Assembly (NCBI RefSeq): GCF_019112545.1
Contig: NW_025064889.1
Location: 656,098 to 720,097 of the forward strand
DNA: 64,000 nucleotides
Reading direction: 5' to 3'
DNA from: Guyanagaster necrorhizus
Lineage: Eukaryota > Basidiomycota > Agaricomycetes > Agaricales > Physalacriaceae
The notes below the pieces were generated by a model. The model was not told the DNA's origin. It ran no database searches and saw only the letters and a program-made list of their open reading frames with translations. Below, piece by piece: positions 1 through 64,000 of this stretch. Position 1 is the stretch's first letter, and each line of letters opens with the position of its first letter. The translations under genes and the position numbers were made by a program.

Positions 1-2779
1 AAAGGCTCTAAAATAGTTGGATAAACTCTGAGGGCTAAAAAAGTTTATCTAATGACAGAAGATCCAGAGATGAGATCTCATGACAAAAGCATAAGTTCAA
101 ACCCTCATCAATCAGGCAGACTTTATGGTCACTGCCCTGATCGACAGTGGTTGCACAGAGAGTTCTATTAATCAGACTTTCATTGACAAGCATCATCTTC
201 TGATCAAGACCACTGCCACTCTCATCCTGGTCTATAATACTGATAGCATCAAGAACCAAGCTAGATCAATCATTGAATATGTAGAACTTCAATTGATAAT
301 CAGAGACTATTTGAAGTAAATCAATCTGGCAGTCACTGAACTCAGCATAAAAGAACTATTCCTCAGACATGACTGGCTAATTCAGCACAACCCACTCATT
401 AATTGGAAGACTGGATGAATTATCTTCATCTGATATTGCTGCTGAAAAACACTATTTACACTTCTCAATGCCAATCTGGAAGACAAGTGGGATGAGAAGA
501 TAGAAAATGAAGAAACTATCCTTGCAGTGGACTTCAAAGAAGTCCTGAAAGTATGGGCAGTTCATCATGCTAATGACCTTGCAGCCAAAGTGTATAAAGG
601 AAAGAAGGAAAAGACATTTGAGGAGATGGTCTCAGAATGAGTGCAGGACTATCACAACCTTTTCACCAAAGAAAGTTTTGATGAACTACCCATCTCTAAA
701 CTGTGGGACCATGCAATCAAACTGATGCTGAACACTAATGCCAACCTGGACTGCAAGACATACCTGCTAAAACACTTCAAGCAGCAGGAACTCAACAAGT
801 TCCTAGATGAGAATCTCACCAATGGAAGGATTAGACCATCAAAATCCCCAATGGTGTCACTGTTCTTCTTCATCAAAAAGAAGGATGGCAAACTCTGACT
901 GGTGCAGGACTATCAACAGCTCAATAAAATGACCATCAAAAACTGTTACTCTTTACCTCTTATCTCAAAACTGATGAATAAGCTTCATAGAGCCAAGTTC
1001 TATACTAAATTAGATGTTCAGTGGGGATACAACAATGTGCAGATCAAAGAAGGGGATAAATTGAAGACCACTTTCAGAAAGAACCAAGGGCTATTCAAAC
1101 TGACAGTCATATTCTTTGGGCTAACCAATTCTCCTGCCACTTTCCAGTGAATGATGAATGACATCTTCAAAGATCTCATTGCCACTGAAAAGATAATGAT
1201 CTATCTCAATGACATTCTGATAATGTCACAAGACAGAGAAAAGCACTGATGACTCATATATCAGATACTCAAGCTGATAAGAAAGAATAAGCTTTTTCTT
1301 AAAGCCAAAAAGTGTAAGTTTGAGATATTAGAGATAGAATACTTAGGAGTCATCATTAGCAAGAAGAGCATCTGAATGGATCTGATCAAAGTAGCTGAAA
1401 TTACAGAATGGCCAGAACTGACCAAGAAGAAGGAATTCCAATCATTCCTTGGCTTCACTAACTTCTACTGTCAGTTCATATGGGACTATAGCAAAATCAT
1501 CCAGCCAATGACCCAACTCACCAGAAATGCCCTCTGAACCTGGAGACTATCACAGCAATTGGCATTTGATGAGCTCAAATGACAACTGGCAGAGGATGTA
1601 ATTCTAGCAATTTCCAGCTAGGACAAGAGGTTCAAAGTCAAAGCAGACTCTAGCAAAGGAGCCATAGGAGTGGTATTGTCCCAAGAACAGGATAGCAAAT
1701 AGAGACCAGTCACATTTCTTTTCAAAGCACTAACAACAACAGAAGGAAATTATAAAATCTATGACAAAGAACTTCTAACTATCATGCTCACCTTAGCAGA
1801 ATGATAACATTATCTCATGAGAGCAACCAAAACTTCAAAGTGTGGACTGATCATCAAAACCTCCAATATTTCCAACTCTCTCAGAAGCTTAACTGGCAAT
1901 AAGCATAATGGGTGATAGAATTATCTGAATACCATTACACTCTTTATCACAAAGCAGATTCAGCAAACAAGAAGGCCAATCTGCTTAGCTGAAGAGCCAA
2001 CTATGACCAAAGGGGGAAAGACAACAAGGAAGTAGTGCTTCTTAAACTAGAGCACTTTTGAGCTATGATAATGCTGATAGAAGAAGAAATACATGACAAG
2101 ATCTGCAGTGCTATATAGCAACCCAATCTGTGGGATCAAGAAATTGCAACTTCCTTGAACTATAAACATGGCATATTCTGGTCTAATAACCTTCTCTTCT
2201 ATGATGGCTGACTCTATATTTCTCAAGACTGAGCACTACAAGGGGAAATCATAGTGATGAGCCATGACCATACCATAGTAGGACACTCAGAGATTGCCAA
2301 AACAAGAAAGTTGATACTAAGAGAGTATTGGTGGCTGAAGATGATGAAGGATATTGAGAGGTATGTCAAGGGATACAAAGTGTGCCAAAGAACCAAGGCC
2401 ACAACCAGGTGACATGCCTCATCATTACATCTGAACAAAATCTCAATACAACTATGGATTCATATTTTGGTCAACATAATCATGGGGTTGCCAGACTGTA
2501 ATGGCTATGACACCATTATCATCATAGTCAACCAATTCTCTAAAGTGATCATCCTAATTGCATATTCAACAGAACTGTCCTCAGAAGGATAGGCAAAAAT
2601 ACTCTATGATGAGATCTATACTAAATATAGTATACCTCAAGTCATCATTTCAGACTGAGGACTACAATTCATCTTCAAATTCATTGATGACTTGTATCAA
2701 CTGCTCAACATTCACTGCAATGCATCTACAGTCTACCACTCATAGACTGATGAAGAGGATTTGTGCACACACAATGTGA
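1..2779 (+). pseudogene. Element A: decayed Ty3/gypsy pol (PR, RT, RNase H, integrase N-terminal part)
   Basis: This is the 5'-truncated pol of a gypsy element; its gag and 5' LTR lie left of the window. Translating + gives an aspartic protease with ALIDSGCTESS (from about 131). RT follows from about 641 (KKDGKL-stop-LVQDY near 880-912, YTKLDV, FFGLTNSPATFQ), then RNase H (about 1640-1990) and the zinc-binding and core part of integrase (about 2160-2775, with HDHTIVGHSE and the ISD motif). Many TGA stops sit where relatives have Arg (CGA), for example in KKDGKL(R)LVQDY. The RT active site reads YLND instead of YLDD (about 1200-1215). It is non-functional. The reading frame is cut near 2775 by another insertion and resumes near 4525. 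Confidence 0.9.
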
Positions 2780-4515
2780 AAACAGATACAGCAGAGTGTT
2801 ATCCACTGACCACACTCACACCAATACACACACACAAAACTCTTAGTTCATGAGGGGATTATAATGCAATGAAAGTAGCAATCAACAAATATAATTGTCC
2901 TCTTCAATGAGATCACAGTGTGTGAACAGTAATAGTGCACTTACAACAGTCTGAGGTCTCTCTAAGCCTCAAAGCTTTTCATTTTATCAGAACAAGAGGT
3001 GGCAACTGGTGTTGCTGGGCCTCAAGGCAAAGGGTACTGCAGCTCAATACAATATATCAAAACACTCTCACAAAACTCTCCAAAAAGTCCTAAGCACAGC
3101 TCAGATCAACTCAAAATCCTTAACACACACAATACATGACTCAAGGCTTTGTGCTCTAAGCAAAAACCAATCACAAACACATCCACAAGTGCCAAAGAGC
3201 ACAGATCTCTGTTCACAAGCTTCCAAACCAATCATAGACCCACAGGATTCAAATCTATGCAATCCAGAGACACAAAACACAATAAAACATTGTCTGACAG
3301 ACCAAAAGGTTTGAACCTCTGCCACCTGTAGCACCATGCATCACAAATACCTCAAAAACTCAAGATGATACCCTTCAGACACCACTCTCTTATTCTCAGG
3401 TTAGAGCACAATCTAAAACCTCTTATCAAACTGAGCTTAAGTCCTTCATGAGCTTCAATGCCTCACTTAATTCTCACAGCTCTCTCAAAGATATTCAATA
3501 ATACATTTATTCTCTTACCCAAAGTTACTAACACAAACCCAGAGCTTAGAGTGCAAGGCTTTCTGTGCCCAATACACTGCAACTGTAGAGGTCGGAAACT
3601 TGTCCTCTACTCATACAATACCATATTTAAATACTCTACTATGATACTTACTAATACAATCCTACTATGGTATCCTCAAAGTGCAAGACTCTGTGCCAGA
3701 TCCTGCAGGTATTATTCACATGCATATCACAGTCACCACACTTATTCTCTTCTGGACAAGGACTGTGCCCACTGTTTCTTCACTAGCTGACATCAGCTAG
3801 CTGGCCTCACTAGGTCTGCTCACTTTCTTATTTCTCCAGTGACATCTCTAACAGCAGTAAACTGTTTCAGACCCCTGGAGTTATCTCTCATGCTAGGAGT
3901 CAGCCACAATGGCTATGTTCTACTTTCCTATGTCCAGCCAGTCATTTTATCTGACTCACCAAAGGTGCTATTTCTCAGTATGATGCAGAGTCCCTCACTG
4001 TGTTATGCATGCTAAGGCACTGTAAGTATGTGCATAAGGCTCAGAGCAGTATATGCATTATTCATTTCTGAGGTAATATTCCTCTACTTATTACTTTGTT
4101 GTCATCATTCTATTTCTCTATTCAATACCCATTTACTCAGATATCTTTCTTTGAGCCTCAGTTCTCTGTTCTAAAGCATGTCCCATCAGTGCATCAATGG
4201 CTGTGCATCTTTGATCAATATGATCAGAATTGCTGATCATATTTCGATCATAGTCTTTTTATTTTTAGCATATCCTCTCATAATAGTATTGGTGCATTCA
4301 GGGCCAAGTGCTGAGATGTCACATGCAGCCTAACCCCTCTGGTATTAGTCTGTTACTAGGCCATGCACTCTGCTTATTGTTACTTCAGTTTAGCATTATG
4401 ATAGCTAGGTTTCTGTGTGCTCTAGTCCTATTTTCTGTTATATGCTTACTGGACTGGAATGCAGTCCATGTATTCGCAATTTTTGCAATTTTACATGCCT
4501 GAACATAGAGAGAGC
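2776..4515. mobile_element. Unclassified CpG-poor insertion within element A integrase
   Basis: The integrase of element A stops after a VYHS(Q)TD-like motif near 2770 and resumes near 4525 with the next conserved block (INQEIEKYL-like). About 1.74 kb of unrelated sequence has therefore been inserted. It has no recognisable coding domain, very few CpG, and only short random reading frames. It could be a solo LTR or a non-autonomous element. The ends are approximate, and no clean target-site duplication is visible, which suggests an old event. Confidence 0.6.
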
Positions 4516-5320
4516 ATGTCACCAATAACTAAATGGAGTGCATCAATCAAGAGATTGAAAAATATCTTCAAATATTCATCAATTACTGACAAGACAATTG
4601 GACAGAGTGGCTAGCACTTGCAGTCTTTCAACATAACAACTGAGTCCATTCTGCCACTGGTAAAACACTATTCTTCATAAACTATAAATGACACCCAAAC
4701 ATATCAAAAACCACATAAATTCATATGACCACTTCTGCTTCCACAGACTTCACTGCCAGTATGGCAAAAATTCACATTGAAATAGAGACTGCCTTCCAAA
4801 AGGCCACCAACACAATGAAATCCTAATATAATATACATAAACTCTCCACACACTCATACCATGTAAACAACAAAGTTTGGCTGGATATCACAAACCTACA
4901 TCTACTATGCCCTAAACAAAAACTCAACAATAAATGTACAGGCTTCTTCACAATTACAGCAAAGATCAGAGCTTCTGCATATAAACTCTGACTCCCACAA
5001 TATTAGTGAATCTATAATGTGTTCAATAAAGCCCTGCTGACTCCATTCATTGCTCCTGTGTTCCTAAATCAAGAATGACCACCACTACCATCACCACCAG
5101 ATCTGATTGATGATAATGAACATTATGAAGTCAATCAGATACTAAATCACAAGACCCAATGAGTCAAAGCTCAAGGCAGAGGCATGAAAACAACTGTTGA
5201 CTATCTAGTCAGCTGAAAGGGATACAGGCCAGAATCAAACCAATGAGTAAATGAATGACACATGAATGCTAATGATACAATCTATGACTACAAACTATCA
5301 CTAAATTGACCACAATAATG
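4516..5320 (+). pseudogene. Element A: integrase C-terminal part and chromodomain (decayed)
   Basis: This continues the integrase broken near 2775: EIEKYLQIFINY, then EWLALAVFQHNN, then SASTDFTA and KVWLDI. It ends with DYLVS-stop-KGYRPESNQ (about 5190-5250), which aligns with the chromodomain of element C (YLVSWKGYRPESNQW). The chromodomain places A among the chromoviruses, a clade of Ty3/gypsy elements whose integrase tail reads histone marks. It has several internal stops. Confidence 0.85.
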
Positions 5321-5415
5321 GTCAATGTCTTTATAAATCTATAAAGAAGAAAGGCAGGTTATCTGCATCTGGAATCTCTAAACTTATCCTTAATTTAAGC
5401 TATCAGGACAATAGT

Positions 5416-5431
5416 CTTAAGAAGAGGGTAA
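5416..5431 (+). other. Polypurine tract of element A
   Basis: The sequence CTTAAGAAGAGGGTAA lies directly before the LTR start TGTTATAA. It is the plus-strand primer site expected at the 3' end of an LTR element. The same GGGTAA-type end precedes the 3' LTR of elements C and F. Confidence 0.75.
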
Positions 5432-5907
5432 TGTTATAATTTTTTCACTTTTTCCTTCATTTCTTGGATATTAACCTCTATTTATGCTTAGTCAGGGCAC
5501 TTAGGCCAGCACTTAGAACTATGGGACTACACTAGGACCATGCAAATGTTTTGATCAGTATAGCCCTTTATGATCTGAAACACAACACTGCTTCAATGCA
5601 AGACAATTAGCCTATTGTAGATAACCATGGCACTTAAGAACAATGAGTATTATAGCACAGACACTTACAATTAGCAGTACTATATTTATCAGAAAGACAA
5701 ATGGTATATAAGTAGCATAGTTAATGCCATATATCCCTAGTCTCAAACTATTCTTTATTTTACCACTTTACCTCGAGTCAACTACTTGTATTGATCTTGG
5801 AACATAACATCTACAAACACATCAAATAGACTTAAGCATGATTGTACAAACATGATACAGTACTTATTTATCACATGTTATAGAGCATATGTCACTCAGA
5901 CCTAACA
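5432..5907 (+). repeat. 3' LTR of element A
   Basis: This 476-bp LTR starts TGTTATAA and ends CCTAACA. It contains a TATA box (TATATAAG, 5705-5712) and, 34 nt later, AGTCTCAAACTA (5739-5750), the presumed transcript start. It forms an inverted pair with the LTR at 5992-6450. The five bases after it (GTTGT) should be the target-site duplication; the left copy lies outside the window. Confidence 0.85.
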
Positions 5908-5991
5908 GTTGTAATGATATTGATGGCAGACATTTGGTTTCCTTCACTCATGATAGGCATAAGGAAAGGGAAATAGAAGTCTCAAACTAAT
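5908..5991 (-). mobile_element. Element E: PBS and start of leader
   Basis: Read on the minus strand this is the 84 bp that follow the 5' LTR of element E. It starts with the primer-binding site (5978-5990, minus TTAGTTTGAGACT), then a pyrimidine-rich leader resembling those of elements B and C. It breaks off exactly where the 3' LTR of element A begins. The simplest reading is that A inserted into the leader of E, leaving the rest of E left of the window. Confidence 0.75.
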
Positions 5992-6450
5992 TGTTAGAGC
6001 CAAATGACATATGTCCAATATCACATGGTAAATAGACACTGTATCACATTCATACAATTATGCCTAAGTTCAAATATATGATGTGTGTGGATGTTATATC
6101 TCAAGGTCTATGTAAGTAGACTTGAGTAAATGGATATGATAAAGAATAGTTCAAGACTAGGGATACATGACACTGTCTACACTACTTATATACCTCTAGG
6201 TCTGTTGCTAAATATACTACTACTAATCATGAGTGTCTGTGCTATAGTACTTGTTGTCTTAGTAAGTTGATGTTATTTACAAGAGGTCTGTTGTACTATT
6301 GTCAGGGCATTGCTACAAGTTGAGAGACAATGGCTGATTGCACTGACCAAGCCTGTCCCATGGTTCTAAGCACTGATATAGATGCTTTGACTAAGCATAA
6401 ATAGGGGTTAATACTGTGAAAATGAGAATAAAAGTGGAAAAATTGTAACA
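5992..6450 (-). repeat. 5' LTR of element E (inverted relative to A)
   Basis: This 459-bp LTR reads TGTTAGAG...TTGTAACA on + and is the reverse complement of the same LTR family as 5432-5907. Its presumed transcript-start motif is at 6147-6158 (+ TAGTTCAAGACT). Most differences from the LTR of A are C/T or G/A transitions. The five flanking bases at 6451-6455 (GCCTG) would be the target-site copy. Confidence 0.8.
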
Positions 6451-6496
6451 GCCTGCTCTAAAGCAATTGGAGATAATTGTCTTGAAGAGGGGGTAA
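6451..6496 (+). mobile_element. Element F: 3' untranslated end and polypurine tract
   Basis: The sequence ends in GAAGAGGGGGTAA directly before TGTCATGA. It aligns with the matching stretch of element D (minus, about 40585-40640: CTGCTCTGAGCAAT, then CAATTGCCTTGAGAGAGATAA). F is therefore of the D family, with E inserted just upstream. Confidence 0.7.
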
Positions 6497-7368
6497 TGTC
6501 ATGATTTTTATCTTTAATCATGGCCCACTGATGCTTAATAAGCTGACACTTATAAATCTCTGACCAAACCCAACTATGAGTCAATCTAGACCATGGAGAA
6601 ATCTTGTGATAATCAGATAGAGCTATAGATGATGAGACTATGACAATACAATAACTATGCTTTACTCATTGATACACAATAGACACTCAGAAACAGCATG
6701 TCAACAGTCACTATCTCATGTCTTCTTCATAATAGTGTTGGTCATTGAACAAAGTAAATAAGGCACTGAGAACATTCATTGTTCTTACTGCCTATTGTTT
6801 TAGATTATTGTATCTTTTTAGAGCAGTGGCAATTAGTGCCACTGAGACTGATCTAGTATATAAGTAGAGTACTTTTCATACAGATGCCTCAGTCCATTAT
6901 GCTATGACATACAAAAGACTGAGTTTATCTACAGACTGGATTCTAAAAAATAGGTACTATGACACTTGATAAACTCACTATAGCAATGGCCTAACAGAAC
7001 AACAATGATGCCTGAAAGCAAGAGTGCAGTCATTGTCACTCAAACAATGAGTAGGAGATATGGAAACCAGACAATAGTTGCTTGTAGAATGAAGAGCTCT
7101 CTAGACAGTATTTAAGACAGTAGCATACACTGATATACCTCAGTTTTGAGCTAAGGTTTAATACATCTACTAAACTCTCTAATCATCTGGTGTGACTATT
7201 TCTGCCAACTTGACAGATATACTCTATCAGCCATCTGAACTCATCCCTTTTATCATCATCATCTATTTCATCATTCTCATCATTCTTCAGTATCAACAAC
7301 AGCACTCAGAAGCAGACCTTGATGGAAGTGGTGCCAGACATTTGTGATTGTTTGGTAGTAGCATAACA
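6497..7368 (+). repeat. 3' LTR of element F (D family), with nested insertion
   Basis: It starts TGTCATGATTTTT and ends GCATAACA. It aligns with the D LTR at 39956-40584 (inverted) over its length, apart from a 213-bp insertion. TATTTAAG (7109-7116) is followed 33 nt later by AGTTTTGAGCTAA (7142-7154), the presumed start motif. It is nearly free of CpG. Confidence 0.8.
6736..6948 (+). repeat. 213-bp solo LTR nested in the LTR of F, TSD AATAG
   Basis: The D-family LTR lacks this stretch. It is flanked by perfect 5-bp direct repeats AATAG (6731-6735 and 6949-6953) and starts TGTTGG. Its end is TCTAAAA, probably a mutated CTAACA. It has its own TATATAAG (6857-6864), with AGTCCATTATG 34 nt later (6891). 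It is best read as a solo LTR of a small gypsy family. Confidence 0.75.
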
Positions 7369-7795
7369 ATCTCCTGAACTTCTCAGTTAGGTAGAAATTA
7401 CTAGAATAAGTGTAGATTAGCATAAATATAAAAGTCAATGGGCAAACTCCTCAGGAGTTTGTAACTCAAAGACTAAAGGTCTGTAAGCATTGTACTGAGG
7501 TATATCTTATCTACAACACCTTGGTCTTTTGGAATCAATCATCCAAGCTCTCAGCTGCTGGTCATTAAAGGCCTGGACCACTTACATTTGAGAACACCCT
7601 GCATTAATCCATCACCTTGAGCATCTTTTACTTGCAGCCCATTCATATTTCCTCAAACCACCTCCATCCTCCACACTCATCATCAGCATTATAGCTGTTT
7701 GTATGCTATAATGGATCAAGGGGCTCAGTGGGTCCCAAGCCTCTCTTTATAGCTATTTGTCTTTCTTATCTCAAGTGAGCTGTAGAGGCAAGGTA
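7369..7795. other. CpG-poor repeat-like stretch of unknown identity
   Basis: This is about 430 bp with the same lack of CpG as the elements to its left. No coding domain or LTR end was recognised. It is probably the old repeat that F inserted into. The CpG-normal host sequence starts near 7796-7850. Confidence 0.4.
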
Positions 7796-7917
7796 TCGAA
7801 GTCATCAACAGGTGACTGCTAGTAATGTAAAAGTTTAGTAAAAGTATCGGGCCGTAGGCCGACTCGTAACGCAGATGCACGGATGTTGCCGCTTGCATTA
7901 ATTATTTGACATGAAGG

Positions 7918-7926
7918 TATATATAA
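7918..7926 (+). promoter_or_regulatory. Probable TATA box of the zinc-finger gene
   Basis: TATATATAAG-like sequence lies about 100 bp before the proposed ATG at 8023, just inside the CpG-normal island. The spacing fits a short 5' UTR. Confidence 0.45.
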
Positions 7927-8022
7927 GTGTAACCTTGACTTTGGCCACTCTGACCGACACGTTGAGCACATACTAATTGCCTAAATTGTCGTAGCCTGTT
8001 CAGAACTGTTTGAGCACTTGTC

Positions 8023-9154
8023 ATGTCGACATACAACTGCTTGGGTATGTAGTTCCCGTCTTTCGTTCACCGACTTTCCCAATGTTACAACAGAATACCC
8101 ATACGCGAACAGCGTCATGTCTGAGGAATACGTTTCCTGTCGAGTCGCATCCACCGACGGGCATCTTTTACGTCAAGGTATGCCTATTTCCTCCAAGATA
8201 TGTGCGCCTGTTTCCACTGTCTTTTAGGCTACATCGACAAGTGTGGTGCCTCTACCTCCACGTACCACCACCCCGTCAAGTCTGTTGCTGCCAGTACGTG
8301 CCGCGGCCCTTCTTCATTTCCTCGACTCCGTTTCATTGCTCTCCTAGTCCCCTTGCACCTCCCCTTTCCTCCCAGCATTATCACGGCCCAAACGCCGTGC
8401 GACGTCGACAGTACGTCTCTGCTTCACATTTTCAAATGACCTGTCTCATCACAAGGTGCAGAACCCTTTTCTTGGTCCCAGGAATACCCAATGTCCGCCG
8501 TTTCGCCACACTTCTCTCTTGACGAAATGGGAGCCTGGTCTCCCTTCATTTCACTATCCTCCGAGATGACCCCAGATCGTGAGTATGGTATCTGTGCTGA
8601 GATCATGTCACCCTTCTCATAGAGGTCTTGTAGTGCTCTTCTCCTCGCCTTCAGCATCGGACGACTGTCCAAACGTGTTTGACATTCAATTCGGACGTTC
8701 CTTGCATCAGCAACAAAAGCAGCGGGAGCGATCTCAAGAGCCACAGCCCCCACCCCAATTCCCCGAACAGGTCTCCCCTCCTCAACTCCGAACTCCACCG
8801 ACCGTCACCAAGTCCAATATTAAGACTTCTCCATCTTCTCAAGAAAACGCTTCCCCACGCCGCCGCCACCCATGCCTCATCCCCGGATGCCTGAGGCGTT
8901 TCACAAGTCAGTATACGCTCAAAGCACATATGCAGGCACACAAACCCAAGCCTCGCGTATCGTTCGTATGCACGCTCGGTTGCGGGGAGCGGTTTTCTAG
9001 ACAACACGATCGGCTCAGACACGAAGTGGCGAAGCACAACAAGGTCTGCGAGTTTTCGTGCGAGGCATGTGGGCGGTTTTTCTCCATGGCCAAGACGCTG
9101 GGCAACCATAAATGTCCTGTAGCACAAGGTGGAACGAGATGGGTCAATAATTAG
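8023..9154 (+). CDS. C2H2 zinc-finger protein (292 aa, six exons)
   Basis: Proposed exons are 8023-8044, 8094-8177, 8228-8293, 8348-8410, 8456-8578 and 8634-9154. All junctions are GT..AG, the introns are 45-55 nt, and the phases close to 293 codons. The acceptor of intron 4 could also be 6 nt later without a frame change. The N-terminal 190 residues are low complexity (Q/P/S-rich), typical of a transcription factor. The C-terminus has three C2H2-type fingers (about residues 198-285): CLIPGCLRRF with HMQAH, CTLGCGERF with HEVAKH, and CEACGRFF with HKC. It is probably a nuclear DNA-binding regulator with unknown targets. The fingers are certain; the early exons rest on splice logic and codon use. 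It is the first host gene beside the left repeat nest. Confidence 0.8.
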
Positions 9155-9355
9155 CGACGATTCTCTTCTTTTGTGTATTTTTAGGTGCTTTCGGGTGTGC
9201 ACAGATGGAACAAACGCTTTCGAACTCTTGTCATGTGTTTGCCTCGCAGTTTGTGCGTATACGATGCACAGGACGCCACATTCAACGTGAAAGGTGACCT
9301 TACTACTACGGGTATTCCATTATGAGATGGGTGTCATCAAGTCTGACAATACTTT
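9155..9355. other. Intergenic spacer between convergent genes
   Basis: This separates the stop of the zinc-finger gene (+) from the stop of the GTPase gene (-). It presumably holds both 3' ends. No further feature is seen. Confidence 0.5.
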
Positions 9356-11435
9356 TTACTTGGTTCCCCTCATCCGCTTCTTCTGATCCAAGACAGCCTT
9401 TCTCAGACGTATCGCCTTGGGGGTAACTTCTACAAGTTCATCATCAGCCATATATGCAATACTCTCCTCAAGGGACATGATTCTCGGACTCGCGATGACA
9501 AGCTTCTCATCCGCACCTGCCGCCCGGATGTTGGTGAGCTTCTTCTTCTCGCAAGGGTTCACGTATAAATCTGATGCCTTGGAACATTCGCCAATGACCA
9601 TACCGGGATAGACGTTGGTCGTTGGGTGAATGAACATGATTCCGCGAGCTTGCAGAGGCGCGATGGCGTAGGCAGAGGACTCGCCTAGGGACATGGAGAT
9701 GAGAGAGCCGTTGCGTCCTGTGTCAATGGAGCCCTTGTACGGCATGTAGCCTAGGAATATGTGGTTGAGAGTACTGTATTTAGATTCAGCAAAACGAACA
9801 ACAGAAACGATCCGGATCTTACCCTTCGCCATGGACATCGTTTTTAAATTCTCCGGCCATATAGCCAAGCAGACCACGAGCAGGTACCTCCATCTCAATC
9901 CTCATGAACCCTGGCTCTGCCGGCTCGTAGTTTTTCATCTCGCCTTTCCGCATTGTAAGCTTTTGGATGACCGTACCCGCCCACTCCTCCTTGACGATTA
10001 TAACGCAATCCTCGATAGGTTCCAGTTTCTGGCCGGGGTTATCCGGATCAGGAATCATAACAGCCTTGGGCGGGCCAATCGTAAACTCAAAGCCTTCACG
10101 ACGAAGCGTCTCAAAGAGGACACCAAGATGTAAAACGCCACGACCACGGAGTTCCAACGACTCAGCTGTCAAGCCGGGTAGAACGCGTAGTGCAACATTA
10201 GTCTCGGCCTCACGCAGCAGACGTTCACGAATAACCTGACTGGTCAATTTGCTGCCTTCCTTGCCAGCCACTGGACTGTCGTTGGGGTAGATACGGACGG
10301 AGATCGTCGGAGGGTCGATGGGAGTTGTCTTGAGAGGTTTAACGTCCTCTCCTGGGCTAACGAGACTGACATTGACGCCGCCGATGCCTGCCTGAATCTT
10401 TATACCAGCAATAGAGACGATCTCCCCTGCAGCGGCGACATCGCGCTCCACCCTCTCTAGACCAGCACGAGAGAATATCTTCTTGACTTTTCCTTCCCCG
10501 ACTTTGCTGCCTTCTGCATCGAGCGCCCAGAGTGTGTCGCCCACGCGTAGCTGACCTGACTGTATGCGCCCTAGATAGAGCATTCCAACATATGAGTCGC
10601 TTTCTATCTGAACGGTGAGCATGGAAAAGGGACCGTCAGAGGAGAGATGTGTTGGAGGCGGGACCTGGGAGAGGATCAAATCAAAGAGTGGTTCCATATT
10701 GCCGTTTGTCGGGGGCGGTGGGGGTTGATCAAAGGTAGCCCAGCCCTCCTTTGCAGAGGCATATAGGACGGGGTACTCCATCTGGTCGTCGGACGCGCCA
10801 AGGGTTGCAAAAAGGTCAAAGAGGTCGCTCTCCACCTGAGCGGGACGACTGGTGGGACGGTCAGCCTTGTTGAGTACTACCAGAGACCTAAACGAGTCAG
10901 CTAGAGCACCGAGAAGATGATGAAAAGACAGACTTGAGTCCCCTTGCTAATGCTTTGCCTAATACGAAACGAGTCTGTGTCATTGGTCCCTCTGTAGCAT
11001 CCACGACGAGCGCTACGCCATCGACCATACTGAGAACACGCTCGACTTCTCCTCCAAAATCTGCGTGACCAGGCGTATCTACAATGTTTATGAGATTATC
11101 GCGGTATTTGATGCTAGTACACTTGGACAGAATGGTGATGCCGCGTTCCTTTTCGAGATCGTTCGAGTCCATGACGCGATCCGTGGGTGGTTCATTGGTG
11201 CCTACAACGGCAGAGGGAGAAAGGGTACCGGACTGACGAAGGAGCTGGTCAACGAGCGTAGTCTTGCCATGGTCGACTGAAAAAAGGTCGCATATAGTTG
11301 GCGTAATAACTGGCAGCACGTACCATGGGCTATGATAGCAATATTCCGTATGTTTTCAGTGGCATAACAGCGCCGAAATGACAGAGAAAAAGGCCTTGCG
11401 ATTACAGGCAACCGCAGAAAGGCATTTCGAAGCAT
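9356..11435 (-). CDS. Mitochondrial TypA/BipA-family ribosome-associated GTPase (645 aa)
   Basis: Exons on minus: 11435-11324, 11276-10934, 10887-9823, 9773-9356. The introns are 46-49 nt and the sum is 646 codons. The N-terminus (MLRNAFLRL, then [12 protein letters not shown]) looks like a mitochondrial targeting peptide. GTPase motifs appear once spliced: G1 AHVDHGKTT (about residue 36-44), G2 RGITI, G3 [12 protein letters not shown]4 NKADRP and G5 YASAKEG. Translation-factor domains follow, ending with the BipA-type tail ([18 protein letters not shown], then [11 protein letters not shown]). BipA/TypA GTPases bind the ribosome and help its assembly or stress translation; here that would be the mitoribosome. 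The start is the first ATG in frame (an upstream TTG was rejected). Only 59 bp separate it from the ATG of the next, divergent gene. Confidence 0.92.
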
Positions 11436-11494
11436 TTGGGGGGTCAAAGGCAAGGGAAATATTAGTCAGCAGATCAGCTTGGAGTCGTACCACG

Positions 11495-12343
11495 ATGAGC
11501 TCTCTTCGGTCTGTGAAGCGACGACGAGTAATGTCAGGCGCAGATGGCTTTGCAATGCCAGAAAGCAAACCAAGCAAACTGGCTACACCTCGATTCGAGT
11601 CGGCATTCGAGACGACGAAATCTGCGACGTCAAAGAGAAATAAAACAGCAGCAGTACCACCTCCAATAACTTCGAAGCCACGTTCGAGAGCCAATCCATT
11701 CGCGTTTGTTGTCGGACCATCTCCCGGTACAAAGCTCAAGCCGCTTCAGCCTCCACCCCCCCCATTCCAAGCTCCACCTACACCTTTGTTGAAACCGGCC
11801 CGACCTCCGGTACTCCCAGCCTCTTCCCCTCGTCGTCTCTACCACCTCAATTCGATTCTCAGCTCTGACCCTGCCGACCTCGCATCTGTATTCCTACATG
11901 ACCTCCCAGACATATCGGATGGCGACCCAGATCTCACCCAGAGTCCTTCGAAACGAGGAAAATTCCTGTGGTAGGCTATGATCTTTCTCTGCAACTGCAG
12001 CTAACAATCTGTCAGTGGAGGGTTGGCGTCGCACGCGTCCTTACTGTTTACACGCTCCCATACCGCGTTGACTCTATGGAAATCCGACAACGACAAGCTA
12101 GAGCCAGCGATCAAGCTCGTAGTCGTATCGTTCTCTCATGACGGTATCGTGTTTTGTGAGCAACAGGCACGATTCCCACTATCAACACCACCACCCCTTA
12201 CTCCTGTCCTTCTCTCTGGACTGACAGCACCGCCCAAAAACGGTCAACAGCTCCTCATTTACAAACCTTACCAGATACTGCCAGTCCCTCATCTTCATCA
12301 AATGCCCCTACTTATTTCAGCCCGATATAGGGTATCAGCATAG
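11495..12343 (+). CDS. Hypothetical protein, basic Pro/Ser-rich (267 aa)
   Basis: Exons are 11495-11970 and 12016-12343. The intron of 45 nt has GTAGGC...GTCAG ends and a CTAAC branch site, and the frame is kept. The protein starts MSSLRSVKRRR, has a Lys/Arg-rich N-terminal part, a proline tract (LQPPPPPFQAPPTP, about 90-105) and an acidic patch (LPDISDGDPD). I recognise no family. The start is the first ATG after the divergent TypA start; the frame stays open upstream into TypA exon 1, so an earlier start is possible. A second intron (GTGAGC near 12156) cannot be excluded. It may be nuclear because of the basic N-terminus, which is inference only. Confidence 0.6.
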
Positions 12344-12398
12344 ATATACATGTGTACAACAAAAGATAGCTATCATCATAATAGATACCATAACATAA

Positions 12399-13464
12399 TT
12401 AATCCACTTCTTCGCTTTCTGTATTTCCTGCAGTCAGCCGCTTCTGGCTCTCGTTGAACACCGGTGCTGGGGCAGGCATTGCCTCTGCAAATGCAAAGGC
12501 GACACCGACACTCGCAGTAACTACACGCCATCGGGCGTCCTCTGCCAACACGACACCAGCTAGTCGAACCACCCACCCCGTCAATGGATCAAAACCGTCG
12601 CGTCCCCTGAATGACACCAGATACCCCACAAGCCCCGGAATAACGACAGTGGGACCCGCCCACCTCCCAATATCCATCCAAAAGGCTCGACTCCGAAACA
12701 CACTTACCGTTGGATACGGCACCTCGATGCCACCGATAGCGATCCACATCCACGGCACAATAACTGCCAGCAGCACCAAAAACTCGACCAATGCGCTCAG
12801 CAGCCATATATTTGCCGAGTTTGACATCCATGACCTCGTCTTAACAAGCGTCTCTCCCTTGTTCACCTCTTTCACTCTGCGGATGACCATGGCACTCAGA
12901 CCTTTGGGTGCAGAAATAATGGCTGATATAGAATCCGAACTCGATGGAAGCGGGGGAAGGGAACTTGGCGTTGGGGGTTCGACGACGGTCCGAATTTTGG
13001 TCGCGAAGGGGGTGATGGATTTGAGCATCACAGAAACTTCTCCCCTTTCTGGTGTCTCGACAATGGGGTCCATAGGTACTGGCTTCCGAGGTGATGGGGG
13101 TGACGGTTCTTTTGGTGGCGCAAGGCGAGAACTAAAATCGTTAAGCTAAGCGGGGTTTTTTTTCTTTGACGCTTACCTAGGCAGTTGAGGTTGGAGACTT
13201 GGCTTCCTAGCGACGGCTCCTCCACGGCTCCTGATACCATACAGGCCAGCATACTGAGGGTCGCCCTCGAGCACTTCCTGGTTGTTGTCCAAATGTTTCT
13301 TGATGCGAAGCTACGGAGATATTAGTGCATTCTCTATCAGCTGGTAGTAAAGGGCTAACCTGCAGTTCATCTTTCGTGCCAGTATCACTGATTCCAAGAG
13401 AGTTAGCAATATTCTGTAAATCAGCTTTTTTCTTGGACTGAAGAGAGCCAGAGAATGGTGCCAT
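12399..13464 (-). CDS. SAP-domain integral membrane protein (323 aa)
   Basis: Exons on minus: 13464-13360, 13310-13177, 13131-12399. The introns are 49 and 45 nt and the sum is 324 codons. The N-terminus fits a SAP/HeH-type helix-turn-helix ([15 protein letters not shown], then GTKDELQLRIKKHL, about residues 10-42). A Pro/Ser-rich linker follows. The C-terminal half has about three hydrophobic segments ([49 protein letters not shown]). A SAP-like domain combined with membrane spans suggests a protein of the inner nuclear membrane or another endomembrane that touches nucleic acid; this is inference. An upstream in-frame ATG at 13506 would add 14 residues. It is convergent with the previous gene (55 bp between stops). 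Confidence 0.8.
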
Positions 13465-13653
13465 AACGGTTCTTAGATAACGTCGCGTCGTGAGTGTTGA
13501 ATGCAATCAACGCAAGTCAGCCACAGCACGTTTGTCTGTATTTACGCGTTGATCACGTGCACCCGGCTCCTCCGCTTCCATCGCTACCGTTGCTTTTGCA
13601 TCTTTCTCTTCTTCGTTGTCGTTGTCCTTGCAGGTTCAAGTCTCCATTTTATC

Positions 13654-14305
13654 ATGTTTTCCATTCTTTTGTCGCTCTTTCTCGCAGGTCGAGGTACTCT
13701 TCACAACGATCTGCTTTAATTTCCAATTCTCATTTGCCTTTTCAGTTTTCGCTTTCACCTTTAACGTAACTGTGACGCCAGCGCTGGCGACCCTGGCCCC
13801 CTTACAGCTTTTGAACTTTTCGTTCACTGGCGCAATCGACTCTTGCCAGTCCCTCTGCAACGATGCGTCCACTGCATTCGCCAATTGTACTGCCTCTTCC
13901 CAGGCAGCCACTCCGGCGCCGGACCCTACCCCTGACCCTGCCTCCGACTGTCTCTGCGCCAACAGCACTGTAGTCGCCCTCGTCAGCTGCGAGCAATGCA
14001 TCTTTTCTGCCCAAATCGCTGCCAATCTCCGCCCTAATGATCCTCGCGCCGGTAGTCAGCCATTGTTGACAGGTGCGCTACTTCTGTGTATTGTTGTTTC
14101 TGCTTCAATCGATATCTCGTCAGCCTATTCCGCTTCGTGCGCTGCTGCCAATATCAATCTTACCACCTCTCAAACCGCCTTGACACTCCCTGCGAACTGG
14201 GACGGACCATCCGGTATTCATCTTTCCGTCGCTGGCACCGTTTTTACAGTCATGGCAGCTACCGGCCTTGGGGGCTCGGCAATGTGGATGTTATCTAATT
14301 TGTGA
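13654..14305 (+). CDS. Secreted Cys-rich, probably GPI-anchored protein (199 aa)
   Basis: Exons are 13654-13693 and 13746-14305. The intron of 52 nt runs GTACTC...TTTTCAG and the sum is 200 codons. The spliced start MFSILLSLFLAG is a signal peptide. The mature part has a Cys pattern (SCQSLCND, ANCTAS, DCLC, SCEQC) and several N-glycosylation sites (NFS, NCT, NST, NLT). It ends in a hydrophobic tail (VAGTVFTVMAATGLGGSAMW) of the kind replaced by a GPI anchor. Such small cell-surface proteins are common in agaricomycetes and mostly uncharacterised. The unspliced frame is also open further upstream, but that version lacks a clean signal peptide. Confidence 0.7.
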
Positions 14306-15457
14306 GGAATGTGTATGGGGTAGCAGCGCTGCCGCCATAGTAGCCTTTTCTTTGATTCATGTTTGTCTAATGACGACAGTGGATAGAATATCTGTTTGAG
14401 AACTCGTGCTCTATGCGAGTCTGCGAACTTTCCTAGTGGGATTGCCCACTACTAGCAATGTATCTCAAGTTACGTCCAAGGTGGCTCAGAGTGATCTGTA
14501 ACGGTCGCATATTACGGTGATTGATAAACGACGACCTATAAGTACTAAGTAGACGTCTGGCAACGAAACTCGTACGAAGCAGTCTGAAAGGTCGTCTAGT
14601 TCCTATTGGGGCCATATCCATGAGAGACGCAGCCTACTGGGGGTCAACGGGTCCTCGGGTGCTTAAGATACTTATAAGAGGGATCCATGGTTTTAATAAT
14701 TTTACACATTGCGTACTAGATTTACGGGTCGTCACTGCTATCACTGATCCCAGGAAGGTACCGATTGAGTAACTCAGACTTATAAAATCTACCGAGAGAT
14801 CCATCGGAGGAACTCAAAAGACGCGTTTGTGAGAGGGCTGAGGTGGAGGACTTTTTTGTTTACGTCTAAGAGGTGAAGGAGGGCATCCCATCTGACCACC
14901 GTTGCTTTCCCCGCTGTTGTAGATCGACGAGTCAATGGAATATCGCCATACAGTATGCGATTGATATGAAAAGCAACATTTCGACATGTTGGAGTAAAGT
15001 CGCGCATGACGTTCAGATAGTACTAAGACATTTGGCGAAGAAAAAAGAACGAGTGCATTGATGATATCGGATTTGTGAACGCAAAGCATTTTCTGAGGCG
15101 GACTATGTTATTTACATAATGGCAACGCCATCAGTAACTCTTATTCACGTCTGTTAGGAACAAAAGAACGGAGTGGGAGGAGACACACTGAGATCGATTT
15201 TGCTATTGTGAATTGAAGGGATCTCCTCGGATAACGGTCCGTAAGATGCCGGCTATGAACCTGCTTTGTCACTTGATACGTTTGTTTTACTGCTCAGCTG
15301 CACATGCCTACTGGTCTGTTGAAAATAACGAAACAGGCTAGACCCAAGTAAATCAAAGAGTCCACCTTTGCCGTAACCAGGTCCAGATATAGCCATGAAC
15401 GCCAAGGAAAACGAATCGTCAAGGCGTGATTCTAACAGCGATTTATTCAACTCGGAC
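14306..15457. other. 1.15-kb intergenic region, no gene recognised
   Basis: CpG-normal host sequence lies between the secreted-protein gene (+) and the 3' end of DAHP synthase (-). Only short chance frames are present; no tRNA box pattern, LTR end or protein motif was found. A small perfect hairpin (TAGTGGG-ATTG-CCCACTA, near 14434) lies about 130 bp past the first stop. A decayed gene or non-coding RNA cannot be excluded. Confidence 0.5.
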
Positions 15458-16934
<1,477 letters not shown>

Positions 16935-17217
16935 GATGTATTGACGTGTCTAGATGGTGATGGCCGTGAGATGAGATGCAAAGTCCGTGACTCCAACAGG
17001 TAGTACGCCTGCTCACCAGATCCAATTAGCTCTACTAAGAAAATATTATTGTTCGATCCGGTTTTTATCCCGAGTTACTCCTTCTGTGCCAACCCAATCT
17101 GTACACAGACGTGAATCGATGAGAAGAAAGAAAAAATATGACTCGAACTCTTTTTTTGGCGGAAAGAGGGGCGGCGTGATCAATGCGAAATTGCACCACC
17201 GCACGTGACATATATCC
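16935..17217. promoter_or_regulatory. Divergent promoter region DAHP synthase / PIH1
   Basis: A 283-bp spacer lies between the two divergent start codons. It should hold both promoters. No clear TATA or known operator was recognised. Confidence 0.45.
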
Positions 17218-18083
17218 ATGAATTCTCCATCCACGACGAAAAGAGTGACCCTCTCGCCCCAGGCAGGATTTTGCATTAAATCGACCACTATCGCAGGAAA
17301 TGGCAGCAATGGCATGAAAGTCTTCATCAACATTGCCTGGGATGCGAACGTGCCCTCACCACCGCCTGCCAGCGACGAGACCATCCAGCGGGCGATGCAG
17401 GGTGATGACGACGAAGGGTGGTATGTACCCGTTATCGTGTCCGAGCCAAGGGGTGACGTTGACAAGGGTACCTCCGTGTCTGTTTGCTTGTTGACCTTTT
17501 CTCATGGATGCACTTAGCCGGCAAACCCAGCCTGGTCATGGATTGCATCTACAATAAATCCCTCAAGTCGCGTGTCTTGCGTGACCCAGCGTGGAAGACG
17601 TTTCTCATCGAGCTTGCCCTCCAGCGTATTGAGGTTCAGAGCGGACTGGTTCTGTCACGACGCATCGGCACGCCCAACATCGCGTCCAAGGGCAAACTTA
17701 GCCCACGGGAGGTGACGGTGCCGGACCTCAGCACAAAAAGCAAGGAGACCAAAAAGACGTTGATAGAAGAGGTCGTCGCTGCCGGCAGCTGGGTCTGGTC
17801 CAAGTCGCCCCAGTCTGATCGTATAGACATCCAGATTACCGTGCCACGCCTGAGTCACAAGCTCATCAGTGACGCCACCCTGGACCTCGAACTGCGCCGG
17901 GTCATCTTGACTGTTCCTTCCCAACCAACCTTGGATATCGATCTTTCGGTATCAGATGCAGAGCTCGCTTCTAAGCATTCTCTCTCAGACGCCATCGCGC
18001 TCAAACGCCAGCGACCGTTCAAGGTGGATGAAGCGACAGCCGAGTGGATTGTATCGGAAGAGGTCCTAATCTTACACGCGTAG
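17218..18083 (+). CDS. PIH1: PIH1-domain protein, R2TP/HSP90 co-chaperone subunit (271 aa)
   Basis: Exons are 17218-17467 and 17518-18083, the intron is 50 nt, and the sum is 272 codons. The N-terminal PIH1 domain shows PQAGFCIKST (about 14-23), KVFINIAWDANVPSP, an EPRGDVDKAGKPSLVMDCIYN core and LRDPAWKTFLIELALQRIE. The C-terminal part (about 185-271, from RIDIQITVPRL) looks like the CS-like domain that binds Tah1/RPAP3 in the family. With Rvb1/Rvb2 and Tah1, Pih1 assembles box C/D snoRNPs, RNA polymerase II and PIKK complexes with HSP90. The 3' end is convergent with APC1 (133 bp between stops). Confidence 0.88.
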
Positions 18084-18216
18084 CTCCGATGGACGTGTAT
18101 ATAGACCTGAAATACATTCTTGAGCTCCATCACGAAATCCCCCTACTATTGTACATTTGAATGCCTGAATAAAATACATACATTTTATCGTTACACTATA
18201 TATGAATAAACAACTC

Positions 18217-21200
18217 TCACTGCTGCTGCATACGCTTCCACAGTTCGACAGTCTCGTCCAAGCTTCTCACACTCCATCCAGTCCCAAGTGAAGTAGCCAT
18301 CGCACTACCAGTCGCATGCAAGACCTCCTTGATTCCCTCGTCCAGCAATCTTGCATCAAGTGTGCCCTCCGGCCTCCCAAAGCACTGTGCGTACGCATCG
18401 CTTGCCAGCCCTTTCATGATTTGCATTACTGTCGACACAGGAACCATGTTCCTCAACAGATACCACGCGAGCCTCTCGGCATCCCCCTTCAATTTCAAGG
18501 ACACCTTGCCCCCCACTGAATATGCCGCAAACATTTCCAAGAATTGAGCATCCTTCCTGATGTCATCTAGCCGCTCATCCAGCGCATGCAGAGCCCCCAT
18601 CACAGTCGAATCCCTGATCAACGGTATCCTGGGGTTGTTCTCCGACCTCCCGCTGAACCTCCGGTCATAGATCCTGCTGTAAAAGTCAGCTGCGAACCGC
18701 AGGTCCTGCATCCGTAGATGGAAGTAAACGTCCCGTTCTTCCATCCGTCGATACACCCAAAGCATCAAATGTGACTGAAGTGACTGAGGTTTGCCCTGCA
18801 GAATGGAGTCATACAGTGCTGCATGACAATACGAAGTGAATAACGTCTCCTCGTCGGTGTCCCCGTCCCAGCCGTTGCCGAAATGATCAGCAAAAGACAG
18901 ATACACAGGGTCATTGGAAAACGAGTTGATAAATTCACTCAGATCGCTTGCAGGATGCGACTTGGTCGTTAGCTGCGGGAAGTCCAGGATTGCTGCTTCT
19001 CCGGCTGAGCTCCTAGACCGGACGAATAAGCTCCTGCTTCCCCTCGGATCTTCCGTATAGCTTAAAAATGCTGTACGTCGCTTCACGTACAATGTCTGAC
19101 TTCGCACCAGGCTCTCTCGATGCTGCCAAACGTGTTCTAGGTCCAGGTGGAATGGCCAGTATCTCGGTGTATCCACACGTATAGATATCACCTTGTCAAT
19201 TTCCGGAATGAGTGTAGGAGATATCAGCTGTGTCGTGCCCATCTCGGTCCCATCCCGGACAGTTATCTTCAGCGGCAGATAAACCACCTCTTTCGTCTCC
19301 ACATCTCGTGCAATTAAACACCTCGGCTCCGCTGCTAGCACCCATAAGTGTCTCAATGCTTGCAGATAGACTTTATTATCCGATGATACTTGATGGAACC
19401 GCGGATAAAATGCGATGATCATGCTCGCGATCGCAGCATCCGATGTGCCTAGAGTATACCTTCCTGCACCGAGGAAGAGTAGACCTATCGCCTGGTAAGT
19501 CGCAACGTGGATACCGTACTTGTGCGTCGGATGGTACATCGTTTGATTGAACATCCCATATGCGTAACGCAACCGCCGGAACGAGGTTATCTCCCCGGTG
19601 CCAGCCATGACCATACTCAGCGCGACCGATATCAAGTTTAGCCCGTCGCGCACGGCAGACCGCTTGATGCGGTGGTCAAAGTTGTGCCCTAGTCGCATGT
19701 TAACAAAGATCCACTCCTGTCAGAAGAACTCACCATTTTGATAAACCATCCGCGTAAAGAGGTCAAAATAGCGGATGATCAACTTATAAGCCTCCTGCCT
19801 CGCCGTCCCAGCATATTTGAGTCCCACTGCAAAGCAGCATCCAGCAATGACGTTGTAATACGCCAACTCCAGCGCATCATCAATGGCCGCTCCACTCTCG
19901 AACCGCAGCTTGATAGCTGCCCTGATCGTCTCCGGAATCTGGTTGGTGAGCCAGGTTGTTGTGGGTTCAATAGAGTCCCACAAGATCAACGACCTGGCCA
20001 ACACCCTCGTAAGTAAGAAACTCGGCTGGATCGAATTCAATGCAAGGATGGTATCAGGCATCGGCAGCATATCCACAATATCCTTTCGCCCTGTTCGCAA
20101 GTACATCAACCCAAGAGCCATGGTCGCAGCAGGGCACGTCAAGTTCAGATCGAACGATGGATGACTTCCGAGACCAATCGAATGCTGCTCGTCTCCTTGA
20201 ATGAGAAAATTCAGCCGCCGCACCATCTCGACGTCTGCCGGGATCATTTTACCCTTGCCTAGCATGATCAACCCAAAAGCCAGTGCAGCGGACGTCGTAT
20301 ACGTTTCCCGGTACTCGTTATGCAAATCGGGCTGGAAGAGGTCTTTGCGACTGATTTCTCGCAAACATACTTCAGCGTACCGCCGGTGTTTCGTCCCAAG
20401 ATACAGGAGCCCCATACCTATCAAACCAGCAGATTGTGTCATCAGAGTGATGTTCAAATCAACATCCGGCGTAGGGAGCAGAGCAGGCGTATGCACCGCA
20501 AGTAGCTTCGTCACTGAAGCATTTCCACTGCCGACATTTGCCGCAGCTAAACCTAACAACAAACCGATGGAGGTTATATCATGTTTAGGCGTTAGGTACT
20601 GAAAGGTATTCCAAGCGACTATTTCCTTGAGATGACCAGAAAGCCCCAGTCCGAATAGAAAGCCTGCGTGGCTAGGCGACAAGTCGTTTGGCTTGTTGAA
20701 TGCGATCCACGAACTCTCGACGCCTTTCGTTGCGGAAGATATGCGAAGACCGGCAGCGACACCATTATGGAATTCTCCCCAATGAATAGAATCCTGATGG
20801 AGCACTTTCACGTCCGGTAACACATGAACGTTGTGGGGGTGAATCCGAATAGTGTAATTGACGATAGGTATGGTATATGCCTGCCGCGAAACCTTCGACA
20901 CTGAACCAAACGTGAACATAGCACGACCGTAAGCCAATGCGTTTGTCCGTTCGGCTATCCGTAGTGCTTGATGCTGAAATTCCTTGATCTGATCCGCCTC
21001 ACTGTTGAAATGTGACCAGTCAACAGATATACCGAACGTTGGCATTGAAGACGTACCCTGTATCCGGCCGATCTACGAACGGCCGATAGGTTTGAATGTA
21101 CGCAGAGTTCAACAGCCGGGCCACGTCTTCCAGCCTTCTGTCCTGTCCAAATCGGATGTCTGTAAAGTCATCCAGGTCCAGTTTGACACCAGATACTGCT

Positions 21201-24200
21201 TCGATGTCCCCAAAGGCCAGCGTCCGGGCTTCGACAATGGTTTGACTTATTGTTCGCCGTCGTCCTGCGCTTTTCTGAGTCGAACATTAGTCCTTTCCGC
21301 ATTGAAACCCTTTCATCGAAACATACTATGAAATCTTTGACTGGTCGATAACCGTCTTTTGCAAGGATGTCCGGGTCATGAAGCGCAGACGCAGCAACAT
21401 CTTCCCGTCCTATGGCGCGATACACAGATGGCGGCCAATGGACGGGCGGCATGAGCTGGCACGTTCTTATGGCTTCCCTCAGAGGAGATGCCAGACCCAG
21501 AGGCAATCGATCCAAGAATTCAGGGCCAATACCTGATGTCACCATGAAATAAACTGCATTTTCGGCACGCTTTTGGCTCTGAGTAGCCGTTTTGTCGGCC
21601 AGGCACTTGTATACCTCTGTGAGCTTGGCGCTAGATTCTAGTGGGTCTTTACGACCAAAAGCGAATGCAGGCCGGATATTAAAACGTGCCGTCATTCCTG
21701 ATGCATCTTGCCAAGGCACTTTTGCATCCCAGCCGGGATTGCTTATTCTTCCATACAGGATAGCTGAGATATCGGGCGGCCATGCAGGGATGCGATCCTC
21801 AACGTATTCGACATCTGATGAAGAATTAGACATTGTAGTACAAGAAGAACTGTAGGCGCACATGCGCTTGACGGGTACGGCCAGCCCGGAGTATCACAAG
21901 GACATAACCGCCTCCAGTAGTCAGCCCATTCCGGACGTATTATCGATGCTATTCGACAAATGACGTCCGTCAATTCTTGAAGAGAACGATAATGATCGAC
22001 AGTGAGACGAAGGTCTTCACCAAGTGTATGCAGGGCATATAACACAGGCGCAAGAAGGATGGGCCGATCCTCCTGAATGACTTCAACTTTCTCTTTGGGA
22101 GGATGCTGCTCCAATAGACGAAGTACAGGGTCATTGCGAAAACGCGCCTTAGAAGACGAATTTTCTAAAGCTATCCATGGGTCAGCTTCCTTTTCTTTAC
22201 CTTTGTTCTTCTGACGCAAAGTAGCTCCACAAACAAGATATAAACTTGTCCTTAGAGCTTTGAACTCTACTACATCCATGTATCGCCTACCTTCCTTGCA
22301 CCACATCAGTAGGAATATGCGATGAATGGCAAAGAAGATATTCTCTGGAAGATATAATGAAAGAATCTGAAGCACCTGAACAGTCAAGAGACCATTTGGT
22401 ATCAAGTTCACGTTGATCTCCGATTTCCAGCCATCCCTATGCACAAGCGTCACCGACGACAAGAACCCGGTTTCAAGGGAGACAATCTCCCCGCGAGAAT
22501 TGTCAACATCCATTCTTGAGTGGTCTGGTCGTGGCGCGTCGATGATGCTGATGGGTACTTCGTTGACTCCGAGACATAGAAGAGCAACGGAATGGTCGGG
22601 CTTCAGAATAAGCAGGTCATGCATTGCAGGGCGGGTTGAACAGAGTGAGACAAAAGAGATAGCTGGAATGGTAGAAAGTTGGTTTGCATGCATAGTGTGA
22701 TCGTCTTTTTCCGAGACTGAGAAGAGCAATGAGGACCTGCTGTGTGGCAGAGAAACAGCGAGGAGAGAGCGCTCCTCGTTGCCATCCCATCGATGGTCAA
22801 AGATCGAAACAGACATTGAACGCCATGCTTTTGCACTACAGGGAGGCATGATGAGAGTCGTTCTGCGATGGAAGAACATGAAGACTCACTCAGCTTCAGG
22901 GAGATCATGGGTAGAAAGCCTTTGAGCCCAAAATGACGTTTTCATTCTCCCGGTTTCAGGTGGAAGAAATGACATGTCATCCTTCAGTCTGCCTCCCAAC
23001 ACCATCTTGTCGAGTGTTACACTCAAATCATGTCTATTGAGAGAATCTCTGCGTGTTTTACTAGGTGTGCCGGGCTTTGGTGGACCAACAGTCGCGGCAA
23101 GGGCTGCGGGCATCCCAGGAAGCGAGGCCAAAGGATAGATGTCAGGAAGAAAAGTGTGAATTTTGGTAGGATCGTCCAATGTATCCGCGGGAGGCTTTAA
23201 ACCAGCCATAGACATAGATCGACGCTTTCGGGCACGCTCCTTCATCAGCTCACGACCAGCAGGCCGAGGCGCATCCTTGGCTTTGATGTAAGCATATCGC
23301 CAAACGGACAGTGAGTGCTTGGCCTCGTCCACAGTCACTGCAACCTGGTAAGCAGTAGCGACAGAACGATGCGACACCCATAAGAGGTTCTCGGAAGAAG
23401 GTACTGTTATTAAGTGCGAGGAAGCCTTTTCAATCTCGTCAATGAGACGCGCGGATACATCGTCTGAACCACCAATGATTCCCGCTGTTACACCAAGGGC
23501 TCCTACTTCGGTGATTGGATTAACCAAGGTGAATATTGTGGGCAAGACCCCCTCTCCAGACCGTTCAGCCTCGACAAGTTCTTGAGGGTGTACTTGTCGC
23601 TGAATCATGACACCGAAGGGTGATATAGGCCACGCTCTGCGAACGATGTATGGAACAGTGAACGTGTATCTGGTGCCATCCTGCAGAAATGCCATTCCCT
23701 TCGTGCGGAGGAACACGAAAACGGTCGGAATACGCTTGACTGTTTCTGAGTAGCCAGCAGGCTGCTCAGAGATAGCAAAGGGCCCAAATGGTGATTTCGA
23801 AGGATGGGGAACGGAGGTTGTTGGATAGGTGTAGTCTCGCAGGCCAAAATCTGTCTTGGGTGCAAACTGCTCCAGCCAGCCAAAGCATGCCCACTGGATA
23901 TTCTGACGCTCGACCTCGAAATCCCATCTCTTCCTCAAGACTCCGCCAGAACTGAGTGCGGCTGAACGGTCATTCCATGTGAGCTGGAAACCATTCCAAT
24001 CGTCGCCTTCTGATTCGAAATACGTAGAGTGAATGGCATTTTTTGGTTCGACAGCTGTTCCTCGCAGCGCAGCCCGCACCGATTTCAACAAGTCGGATTC
24101 TTCATAGGATGGCCGGGGCTCCAGATGCGACAGATATTGGTGGGCAGAGGAGCTGGGTAGGCTGTGTGCATGTACGTCTACTGCCGCAGAAAGTTGAGAG

Positions 24201-24301
24201 AGGAGGTCTGCGTTTCCTGAAACCATGCCCGTGGCCGTCACGGTGGCAGAGCTCGAACGCGTCGTCAAAATTTGTCCGTGTTTGCTTCCACTGTATCTCA
24301 T
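18217..24301 (-). CDS. APC1: Anaphase-promoting complex subunit 1 (1931 aa, six exons)
   Basis: Exons on minus: 24301-22890, 22835-21898, 21814-21327, 21274-21057, 21001-19734, 19688-18217. All introns are GT..AG (45-83 nt) and the sum is 1932 codons. APC1 is the largest scaffold of the APC/C, the ubiquitin ligase that drives anaphase and mitotic exit in the nucleus. The N-terminal part (exons 1-2) is the WD40-like region with a Ser/Arg-rich loop ([11 protein letters not shown]). The middle holds [15 protein letters not shown]. The C-terminal part is the proteasome/cyclosome (PC) repeat toroid, with [50 protein letters not shown] and [18 protein letters not shown]. The length fits fungal APC1. 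The start ATG (MRYSGSK) is 52 bp from the divergent phosphatase gene. Confidence 0.93.
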
Positions 24302-24353
24302 CTCCTTCCTCCATTACATATCCTTGTCGCCTGCTTCACTTTTCGCTGCAATC
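24302..24353. promoter_or_regulatory. 52-bp divergent spacer APC1 / PP6 phosphatase
   Basis: Only 52 bp lie between the two start codons. Each gene's promoter or 5' UTR must overlap the spacer and probably the other gene's 5' coding part. The stretch is pyrimidine-rich on + (CTCCTTCCTCC). No TATA is seen. Confidence 0.6.
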
Positions 24354-25640
24354 ATGCCAATATACGACCCCGACAAGTGGATAGAGCAGCTCAAACGATG
24401 TCAGCACCTCCAGGAAGCCGAAATGAAGAAACTTTGCGAACGTGTCCGTGCAATTCTCATGGAAGAGTCCAACATCCAGCCGGTCTCGAGTCCGGTCACC
24501 ATATGCGGCGATATCCATGGCCAGTTCTGGGACTTGCTGGAACTCCTTCGGAAAGGCGGTGACGTTCCCGAGACAAGTTACATATTTATGGCACGTAGGT
24601 GTTCTTTTCGTTGTGTTATGCAATCGTTTATGCTTTCTAGGGTGATTTCGTGGACCGGGGGCACTACAGCTTGGAGACCGTCACATTACTACTCGCTCTG
24701 AAAGCAAGGTTGGCATAACTTGCTGATACAACATCCCTGTAATCTCATTGCTAAGCAAGATACCCCGATAAAGTGACTCTTCTACGAGGGAACCATGAAA
24801 GTAGGCAGATCACGCAGGTGTATGGATTTTACGGTACGCCAATATTGCTTCATGACTACGCGGCCTTATCGTTCAGTAGACGAATGTCAACAAAAGTACG
24901 GAAGCGCAACAGTATGGAAAGCTTGTTGTGGAGTCTTTGACTATCTCAACCTGGCAGCCGTTCGTTTTCTCCCTCTCACTGTAGTCTTCGAGTGCACCTA
25001 ACCGCCAGTAGATTATCGATGGTGAAACGTTGTGTGTACATGGCGGTCTATCTCCCGACATCAGAACTTTAGACCAAATTCGGCTTCTTTCCCGAGCACA
25101 GGAAATACCGCATGAAGGCGCCTTCTGTGGTAAACGCTCTTTTCGATCGACAACCTAACGCTATCTCATCGTATCACACTAGACTTAATGTGGTCAGATC
25201 CTGACGACGTGGATAATTGGGCTGTAAGTCCTCGAGGAGCTGGGTGGTTATTTGGAGGCTTGGTGGCACAAGAGGTCAGTGACATGCGTCATTCGTGTTT
25301 CCCTTTTCTTACGGACGTTCACCAGTTTAATCACGTCAACGACCTCAAATTGATCGCCCGAGCTCATCAACTCGTTCAGGAAGGCTACAAGCACATGTTC
25401 GACCAACAACTCGTTACCGTTTGGTCAGCACCAAATTATTGTTACCGGTGTGGAAATCTGGCTTCAATCATGACGGTTCACGAAAACGGAGAGAAGTCGT
25501 TCACGGTGTATGGTCCAGCAGAAGAAAATGCACGAGACAAAGGCATGACAACACGACGGATGGTGCGTTTATCTGTGATCCACTGGGCCTTGGCAATTCA
25601 ACATTTCTTTCAGAATACTAATATTCAGTATTTTGTATAA
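24354..25640 (+). CDS. SIT4: PP2A-like Ser/Thr phosphatase catalytic subunit, PP6/Sit4 type (310 aa)
   Basis: Exons: 24354-24590, 24641-24708, 24760-24833, 24880-24959, 25012-25129, 25183-25274, 25326-25562, 25614-25640; sum 311 codons. Intron 1 is GC..AG (ATG|GCACGT), the only junction that joins IFM to GDFVDRG. Metal-site motifs are GDIHG (52-56), GDFVDRG (80-86) and GNHESRQIT, followed by HGGLSPDI and [29 protein letters not shown] and [20 protein letters not shown] favour PP6/Sit4/Ppe1 over PP2A or PP4. Sit4-type enzymes act in the G1/S transition, TOR signalling and mitosis. The predicted C-terminus is QYFV, whereas the family normally ends YFL with a carboxymethylated Leu. Its 3' end faces GGPPS with 28 bp between the stops. 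Confidence 0.92.
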
Positions 25641-25668
25641 TACAAACACAGTTATCTCTTGCAACGGG

Positions 25669-27064
25669 CTACGAAGTATGAATGAGTTTGGAGCTATCAA
25701 CATAGAAGAAGTCCATGAGCTTCTCCAAACCCTTATTACCGCCCAACCTGGCTATCTCGACTCGTACTTTCTTATCGAGCAAGTCCATTACGCTGAGAGT
25801 GTAGTCGAATGACTTTGTGTGATCCTTGAGATATGATATAACGTGGTATTTCAACGTTGGAGTGGTGGGACGCTTCTGCAGTACATCTGATAATGTTGAT
25901 GGGTACTTTGAATTGACAAGCGCGACACAATGACAACGTACTGAGGACTTGTCTGTTTGTGGTGTCTGAATTGATACCATGAACGATGGGGAAGGAGAAT
26001 TTCCCCTCCGTGAGGTCTTCAGCGAAACCTTTGTTGGTACTGTACTGCTAGCGCAATCAACCATAGTAGGGAAGGATGCCTAAAGAATAGCACACCTCAG
26101 GGCTCTGCAGATTTAGAAGGTCATCACGAATTTGAAAATAGACACCGATGAGGTTGACCAGAGGAACATAGTCACTTGAAACGTGCCAATGAGCGCTCAA
26201 AGCAATACTTTGGGGAGGGGCTTACACGTCAATATTGGTAGTTGCACAAGCCATCATCAACTTGATGCCTATTCGCAGGAGACCACCGGTCTCTAGAAGA
26301 TGCTCAGCTCCACGTCAATCCAGTCACTAAATGTTATTCACTATTGTTGACCATTCCGATGTAATCTTCCTCGGTGGGACATCTCAGAGAGTCTCTCCAC
26401 TGCAACTCGAGACCTTGACCACGATGTAAAGACAAGAGTTCAGCTGGCAGGAAGTTGAATCAACGGCCATGCAGGATGCAGAATATTAACATACCCGTAA
26501 CAATTGCATCCAGATCAACACCTCTCGACGTCCCGAAATTTCCAGCTCTTCGAAGCGCATGGAGTTCCTCGTAAGCGAGGAAGTAAACATAATTTGCGGT
26601 ATTTATCGTTTGGGGAATTCCATAAATTTTATGGGCCACTGAGGAGAAGGTGAGCCGGACCAATGGTGTAAAGTGCCGAAATGGCCCTACCAGGTCGGCC
26701 CCTTCTTAATTGAGAGTCATCTTCAATATCATCTACCCTAGCTATGGGTCACGAAACGTCGCATACCGATAAGCTCAAACGTACAGCAAACTGGCGTTGT
26801 GCAGCATATTTACTATGTGAGAAATGACTTTGGTCTTTTCCTCGGGAACATTGAGCCAAAGGTTGAATGCCTCGATCAGTCTGCTACGCATGTCTTTTCC
26901 AGGATTTGAAGTAATGAACGCAAATGGTTCCAACAGCTCCTGCGTATCCATTGAGATCAGGATTAATCGAACTGTCCAGAACGGCTCACGGTTTCATGTC
27001 GGTCTGACCATGAAGGCACAGTGGATAGCCTCTCCAAGAGATCTTCGTAAATCGAAAGAGACAT
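25669..27064 (-). CDS. BTS1: Geranylgeranyl diphosphate synthase (329 aa, nine exons)
   Basis: It makes C20 GGPP from FPP and IPP for protein prenylation, carotenoids and diterpenes. Exons on minus: 27064-26990, 26939-26785, 26737-26691, 26638-26495, 26443-26342, 26292-26226, 26174-26096, 26044-25942, 25886-25669. The introns are 47-55 nt and the sum is 330 codons. The first Asp-rich motif is DDIED (79-83) followed by DSQLRRG. Then come [31 protein letters not shown], and a second motif, IRDDLLN (D214-N218), with [11 protein letters not shown] after it. The length and motifs match fungal GGPP synthases (Bts1/Al-3 type). A TATA-like GATATAAAAC lies about 30 bp before the ATG on the minus strand. 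No terpene cluster genes are adjacent, so a housekeeping role is likely. Confidence 0.95.
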
Positions 27065-27242
27065 GTTGGTCGTACAAGTCAAAGAACGTTTTATATCACC
27101 GCTTACAAATGTCGAGGCACGCATGATTGCCGCTACACTCCCCCCACAGCTCATTCAACTAAAATGGTAGATGGGATGCAAATCGTTCATATGCGGCAGG
27201 GTGAAAAGTGTACAAGGAGCATAGAAATATAATATTTCGACC

Positions 27243-27880
27243 TTATGCCTTGCCCGCAGCAGCAGCCGCCTTTGCATCCTCTGCAGCAGCGACAGCCGGG
27301 TTGACCTTTTTGCCATCCTTCCACCGGACTCGTGGGGGAGGGGCACGGTTGCGACGGCCCTCGCGAGACCGCACACGGACGACTATGTCACAGAGAATCA
27401 GTCAAGAATACCCACAACGCTAGTACTCGATAAAGACTCACCGTGGGAGTGGATAGCACACGACACACAGTAACAGATTTTAATGTAGAGCTTAGGAATA
27501 GCGTATTCTGCAAAAAAAAAAAAACAGTGAGAAAGGTATACGAGCAATAAAGGCACCACTTCGCACCTGGGTAAACGCTAGCCTCACTAATATCCCGCAC
27601 AGCGGCACTCTCGACCATGTTCCTCACAGTGAATCGCTTGATAGCCTTATCCTTGGCGACGCAGCGAGAACAGTTGGAGCAACGCATGAAGGTGGTGTGG
27701 CCACGGCCCTTCTTGTTGCGACCACCATTTCTTCTTTTCTTGGTCTGCAGAACGAAATCGCGTCAGTTCGCCATCCTCATCCTGTTAGCAAAGCTCGCAT
27801 CCAGCCCAATTCGCGACCCAACGGGCTCGCATTCATGGGCAGGACGTCCAAAATGTGTCCAGACGCTGAATGCTCACCAT
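27243..27880 (-). CDS. RPS26: 40S ribosomal protein eS26 (128 aa, four exons)
   Basis: Exons on minus: 27880-27878, 27744-27567, 27507-27442, 27382-27243; sum 129 codons. The first coding exon is only the ATG; the first intron is 133 nt, long for this locus and typical of ribosomal protein genes. The protein starts [17 protein letters not shown] and has the zinc-binding CSNCSRC and CYCVSC motifs. It ends in an Ala-rich tail ([15 protein letters not shown]). eS26 lies at the mRNA exit site of the 40S subunit. It shares a divergent promoter with UTP20, a factor for building the same subunit. Confidence 0.96.
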
Positions 27881-28084
27881 TTTAGTTGTCGGGCGTCTTG
27901 AGACTGAGAGTGGACGATGGGCCTAGCGCTGTCGAACGAATCCTTGGTTGCTGACCTCAAAATTCTCACGACTTCGGTATTTTCCGGATAGCGGCCCGAG
28001 CTCCATTATTTTGTTTGAATATACTTTTCCACTCACCCTTCGCCTTGTCCCGAGTCGACCAATCTTCACCACGTGTAATACGAC
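27881..28084. promoter_or_regulatory. 204-bp divergent promoter RPS26 / UTP20
   Basis: This lies between the start codons of two genes of 40S subunit supply. Visible elements are CACGTG (28070-28075), CCAAT (near 28059) and an AT-rich stretch (near 28010-28025). No function has been shown for these; they are candidates only. Confidence 0.55.
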
Positions 28085-31000
28085 ATGGACAGCGACAACG
28101 AAGTCTACGAAAATGCACCAGAAACCAAGCGGTTCAAGGCAAGAAGACCAGACACCCTTTTTCTATCATTCTAACCAAGTTTCTTGTTTTCAGTACCAGT
28201 CGTACAGTAGGAGCCTCAAAGATGTCCATCTTCCTTCAGCTCTAGAACAATCAAAAAAGGACCACGACTTTGAAGCGCGTCTCTATTTATTTTGTCTAAA
28301 ACCTTTCGTTTAACAGTACGACCAGGACTCCGAGTCTCACTTCCGAGATGCTTTGTCCCACTGGAGACAACTGAACCTCTCTCCTTCCTTCATCGGTTTT
28401 GCGAATAAGGCGTCGTCGCTGTCTGCTTCCCTTCCGCTTCTCCTTCACAACTGGCGCGAGGTTGTCGGATTGTGGATTTCAGCTTTAAAGAGCTCCGATG
28501 ACGAGGGATTTAAAGCTCTTTTGGAGTGCGTGCTGCGACTTTCTACTCGTTTTTCGCGACTAAAACTTGTTTAGCCTTCTTCAAAAGATGATTATCGACC
28601 TTCGATCTACATTGTCACCTGCGTATACCGATATCCTAAGGGAGCTGCTCGCGCTTCTCCCTCGATCCATACCTGCGGAAGCTCTGACGAGTTTGCTGTC
28701 GACCTTCTCCCTCATCTTCAAGCATCTTCTTGTCTCATCAACAGACCCGAACTTACTCGAACAGACCTGGACAGTTATGCGTAATATTTTACCCAAATGT
28801 CTCCCAGAAATACAGAGGGCTATGGCTGAGGTGTTGGGTGCTCTTTTAAGGAGACTAAAAGTCCCATTACGGGAGAAAATAGCAGTACTTGTAGCCACCG
28901 ATGTTACAGGAATTGACGACGCGGTAGCGTGGCTATTTGTTTGCGCGTGCAAGGTGCGTTCTCATAGCTTGCAATGAATTGTTCACTTACCTCGGTCTTT
29001 CTAGTCTGTGTCACAAACCCTGCACACGGCTACCCAGTCCATCATAAAGCCATTATTAGCGTTCCACATGTCATGCGATATCGCTGAGCCTACGTATACA
29101 CTACTTCGTCGCATCCTGACAGCCCTGATACATCATGTCAAAAATAGCGAGAAATTCTCACCCATCGGCGATCTACTCGTCTCTACCTTCACAGATTTCA
29201 TGTCGGAGCAGAATGCAGATAATTCTGAAGGGCGTCAACGTGTCATTGAAATATTGTCTGTGTCGTGCTCAGTACGACAAGGATCTCGACATACAGGTAA
29301 GTTACCCTCCCCTACTTAAAGTCACCATCATCGTAACATCGCTCCAGAGAAACACCTGTCACAGCTATTGACAGCAGCAAATTCGATACCAATTACTGAG
29401 GCAGTCCGACCCTCTTTACTGAAGCTATCCGCAGCGGTGCTAACAGCTGGTGATATGGCCCTATCAATGGGACTCGGACGTCGATTCTTGGAGCATTGTT
29501 GGGACCATCCAGTGTTTGCTATAGAGCTGCATGGAGCACTTGCCGATCTTGGCTGGGGAGGATGGAAGATGATCGCGCTACCCACGTTGTTGAAGAAGAC
29601 GCCTCTTCTTTTGGAGAACGAGCCCGTTCGCACATTACAGCTTCTGGCTTCCGTGCACAAGGAGAAAAGGTTGGGTGAAATCGATCTGGTGTGGAAGCAA
29701 CGCGTCGAACAATGGGTGAAGAACAGACTCCAAAATTGGGTTATGTCTCGAGAATCAGTAAGTCTTCCAACTCTCAGTCTTCTTAAAGACTTCCTTTTCA
29801 TGGTTTCGTAGGCTTTAGAGCTGCAGTTTATCGTCATCCTTTCTGGATACTTATCTGCTGAGGTTACCCCTCTTATTATCAGTATTGTTGACTCCTTATG
29901 TAACGCCGATCCCGAGCCAGACACCCGAAGTGATAGCTTTCCGTCGCCGTCTTGGGTCCTTGGGCTATGCCTACCATATCTGTCAAAAAGACCACAAGAG
30001 GAACTGAGAGATCGTGTTCAAATGAAGGCGTGGACACAAAAGTGTGTGGCCAAGTGGTATTGGTCTCCTAGTGTCGTCAGTGGCCTCGTTTCCTTTACCA
30101 ACCAAAGGTAAAGTACAAAGTCTATTTAGTGGACTATTTCTCATGTGTTGTCTCACTATAGTGATGGGGATGCTGCCGACTTCGAAGAATTGTATCCTTT
30201 TCTGCGAAAATCGATTCTCTCGCACGACTTACAACTCCGCTTGAATGCGTTGCGTCTTCTTGCGTCTCCTGCAATCAAAGTTCCTGATACTGTCCTGGAG
30301 GTCGTCAAACGCTGCCTTCAAAGTGAAGAAGTGTCGTTGGACGTTCAGGGCCTCCGAGAACGCGTTTTACGTATGGGTAGAGTAGGGCAGATTGTGACAG
30401 ATGGAAATAGCGGACCAGACTTGTGCGTTCGGTGGCTAGTAGGTGTGTACCGACCAATATATTTTGGCATGAATTGCTGGCTGATATTTCTCCCTTCAGC
30501 TCAGTTAAAGGTTAACCTTCGGCCACTCTGGTCGCCGGCGGCCGGCGCAATAGCATCTCTAACTCAGCAATTTGGTGGCGATGTATGGAGTATTCTATTT
30601 AAAGAAGTTCAGGAAGTTTCTCAGCCAGACTATTGGGATAATATAAAGTCTTCAAAGGATGATGAACATGAGGGAGGTGACGATATATGGGAAGAGGAAC
30701 GGTCGTGGAGAGATCCTAGTGCTCATAAGTTCAGATTATCAGTGTATCAGTGGTCGAGCAGCTCTCTGATTCCTTCGAAATCATCACAAGTACGTGTCGG
30801 TATTTTATCAGCGTTTTCCATACTTATCTCTGCGAAGTCTTCGACAGTTCGTGAAAACTTAGATGTCCGTTCCTACGAGACACAGCTCGTGACAACATTA
30901 GGACAGTGCTCTTCGCTTGCTGAAAAGCACAACCACGATCTCATCTCGTACTTCTTGTCCATCATCGACGCCGACTCCAAGTCCAAGTTGCCACGACAGA

Positions 31001-34000
31001 AGCTCGCTCTCTGGCTAACTTTGTTCTCAAAATTCACTAATCCTAAAGCCCTCTATGCAACCGATAAACTCCGAGACCTCTATTTCTCCCTTCTGTCACA
31101 CCCCGATCGTTCCCTCCAAACTGTCGTGCTATCGTGCATTTTGAACTACAAATCGCGTTCACTTTCTTTGTATGAAGACAAGCTTCGACTCCTGTTGGAT
31201 GATACGCAGTGGCGCGATGAACTTACCTCGCTCAGTCTCGCCGAGATTGAACCTCATGACCGTCGCGAGGTTATAGACGTAGTTGTGAGGTTACTCTTTG
31301 GAATAATGCTCGAGAATAGGGGCCGATCGCGGGGTTATGACCGTCGGACTACAATTTTGGGAGTGCTAGATGGTTGCACTGAAGAGGAGCTAGGATTACT
31401 GGTAGATCTGATGGTGAAGCCATTCATCGCCGACAGGCATTCTCATCAAGGGGAGATGTTCACTGTCCATTCCGTGGGACAGGTGTTGGAGAAACAGCAG
31501 ATGGGATTTTTGACCCTTCTCGGCGACCTGTTGAAAATTTTGGGACCGCGGTTGATATCATATTGGCCTGCTTTGCTGGGCACTACGATCAATATCGTGA
31601 GCGGCGCTCAGACAAAGTTGTCCTGTTCCAATCAAGTAGCCGATAATTCCGACGATGAAGTCGATGATCAGGACGAGAAAGCTGTAGATGGTTTATCGGT
31701 GGTGAAGGCGACCCGGGCTATACGACAACTTGGAATCAAACGCTTTTCCGATTTCTTCCAATGTCCAATATCGTTCAACTTTGAACCATATCTGCACGCA
31801 TCATTTAATTCATTCATTTCACCGCGGATACCGTTACTTGACAAGGAAAATACCCAATCTCCTTCCGCTCTTCTGGATCTTTTCTTCATATGGTCCAAGT
31901 CTTTCGATCATGCAATGACCCTTGTTCGTCACGACACACAGCTCTTACCACAGATATACAACTGTCTCATAGCTACCAATGTGAAACCGGCGGTCACGTC
32001 CAGAATCCTCGATATTATTGAAAGGCTTCTGTCTCTCTCTACGGAAGAGCCGGCTATCCTTGAGTCGATCCTCAAGCCCCATCTGCCCCTTCTACTCACC
32101 AATATGTCAATACTGATTGAACGCAAGAAAGGCTCCGAAGACCCGCTGGCGGAAAGACAAATCACTGTTCTTTCTCAGCTTGCGCCCTACTCGACCAACG
32201 CTGAAGAAGCCAAAATGCTGCTCCATCTTTTTTCCCCCTCCCTTCGCAAATCATCCAGAGTGGTTCCTGAGAAAGTCAAGACTGACCTGCTCACTATTAT
32301 CAGCCATCTCATACCATTAGTCCCAGAACTAAAAGATAATTCCTCCACCGAATATTTCAAACTGTATGAGGCGCTGTCCCAAATGTTCCTGACTCTCCGA
32401 TCTCGGAATGCCCGAGTCAGACTTGTGGCCGCGTTTCAGAGTCTCGTAGCAGGCAGCAGGACCTTACAAAGTTTCATAGGTCTATTGCAGTCATTAAACT
32501 CTTACTCAACAAAACGTTTGGACGAACCTGATTTTGACCGTCGTCTCAAGGCATTCGCTGAGTTGAACGACAGTGTATTTACTACCTTGTCTTCTGGTGA
32601 TTGGGTTCCTTTCGTCTACCAGTCTCTCTACAGCATCCAGGATCCCGACGAGCTTGCTATACGCAATAGCGCAGCCCATTCTCTGCGGCATTTTATAGAT
32701 CAGGTAGCCACCCGCGCACCCGATTTTGTTGCCTCGTTTTCGCGAATCCTGTTTCCCGGCTTAAAACACAGTCTCAGGTCGAAGAACGAGTTAGTTCGGG
32801 CTGAGGTTTTGGGTGTGTTGGCGTACACCGTCACGACATGTGGCGATAATGCTGCTGTGCAGGATATGCGGATATTATTAGCAAGTGGTGACGAAGAAGC
32901 CAATTTTTTCAACAACATCCAACATGTCCAGATTCATCGAAGGTCTAGAGCTCTTCGACGCCTAGCCGACCAGTGCGATGAGCACCCCCCTCGCAACAGC
33001 ACACTCTCAGGCATTCTCATTCCATTAATTGCACACTACCTTGTGCCTACTTCACCTTCGAACCATCATCTGGTAAACGATGCTATTACGGCGGTTGGCC
33101 GACTGGCAAAGCACTTGGCGTGGGGTGCATACTATGCCCTCATTCAGTCCTATATGCGTCTCTCCAAAGCCAGAGATGAGTCTGAGAAGACCTACGTTCG
33201 CACCCTCGTTGCCCTTCTCGATAACTTCCATTTTTCGATGGACGAACAAGCGATGTCAGAAGGCATTGAGGACGATGAGGCCAGTGAAGAGGGGCCCCCC
33301 AATAGTTCGACACCTTTGAAAAATACCTCTCGAATCTCTGATGCCGTCAATAACCGCCTCCTTCCTGATCTCCTGAAATTCATTGAATCTCGCGACTCCA
33401 CTACAGAGGACATTACACGTATCCCAATCTCCATTGGTATCGCAAAGGTGGCTTTGCACCTTCCTCTCTCTCTGGGTGAGCCTCAGATAACTAGGCTTCT
33501 CACCGTGACTTGCCAGATCCTTCGCAGCAAGTCTCAGGAGACGCGTGATGCAACGCGTGATGCTCTCGCTCGCATATCAGTAACACTAGGACCCAAATAT
33601 CTTTCTCTGATAATCCAAGAGCTGCGTGGCGCACTTTTGAGAGGACCTCACTTGCACATCCTTTCCTATACGACACACGCGCTCCTCGTACATGTCACAT
33701 CACCAGAGCATGCGTCTGTCTTTCATACACTAGATGATTGTGTGAACGGCGTTGCCCATATCTCCGCTGAAGTCATATTTGGTGAATCGGGAAAGGATGT
33801 TCGCGCTGAGGACTTCAAGACAAAAATGCGAGAAGTGCGTGGGTCGTCGTCCAAAGGCCTGGATTCGTTTTCGATATTGGCCAAATACGTCACGCCGCCT
33901 TATATCAGCGGCCTCCTTTCCCCATTGCGCTCCATCATGAGAGAAACAGAATCGGCGAAGGTGATGCAGCTGGTCGATGAAGTTATCAAACGCATTACGA

Positions 34001-36406
34001 CCAGCCTCAATATGAATACGCACTTAATACCGACCGAACTTTTGTTACTCAGCCACACTCTCATTACTCAGAACGCTCAATTCCTCCAAGAAGCTCCTTC
34101 ACGTAAAAAATTCAAAGCCAAGATTAAGGACGATATCGTTGTTCAGCTGAAGCGGCAGGTTACGATCGAGAATGATCATTATAGCAGTAATTCCTATCGG
34201 TAAGTTACCTTGATAAAGTGCGACAGTTTCTAATACACATTTGTTCCCCAGCTTTGTTGTCTTTGGGCTTGAATTGTTCAACACCGCGTTGCGATGGAAC
34301 CGTTTTGATTTCAGGGACACGGGTATAATATCAAGGCTTGAGTCGATGGTCGTGACGATTGGGAATACTCTATATTCGACCAGTTCTCCCGTCTTGATGT
34401 CAGGAGTCAGATGTGTGGCCGGCTTGGTCAAATGTCCCCTGAAATCCATGGACAAATCACTTCCGGTTTTCATCAAGCAGATACTAGATATCGTCCGGTT
34501 AGCTGGCAACACAGAGTCAGAGCTTGTCCAAGTGGCTTTGAAGTCTTTGGCCACCATCATACGTGATAGGCCGGCTGTAGATGTGAAAGAAAAGGATCTC
34601 ATATTTTTGTTGGAAGTTCTTTCTCCGGATCTCGAGGAACCTTCTCGGCAAGCAACGGTGTTCACTCTGCTTCGCGCTATAGTGTCTCGAAAATTCGTGG
34701 TGCCCGAGATCTATGATCTTATGGAGAAGGTATCGGAAACGATGGTGGCTAGTCAATCCCCCCAGGTCCAAGAACTTTGCCGAGGCGTGCTTCTCCAGTT
34801 TTTGCTGGACTATCCACAGGGAAAAGGGAGACTGCGAAACCAAATGACATTCCTTGCCAAGAATCTTTCCTATGTTCACGAAAGCGGAAGGAAATCTGTC
34901 TTGGAACTTCTAGGTGCCGTCGTAACAAAGTTTCAATCCATGTTGGTGTGGGAGTATGCTGACCTACTTTTCGTTGCGCTTGTAATGGTCATTGCCAATG
35001 ATGACTCTGCGAAGTGCACCGAAATGGCTGCCCAACTCATCAAGTCGCTTTTAGGACGACTGGACGATGAGCATCGTGAGGTCATTCTATCACATCTTCA
35101 TGCATGGGCCTCCCAGGAATCGCAACCTCGCCTTACACAGGTTTCTTCCCAAGTATACGGTCTCTTTGTGGATGCATTGCAGGCCGCGGCTTCACGCCAC
35201 GTTCCAGCCATATTGCAGGATGCAAATCTATCTTTGCAGAGGTCGGCCCAGATGCTTTTACTTGCAGAGATTAACAATGATGCAGTGGAAGTGGACTTTG
35301 ATTGGCAGACACCATATCACTCCTTGGTTGTGATCTCGAAAGTCATCCACGTCTTTCCCGATCTGACTTCGCAATCCGACACCGCTTCGTGGCAAAGCAT
35401 AGTGACACTTCTTCTCTTCCCTCATTCCTGGGTCAGGACTGCATCCTGTCGTCTATTAGGATCCCTCTTGGCGACCAGCCCCGTCCGCGCTCCATTGGAC
35501 TCCGATACCTTCTCGGCATTTTCAAAGTCTGGCATGATCGACATATCAAAGAAACTGTGTCTCCAACTAAAAGGCCAGCATCTAGATGAGCCCCTGAGCC
35601 TGCAGTTGGTGAAGAATCTATTTTATATCGGAAAATGCTTCGCTCTATCGACCTCAGTTCCTCCGGAGACCGCAGAAGACGAGTCCATAGTCGAGCTGGA
35701 TGAAGCCGAAGATCCAGAAGAGACGCCGAAACAAGACAACCCTTTACCATGGTTGTTTTCGAAGCTTTCATATCAGGTCAGATCTGCGCATATTACTCGC
35801 CGAAACAGACACAACCAGGTACCTGACTATAGCATCTTCATGTAATTCTATTCTCGGCTAACAAATTTTGTTTAGCCCAATTGGCACCACCAACCTCTGT
35901 CCGTCCTTAGGTGGTTCGCTGCGATGGCCTCTTTCTTGGAACCCGAAAGACTCGAGATGTACTTGGTGCATATCCTGTCGCCTGTGTATAGAATCATCGA
36001 AGATGACACAATTCGTGATCAACAAATGGGTATTTCTTATGTTCATATTCCTTCGACGTGAAATTAACTTCAGGTTCAGACGAATTGAAAACTCTAGCTA
36101 CGGAGTTGCAGGATCTTGTTCAGTCCAGAGTGAGCCCCGCTGCATTTTCGACGATATACAACCAAATACGACAAGGTCTCTTGGGTGTTCGAAGAGAACG
36201 GAAGGCCGTGAAAGCCTTGCAGGTGGCTACTAATCCTGAGATGGCATCAAAGCGGAAGCTTCAAAAGAATATCATGAAGAAGGACAGTCGCAAGAGGAAG
36301 GGCGACATGTTTTCGTAAGTCACATTCAGGTCTGCGGTGAATGGCTTTATTTGAAACACTTCTTTTCAGCGATGGGAAAGGAAAAATAAAACGGCATCGT
36401 TCATAG
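28085..36406 (+). CDS. UTP20: UTP20, U3 snoRNP / SSU-processome HEAT-repeat protein (2566 aa, 13 exons)
   Basis: Exons: 28085-28138, 28194-28274, 28317-28525, 28575-28953, 29005-29296, 29348-29757, 29812-30107, 30162-30442, 30500-34199, 34252-35818, 35876-36029, 36074-36314, 36370-36406; sum 2567 codons. Introns 1 and probably 2 are GC..AG (AAG|GCAAGA, GAA|GCGCGT). Utp20 is a huge nucleolar scaffold of the 90S pre-ribosome needed for 18S rRNA processing. Family marks are KRFKYQSYSRSLKDVHLPSA at the N-terminus, HFRDALSHWRQLNLSPSF, LRTLSP-like HEAT helices and the long all-helical middle. The acidic loop DNSDDEVDDQDE, LPWLFSKLSYQVRSAHI and a basic C-terminus (KRKLQKNIMKKDSRKRKG) complete the pattern. 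Intron 8 (57 nt) has no stop and could be read through. Confidence 0.93.
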
Positions 36407-36532
36407 CAAGGTTGTATAGGACTATACTTTCTTGAGCACTGTATCTTAGTTCTTCTCGTGCGAGTTGTTAATTAGTCGAGCGGAAAAATCTCATACGGAG
36501 GCTGAATTCAGATTAATGCCAGTGATTCAAAT
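36407..36532. other. Short spacer after UTP20
   Basis: AT-rich intergenic DNA holding the 3' end of UTP20. Nothing else is seen. Confidence 0.4.
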
Positions 36533-37200
36533 TTACGTAAAGCTCGATCGTTGTAATGGGTAAAAAAGAACTCTCAGAAAACCAAGAAAGCAACTATTAA
36601 GGCATATATAAAAGATGCAGATGAAATGCAGGGTGGGCATGCAGAAAATTCGGAGGTTAAAACTGTTATAGTCACGATACCAGAGGGGAGATGCTTTATT
36701 TTCACCCACGGCTGCCGGTGTTTGTGGGAGAACAGTGCATACCCAATGTACGACCGAGATCTTCGCACATAGTGGCTTTAGCAGCCCTAAAAGCTTCAAG
36801 TAGGTGCAGCGCGAAAACACCACCTATCGTTCCATCTGTCCGTGATGCCTCCCATGCAAGTTGAAAGTCGCTACAGGCCGAAAGAATAACTTGGGAGGCC
36901 ATATCTGGCTGCCAATTCTGCACAAGAAAGGAAGGATGATCAGGGAACCTCATACTCAAGCTCTCATCCGAAGCTTGAGGAATCTTACGTGCAGGCATCG
37001 TGCTTGAGGATAGGGACTGGAACTTCCTAGTACCATCATATAGGGATATGCTCAATGCACCCTTCATGTAAGAACAATCCAAAATCACAGTGATTCTATC
37101 ACCTTTGGAATGATGAATCTCAGAGAAGATCATGTTCAATTCTCTGTCACTGATATCAAGGACAGGCTTGCCTGCAGCGTCGGTGATATTGTGGTCCATA
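36533..37200 (-). pseudogene. Decayed caspase-like (peptidase C14) gene, C-terminal half
   Basis: The minus frame from 37200 gives DISDRELNMIFSEIHH, then GDRITVILDCSYMKG, then ASQVILSACSDFQLAWEA and GGVFALHLLEAF. This is the C-terminal half of fungal caspase/metacaspase-like domains. The usual DCCHSG active site reads DCSYMKG, so the catalytic Cys is Ser and the next His is Tyr. The N-terminal half with the catalytic His is absent; upstream lies only about 130 bp of host DNA before the repeats begin. Near 36730 the frame shifts: the continuation LPQTPAAVGENKASPLWY is in another frame. It is a non-functional remnant, perhaps cut by insertion of the neighbouring repeats. Confidence 0.75.
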
Positions 37201-37332
37201 TGACATAGGCTGTCGAGGGTTCAGCCATACGCCCGTTGATCGGGTTATTGGTCCGTTCATTCTAAATTTACTTACAAGTTCATACATTTCTGCTCGATCG
37301 TTTCCATACTTCCGTCCATTTTCTTTCGTTCA

Positions 37333-37374
37333 CACCTCAGTCTTTTACCACCATGATGAGTGAAGACTGAGGTG
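37333..37374. repeat. 12-bp perfect inverted repeat at the host/repeat border
   Basis: CACCTCAGTCTT (37333-37344) and AAGACTGAGGTG (37363-37374) form a perfect stem with an 18-nt loop. It sits exactly where CpG-normal host DNA turns into CpG-free repeat DNA. Confidence 0.65.
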
Positions 37375-37815
37375 CATATTTTACTTACATTGCTACTCAC
37401 TGATTACTTATCTGTTGAGATTCAGTTTTCATGGCTTTAATATTGTATTCTATTTATATATATTTTACTGCTTACCTTATACTTTGACATTTTCACATCT
37501 TATTGACTTGACTTGGAACCACCACTGTCCTTACTCTATACAATGAAATATACTCTTCCTTTGAGTCAAATACATCTTCCTCTGAATCACCAGCATCTGA
37601 ATTCCAACATTATCATACTGGTAGATTGTTGTTCATTGACAGGTTATGCAGCCCCATTGTCTCACTCTGTAGATTCAGATCTTTACAACAAGCACTTGTA
37701 TCTAATCCAAAGACTCAAAATCCAAACAGCAACCTCTTGGATCTAACTTTGGCTCTTATATTGACTCACAGAAAACTTTCTTTGAAACTCCTATCTTCTA
37801 TAAAATTTTTCCAAC
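37375..37815 (+). repeat. Probable 5' LTR/leader of the copia element
   Basis: AT-rich, CpG-free DNA precedes the copia gag ATG at 37816. A TATA-like TATATATATT lies near 37455. No clear LTR ends were fixed because the second LTR is not in the window. A possible primer-binding site is TGGTAGATTG (near 37619), which is uncertain. Confidence 0.45.
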
Positions 37816-39955
37816 ATGTCATCAGGAAATGCCTCCTCAACCCAAATCCTACTGTTCAAACTTGATGAAAATGAGAAATTTAGTGGAGAAAACTGGACTG
37901 CATTCAAAATGATAATGATGGCCAAAAAAAGACCATAAGGATTAATCAACTACTGGGAAAATCATATAATAGTATCAGGACCCTCTCTACTACCTACCCA
38001 AACTACTGGCCTCACCAGCCTTACTCTCAATGAATACAAATATGCACAAAGAGAGAGCTGTGCTCTTTCTTCCATTATTTGTAATGTGACAGACATCTTT
38101 GGCTTTAGGCTCAACACTCAAGATACATCCCATACAGCTTAGACAAAACTGAAGACACAGTATGATGCTCATTCAGATCTCATATGAAACTATCAGGAGA
38201 AAATCCTCTGAGTGAATGTCTATGAAGAAGGAGACAAGATATCAGGTGATAGAGGCCATATCAAAAAGATGAGACATTTACTGAAGGAAGCCAATGATGC
38301 AGGAGCCACCATAAGAGAAGAAACATTTACCATCATTCTCCTTGATTCCTTTTCTGAATCATAGGATCCTGTTGTCAGTATTTTACATGGTGAAAATGAC
38401 TTGATGATAGTTATTGCTCATCTTGCTGCACATGGAGAACAGTTAGAGGATGATTGATGACCAAATCCAACATGCTGAAAAGGTATGGGTGGCTAAAGAG
38501 ATGAACATATTAGACTTGTCAAAACTTTTCAGTGACTCTGAAGCTAATACTCACTTCATGAAACAGAGAGTTGTTTTCTCAGCCTATGTCCTGCTCATGA
38601 ATATCACTGGTGGTTTGTCAAAGGATAGTGTGACCTTTAAGATCAAAGAAATAGAGACTGTGGCAAGAAAAGTGTTGATAAATAGGATTGAAAATGTGAT
38701 AAAACTCCAAAGAGCCCTCCATTGCTCAGATATCTCAGTGAACTTAATTTTAGTCAGTCAACTGAACAAGGATGGGTGGAAAGTCATATATAGAGAGGGA
38801 AAAGTAATGTTCATTGATTCAAACAGCATTCCCCAATTTGATGGTGCACTTATTGAGGATCTGTATGCTATAAATGATACTCTGATCCATCAAGATTGTC
38901 ACATCACTTTAATGGCAGTCTCTTGATGTTGCAACCTCTTTAAAAGTGTGGCACATGCATTTGGTCTGTCACAGCATGGATCATATCAAAGACATGATAT
39001 AAAAGGATCTAGTCAATAGATTGAACATAAAACCTGACCCAAAGCTGTCAGAGAAATGCAAACCTTGCATCTTGGAGAATCCAAAATAGAGGCTGTTTGA
39101 CATGATAGTTGTCCCAGCAAGCCAAGTCCTTGAATTAGTTGTCATAGATATCTGGGGCCTAGCCAGGGTCTAATCAATTAGTGGTGCAAAATATGCTATA
39201 GGCTTCATGGATGACATGTCTTCTAAATGTGAGGTATTCTTCCTCCAAAATAAAAGATCTGAAATGACTCTATCAGCTCTCAATTCATATACTATAGTTA
39301 CTGAGTGACAAACCAGCCAGGATCTGCTGTGATAATGAGTTTGACTGCCAATTATAGTGAGACTGAACAGCTGCTAGATGGATCTTAATTAAACCAACAG
39401 CCTCATACTCTTTCACTGCCAATGGAATGGCAGAGAGAACCTTCAGAATCATCTTTAGCTTGGTATGAATCATGCTTATTGAAACAGGCCTGTCAATGAG
39501 TTGGTGGGCAGAAGCATGTGACTTTGCAATAAAGGTTGAAAACCTACTATCAATGTCAAGACACCCAGGCAAAATTCCTGAGAAAGTATGATCACAGAAA
39601 TGTCAGTCAGTTGGATACTCATGAGTGTGGGGGAGCCTGTGTTATATGAAACTTCCTAAGGTGAAGAGAGAGAGTAAATTGGCTCCACAAAGCTAAAAAG
39701 GATGTATAATCAGATTGGCAGGGCATGGAACATATCAAATCCTACTAGAAGGACCAGGGAACTATATCATTATATCATGTGATGTCATCTTTGAAGAGCT
39801 TATTCCTACTTGGATCCTGTCTCTTCAGAGAAAGATCATTGAGGACTTACTCAATAGTTCAGAGGCAACAGTCTGAATAGGCAATCCTCCTTCTTTTCTA
39901 AGACACCAATCCTATATTCCAACTCTCCAGAATTCAAATGACAATCCCACAGCAT
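37816..39955 (+). pseudogene. Ty1/copia gag-protease-integrase (decayed, truncated by element D)
   Basis: The frame from ATG 37816 reads a UBN2-type Gag (KFSGENWTAFKMIMMAKK, LTLNEYKYAQRE, TKLKTQYDAHS). Protease follows (NLILVSQLNKDGWKVIYREG, about 38735-38800), then the GAG-pre-integrase zinc region (LSQHGSYQRHDIK-like) and the integrase core (LELVVIDIWG, AIGFMDDMSS, TANGMAERTFRIIFSL, about 39130-39480). Numerous TGA/TAG stops show it is dead. RT and RNase H are missing: the sequence is cut at 39955 by the LTR of element D, so the rest should lie right of D, beyond the window. Confidence 0.85.
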
Positions 39956-40584
39956 TGTTAGGCTTCCACTAACACTCACAAATCTCTAGCACCACTTCCA
40001 CCAGAGTCCAATTCTAGATGCTGAGTCTGAGTCTGATTTTGATATAAAGTATGATGAGGATGATGAGATAAGCTATAAGGATTTCACAGAGAGGGTTGAA
40101 GGGTTGTGGCTAGTAGATATAGTCTGCTATTGTGGCAAGAGTATTTGCACCAGATAGTCAGAGAGTGTAGTAGGTGTATTAAACCTTAGCTCAAGACTGA
40201 GATACATCAGTGTGTACTACTGTCTTATATACTGTCTGAAGAACTCTATGCCCTATAGATGACTATTGTCTGCTTTCCATGGCCTCTGCTCATTGTCTGG
40301 GATAACAATGACTATGCTCTTGCTTTTGTTTGTTATTGTTGCTCTGCTATACCATTGCTATGGTGAGTTTTCCATATGCCACAGTTTCTATTATGTTCCA
40401 GATGTGGGACAGTGATAGTTACCACATTGTTCCTTGTCATCTTATTGTGCATCAATGAATAAAGTGTAGCCATGGTGTCATCATGTTTTCATCATCTTTT
40501 GTAAGGTTGGCCTGAGGTTGGAATTGGTAAGCATCTGCTTACTAAGCATTGGCAGGTCATGATTTAGAGGCAAAAATCATGACA
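39956..40584 (-). repeat. 3' LTR of element D
   Basis: On + it starts TGTTAGGC and ends ATGACA (629 bp). The inverted copy in element F (6497-7368) fixes the ends. TATATAAG (minus, 40241-40234) is followed 33 nt later by AGTCTTGAGCTAA (minus, 40208-40196). The left five bases AGCAT (39951-39955) are the likely target duplication. Confidence 0.8.
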
Positions 40585-40600
40585 TTATCTCTCTCTCAAG
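40585..40600 (-). other. Polypurine tract of element D
   Basis: On the minus strand, CCTTGAGAGAGAGATAA-like purine-rich sequence ends right at the LTR start TGTCATGA. Confidence 0.6.
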
Positions 40601-40849
40601 GCAATTGTCCTTGATTGCTCAGAGCAGCCCAGGAAAGAGAGATCATGCTTCATTCTTGCCATTAATTTCAGTGGAGACATCATTGGTGCAGTTAAGAAAA
40701 TGGGGTTGATCAACAAAGATTCCAGTAGCTAGGTTATCTTCCTCCTTCCATATAAATAGCTTTTTGCATTCAAAGAGGGTTCAGTCTTTTCTGAAGGGCA
40801 ATCATCACATATGAATATAGTCTGACTTGTCAAACATTAGTCAATCCAA

Positions 40850-43800
40850 TGAGGCAAAGTTGACAGCTGCCAGAGAATTTTGGTGTGTCTAATATTTGGT
40901 GATGAGGGTCTTTGCATGTGGAAGGTCTTTTTCCATATACCATTGGTTTTCCTCATTGCCATACCTCTTGAAATAGACTAAAAACCATCATTTTCTGTAC
41001 CAAATCTTATCATCAAGAATGACATCAATTTTATATTTATCATCAACCGCTATAGGTTTAGGTGATGGTGGTTTCTGCTGATTAGGGAATTCAGCCTGTT
41101 GGAATAGTTTGAACAAGGCTTTATTAAAGACCAGATGGATTTTTCAAGTCTTCAAAATAGATAATTCATATGCTTCATCACCTACTTTCTTTGTGATCTT
41201 AAAAGGCCCTTCATATTTGTCATTCAGCTTTTTCATGGTCCTGTCTGTCTTTAGGTTTTTCATGTCTAGCATGACTTGATCTCCTGGTTGATACTCTTTT
41301 CTTGGTGCCCTTTTCTTGTCATATTGTTTCTTCATCAAGTCTGCTGCTTTTAGGAGTGCTTGTTCTGTCTCATCATGGATCTTCTTCATTCAGCAGCAAA
41401 ATCTTTTGCTCAGGGTACTTGACTGTCTCTTTATGAGGGGTTCATTCCAGTGTTAGAGTGTACACCAGTGTTCACAAAGAATGGGCTAAAGCCTGTGGTG
41501 GAGTTTTCTCAGTTGTTGTAAGCAAATCCTGCTAAGAGAAGCCATTCTGCCTAGTCATTCTGCTGGTGATTGATGAATATTCACAAATATTTTTCAATCT
41601 CTTGATTGACCCTCTCTGTTTGTCTATCTGTTTGGGACTGGTATGCTGTCAATGAATTTCCAGTGATTCTGAGTAGCTTATACAGCTCTTTTATGAACTG
41701 TGAGATGAATTGTGGGTCTCAGTCTGAGATAATTTTGTCTGGAAGGCCATGGTGGGCATATACATGGTCTCAAAAAAGTCATGCTCACTCTTCTGCATTC
41801 AAACTTATATTAGTGGTGATAGAAATAAGTTCTTTAGAAAATCAATCCACAATGGCTAGGATAACATTATATCCTTTGGACTCAGAAAGAGGGCCTATCA
41901 TATCTACCAAAATCACCTTCCATTTGTCTGAAGGGATCTCATTGTAGTGTAATGGTGTTGCTCACTTCTGAGTGCTAGCTTTAGTTTTTTGGCATATTTT
42001 GCACTCTTTGACATAGGCTTCTATCAATTTTTAAAGATTAGGCCACTAATAGTTCCAGGTGATCAGCTCCTGTGTTTTTGCAATCTCTGAGTGTCCTGCT
42101 GTTGGGTAGTCATAGCAGGTGGCTATGATTTCCCCTTGTAGCTTTTTGCTTACTGAGATGTACAATCAGTTGTGAAAATTGAGTACCCTCTCCTCAAGGG
42201 TCCACTCTTCCTCTTCATTGTCAATGGCCAACTGTACTGAGTCCTCTGTGAATTTCTTTTCCCTTTGCATTTTTTTCAAGATTTCAGAGGCAGTTGAAAA
42301 GATCATGGCATTCATATAGAACATTTCTGGCTTGAGTACTACCATTTCTTCATTATCCTTTTCTCTTTGGTCATGGTCTGCCCTTTGGCTGAGTAGGTCT
42401 GCATTTTTGTTGGCAGCATTCAGCTTATGATGGAGGCTAAAGTGATATTTGGCCAATTCTGTTACTCATTATGCTTATCATCAATTCAGTTTTTGTAGTT
42501 TTTTGAAATACTGGAGATTTTAGTGATTAGTCTATATTTTGAAATCATACTTGGCTCCCATCAAATAATAATGCCATTCATCCAAGGCTGTCATTATTGC
42601 AAGCAACTTGTCATAGATTTCATAATTTCATTCTGTGACAGAAAGTGCTTTTGACAGATATGTAATCAGTTTCCACCATCCCTTCTGTTCTTGGCTAAGA
42701 ATGGCTCCTAGAGCCTCTTCAGATGCATCTGCTTTGATCTTAAACCTTCTATCATCAATGGGAATGGCCAGGATGGGATCTGAAAAAATCTAATGCTTGA
42801 TTTCTTGGAATGCTTGTTTCTGGGCTTTTTTCCATTTTCACTCTGCCTTTCTGGTAAGCTTGGTTAGTGGCAAGGCCACTTGGCTATATCCTTCTATGAA
42901 TCATTGATAGAAGTTAGCAAATCCTAGAAAAGATTGCAGTTCCTTCTTTTTGGCTAGCATGAGCCACTCTTATACTCCTGCTGTCTTTATAGGATCCATT
43001 CATAGTCTTCCTTCAGTGATAATAAGTTCTAGATATTCTGCTTCCAGGGTTTCAAACTCACATTTTTCTGGTTTTAAATATAATTTGTTTTATTGAAGAA
43101 TTTGTAGTATCTGTGATACCACAGCTTGGTGCTCTTTAAGGGTCTTTGAGAAAATCATTATATCATCCAGATAAATGGTGACCTTCCCTTGCATAATAAG
43201 GTCTCAGAAAACATTATTCATCATGGTCTGAAAAGTTGCCAGAGAGTTGGTGAGTCCAAAGAACATCACCAGTGGCTCAAACAGTCTTCAGTTAGTTCAG
43301 AATGTGGCTTTCCATTCATCTCCTTCTTTGATTTGGATATTATTATATCTCCACCAGACATCCAGTTTGGTGAAGTATCTGGCTCCTGATAGTTTGTCTA
43401 TGAGCTCAGAAATTAGTAAAAGTGGATACTGATTTTTAATAGTAAGGTCATTAAGTTTTCAATAATCTTAAACTAGTTGCAACTTCTCATCCTTCTTTTT
43501 TACAAAAAAGAAGGAGAAGGCTATAGAGACTTAGATATTTAGATTCTTCCACTGGTTAGGTTTTCATCCAGGAATTTGTCTGACTCTTCCTGTTTGACTC
43601 TTTCTAGTGGGTACACCTTGCAGTCCAGATTGGTGTTTGCTCCCAGTATCAGTTTAATAGCATGATCCTATAGTTTCTTTGGTGGTAGTTCATCAAAGTT
43701 TTCCTTGCTGAATATGTTGATAAAGTCTCTATACTATCTGAGAACCATTTCTTTGAAGGACTTCTTGGGCTTTTCTGCATATGCTTTAGTGGCTAACTCA

Positions 43801-43982
43801 TTTGAAGTAGTGCCTGCTACTCAGATCTTTATGGCTGGTTGAGAGTCTACTATTAAGAATCAATCTTCCTCTTCTATTTCTTACCATATTATTTCTTCTG
43901 GTTCATCTTGGTCTGAGTAGACTCTCTCTCTGTCCTCTGATACAGGTGCATCCATTAAAAATGACTTCTCCTTCCTTCCAAT
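40850..43982 (-). pseudogene. Element D: gypsy pol, chromodomain to RT (decayed)
   Basis: On minus, from right to left: RT (KKKDEKLQLV-stop-[47 protein letters not shown]; about 43520-42900), then RNase H (to about 42480), then integrase (to about 41000, including QPGDQVMLDMKNLKTDR at about 41270). It ends in a chromodomain, VYFKRYGNEENQWYMEKDLP (about 40970-40880). TGA/TAG stops are frequent. At 43982 the frame is broken by element B and continues at 52120. Confidence 0.85.
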
Positions 43983-44438
43983 TGTTAAGTCCAAGTGACA
44001 CATGATCTAAAATACATAATAAACAGATGCTGTATTATATTCATATAGTCATGCCTGAATTCACTATTTGTGTTTATATAGTGTTGTGCTTCAAGACCTT
44101 GCAGTTGGCTCAAGATGAAATAATAAAGTATAAACTTTAGCTTGAAGCTGAGGTTATACAACAAGAGCTATTCTACTTATATACTAGCCATCTGTCAAGA
44201 TATTAATATTACTACTAATTGTATCTGTTCAAGTCTGTGCTCTTGGTTCTTGAGCATCACTACTATCCACAAAAGAGTTGTTGTGTATTGTCAAGGAATG
44301 TCATCACATCAGAAGACAATAGTAGATTTGGCCTGTTGTGCTGACTAAGCCTGTCCCATAGTCCTAAGCACTAGCTTAAGTGCTCTGACTAAGCATAAAT
44401 AGAGGTAAAAATGTAAAAAAGATGAAAAAATCATAATA
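43983..44438 (-). repeat. 3' LTR of element B
   Basis: 456 bp, + reading TGTTAAGTCC...ATCATAATA. The start motif copy TTAGCTTGAAGCT is at 44137-44149. A purine tract (minus CCTAAGGAGAGAGTAA) borders it at 44439-44454. Confidence 0.88.
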
Positions 44439-44454
44439 TTACTCTCTCCTTAGG

Positions 44455-47400
44455 ATCATTGTTCTAATAGCTTAATTTAGAGATAATTCATAATCTTGTA
44501 TGATGTTGTCAGTGTTCATGCTTTTTTTATTTACCTATTAGTTAGATTCAGAGCTGTAGCCCTTTTAACTAACAAGATAATTGACAGTTGTTATAGAGCT
44601 GCTATCTTATGTATGGATTTTCTAAAGTTGGTGGTTAAGAATTTGATTGATTTTGTATTGTTTATCATTATCCACTAGTTTCAGTGCAGGTGGTGGTGGT
44701 TCTTGATTGAGAAAGGTGAATGTAATGTAGGGTGATAGAAGTGATTCATTGAGGACATTATAAATCTTCCAGCTGACTGGAAGGTGGAGTTTGTAAGTGG
44801 AGGTGCTAATTTTGGTGAAAATAAGAAATGGCCCTATATATTTGTCAGCAAGTTTCTATTTAGGTTGAGAGAGGTGAAGATTGGTTGTATCCAACCAGAC
44901 CTTGTCAGCAACATTATAGATATGTGTGAGAGCTCAGTGTTTATCATACTGCCATTTCATTGAGATAGCCACCTTTTCAAAAGCAGCATGAGTTTTGTTG
45001 TGGATAAAGGACATCATGTTTGTAAAGTCAAAAAATGCAGGAGTAGAAGTATGAGTGCATTTAATATGAGAGACATTAGAGTGTTGGCCATAATTAATGA
45101 AGAAAGGGGTTTTCTCCATTGCAGAGTGGATCTGATTATTGTGTTGGAAAGCAGCAAGAGTAAGCCATTCAATCCAGTTGTCCTGTTAATAATTGATGAA
45201 AAGATGAAGATACTTCTTGATCTCTTGATTGACACATTTCATTTGTCTATTTGTTTGTGGGTGATATGCCATAAAAGCATTGTGCTGAATGTTTAGGAGT
45301 CAGTACAAGTCATCAAGGAATTTTAAGATGAATTGTGGCTCTCAGTCCAAGATAACCACCTGAGATATACTGTATTTGATATTAACCTCATCATGGAGGA
45401 TCTTGGTCCATTCTTCTGAGATCAATTCTATTGAGCACATGACTGGGATGATCACTTTTGAGAATCAGTTGATGATGACTATGATTGCATTATAACCATT
45501 ACAATTTGGTAGTCCAATAATCATATCAACAGAAATATATGTTCATAGTGATTGCAGCACTTCATTTGGATAGAGTGGTGTGGCTCTTAGTTGAATCATT
45601 GACTTTCTCTTTTGATATGTTTCACACCCTTTCACATAGCACTTGATGTCTTAGCCCATCTTTGGCCACCAGTACTCTTAAAGTATGAGCTTTTTGATTT
45701 TTGTGATTTCTGGATGTCCTGCTATAGTATGATCATGGCATATGGCAATGATTTCTCCTTGGAGTTGTTGGTCTCATAGAATGTAAATCCACCTATTATA
45801 ACAGATTAGTCCTCCTTCTTTCATCATTCTCCACTCATGGTTAAGTGATGGAACCACTCATTGATCTCATTTACTATTGTCCCTCATGGCATTCTTGATT
45901 CACTCATAGATCTCTTTCTCTATTAGCATTATTATTGTCTGAAAGTGTTTGGGTTCCAATAATACCATATCATCATTGTCATTTCCTCTCTGGTTATAAT
46001 CAGCTTATTGGCTAAGCAGGTCTGCCTTTTTATTTACTGCTTCAGCCTTGTGATAGAGAGTGTAATTATACTCAGACAGCTCTGTTACCTATCTCACCTG
46101 TCATCAATTAAGTTTTTAGGGCTGTTGGAAGTACTAGAGGTTTTAGTGGTCAGTCTAGGCCTTGAGAGTTTGGACTGCCCCAATTAGATAGTACTTCCAT
46201 TCCTTGAGGGTAAGCATTATGGCAAGAAGTTTCTTATCATAAATTTCATAGTTGCATTCCATAATCATCAGAGCTTTGGACAGGAAAGCTACTGGTCACC
46301 ATTTCTCATCCTGCTCCTGAGAGAGTATGGCTCCAATCACTCCTTCATTTAAGTTGGCTTTGACCTGAAATCAGCCATCCTGAGTCAGGATGGCAAGAAC
46401 TATATCTTCTGCAAGCTGTCATTTTAAATCATCAAACATATGTTGTTGGGAGGATCCTCATTTCCATGGGGCATTCTCTGTTAGCTGCATCATTGGTCAG
46501 ACAATCTTGCTGTAATCTCAGATGAACCACTGGTAGAAATTCATGAAGCCTAAAAAGAACTGTAGTTTCTTTTTCTTCATTGGCACTGGCCCTTCTGTTA
46601 TTCCAGCCATCTTTATCAGATCCATGCATATACTCTCTTCACTGATGATTACTCCCAAATACTCTGTCTCTAAAACTTTGAACTTGCACTCTTTCACCTT
46701 GAGGAATAACTTGTGTTTTCTCATTAGATTGAGCACTTGGTGGACTAATTGCTAATGTTCTTCACAGTCTTTGGACATGATGAGAATGTCATCCAAGTAA
46801 ATTGTGACCTTTCTAATAGTGATGAGATCCTTGAAGATATTGTTTATTATCCACTGAAAAGTCATCAGTGAGTTTGTCAGTCTGAAGAACATTACTATAG
46901 GCTCAAACAGCTTTTGGTTTGTTCAGAATGCCACCTTCCATTCATCTTCCTCTTTGATCCTTATATTATTGTACCCTCATCTGATATCCAGTTTTGTGTA
47001 GTACTTTACTTCATGTAGTTTGTCTATGAGTTCAGAGATAAGTAGAAGAGGGTAATAATTCTTGATTGTCATTTTGTTCAATCTTCAATAGTCTTGCACT
47101 GGTCAGAGCTTGCCATCCTTTTTTTTGACAAAGAAAAATGGAGACACCATAGGAGACTTGAAAGGTCTCATTTGTCTGCTAGAGAGATTCTCATCTAGGA
47201 ACTTGTTGAGTTCCTATTGTTTGAGATTACTAAGAGAGTATGTTTTACAGTCTAGGTTAGTGTTGGCATTGGGGATCAGCTTGATCACATGATCCTATGG
47301 CTTTGGTTCTGGGAATTTGTCAAAACTCTCTTTGGCAAATAAGTTTTGGTAATTCCTGGCCTATTCAGAGACCATCTCTTTGAAGGTCTTTTTTTTCCCT

Positions 47401-47920
47401 CCACATTGGCCTTTGCAGCCAGGTCATTGGCATGATGAATTGTGCAGATGTGCAATATCTGCTGTAAGTCCACAGCAAGAATAGTTTCACCATCTTCTAT
47501 CTCCTCATTCCATCAGTCTTCTGAATCCTTATCTGGTAGCTCAAAGAGGATTTTTTGATATTGACAATATGTGAACATAATTTGACCAGTCTTCTAATTG
47601 ATAAGCAGATTATAATGTATTAGCCAGTCATGCTCTAGAAATACTTCTTTTGTTCCTAGTTTGGTCATGGCCAGATCAATTTATTCTGAGTGATTGCCAA
47701 TAGTCAACTGCAGTTCAACAAATTCAGTTATCAAGCCAGCTTGGTTCTTGGTGCTGTTTGCATTATAGACCAGTATAGGGGCTGCTGTTGCTCTAGTGGA
47801 GAGCTTGTGCTTATCAACAAAAGCTCAGTTAATAGAACTCTCCATGCAGCTGCTGTCAATTAGAGCTGTCACTGCATACATGGATCAGTTTGTGAGAGTT
47901 TTAATTTGGGCCTTCATAGT
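44455..47920 (-). pseudogene. Element B: decayed pol
   Basis: Minus strand. Protease region about 47560-47920 (VTALIDSSCMESSINxA-like). RT about 47240-46510 (FLKVKECKFKVLETEYLGVI at 46700-46640). RNase H about 46500-46080. Integrase about 45900-44640 (EKTPFFINYGQHSNVSHI at about 45115). A broken chromodomain (NYLVS-stop-KGYSSESN) is near 44560. No open frame spans a domain. Confidence 0.8.
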
Positions 47921-50900
47921 TAGATCCTACTCTGGGATCTTGGCTCATCAGATGTATCTCCTAGGGCCCTAAAGTTTGTTGAGCCATTCTGGAGCTCAAC
48001 ATCTTTTGGCCACCCTTATTCCTTCATCCATTTCATCAATTACTTTTTTGGCTCACATCTTATGTACTCAGGTTTTGAGTACAGCCTTCACTTCTTTCTC
48101 TGTCTTCACATCTTTGATAGCCCTTCAGGTCTATTCAGTGTTGAATAGTTTGATCCATCCAATAGGGGCCTCTCCCTTTGTTTGACTTGTAGGTGATTGA
48201 GTTTTTAGTGTTGGTGATTCTTTCAGTATGCATTTGATAGTCAGGGATTGGAGTATATTTGAATGCATGCATAATTTAGATATAGTGGTACCTACAAAAG
48301 TACTATTAGTCTGTTCTGCAGCTATCATTGGCACACTGGTAAGTCCTTTGGCTGACCCAGTGGAATTGCTCACTGGTCAGCCTCATCTTTTACCTTCTCT
48401 ATCTTTATATCTTTGCCAAGTTCTTCTTCTTTCTAGAGTTCAGTGATCTGTGCTCATATATCTTTGTAGATTCATTTCTTTTTTGAGCAGTCCTGTGATA
48501 TATGCCTCTTCTGTCTGCAGTTAAAGCACTTCTCTTCTTTCTTTAGCCAATCTATATCCATCAGCTTTCCACTTCTAGTGTATATCATTCTGGTCTCAGT
48601 CTTCTGAGTCCTATAGGAGAGAGTGCTGGTTGATGAAGTACCTATCTTGGTATTGCTGGTTTGACTGTCTAGCTTTAAGTTCTGTAGCTGATTCAGTTTG
48701 TGATATTCTTATAAGTTCAACTGCTATACTTTCTGGCACTGCTATTTCTTGTATATCTCAATGACTTGTTCCTTCTATGCATCATACCCCTTTGGGATAT
48801 TTATCCCATATCTGACACTATTTTGATATACAAAGGCAATACTCCTTGTTTGAGGGCTTTGACCATCCACCCATTATCAGCTATATCATTGTGTATTCCA
48901 GCAAGTTTCATGAGTCATTCCAGCTTATTGAAGTATTTGGTGGCTGGTTTATCATCTATCTTGTATTTCTTGATCTTCAATTTGTATACTTCTTGTACAG
49001 CAGGATCAATGAATTTATCATTGAGCATCTGCTTGAAGACTGGCCAGAATGGCAATCAGTGGTGCTGCCTGATAGTAGAGTAAAAGTTTGGGGAGATGAG
49101 GATCCACTATGTTTTGGCTTTATCCTCAAGATAGAATGAGATAAAGATGACCTTATTCATATTGGTTCTGAGGTAAGTGATATAGACTTTGAAGTATTGC
49201 TTGCAGTCTATCAAAAACTGATCAATGTCATCTGATGTGCCTTTGAAGAGGCAGGGCTTTCAGAGTAGATCAGGTTTGCATTAGAGGACAACTGCATTTT
49301 CTGGCAGTGCTCCCATCAGGTTCAGCCATTGGTCAAAAGATGGTTATCACTATTTGACTGATGGAGCAGAGAATGAATAAAGAGAATTATCATCAGTGAC
49401 AAGACTTCCCATCAGTTCTGCTTCTTTGTATATAATCACCTCATTTTATATAATAAACCCTAATCATATTGCTTCAGGGTCATCTTTGACAGGATCCTTC
49501 TCACTTCCTTTGGCTTCATCAGATGGTGGTTGTCCACCAAAGAGTCAGCTTTCTTGGCCAGTCCAGGGATTTTAGGATTCTGTGTTCTGAGTCATCAGCC
49601 AAGGTTAGCTATAGGTGAGCCAAGTTGCTGTAGTTTGGGTTGAGGATGTGGAGTATAAATACCAGCTGCTAGCAGTTCAGATACAGGGTGCTATATAAAT
49701 AGCTTGCTTCAGGATTATCAAAGAGGTCTATTGCATTGGCTGGATATCATACTTTGACTGATATGCTAGAAGTTTGCTGAGCTGGTCTTCCAGAGGTCTC
49801 TTGTTATAATTTGAAATAGCATATTTAGTGATGGAAGATTGTAAGATATCTTGCCATTCTACATCATCTGCATAAATATACTTCTGTCCCAGATTTGATG
49901 CTAGCCATTTAGCATCTTGCTATAGAAATGCTGTACCCTCCTGATACAGTTTCAAAAACACCTTCTCTTTGTTCTGCTGGATTTCTTCTTCTAGTGCTTC
50001 TTCATCTGTCTCTTCTTTTGCATATTCTATAAATTTTTGTTATTCAAGAGAAACATCCCTATCACTCTTCTTGTTGCTCTCCTCAATCTTGATCTCATTA
50101 TCCTCCTTGCTCTTTCTGTCCTTGATGAGGAAGCTGTTGGACTGGTCATAGATAGATGAGGTGGAGGCTTTGATAGTTGCCAGAGAGCTGGTCATCATTC
50201 TTTGTACTTAGTCTGGTCTTATTAATGTTGGTTCAAGAAGGAGACTGCTTGAGAGATTGGCCACTGCATATTCTCTGCTTCTCCAGTTCTCAGCAATATT
50301 GGTGGAAGTTTCAATAATATCTGGGGTTAAGGAAGAGTGCTACAATCCTTTCTCCCAGGAACCTCCAGAGGCTGTGGTCAGAGATGTGAGTGTTGAGAGG
50401 GACTCAAAGCCTATAGGCATCAAGTACAGACTTAGAGTGGAAGAGAATGGTATTAGTGTTGATGATGCTGGAAGTTCTAGGATGAGAAGGATATGTGGTG
50501 TGTTGGGCAGCCTCACTAGGAGTGATGGCTTTTGCTGACCTTTCCTAGAGGTCAGTTTCTATTGGTGTGCTAGGCTCTCAGAAGGAGAAGCTCATAGATT
50601 CTGTTTGGAGGCCATACTAGGTTAGAGAACCAGATCTCCAGGTAGTGGCCTTAAGTTTGCATTATTGTCATCTAAACTGGTGGTTGTACTGGCTTTCTTC
50701 ATACTCACAACTGGCTCTGAGCTGCTGCAAACTCAGTGGCATCTCAGGCTCATTCTTCTGCTTCTGCCCTGGCCCACTCTGCTTGAGTGGTGGTGGTATA
50801 GTAATCATCAGGTGGTTCTTCTGGATTATAGTTTTGTGGACTTTCTCTTGGACTGAGCTGAGTGTGAAGCTCTCTACTTGGATTGACTTGGGCTATAAGC

Positions 50901-51640
50901 TTTTCTTCTCATTGCTCTAGAGAGTTCTCATCATTTGACCAGAGCTCAATAACTCTATGACTGCTATAGTTGGTATGGACTGATGAGGCTGGGCTTCTGG
51001 CTGGCATGGTGTAGAGGAAGTCATGGTTCAAGTTTGGAGATGCATGTTAGGGTCTAGGAGCCACCCTAGTGGCATCAAGAGAGTCCTGAACACAGTCTCC
51101 AATCCTATATTCTGGTGGAGCAGTGGAAGGATCAGGAGATGGCTTGTTATTAAAGAAGTCACTGGGAAGGTCCTTGTCTTTGTGGTCTGAGACTACAGGG
51201 AGATGTGGCAGAATCTACAGGTTCCTGAATCCTGTGTTTATATAGTGGTTGTTTCAGCTATTTGTTCTTTGAGAAAGATAGGTGTGTCTCTCTTCTTCTG
51301 GATCATTCCTCATATCTGAGCTGCTAGGCTGGATTTCTGATATAGTTCTGATCTGGAGCTGAAAGGAGACTCAAGCAGAGAGAGAGATGTCATGGAAGGG
51401 AAGGTCTGACATAATATTACAAAGGATTTGCTGTATCTGCTGAAAAGCTTGATAGTGCCTGACTATTCAAGCAGTTACTGATTGACATCTTTGACAAAGT
51501 TGGATGATGGCAAGCAAGTCTAGAAGTATTTCAATAATGAAAGCTAAAAGCTTAAAGATGTTGTTGGTAAGATCAGAGGTTGTAGATAATGATAGTGGCA
51601 TTTAGTTTTCCTTGTGCTTATTGTGTATAAGAAAAGAAAA
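47921..51640 (-). pseudogene. Element B: decayed gag with CCHC zinc knuckle
   Basis: The minus strand shows a nucleocapsid knuckle CFNCRQKRHISQDC (about 48530-48488), pattern CX2CX4HX4C. Long Ser/Glu-rich and Gln-rich sequence lies upstream to about 51600, interrupted by stops. The region is unusually long for gag (about 3.7 kb including the leader). Confidence 0.7.
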
Positions 51641-51645
51641 GTGTA

Positions 51646-51658
51646 AGCTTTGAGCTAA
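51646..51658 (-). other. Primer-binding site of element B
   Basis: Minus TTAGCTCAAAGCT lies one base from the 5' LTR end. It is the reverse complement, but for one C/T change at a former CpG, of the motif 34 nt after the TATA box in the same LTR (51814-51826). This suggests self-priming rather than a tRNA primer. Confidence 0.7.
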
Positions 51659-51659
51659 T

Positions 51660-52119
51660 TGTTAAGCCCAAGCAACATGTGATCTAAAACATGTGATAAA
51701 CAGATGCTGTATTGTATTTGTACAGTCACATCTGAATTCACTATTTGTATTTGTGTGGTGTTATGCTTTAAGGCCTTGCAATTAGCTTGAGGTAGAATAG
51801 TGAAGTATAAACTTTAGCTTGAAGCTGAAGTTATACAGTGAGAGCCACTCTACTTATATACTAGCCATCTATCAAGGTATTAATGCTACTACTAATTGTA
51901 TCAGTCCAAGCCTTTCTGCTTTTGATCCTTGAGCATCACTATCAATGTCTATAAAAGAGTTGTTGTGCATCATCAAGGGATGTCATCATGTCAGAAAACA
52001 ATAGTGAATTCAGCCTGTTATACTGATTAAGCCTGTCTCACAGTTCTAAGTGCTGGCTTAAGTATTCTGACTAGGCATAAATAGGGGTAAAATATAAAAA
52101 AGATGAAAAAATCATAACA
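51660..52119 (-). repeat. 5' LTR of element B
   Basis: 460 bp, + reading TGTTAAGCCC...ATCATAACA. On minus, TATATAAG (near 51860) precedes AGCTTCAAGCTAA (51826-51814). It differs from the other LTR mostly by C/T and G/A transitions. Confidence 0.88.
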
Positions 52120-52242
52120 CCAATCTATCCATGGGTTATACTTCTAAAGCCAGTCATGTTCTAAGAATACTTTTTGGTTGTGAAGATGAATTACAGCAAA
52201 GTCTATTTGCTTGATATGCTTATTTTCAGTAGTCATTCATAG
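52120..52242 (-). pseudogene. Element D: protease-RT linker fragment between B and C
   Basis: Minus reading gives KQIDFAVIHLHNQKVF, then LEHDWL-stop-KYNPWIDW, the typical end of gypsy protease. It is continuous with 43982 on one side (after removing B) and with 60048 on the other (after removing C). It includes one copy of each target duplication, CCAAT (52120-52124) and CATAG (52238-52242). Confidence 0.85.
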
Positions 52243-52759
52243 TGTTAAGCCCAAATTCCATATGACTAGTGACATGTGATAAACTGACAGAACCTCACAC
52301 TTTGGGTTATACTGTCAGAGTCCACTTATGTGTGACTAGTGTTGTGTAGTCAAGGCATTTGCAGTTTGCTTGAGATAAGATGGTGAAGATAAAACTTTAG
52401 CTCGAAGCTGGGGTATTACAGTGAGAGCTACACTACTTAAATACTGTTCTGTTATCGTGCTATAAATAAATATTCACAAAAGATATTGTCTGTCATAGAG
52501 CTGTTACCCCTGCTGTTGCCAGGCTCTCCACAAAGGCTGTTGTCTGGTGGGCTGTTGTCATTGCTGTTACTGCTGTTTAGTGACAAAAGGAGTATTGTCT
52601 CTCCCTTCACAGCATACAGTCATATGATAAGACAATGACTGACTGGGTTGCTGAGCTAAGCATTCCCACAGTTCTAAGCACTAGTCTAAGTGCCCTGACT
52701 AAGCAAAGATAGGAGTCATTTCTGAAGGAAAAGAAAAGAAAATAGGAAAAATCATAACA
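52243..52759 (-). repeat. 3' LTR of element C
   Basis: 517 bp, + reading TGTTAAGCCC...ATCATAACA, followed at 52760 by the purine tract (minus CTTAAGGAGGGGGTAA). The start motif copy TTAGCTCGAAGCT (52397-52409) keeps its CpG. Confidence 0.93.
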
Positions 52760-55700
52760 TTACCCCCTCCTTAAGACCATCATCCCGATGGTCAAGTTAG
52801 AGTAAGTCTGTCCTGCCAGAAGGAGGTGGTTGATCTGCTGGACCTCTCATCATTTCAGTGGCAGGCTTCAAATGAGTCGAAGGGGTGGTACATTGCTCTT
52901 TGCTGTATGTCCTCACTATTTCTGGCTCGTCTGTCACAGGATCATCTTCATCATCCTCTTTAACATGTTCTCTGCTGTCGGCAGGTTGGTTGATATATAT
53001 CTGGCTAGATATCATCTCTCTTCCTGTTGTCACCGCATCTGTTTTTGCAGATATAATATTGAACATGACCCCCTTCACATCTATTTTATTGATTCTGTGC
53101 TCATAGTCCTGAATTGCATCTTTCGCATTTATGTGTTTTTTGTTGACCCATTGATTTGATTCTGGTCTGTATCCCTTCCAGCTGACTAAATAGTCAATGG
53201 TTGTTGTCATGCCTCTGCCTCATGCTTTAACCCTTCAGGTTCTGTGATTTAGAACTTCATCAATTTTATAGTGTTCTTTGTCATCGATAAGGTCTGGTGG
53301 CAGTAGAGGTGGTTGTTCTTGGTTTGAGAATGCTGGTACCACATATAGTGTCAATAATATTTCATTAAAAACATTATGAATTTTCCAGGTGGCAGGAATC
53401 TGCAACCTGTATATGGAGTTTCCAATTTTATGTAGGACTTTGAATAGTCCTGTTCGTTTGTCTGCAAGTTTCCATTTTGGTCTTAGTAAGTGCAGATTTA
53501 TCATATCCAACCAGACCTTGTCATTGGTTGAATATTGATGTGCTGCCTATTGGTGTTTGTTATACTGTTTCTGCATAGTTAAAGCAGCCTTTTCGAGGGC
53601 TGTCTTGGTCTCCTCATGGATCTTTGCCATCATCGCTGCAAAGTCTGTCGATGCCGGTGTTATTGTGTGAGCCCATCCTGTTTGTGCAACTGGTGGGTTC
53701 CATCCATAGTTCACAAAGAATGGGGTTTTGCCCATTGCTGAGTGGATTCTGTTGTTGTGTTGGAATGCTGCTAGTGCTAGCCATTCCATCCAGTCATCCT
53801 GTTGATAATTGATGAAAAGTCTTAAGTACTTTTCAATTTTCTGGTTGGCCCATTCCATTTGGCCATCCGTCTGTGGATGATATGCCGTTGAGGCATTCTT
53901 CTTGATGTTGAGGAGTTGGTATAAATCATCTAAGAATTTGGAGATGAATTGTGGTCCTCTGTCTGAAATCACTATCTGAGGCATGCCATATTTTGCATAA
54001 ACCTCATCCCATAGTATCTTTGCTCATCTCTTGGATGTCAATTCTATTGAGCAGGTGATCAGAATGATTGCCTTCAAGAAGCAATCGACTATGACAATCA
54101 TAGCATCATAGCCATCACTTTCGGGTAGTCTGGTTATCATATCCACTGAGATGTGGGTCCATGGTGACAAAGGGACTTCATTCAGGTGGAGTGGGGCTGC
54201 TCTGGGTTGTGTTGAAGTCTTGCCTCATTGGCAAACCTTGCAAGCCTTGATATATCGGGTGATATTATGGTCTATTTTTTGGCCACCAGTACTCTTTCAA
54301 GACCAATTCCTTCGTTTTAGTGGTCCCAGAATGTCCAGCAGTCACGTGATCATGACAGGTGGCAATAATGTCACCTCATAGTCTTTGATCCCTTGGGATA
54401 TAGATTCGCCCATCATAGCAAATCAATCCTCCTTCTTTTTTCAGCTCTCGCTCATGATTCAATAATGGGGCAGTTCTCTGATCCCACTTGTGGGGATCCC
54501 GAGTAGCACTTTTAATGCATTCATGCATCTCTTCTTCTGTTGGCATGATCATTGCTTGGAAGTGTTCCAGTCGTAATAGTATGACCTCCTTGTTGTTATT
54601 TTCTCCCTAGTCATGATCTGCTCTGCAGCTGAGGAAATCGGCCTTTTTGTTTGCTACCCCAGCCTTATGGTGCAGCATGTAGTCATACTCTGATAGTTCT
54701 GTGACTCATCTGGCTTGTCGGCGATTGAGTTTCTGCGGTTGTCAGAAGTATCGAAGATTTTGATAATCCATCCAGATTTCAAAGGTCTGCTTGGCTCCAA
54801 TGAAATAATGCTGCCACTTGGCAAAGGTGAGCATTATAGCGAGGAGTTCTTTATCGTAGATCTCATAGTTGCACTCCATTACAGTGAGTGCTTTTGACAT
54901 AAAAGCGACTGGTCACCATTTGCCATCTTGTTCTTGTGACAGTATGGCTCTGATTGCACCTTCGCTAGAGTTAGCTTCCACTCAGAATCTTCCATCTTGG
55001 CTTGGTATGGCCAAAATGACATCTTCAGCTAATCAGTATTTAAGTTTGTCGAACGCCACCTGTTGGGAAATTCCTCAAGTCTATGGGGAATTTCCAGTTA
55101 ATTGCATCATGGGTTGCACTATTTTGCTGTAATCTCAGATAAACCACCGGTAAAAGTTGGTGAACCCAAGAAATGATTGCAGTTCCTTCTTCTTTGTTGG
55201 TTCCAGCCATTTGGTTACTCCTGTGACCTTGATGGGATTCATTCTGATGCTTCCTTCACTGATAATGACTCTGAGGTATTCCATTTCCAATACCTCAAAT
55301 TCACATTTTTCAGCCTTGAGGAATAGTCAATGCTTCCTCATCAAGGATAGTACCTGTCATACTATCCTTCGGTGTTCTTCCTTGGTTTTGGACATAATGA
55401 GTATGTCGTCCAAGTAGATTGTGACCTTTCCCATAGCAATGAGATCTTTGAAGATGTCATTCATCATCCATTGGAAGGTGGCCAGTGAGTTAGTTAGTCT
55501 GAAGAACATAACCATTGGTTCAAACAACCTACAGTTAGTTCGAAAAGTGGCCTTCCATTCATCGCCCTTTTTGATACATACATTATTGTATCCCCATCGA
55601 ACATCCAGTTTAGTGTAATATTTGGCACCCCGGAGTTTATCTATTAACTCTGCAATCAATGGAAGTGGATAACGGTTTTTGATCATCATCTCATTGAGCT

Positions 55701-56490
55701 TCTGATAGTCTTGTACTGGTCAGAGTTTCCCATCCTTCTTTTTAATGAAAAGGAAGGAGGATGCTATTGGTGATTTTGATGGCCAGATCCTTCCACTAGA
55801 TAAGTTTTCTTCTAAAAACTTGTCCAGTTCTTGTTGTTCGTTATTGCCCAGTGGATAACACTTGCAATCCAGGTTGGCATTAGCATTAGGGATTAGTTTG
55901 ATGGTATGGTCCCAGGGTTTTGCATCGGGTAGTTTGTCGAAACTTTCTTTTTCAAATAAATCCTGATAGTCATGTGCCTATTCAGATACCATTTTTTCGA
56001 ATGTTCTTTCCCCTTTTCTGGCATTAACCTTTGCTGCTAGATCATTAGCATGGTGTACTGCCCAGATGCTAATAGCCCTTTGTATGTCAATGGTGAGAAT
56101 AGTTTCTCCGTCTTCCATCTCTTCATCTGGTAGTTCAAATGGAATCTTCCAGCAGTGACATCAAGCAAAGATGATGCATCCAGTTTTCCAATTGATCAGC
56201 AGATTGTGTCTGATTAGCCAATCATGACCAAAGAATATTTCTTTTGTTCCTAGATCAGTTACTGCTAAATCAATTCATTTCAAGTGATCACTGATGGTGA
56301 GCCTAAGCTCTACATATTTGGTGATCGATCCAGCTTGGTTCCTTGTCCTGTCTGTGTTATAGACTGGGATAAGTGCCACTGTTGCCCGAGTGGGCAATTG
56401 ATGCTTGTCGACAAAAGCTTGATTGATGCTACTTCCTGTGCAGCCACTGTTGATCAGAGCAGTGACTGCATGGGTTGATCGGAATGTTAA
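52760..56490 (-). pseudogene. Element C: pol (PR, RT, RNase H, IN, chromodomain), recently inactivated
   Basis: Minus strand. Protease about 56480-56150 reads ALINSGCTGSSINQAFVDKH, so the catalytic DSG is NSG. RT about 55800-55100 has [19 protein letters not shown] and an intact [13 protein letters not shown] (about 55430-55390). RNase H about 55080-54680. Integrase about 54450-53240 has QIVISDRGPQFISKFLDDLY (about 53980) and HPQTDGQMEWANQKIEKYL. The chromodomain DYLVSWKGYRPESNQWVNKK is at about 53195-53130. Open stretches of 90-145 codons are separated by single TGA or TAG stops. Confidence 0.9.
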
Positions 56491-59400
56491 TATCTTGATC
56501 TGTGCTTTGGCTAATAAGTCTTTTCCTGGGGAGCTAGCTCGTCAGATGAATTTTCATGGTCCATGCAATTCATCAAGCCATTCCAAAGCTTGACATCGTT
56601 CTGCAGCTTGCATTCCTGTGATCATTTTGTCGATCACTTCCTCGATTTGGGTCTTATGAACCCAGTTCTTGAGTACGGCTTTTGCTGCTGCTTCGTCCTT
56701 ATCATTTTTGATGGCTCACCAAGTCCATTCGGTGTTGAATGGCTTTAGCCAACCTGTGGGGTTCTCTATCCCTGTTTGGCCTAAAGGCAATTGAGTCTGT
56801 TTTACCTTTTTAGCTTGAGAAATTGTCGATGATGATGCATCTTTGAGGCTCTCTGTCCCTCTTTAGCCCTTTGTTGGCATTTGAGTTGTTAGAGTCAGTT
56901 CCTTAGGCGATTCTGAATGGTGGATAATCGGGTCAAGTATATTCAAATGCATGCATAATTTAGACATAGAGGGTGGTACTACAGAAGATAAAATGTTAGT
57001 CTGTCCAGCAGTCTGTGACCCATTATCTGCTTGGTTGGCCGAGTCAGTGGAATTGCTCACTGCTTGGCCTTGCCTTTTCCCTCCTCGGGCTTGTCATCTC
57101 ATCCAAGGTCTTTATCTTCCTTCATTAATTCAGCAATCTGCATCCGAATGTCTTCTTGCATGTATTTGCTCTTCTTCTCTGGGCAATTTCATGCCATGTG
57201 GCCTGGTTGGCCACAATTAAAGCATAATATGTGCACCTTCAGATCGAGAGGCGACATTGGATCCAGAGGCTCCCCCTCAGAGGGACCAACCCAATCTGTC
57301 AGAGGTCCCAGAAAGGAATGTAAGGACCCATCATTGGCAACAGGACTTCTCGGTGTTGGCAGTCCTTCTCTTCGTATGATCCACCCATCTTTGATGGTCC
57401 ACCCCTGTGCCATTGCTTCAGGATCGTCCTTCTTTGAATTGGTAGGAACTGATTCAGTTCCTTCAGCTTCGTCAGACAGTGGCTGCCCTCCCAATAGTTG
57501 GCTGCCTGTGCCAGTCCAGAGATTTGGGTGATAGGTTCTCAGCTGTCTATAGGATTGGGCTAGCCAAGATGCCATGTTGCAGACAGCTGATGTGGCAAGC
57601 AAGTATCTTGATATCACCATTCAGATTGAGAATGCTATGTATGCTGTCTTGGGCAGCATCACGCTTGGGGTCCATAGCATTGGTGCCTCCCGTTTGCCAA
57701 ACCTTGGTCAATATAGTGGCATTGCCATCATCTGATAATGTAAAAAGCACTGATTGAAATTAAAAATAGCACATTCAGTCATGGCATACTGTAAAATCTC
57801 TTTCTGCTTGATGGGATCAGTGGTGGTATATCTTCATCCTAGGGATGATCATAGCCAGTGATCATCCCTCCATAATTCAGCTATCTGCTCTTGGTATAAC
57901 TGAATAAATTCTTCTTCCTGTGCCTCTTGTTCCTGTTGTTTCTTCTCCTGTTCTTGGCATGTGGTCATGCTGATGATACTTCCCCACTCAAGGATGGGGT
58001 CCACCACCTGGCTGCCTTGGTTCTCTTCTTCGGCCTCATTGTCTCCTTCAGCCCCTCTGTCGGTGGTCCCCTTGAGGAGGGAACTGCCTTGCTGGCCAAA
58101 GGTTTCTGAGGCAAGTGGATTGGGGCTAAATGCTTGACTCAGCATCATTGGGTCCAGGTTGAGGAGCAGGCTCCCAGTCAGGCTGCTCTTCTTCTTCCTC
58201 TGCTGGCAGTGCCACTGCTCTGTGATACTAGCAGAAGTTTCTATAGAACTGGAGACAAAGGAAGAGGTTAGCAATTAGCCCATCGAGGACCCTTTTGAGA
58301 TCTCCAGTAAGGTCAATATACTCATCGTCACCCCTGATTGTTCTCCAGTCTAATGGTATCCTATTTCCCTGGACAGAGATATCATCAGTTTTGGCAATGG
58401 TGTCTGTCTCATATGATAATGGGCAGTCATCGTCAAGGAGTGTCAGCTCCCCGCAGTGGTAGTCGTTGGCATAGATGACTCTGGCAATTGCCCTGGTCCA
58501 AGGGTTGGGCTCACTAGTGGGAGTGGCAGGTTCTCAGAATGGAGAGTTGGCAGTGCTGATTGTAGTAGTACTGACTGGGGTATTAGTACATTGGAAGCTC
58601 TCAGAGGTCCTGGTCCTGTTTTGGACCTGAAGATACTGCCTGTGGGGAGTATGCTGGGGACTAGTCTGGTGGTCAGTCCATATCTGTCTTTTGAGGAACT
58701 CGGCAAGAGATCAGGAGGTTGGTTGTATTGGGTTTGGTACCACTGGATCATGTCTTGATAGGCATGAAGCTCCTTCTTGTTCCTGTTCCAGTCTACTGGC
58801 CACTCTTGATGCTGCTTGCCAGTATCAGACCTCATCCCTGTTGGTATCATCAAAGAAGGGGTCAGGACTACTGACCCTCATTCTCCTTCCACTGTCTCTT
58901 GTTGATGAGGCATGTCAGGGTTGATGCCTGTCAGTACTTCTAGTGCTTGGAGCCATCTAAATGGCATCCAAGGAGTCTCTAGCCCAGCACTCAATTCCAG
59001 ACTGGGCAACGGTGGTTCTTGACACAGAGATGCTGTGCTCAGGGGAGGGGATGGAGGTATTGGGTCAGGGTCATCAAAACCTTGTAGCCCAAGGGTTTCC
59101 AGGGTCTTGGATGATTGCCGACAGGGGTCTTGGGAGGTACTCATGTCGCCACTGCTACTGCTCCTCTTCCCTAGCATATTCTTCAGTCAAGCCCCCAGGC
59201 TCGTCTTCTGTTTCTTTAGGGTGTCAAATGGAGTTTTGGACAGAGAGAGGGATGTCATAGAGAGAGAGATCAGATGTGACATTTCGGAGGATTGTATGGA
59301 TATGCTGAAACTCTTGGTAGTATTGAATAGCCTAGGCAGTAATAGATTGGCATCCATGGCACAGCTGTATGATCATCAATAAACTGATCAGTGTTCTGAT

Positions 59401-59511
59401 GATAGAAGCCAAGAGTTCGAAGAACTCATGAGTAAAGTTCGGATCAGATGGATTTAGAGCAGAGAGCATTCAGTTTCTCAGCATGGTTGGGCCTGAGAAA
59501 GGGAAGCAAGA
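56491..59511 (-). pseudogene. Element C: gag with CCHC zinc knuckle (broken)
   Basis: Minus frames hold a nucleocapsid knuckle CFNCGQPGHMA-stop-NC (about 57226-57184), a pattern of CX2CX4HX4C. Acidic, Gln/Glu-rich and Ser/Pro-rich stretches lie upstream (for example EEEFIQLYQEQIAELW near 57900). Stops and frame changes break it into pieces of 60-145 codons. Confidence 0.8.
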
Positions 59512-59524
59512 AGCTTCAAGCTAA
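59512..59524 (-). other. Primer-binding site of element C
   Basis: Minus TTAGCTTGAAGCT lies one base after the 5' LTR end. It is the exact reverse complement of the sense-strand motif AGCTTCAAGCTAA in the same LTR (59692-59680), which lies 34 nt after the TATA-like TATTTAAG. No tRNA-like TGG start is present. Confidence 0.75.
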
Positions 59525-59525
59525 T

Positions 59526-60042
59526 TGTTAAGCCCAAATTCCATGTGACTAGTGACATGTGATAAACTGACAGAACCTCACACTTCAGGTTATACTGTCA
59601 GAGTCCACTTGTGTGTGACTAGTGTTGTGTAGTCAAGGCATTTGCAGTTCACTTGAGATAAGATGGTGAAGATAAAACTTTAGCTTGAAGCTGGGGTATT
59701 ACAGCAAGAGCTATGCTACTTAAATACTGTTCTGTTATCGTGCTATAAATAAATGTTCACAAAAGATATTGTCTGTTGTAGAGCTGTTACCCCTGCTATT
59801 GCCAGGCTCTCCACAAAGGCTGTTGTCTGGTGAGCTGTTGTCATTGCTATTACTGCTGTTTAGTGACAAAAGGAGTATTGTCTCTCCCTTCACAGCGCAC
59901 AGCTGTACGATAAGACAATGACTGACTGGGTTGCTGAGCTAAGCGTTCCCATGGTCCTAAGCACTGGCCTAAGCACCCTGACTAAGCAGAGATAGGGGTC
60001 ATTTCTGAAGGAAAAGAAAAGAAAATAGGAAAAATCATAACA
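59526..60042 (-). repeat. 5' LTR of element C
   Basis: 517 bp, starting TGTTAAGCCC and ending ATCATAACA on +. The presumed promoter is TATTTAAG on minus near 59726. It differs from 52243-52759 almost only by transitions, several of them TG in one copy and CA in the other. Confidence 0.93.
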
Positions 60043-61971
60043 CATAGTTTATAGTACTCTGATATGGACCCTCTATTATTGAGGGTTCTATCTGCATTAT
60101 ACACTGGAATAGGTCTAGGAATTTTTTGAGTATTGCACCTATTTTATCAGATAAAGTCATTATCTATGGAACTTTTCATGCACTGACAGTTTCATCCTCA
60201 CCTTTTCCTCTTTGTATGTACTTTTTCCCTTGTACTTCTTTTAGCACTCACAGTGCTTCATCTTCTTCTATACTTCAGAGTATATTAATCAGGTTCTGAT
60301 CAGCTTCAGCCTGCAGTTTCAGATATACTCATCCTTTCAGCATGGCTAAGGTAATTGAGTTTGAAGGTTCTTTTATAGCCTGTAGTATCCAGACAGCTGT
60401 GCCTGGCTTTCTCTATCCTGTTACTGTCTTTGGTTCAGAGTGCTTTTCTCTTAGATACTCCACTGTCTGCTCAGACTGGGACTTTCCTATAGAGGCTCTG
60501 CACTGAATGGCTAATTCTATCCTTGGTTCTAGTGGCAATATATGTGGTTTAGATTCTGCTTTCTCCTGTACTTTTTCTTCAGTTTTTGGCAGAATAATGA
60601 AATGCATCTTATAGGGTATCACTTGCCCAATTCAGCTCTCAAGAGTATTTGAGTCTTTTTACATACTTTTTTTCTTTTTGAGCAGTGAATATTTATTACC
60701 AGTTCCTACAGAGAATGTCTTAGTACTGGTAGGTATAATATCTGGTTTAGAATATACTATTTCAATATCATCTGCTTTAGTCAAGAAAATGTTGAAAACT
60801 CATCTATTGAGGGGTTACTTATTAAAATCCCTCTGGGATTTGGTTTCTCTCTTCTTTTGCTTCTTCTCCTCAATAGCTCAGTCCAGTTCCTCCTGGGCTT
60901 TTCATCTGGCCATTTCTTCTTGGTACATCTGACTTAGCTGCTTTTATTCTTTATTTGAGAATTTCATTTCCCAAATGTTGCATGAGATAAGAGGCTGACT
61001 GCTTGATGCAGTGTTTGAGGCAGATCTTTGAGGCTCATGACCAAGAGTGTTGACTTAATAATTGTAGTCCATCTGCAAAATCCTTCTTTTTCACTTGTTA
61101 TAAGTGGAGGAAAAATCATTGTCTCCATAGGCAATAGTGTTGCAGAGATTGGGTCAGACTGCATTCTCAATCTGCTTTAACATAACTTCATGATCACATA
61201 TCTTTCCAGCCTGATATGCTAACTCTTCAAATTCTTGAAAGAATTTCTTAGCATCAGTGAAGTTGACCTGTTGTAAGACCTACCACTTGGCTGCATGAAC
61301 CTTTTATTCTGCATCTAGCTTGAATTATCATTGTACAGCTTCTTTGAATCATGAGTAGGAGAGATACCTCCACTATATTGTAGTTGGATCATAAAAGTAC
61401 TGTTCTTGTAGGCTCCACCACTCTTGTGTAGCATCTTCAAATCAGGTTATACAGAATATTACTTGGTGAGGGCTGAACCTAGTGAAGCTCATAGAGAAGT
61501 AGGTGCTGTACATCTCAAAATATACCTTATATTGTTGGAAAAAGTGTTCAAGTCCAAGCTTTCTCCTTTGAATAGTACTAGCTCATAGGCTATAGTCAGC
61601 TTTAAATTTCCCCAGGGCTCTATAGTTTCAGGCTCTCATGGAGATGGAGTGTCAGATGGCAGTGGCAGTGGCATTGGTGGTAGGGCTGGCTTTTTGGGCC
61701 TAAGTAAGGACCATAGTCTCTGGTCATACCAAAGATGATCTGATGGGTCTTCAGAGGGCAGAGAAAATAGTACTGCCAGCTCTTTCCTTTTTTTCTTTTG
61801 CTAGAGAGTGCTGATAGAGCTGGAGGTCTGACATTCTTGGATCTTGCTCTAGCAAATAGACAGATGAGTGCAGCTGAGACTTACTGAGGAGTCTGCCAGA
61901 AAGGGTTTTAGCTTCTCCAACTGCTTAGGCTACTTTCTGCTGATAGTGGTTGTTTGGGCACTGTTACGCGC
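60043..61971 (-). pseudogene. Element D: start of protease and gag (decayed)
   Basis: The minus frame just right of C reads IPRPIPVYNADRTLNNRGSI, the protease part that joins 52242 once C is removed. Further right is gag: FFQQYKVYFEMYSTYF, then KKFFQEFEELAYQAG (about 61250-61200) and a charged tail, a Retrotrans_gag-like region with many stops. The element is cut at 61971 by H; its 5' LTR lies beyond the window. Confidence 0.75.
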
Positions 61972-62453
61972 ATGCCGCTGGCCTCCGTGTCACCTCAACC
62001 AACCACGAATTCTATCACGCTACCCACCGGACTCCAGCCACTTCCCATTACCTACTAATTTCATTTCACCATTATCATTTCACATCTGTATTTCATATTG
62101 TAATACCTAGACTCCGAACTCGGTAGCGAATATTCACACCGGAACCCAATGGAACCCGACTCGGAATTAGCTACCATTAGTATATAAAGCCATGTATATC
62201 ACTGTAACTACTCAGTTCGAATATCAACTTGGATAAGCCATCTACACTTCATACTCACTCCTCCCTATCTCATCCGTTGGATTCCGCTCCGAAGGATACT
62301 CCTGTTCACTTCTCTGACAGAACTCTGTTCTGTCCATCCAGATCCTTGGGCCCCGACTCAAGGGTGACGTTGCCAATAGCTTCGTCAACGCCCACGCACT
62401 CCGCCGGACTCCATGCATGCACTCAAGCCCACTCGATTGGCACGTTCCTAACA
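61972..62453 (+). repeat. 5' LTR of element H (young, CpG-rich)
   Basis: 482 bp, starting TGTTACGC and ending CCTAACA. The base composition changes sharply at 61972 from CpG-free to CpG-rich. TATATAAAG (62181) is followed 33 nt later by AGTTCGAATAT (62214-62224). The left flank GGCAC (61967-61971) would be the target duplication. Confidence 0.85.
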
Positions 62454-62455
62454 GT

Positions 62456-62466
62456 ATATTCAAACT
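62456..62466 (+). other. Primer-binding site of element H
   Basis: ATATTCAAACT starts two bases after the LTR end. It is the reverse complement of the LTR motif AGTTCGAATAT except for one base (A opposite C, a CpG-derived change). This is the third sequence version of the self-priming pair in this window. Confidence 0.6.
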
Positions 62467-62492
62467 CAAACCCTTGAGTCGAAAATTTTATC

Positions 62493-63941
62493 ATGTCCAG
62501 CACATTTACCGAACCCACAGAGACCGATCCTGAACAAAGGCAGCCCACCCATCCAAACATGTTTTCCATGGAAGACATCCCGGCATCTGCCTCAAAGGAA
62601 CAACCAGGCCTGTTCGGATCAGCCTCCAGTGGGGGACAACCTTCCCGTAGGGAAACCTACAATCACTCTAGCTTCACTGCCCACCAACCTAATTACGATG
62701 ATTCCCCTAACCCTTTCGACGCCACCAGCATCCCAACCAACGGGGCCCGACAGGCCAGCCTGATGTATGGCGCCCGAACCGACCCCCCAATAGACCCCTT
62801 ATCCCTGGGCAACAACCATGAGAATCCAGACAGCCCAGACTCAGAGGGCAGAGATGAAGACACCCCTACTCATACTCCCATCCGACGGGAACCGGCTGGC
62901 AATCCACCAAACCCTTTCCCAGGTGGACCAGGAGGTCCAGGGGAACCAGGAGGTCCAGATGGTCCCAATGGCCCAGGCAGTGCCGACGGCCCCACAGGAA
63001 GTAACAATCCAAACCAGCAGGACATGTTCCTAGAATTCATGAACCTGTTACGAGGAGTCTCCGCCTCCCTCAACAACCCTAAACCAGCCACTGTCCATAC
63101 CAAGGTCAAGGAATCAGAACTATTTGATGGCTCTGACCCTCGCAAACTAAAGGCTTTCATTGTCTCCCTTCAGTTGAACTTCAACGACAGACCTACCACG
63201 TTTGCAACAGATGCTAACAAGGTTAACTACGCCATTTCATTCCTGGCCAGCACCGCGCTCAACTGGTTCGAACCAGACATTCTTAACCCCAATCCGTGGA
63301 ATCCACCAGCCTGGCAATTCTCCTACGCAGCCTTCTTAGATGAGCTTCATAGCAACTTCGGCCCCTTTGATGCTATCAGAGATGCTGAAGATGCATTAGA
63401 ACACCTTCGGATGCACGATGGTGATCGGATCATGAAGTATATGGTCCAATTCAACCAGTATGCTTCACAAATTGGGTATGGAGATAACTCTCTCCGCCAT
63501 GCCTTTTACCGTGGCCTCTGCACCCGTATCAAGGATGACATGGCATACCATGGGAAGCCAAACAACCTTCATGATATGCGCTTCCTTGCCCAAGAACTTG
63601 ATGCTCACTACTGGATCCGAAAGACCGAAATTGCCCGTGAAAACTGGGACAATAAATTCCCCAACCCCAAATCCAAGGGGTCTAACACATCTCCCTCAGA
63701 CTCCAGCTCCACACCGAAATCTACTGCCCCTAAGCCCTATGCCGACAAGCTAGGCAAAGATGGCCATCTTACCCAGGAAGAAAAAGACCGCCGGCACCAG
63801 AACAACCTTTGCATGTTCTGTGGAGCCAAACACAAGACCGAGGACTGCAACAAGCGGAAGGCAGCAGCCTCCGCCAAGGGGCATGCAGCAGAGGTCGACA
63901 CCGCTCCCATGGAACCGGCTCTGATGGAGTCGGAAAACTAG
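62493..63941 (+). CDS. Element H: intact Gag polyprotein (482 aa)
   Basis: This is an uninterrupted frame from ATG 62493 to TAG. The N-terminal 200 residues are low complexity, with a Gly-Pro-rich collagen-like stretch (GGPGGPGEPGGPDGPNGPG, about 145-170). The Retrotrans_gag domain follows (ALNWFEPDIL, FLDELHSNFGPFD, YMVQFNQYASQIGYGDNSL, about 250-340). A zinc knuckle CMFCGAKHKTEDC (about 445-457) has the shortened spacing CX2CX3HX4C. Gag packages the element RNA in virus-like particles. The frame is intact and CpG-rich, so the element may be recent or active. Pol must follow after 63941, by recoding or a separate start. Confidence 0.92.
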   Translation: MSSTFTEPTETDPEQRQPTHPNMFSMEDIPASASKEQPGLFGSASSGGQPSRRETYNHSSFTAHQPNYDDSPNPFDATSIPTNGARQASLMYGARTDPPIDPLSLGNNHENPDSPDSEGRDEDTPTHTPIRREPAGNPPNPFPGGPGGPGEPGGPDGPNGPGSADGPTGSNNPNQQDMFLEFMNLLRGVSASLNNPKPATVHTKVKESELFDGSDPRKLKAFIVSLQLNFNDRPTTFATDANKVNYAISFLASTALNWFEPDILNPNPWNPPAWQFSYAAFLDELHSNFGPFDAIRDAEDALEHLRMHDGDRIMKYMVQFNQYASQIGYGDNSLRHAFYRGLCTRIKDDMAYHGKPNNLHDMRFLAQELDAHYWIRKTEIARENWDNKFPNPKSKGSNTSPSDSSSTPKSTAPKPYADKLGKDGHLTQEEKDRRHQNNLCMFCGAKHKTEDCNKRKAAASAKGHAAEVDTAPMEPALMESEN

Positions 63942-64000
63942 GAAGCAACCCTGTTCCCTCCGTGCGAGTTCAGGGTTGCGTCGACTGTATTCGCACACCG
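63942..64000 (+). mobile_element. Element H: beginning of the pol region (cut by window end)
   Basis: Only 59 bp are present after the gag stop. The frame and any recoding signal cannot be judged. Confidence 0.4.

Follow-up and report, generated by a model that had tools for sequence, protein, structure and literature searches.

Covariation of putative self-primer motifs and primer-binding sites among Ty3/gypsy-like retrotransposons of Guyanagaster necrorhizus

Introduction

Self-priming of retrotransposons in the manner of Tf1 has been in print since 1995. According to the available parts of the literature, the element for which it has been demonstrated is Tf1, and the other cases were deduced from their sequences. 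In Tf1 and Tf2 of Schizosaccharomyces pombe, which are Ty3/gypsy elements carrying a chromodomain, the first 11 bases of the RNA are complementary to the primer-binding site (PBS), as described in the accessible parts of the reports (PMC7175516, PMC10085805). In Tj1 of S. japonicus and Tosmo/Tcry of other fission yeasts, the PBS is described as the complement of the RNA's 5' end, and this was read from the sequence, as in the present study. The Tcn1 clade (Cryptococcus neoformans, mosses and club-mosses), which is partly basidiomycete like the elements studied here, consists of chromoviruses proposed to self-prime; for SM-Tcn1, the available part of the report states that its authors found no evidence of self-priming.

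We analyzed a stretch of 64,000 nucleotides of the basidiomycete Guyanagaster necrorhizus (contig NW_025064889.1, positions 656,098 to 720,097), which we call the window, and followed the elements found there through the genome. We think that these elements, which appear to be Ty3/gypsy elements with a chromodomain in at least one of them (element C), very probably use their own RNA to prime reverse transcription, like Tf1; this view rests on their sequences and on analogy. As far as the available accounts go, they share with Tf1 and Tf2 the complementarity between RNA tip and PBS, the chromodomain and the Ty3/gypsy type, and would share self-priming, here predicted, with the Tf1/sushi elements. 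They differ from Tf1 and Tf2 in that several versions of the pairing exist in one genome, two of which alone account for 1192 matched places, and in that the start and the cleavage of the RNA are here predicted. Tj1 and Tosmo/Tcry differ in having other hosts and a few families, and the available parts of their descriptions contain no within-genome covariation test. The mechanism is already known, and the scale and the set of versions add further members to a known kind. Covariation tests of self-priming are named in none of the titles and abstract openings that we searched, a scope beyond which lie Levin 1995, Lin and Levin 1997, Butler 2001, and Goodwin and Poulter 2001, and we do not claim novelty for such a test.

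Identity of the elements

Element C contains RVT_1 pieces and, behind the integrase, a chromodomain (PF00385, 28.9 bits against a cut-off of 25.1); its integrase piece is weak (rve 20.3, under the cut-off of 32.6). Element H encodes a Ty3-type gag (Retrotrans_gag, Ty3_capsid). Inside element H the supplied genome is masked with N (L010, 3099-8244). A locus elsewhere in the genome, L026, which was chosen by its reverse transcriptase (RT) and not by its PBS, possesses protease, RVT_1, RNase H, H2C2 and rve, ordered in one frame. The order RT, RNase H, integrase, together with Gag and protease, which characterizes Ty3/gypsy chromoviruses, is thus found in L026 and in the pieces of C and H.

The best solved relative is Ty3 Gag-Pol. 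Among the best 120 of 7903 matches, the nearest named proteins were chromovirus pol proteins of Armillaria ostoyae, with at most 78% identity from RT to integrase; this is a likeness at the protein level, and proteins alone were compared. A chromodomain is precomputed for many relatives among these best 120 of 7903 matches, and two of them, P0030 and P0094, are named after Tf2 by their sources, which we regard as a lead only. Because of these RT, integrase, chromodomain and gag findings, together with Ty3 Gag-Pol and the Armillaria ostoyae relatives, the elements are most likely chromoviruses of a basidiomycete.

Predicted self-primer motifs and PBSs in the window

The initial annotation had named an LTR motif and a PBS of the A/E family as a pair. 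Their letters, coordinates and strands were right, but the two do not belong to one element: they come from two insertions, A and E. The 3' LTR of element A occupies 5432..5907 on the plus strand (476 nt). A TATA box is located at 5705..5712 (+), and the putative self-primer motif AGTCTCAAACTA at 5739..5750 (+), at TATA+34. The 5' LTR of element E, which belongs to A's family (69.5% identity to A's LTR), occupies 5992..6450 on the minus strand, its ends being read off the sequence. Its motif, AGTCTTGAACTA, lies at 6147..6158 (-), again at TATA+34, and its PBS, TAGTTTGAGACT, at 5978..5989 (-), 2 nt past the final CA of the LTR. The minus-strand span 5990-5978 reads T followed by TAGTTTGAGACT.

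The plus-strand element A is inserted in the leader of the minus-strand element E. The target duplication GTTGT flanks element A on both sides, at 5908-5912 and ahead of its 5' LTR (locus L009), and to the left of that LTR we found a minus-orientation piece of E's leader (C10:651978-652100). A's two LTRs share 87.8% identity. In the 5' LTR, which lies outside the window (L009), the motif is AGTCTTGAACTA, and A's own PBS directly behind it, likewise outside the window, is TTAGTTTGAGACT, which reads as E's PBS. E's own motif differs from E's PBS at two letters, and the pair named in the annotation matched exactly because two CpG decays happened to agree. Nevertheless, the statement about motif and PBS of the A/E family holds at the level of the family.

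Elements B and C carry another version. The motif AGCTTCAAGCTA of element B is at 51815..51826 (-), and its PBS, TAGCTCAAAGCT, at 51646..51657 (-), shows two CpG-type departures from it. The 5' LTR of element C is located at 59526..60042 (-) and is 93.6% identical to the 3' LTR at 52243-52759. Its motif, AGCTTCAAGCTA at 59681..59692 (-), lies at TATA+34, and its PBS, TAGCTTGAAGCT at 59512..59523 (-), is the perfect complement of this motif; the copy of the motif in the 3' LTR (52398-52409) retains CG and reads AGCTTCGAGCTA. Compared with A/E, the version of C differs at positions 3, 4 and 9 in the motif and in the PBS alike, exactly as the three joint changes had been claimed.

Element H was said to present a third version. 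The letters given for it are right, but in the window copy motif and PBS disagree at one place, a mismatch of the CpG type. Its 5' LTR lies at 61962..62453 (+), the motif AGTTCGAATAT at 62214..62224 (+), at TATA+33, and the PBS ATATTCAAACT at 62456..62466 (+). CG was present on both sides in 12 of the 21 H copies read.

Genome-wide matching of motif and PBS

The exact motif gave 225 genome matches, against 22 for the reversed pattern. The junction of LTR end and PBS, YTAACAATTAG-N7-CTT, gave 1130 matches against 0 for its reverse. We then counted motif and PBS together, using the unmutated versions at a motif-PBS spacing of 140-170 nt and halving the matched counts because matched patterns are strand-symmetric. 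The A/E motif with the A/E PBS occurred at 147 places and the B/C motif with the B/C PBS at 1045, whereas the cross pairs of A/E and B/C were found at a single place against these 1192, with 0 in the reversed controls. This place, C6:813004-813195, has a B/C motif ahead of an A/E PBS and was returned by both cross searches; it may have arisen by recombination, or it may stand midway in a change from one version to another.

In another approach we started from the PBS. Sixty sites were fetched from the 100 listed of the 1130 junction matches, namely 15 rare PBS types, 5 early examples and 40 in list order, passing over places already included. The motif was located by a TATA box followed by AG at +31 to +37, taking the site nearest +34 when there were several, and such a site was present in 52 of the 60. 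Barring interchange of CG, CA, TG and TA, 48 of these 52 matched over 12 nt, 24 of the 52 exactly. Among the remaining four, L113, L115 and L126 had one further mismatch each, and in L142 the TATA rule had picked the wrong AG, the real motif lying elsewhere with one mismatch. The eight loci without a site comprised three with a motif minus a recognizable TATA box, three with no motif within the stretch retrieved and two that were masked. The rare PBS types led to exact rare motifs in L110 (AGTGTTAAGCTA), L112 (AGCATTAAGCTA), L111 (AGCTTTAGACTA), and L118 and L119 (AGTCTTGAGCTA). The rare PBS of L109 and L114 (AGCCT-AGCTA) predicted the motif except at the CpG site, and in L113 and L115 the prediction of the motif from the rare PBS failed.

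Adding the A/E loci (22 of 30 holding a PBS), the H loci (22, one of them a duplicate) and the B/C loci (8 of 10), we obtained 103 distinct pairs. By version these were 30 A/E, 44 B/C and 21 H, with 3, 2, 2 and 1 for the other four versions; six odd motifs were assigned to the version of their group. There are thus seven motif versions with matching PBSs, one of them from a single copy. Over 11 nt, 48 pairs were exact and 85 were free of mismatches when CG/CA/TG interchange was set aside; a mismatch beyond this interchange was seen in 18, one of which (L142) was the mis-pick of the TATA rule. The mean mismatch was 0.28 for own pairs and 2.99 when the PBSs were redealt, and none of 5000 shuffles was as low. 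When each version was compared with every other, own pairs had the lowest mean for six of the seven versions, and for the remaining one (the AGCCT version, 2 copies) there was a tie. In 99 of the 103 pairs the own site was better than any other 11-mer of its stretch, and in 4 it tied with the best of them. Chance matching was ruled out by the reversed patterns, the shuffled pairings and this comparison with the best other 11-mer. These results indicate that the motif-PBS pairing is real and far beyond chance. Motif and PBS do differ together between families, being complementary and having the place and the length that a self-primer would be expected to have.

Position and borders of the pairing

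The distance from TATA box to motif was 33-35 nt in 52 of 52 sampled loci having a TATA box and AG at +31 to +37. In the window, the spacing of 33-34 nt that had been claimed for all LTRs was confirmed as 33 or 34 in the seven LTRs checked, B's box lying outside this check.

The Watson-Crick pairing at each position was as follows (n=102). It was 0.00 at -1 and 1.00 at +1, remained at 0.95-1.00 at positions 2-5 and 8-11, and was 0.61 and 0.68 at the central CpG site (0.82 and 0.90 when G-U was allowed). Beyond position 11 it was 0.78 at 12, 0.51 at 13, 0.08 at 14 and 0.01 at 15. That is, the pairing starts sharply at base +1 and is 11-13 nt long, and the PBS lies 2 nt after the final CA of the LTR. 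Such inner borders are what a primer cleaved off the RNA's 5' end should show. Further out the borders are not entirely clean: pairing rose again at positions 17-19 (1.00, 0.79, 0.90) and was 0.86 at -8 (n=51), which we take as putative shared letters of related LTRs.

The mechanism may be considered as follows. Transcription would start at the A of the motif, as the TATA+33-35 spacing and the sharp start of the complementarity suggest, so that the PBS by the 5' LTR would be complementary to the 5' end of the RNA as in Tf1/sushi elements. The first 11-12 nt of the RNA, whose complementarity to the PBS 2 nt past the 5' LTR was observed, would then fold back on it. By analogy with Tf1, the RNase H of the element would cut behind nt 11-12, and the short RNA would prime minus-strand DNA. 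The motif would have drifted into at least seven versions with the PBS following it, and after insertion motif and PBS decay independently, mainly at the central CpG.

TGG is the complement of the CCA end of a tRNA. A PBS starting with TGG is described, in the part of the source available, as the signature of tRNA priming (PMC5006619). The elements might be tRNA-primed and have a PBS that resembles the LTR by chance or descent. We found no support for this reading among the copies, and it is improbable in the extreme: the PBSs read start with TAG (TAA in L067) or ATAT, none with TGG, and the match starts exactly at the predicted start of the RNA. tRNA priming was therefore rejected.

RNA folding

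We scanned the RNAs for helices, keeping those in which the columns pair in 75% or more of the copies. In A/E (22 copies) the primer-PBS helix was the longest conserved helix, with 12 bp. In B/C (43 copies) a 7-bp piece of the primer helix passed the strict scan; the helix was shortened to this because the CpG site is under the scan threshold. Unconstrained consensus folds contained the primer helix in A/E (22 copies) and in B/C (35 copies), and in H the unconstrained consensus fold preferred another structure to it.

That the stem lies within the stable consensus fold of A/E and B/C would also suit an inverted pair serving as a structural RNA stem, for packaging or translation control, and not as a primer. 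We regard this as very improbable, since the 3' arm lies 2 nt after the CA of the LTR, the 5' arm lies at the predicted RNA end, and the length of 11-13 nt completes the geometry of a primer.

In H (21 copies) an 11-bp primer helix was found beside a second duplex of 12 bp (0.98 paired), which crosses the primer helix. The 5' arm of this possible duplex, CGACTCAAGGGT, is located inside the LTR at 62354..62365 (+), and the 3' arm, ACCCTTGAGTCG, just behind the PBS at 62470..62481 (+). No clear second duplex was seen in A/E, and the B/C scan extended to 2 nt past the PBS. The accessible part of the description of Tf1 (PMC10085805) gives two further duplexes for its 'pretzel'; one of them has a clear candidate counterpart here, in H only, crossing the primer helix as the Tf1 duplex would.

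CpG decay after insertion

The CpG observed/expected value was 0.00-0.18 in the LTRs of A, E, B and C and 1.04 in the LTR of H. It was 0.95 in the gene region, 0.02 in window 1-5400 and 0.26 in the interior of C. The strong loss of CpG in old repeats may be due to methylation followed by mutation, or to a process resembling RIP. The central CG of the motif has changed to TG or CA, separately in motif and PBS. Where both sides had decayed (CA or TG on both sides, TA states being left out), the two were alike in 9 and unlike in 8 copies of the A/E version (25 standard-motif copies), and alike in 13 and unlike in 14 of the B/C version (43 standard-motif copies).

It had been stated that the pairing is kept, but this does not extend to the copies of one family, in which the central CpG changes independently on both sides. 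This independent decay means that inserted copies are not repaired, and covariation tests must set the CpG site aside. The initial annotation had also proposed to give up its reading if most copies showed a motif change without the matching PBS change. Taken literally, 55 of the 103 copies differ over 11 nt, but CpG decay explains most of these differences. In CpG-decayed fungal repeats, mismatched copies are thus no argument against pairing, and matched decay is none for it. Outside CpG, the motif and PBS of the H copies (n=21) showed 0 departures in 378, compared with 60 in 5018 in the surrounding stretch; at the rate of the latter, about 4.5 would be expected in motif and PBS.

Change of versions between lineages

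The shuffle ignores relatedness, and we therefore also used a tree of the spacer, the stretch from motif to PBS with both excluded (94 rows, 91 of them different, some copies appearing twice). On this tree the motif version changed at least 11 times and the PBS version 10 times. The versions agreed in all 83 rows assignable on both sides; 11 rows were unassignable on one or both sides. The support of the tree is weak, 9 of 88 inner branches being starred. An independent-pairs sign test gave 2 pairs on starred branches and 5 on all branches, with p 0.5, and is too small to decide.

Of the single loci compared with element C of the window, which has the B/C version, L008 gave the clearest case. 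L008, which has the A/E version, is close to C throughout (U3 88%, spacer 91% and leader 85% identical), but it departs from C at three positions of the motif and at the same three of the PBS. L005 likewise differs from C at the same three sites of motif and PBS, with 83-90% in U3, 89% in the spacer and 86% in the leader. A spacer swap by intermolecular priming was rejected as the sole cause, since U3 and leader accompany the spacer in both comparisons. L003, also of the A/E version, shows 88-92% in U3 and 91% in the spacer, and its leader is at 74%. Because this leader does not accompany the spacer, we kept recombination as a rival. That is, the versions may be old and recombination may reshuffle LTR pieces between families, so that the joint switching would be only apparent on the spacer tree. 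The weak inner branches agree with this, and so does the finding of these two versions on several different LTR backgrounds, which would be less likely to result from repeated triple mutation. We nevertheless consider it unlikely, because a swapped spacer alone does not make L008 and L005 resemble C in U3, spacer and leader together while motif and PBS differ.

The covariation itself stood, with 147 and 1045 matched places against 1 cross place, but it does not by itself prove selection, of which it had been called strong evidence. If every cycle recopies the PBS from the primer, the PBS follows the motif automatically, and covariation is for this reason no proof of compensating selection. Plus-strand synthesis would copy the primer, so that the new PBS would be the complement of the parent's motif and the motif would be the master. 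We give this explanation of the covariation not quite an even chance. It accords with mixed versions being so rare (1192 matched places, 1 cross place). Judging by its title, Atwood-Moore 2006 reports that the self-primer of Tf1 is retained, which would also suit this explanation. Furthermore, the versions can be ordered by sequence in single steps (AGCTT-AGCTA, AGCCT-AGCTA, AGTCT-AGCTA, AGTCT-AACTA) with matched copies of each. However, this order comes from sequence alone, and because the AGTCT-AGCTA copies sit in a distant LTR group it is no demonstrated path. Selection for priming would likewise purge mismatched copies before they spread. Since the near-absence of mixed versions fits both, selection of the pairing itself is one of two readings. 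Selection against mismatched copies and recopying of the PBS are not exclusive, and use of the pairing is common to both; recopying competes with selection, not with self-priming.

We suggest, tentatively and with some doubt, that in self-primed elements the primer-PBS pair has a single master copy, the 5' tip of the RNA, each cycle rewriting the PBS so that single mutations of the tip reach the PBS at once. If this were true, private primer-PBS versions would arise stepwise without a valley of mismatched forms, which the single-step order allows, and families would be kept from priming each other. The 1192 matched places for two versions and the seven versions in all form a natural covariation test of the pairing and its borders, and the genome offers a place to ask whether a PBS evolves by selection or by plain recopying from the primer.

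Other LTRs and genes of the window

The claim on TATA spacing had included the solo LTR at 6736-6948. Its motif-like AGTCCATTATGC, at 6891..6902 (+), does lie at TATA+34, but in this LTR, being without a PBS, position alone could be checked and not pairing. The short LTR family to which it belongs occupies 5 places genome-wide, the window copy included, and by eye no PBS was seen behind the LTR in the 4 other copies. In L092, L093 and L095 of this family, an inverted copy of the motif start (AGTCT...AGACT) was seen by eye within about 35 nt behind the motif, and therefore R may fold on itself.

The LTR at 7041-7233 carries AGTTTTGAGCTA, near the F5 version, at 7142..7153 (+), and the LTR around 40107-40299 carries AGTCTTGAGCTA, the F5 version, at 40187..40198 (-), both at TATA+33. 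Between gypsy LTRs, at 37800-40100, remains resembling Ty1/copia were seen by eye. Rfam at the gathering threshold gave no match within the window. The region 9819-34200 contains ordinary genes, among them an elongation-factor-like GTPase (9819-10943, -), APC1 (18217-19716, -) and UTP20 (30130-34200, +).
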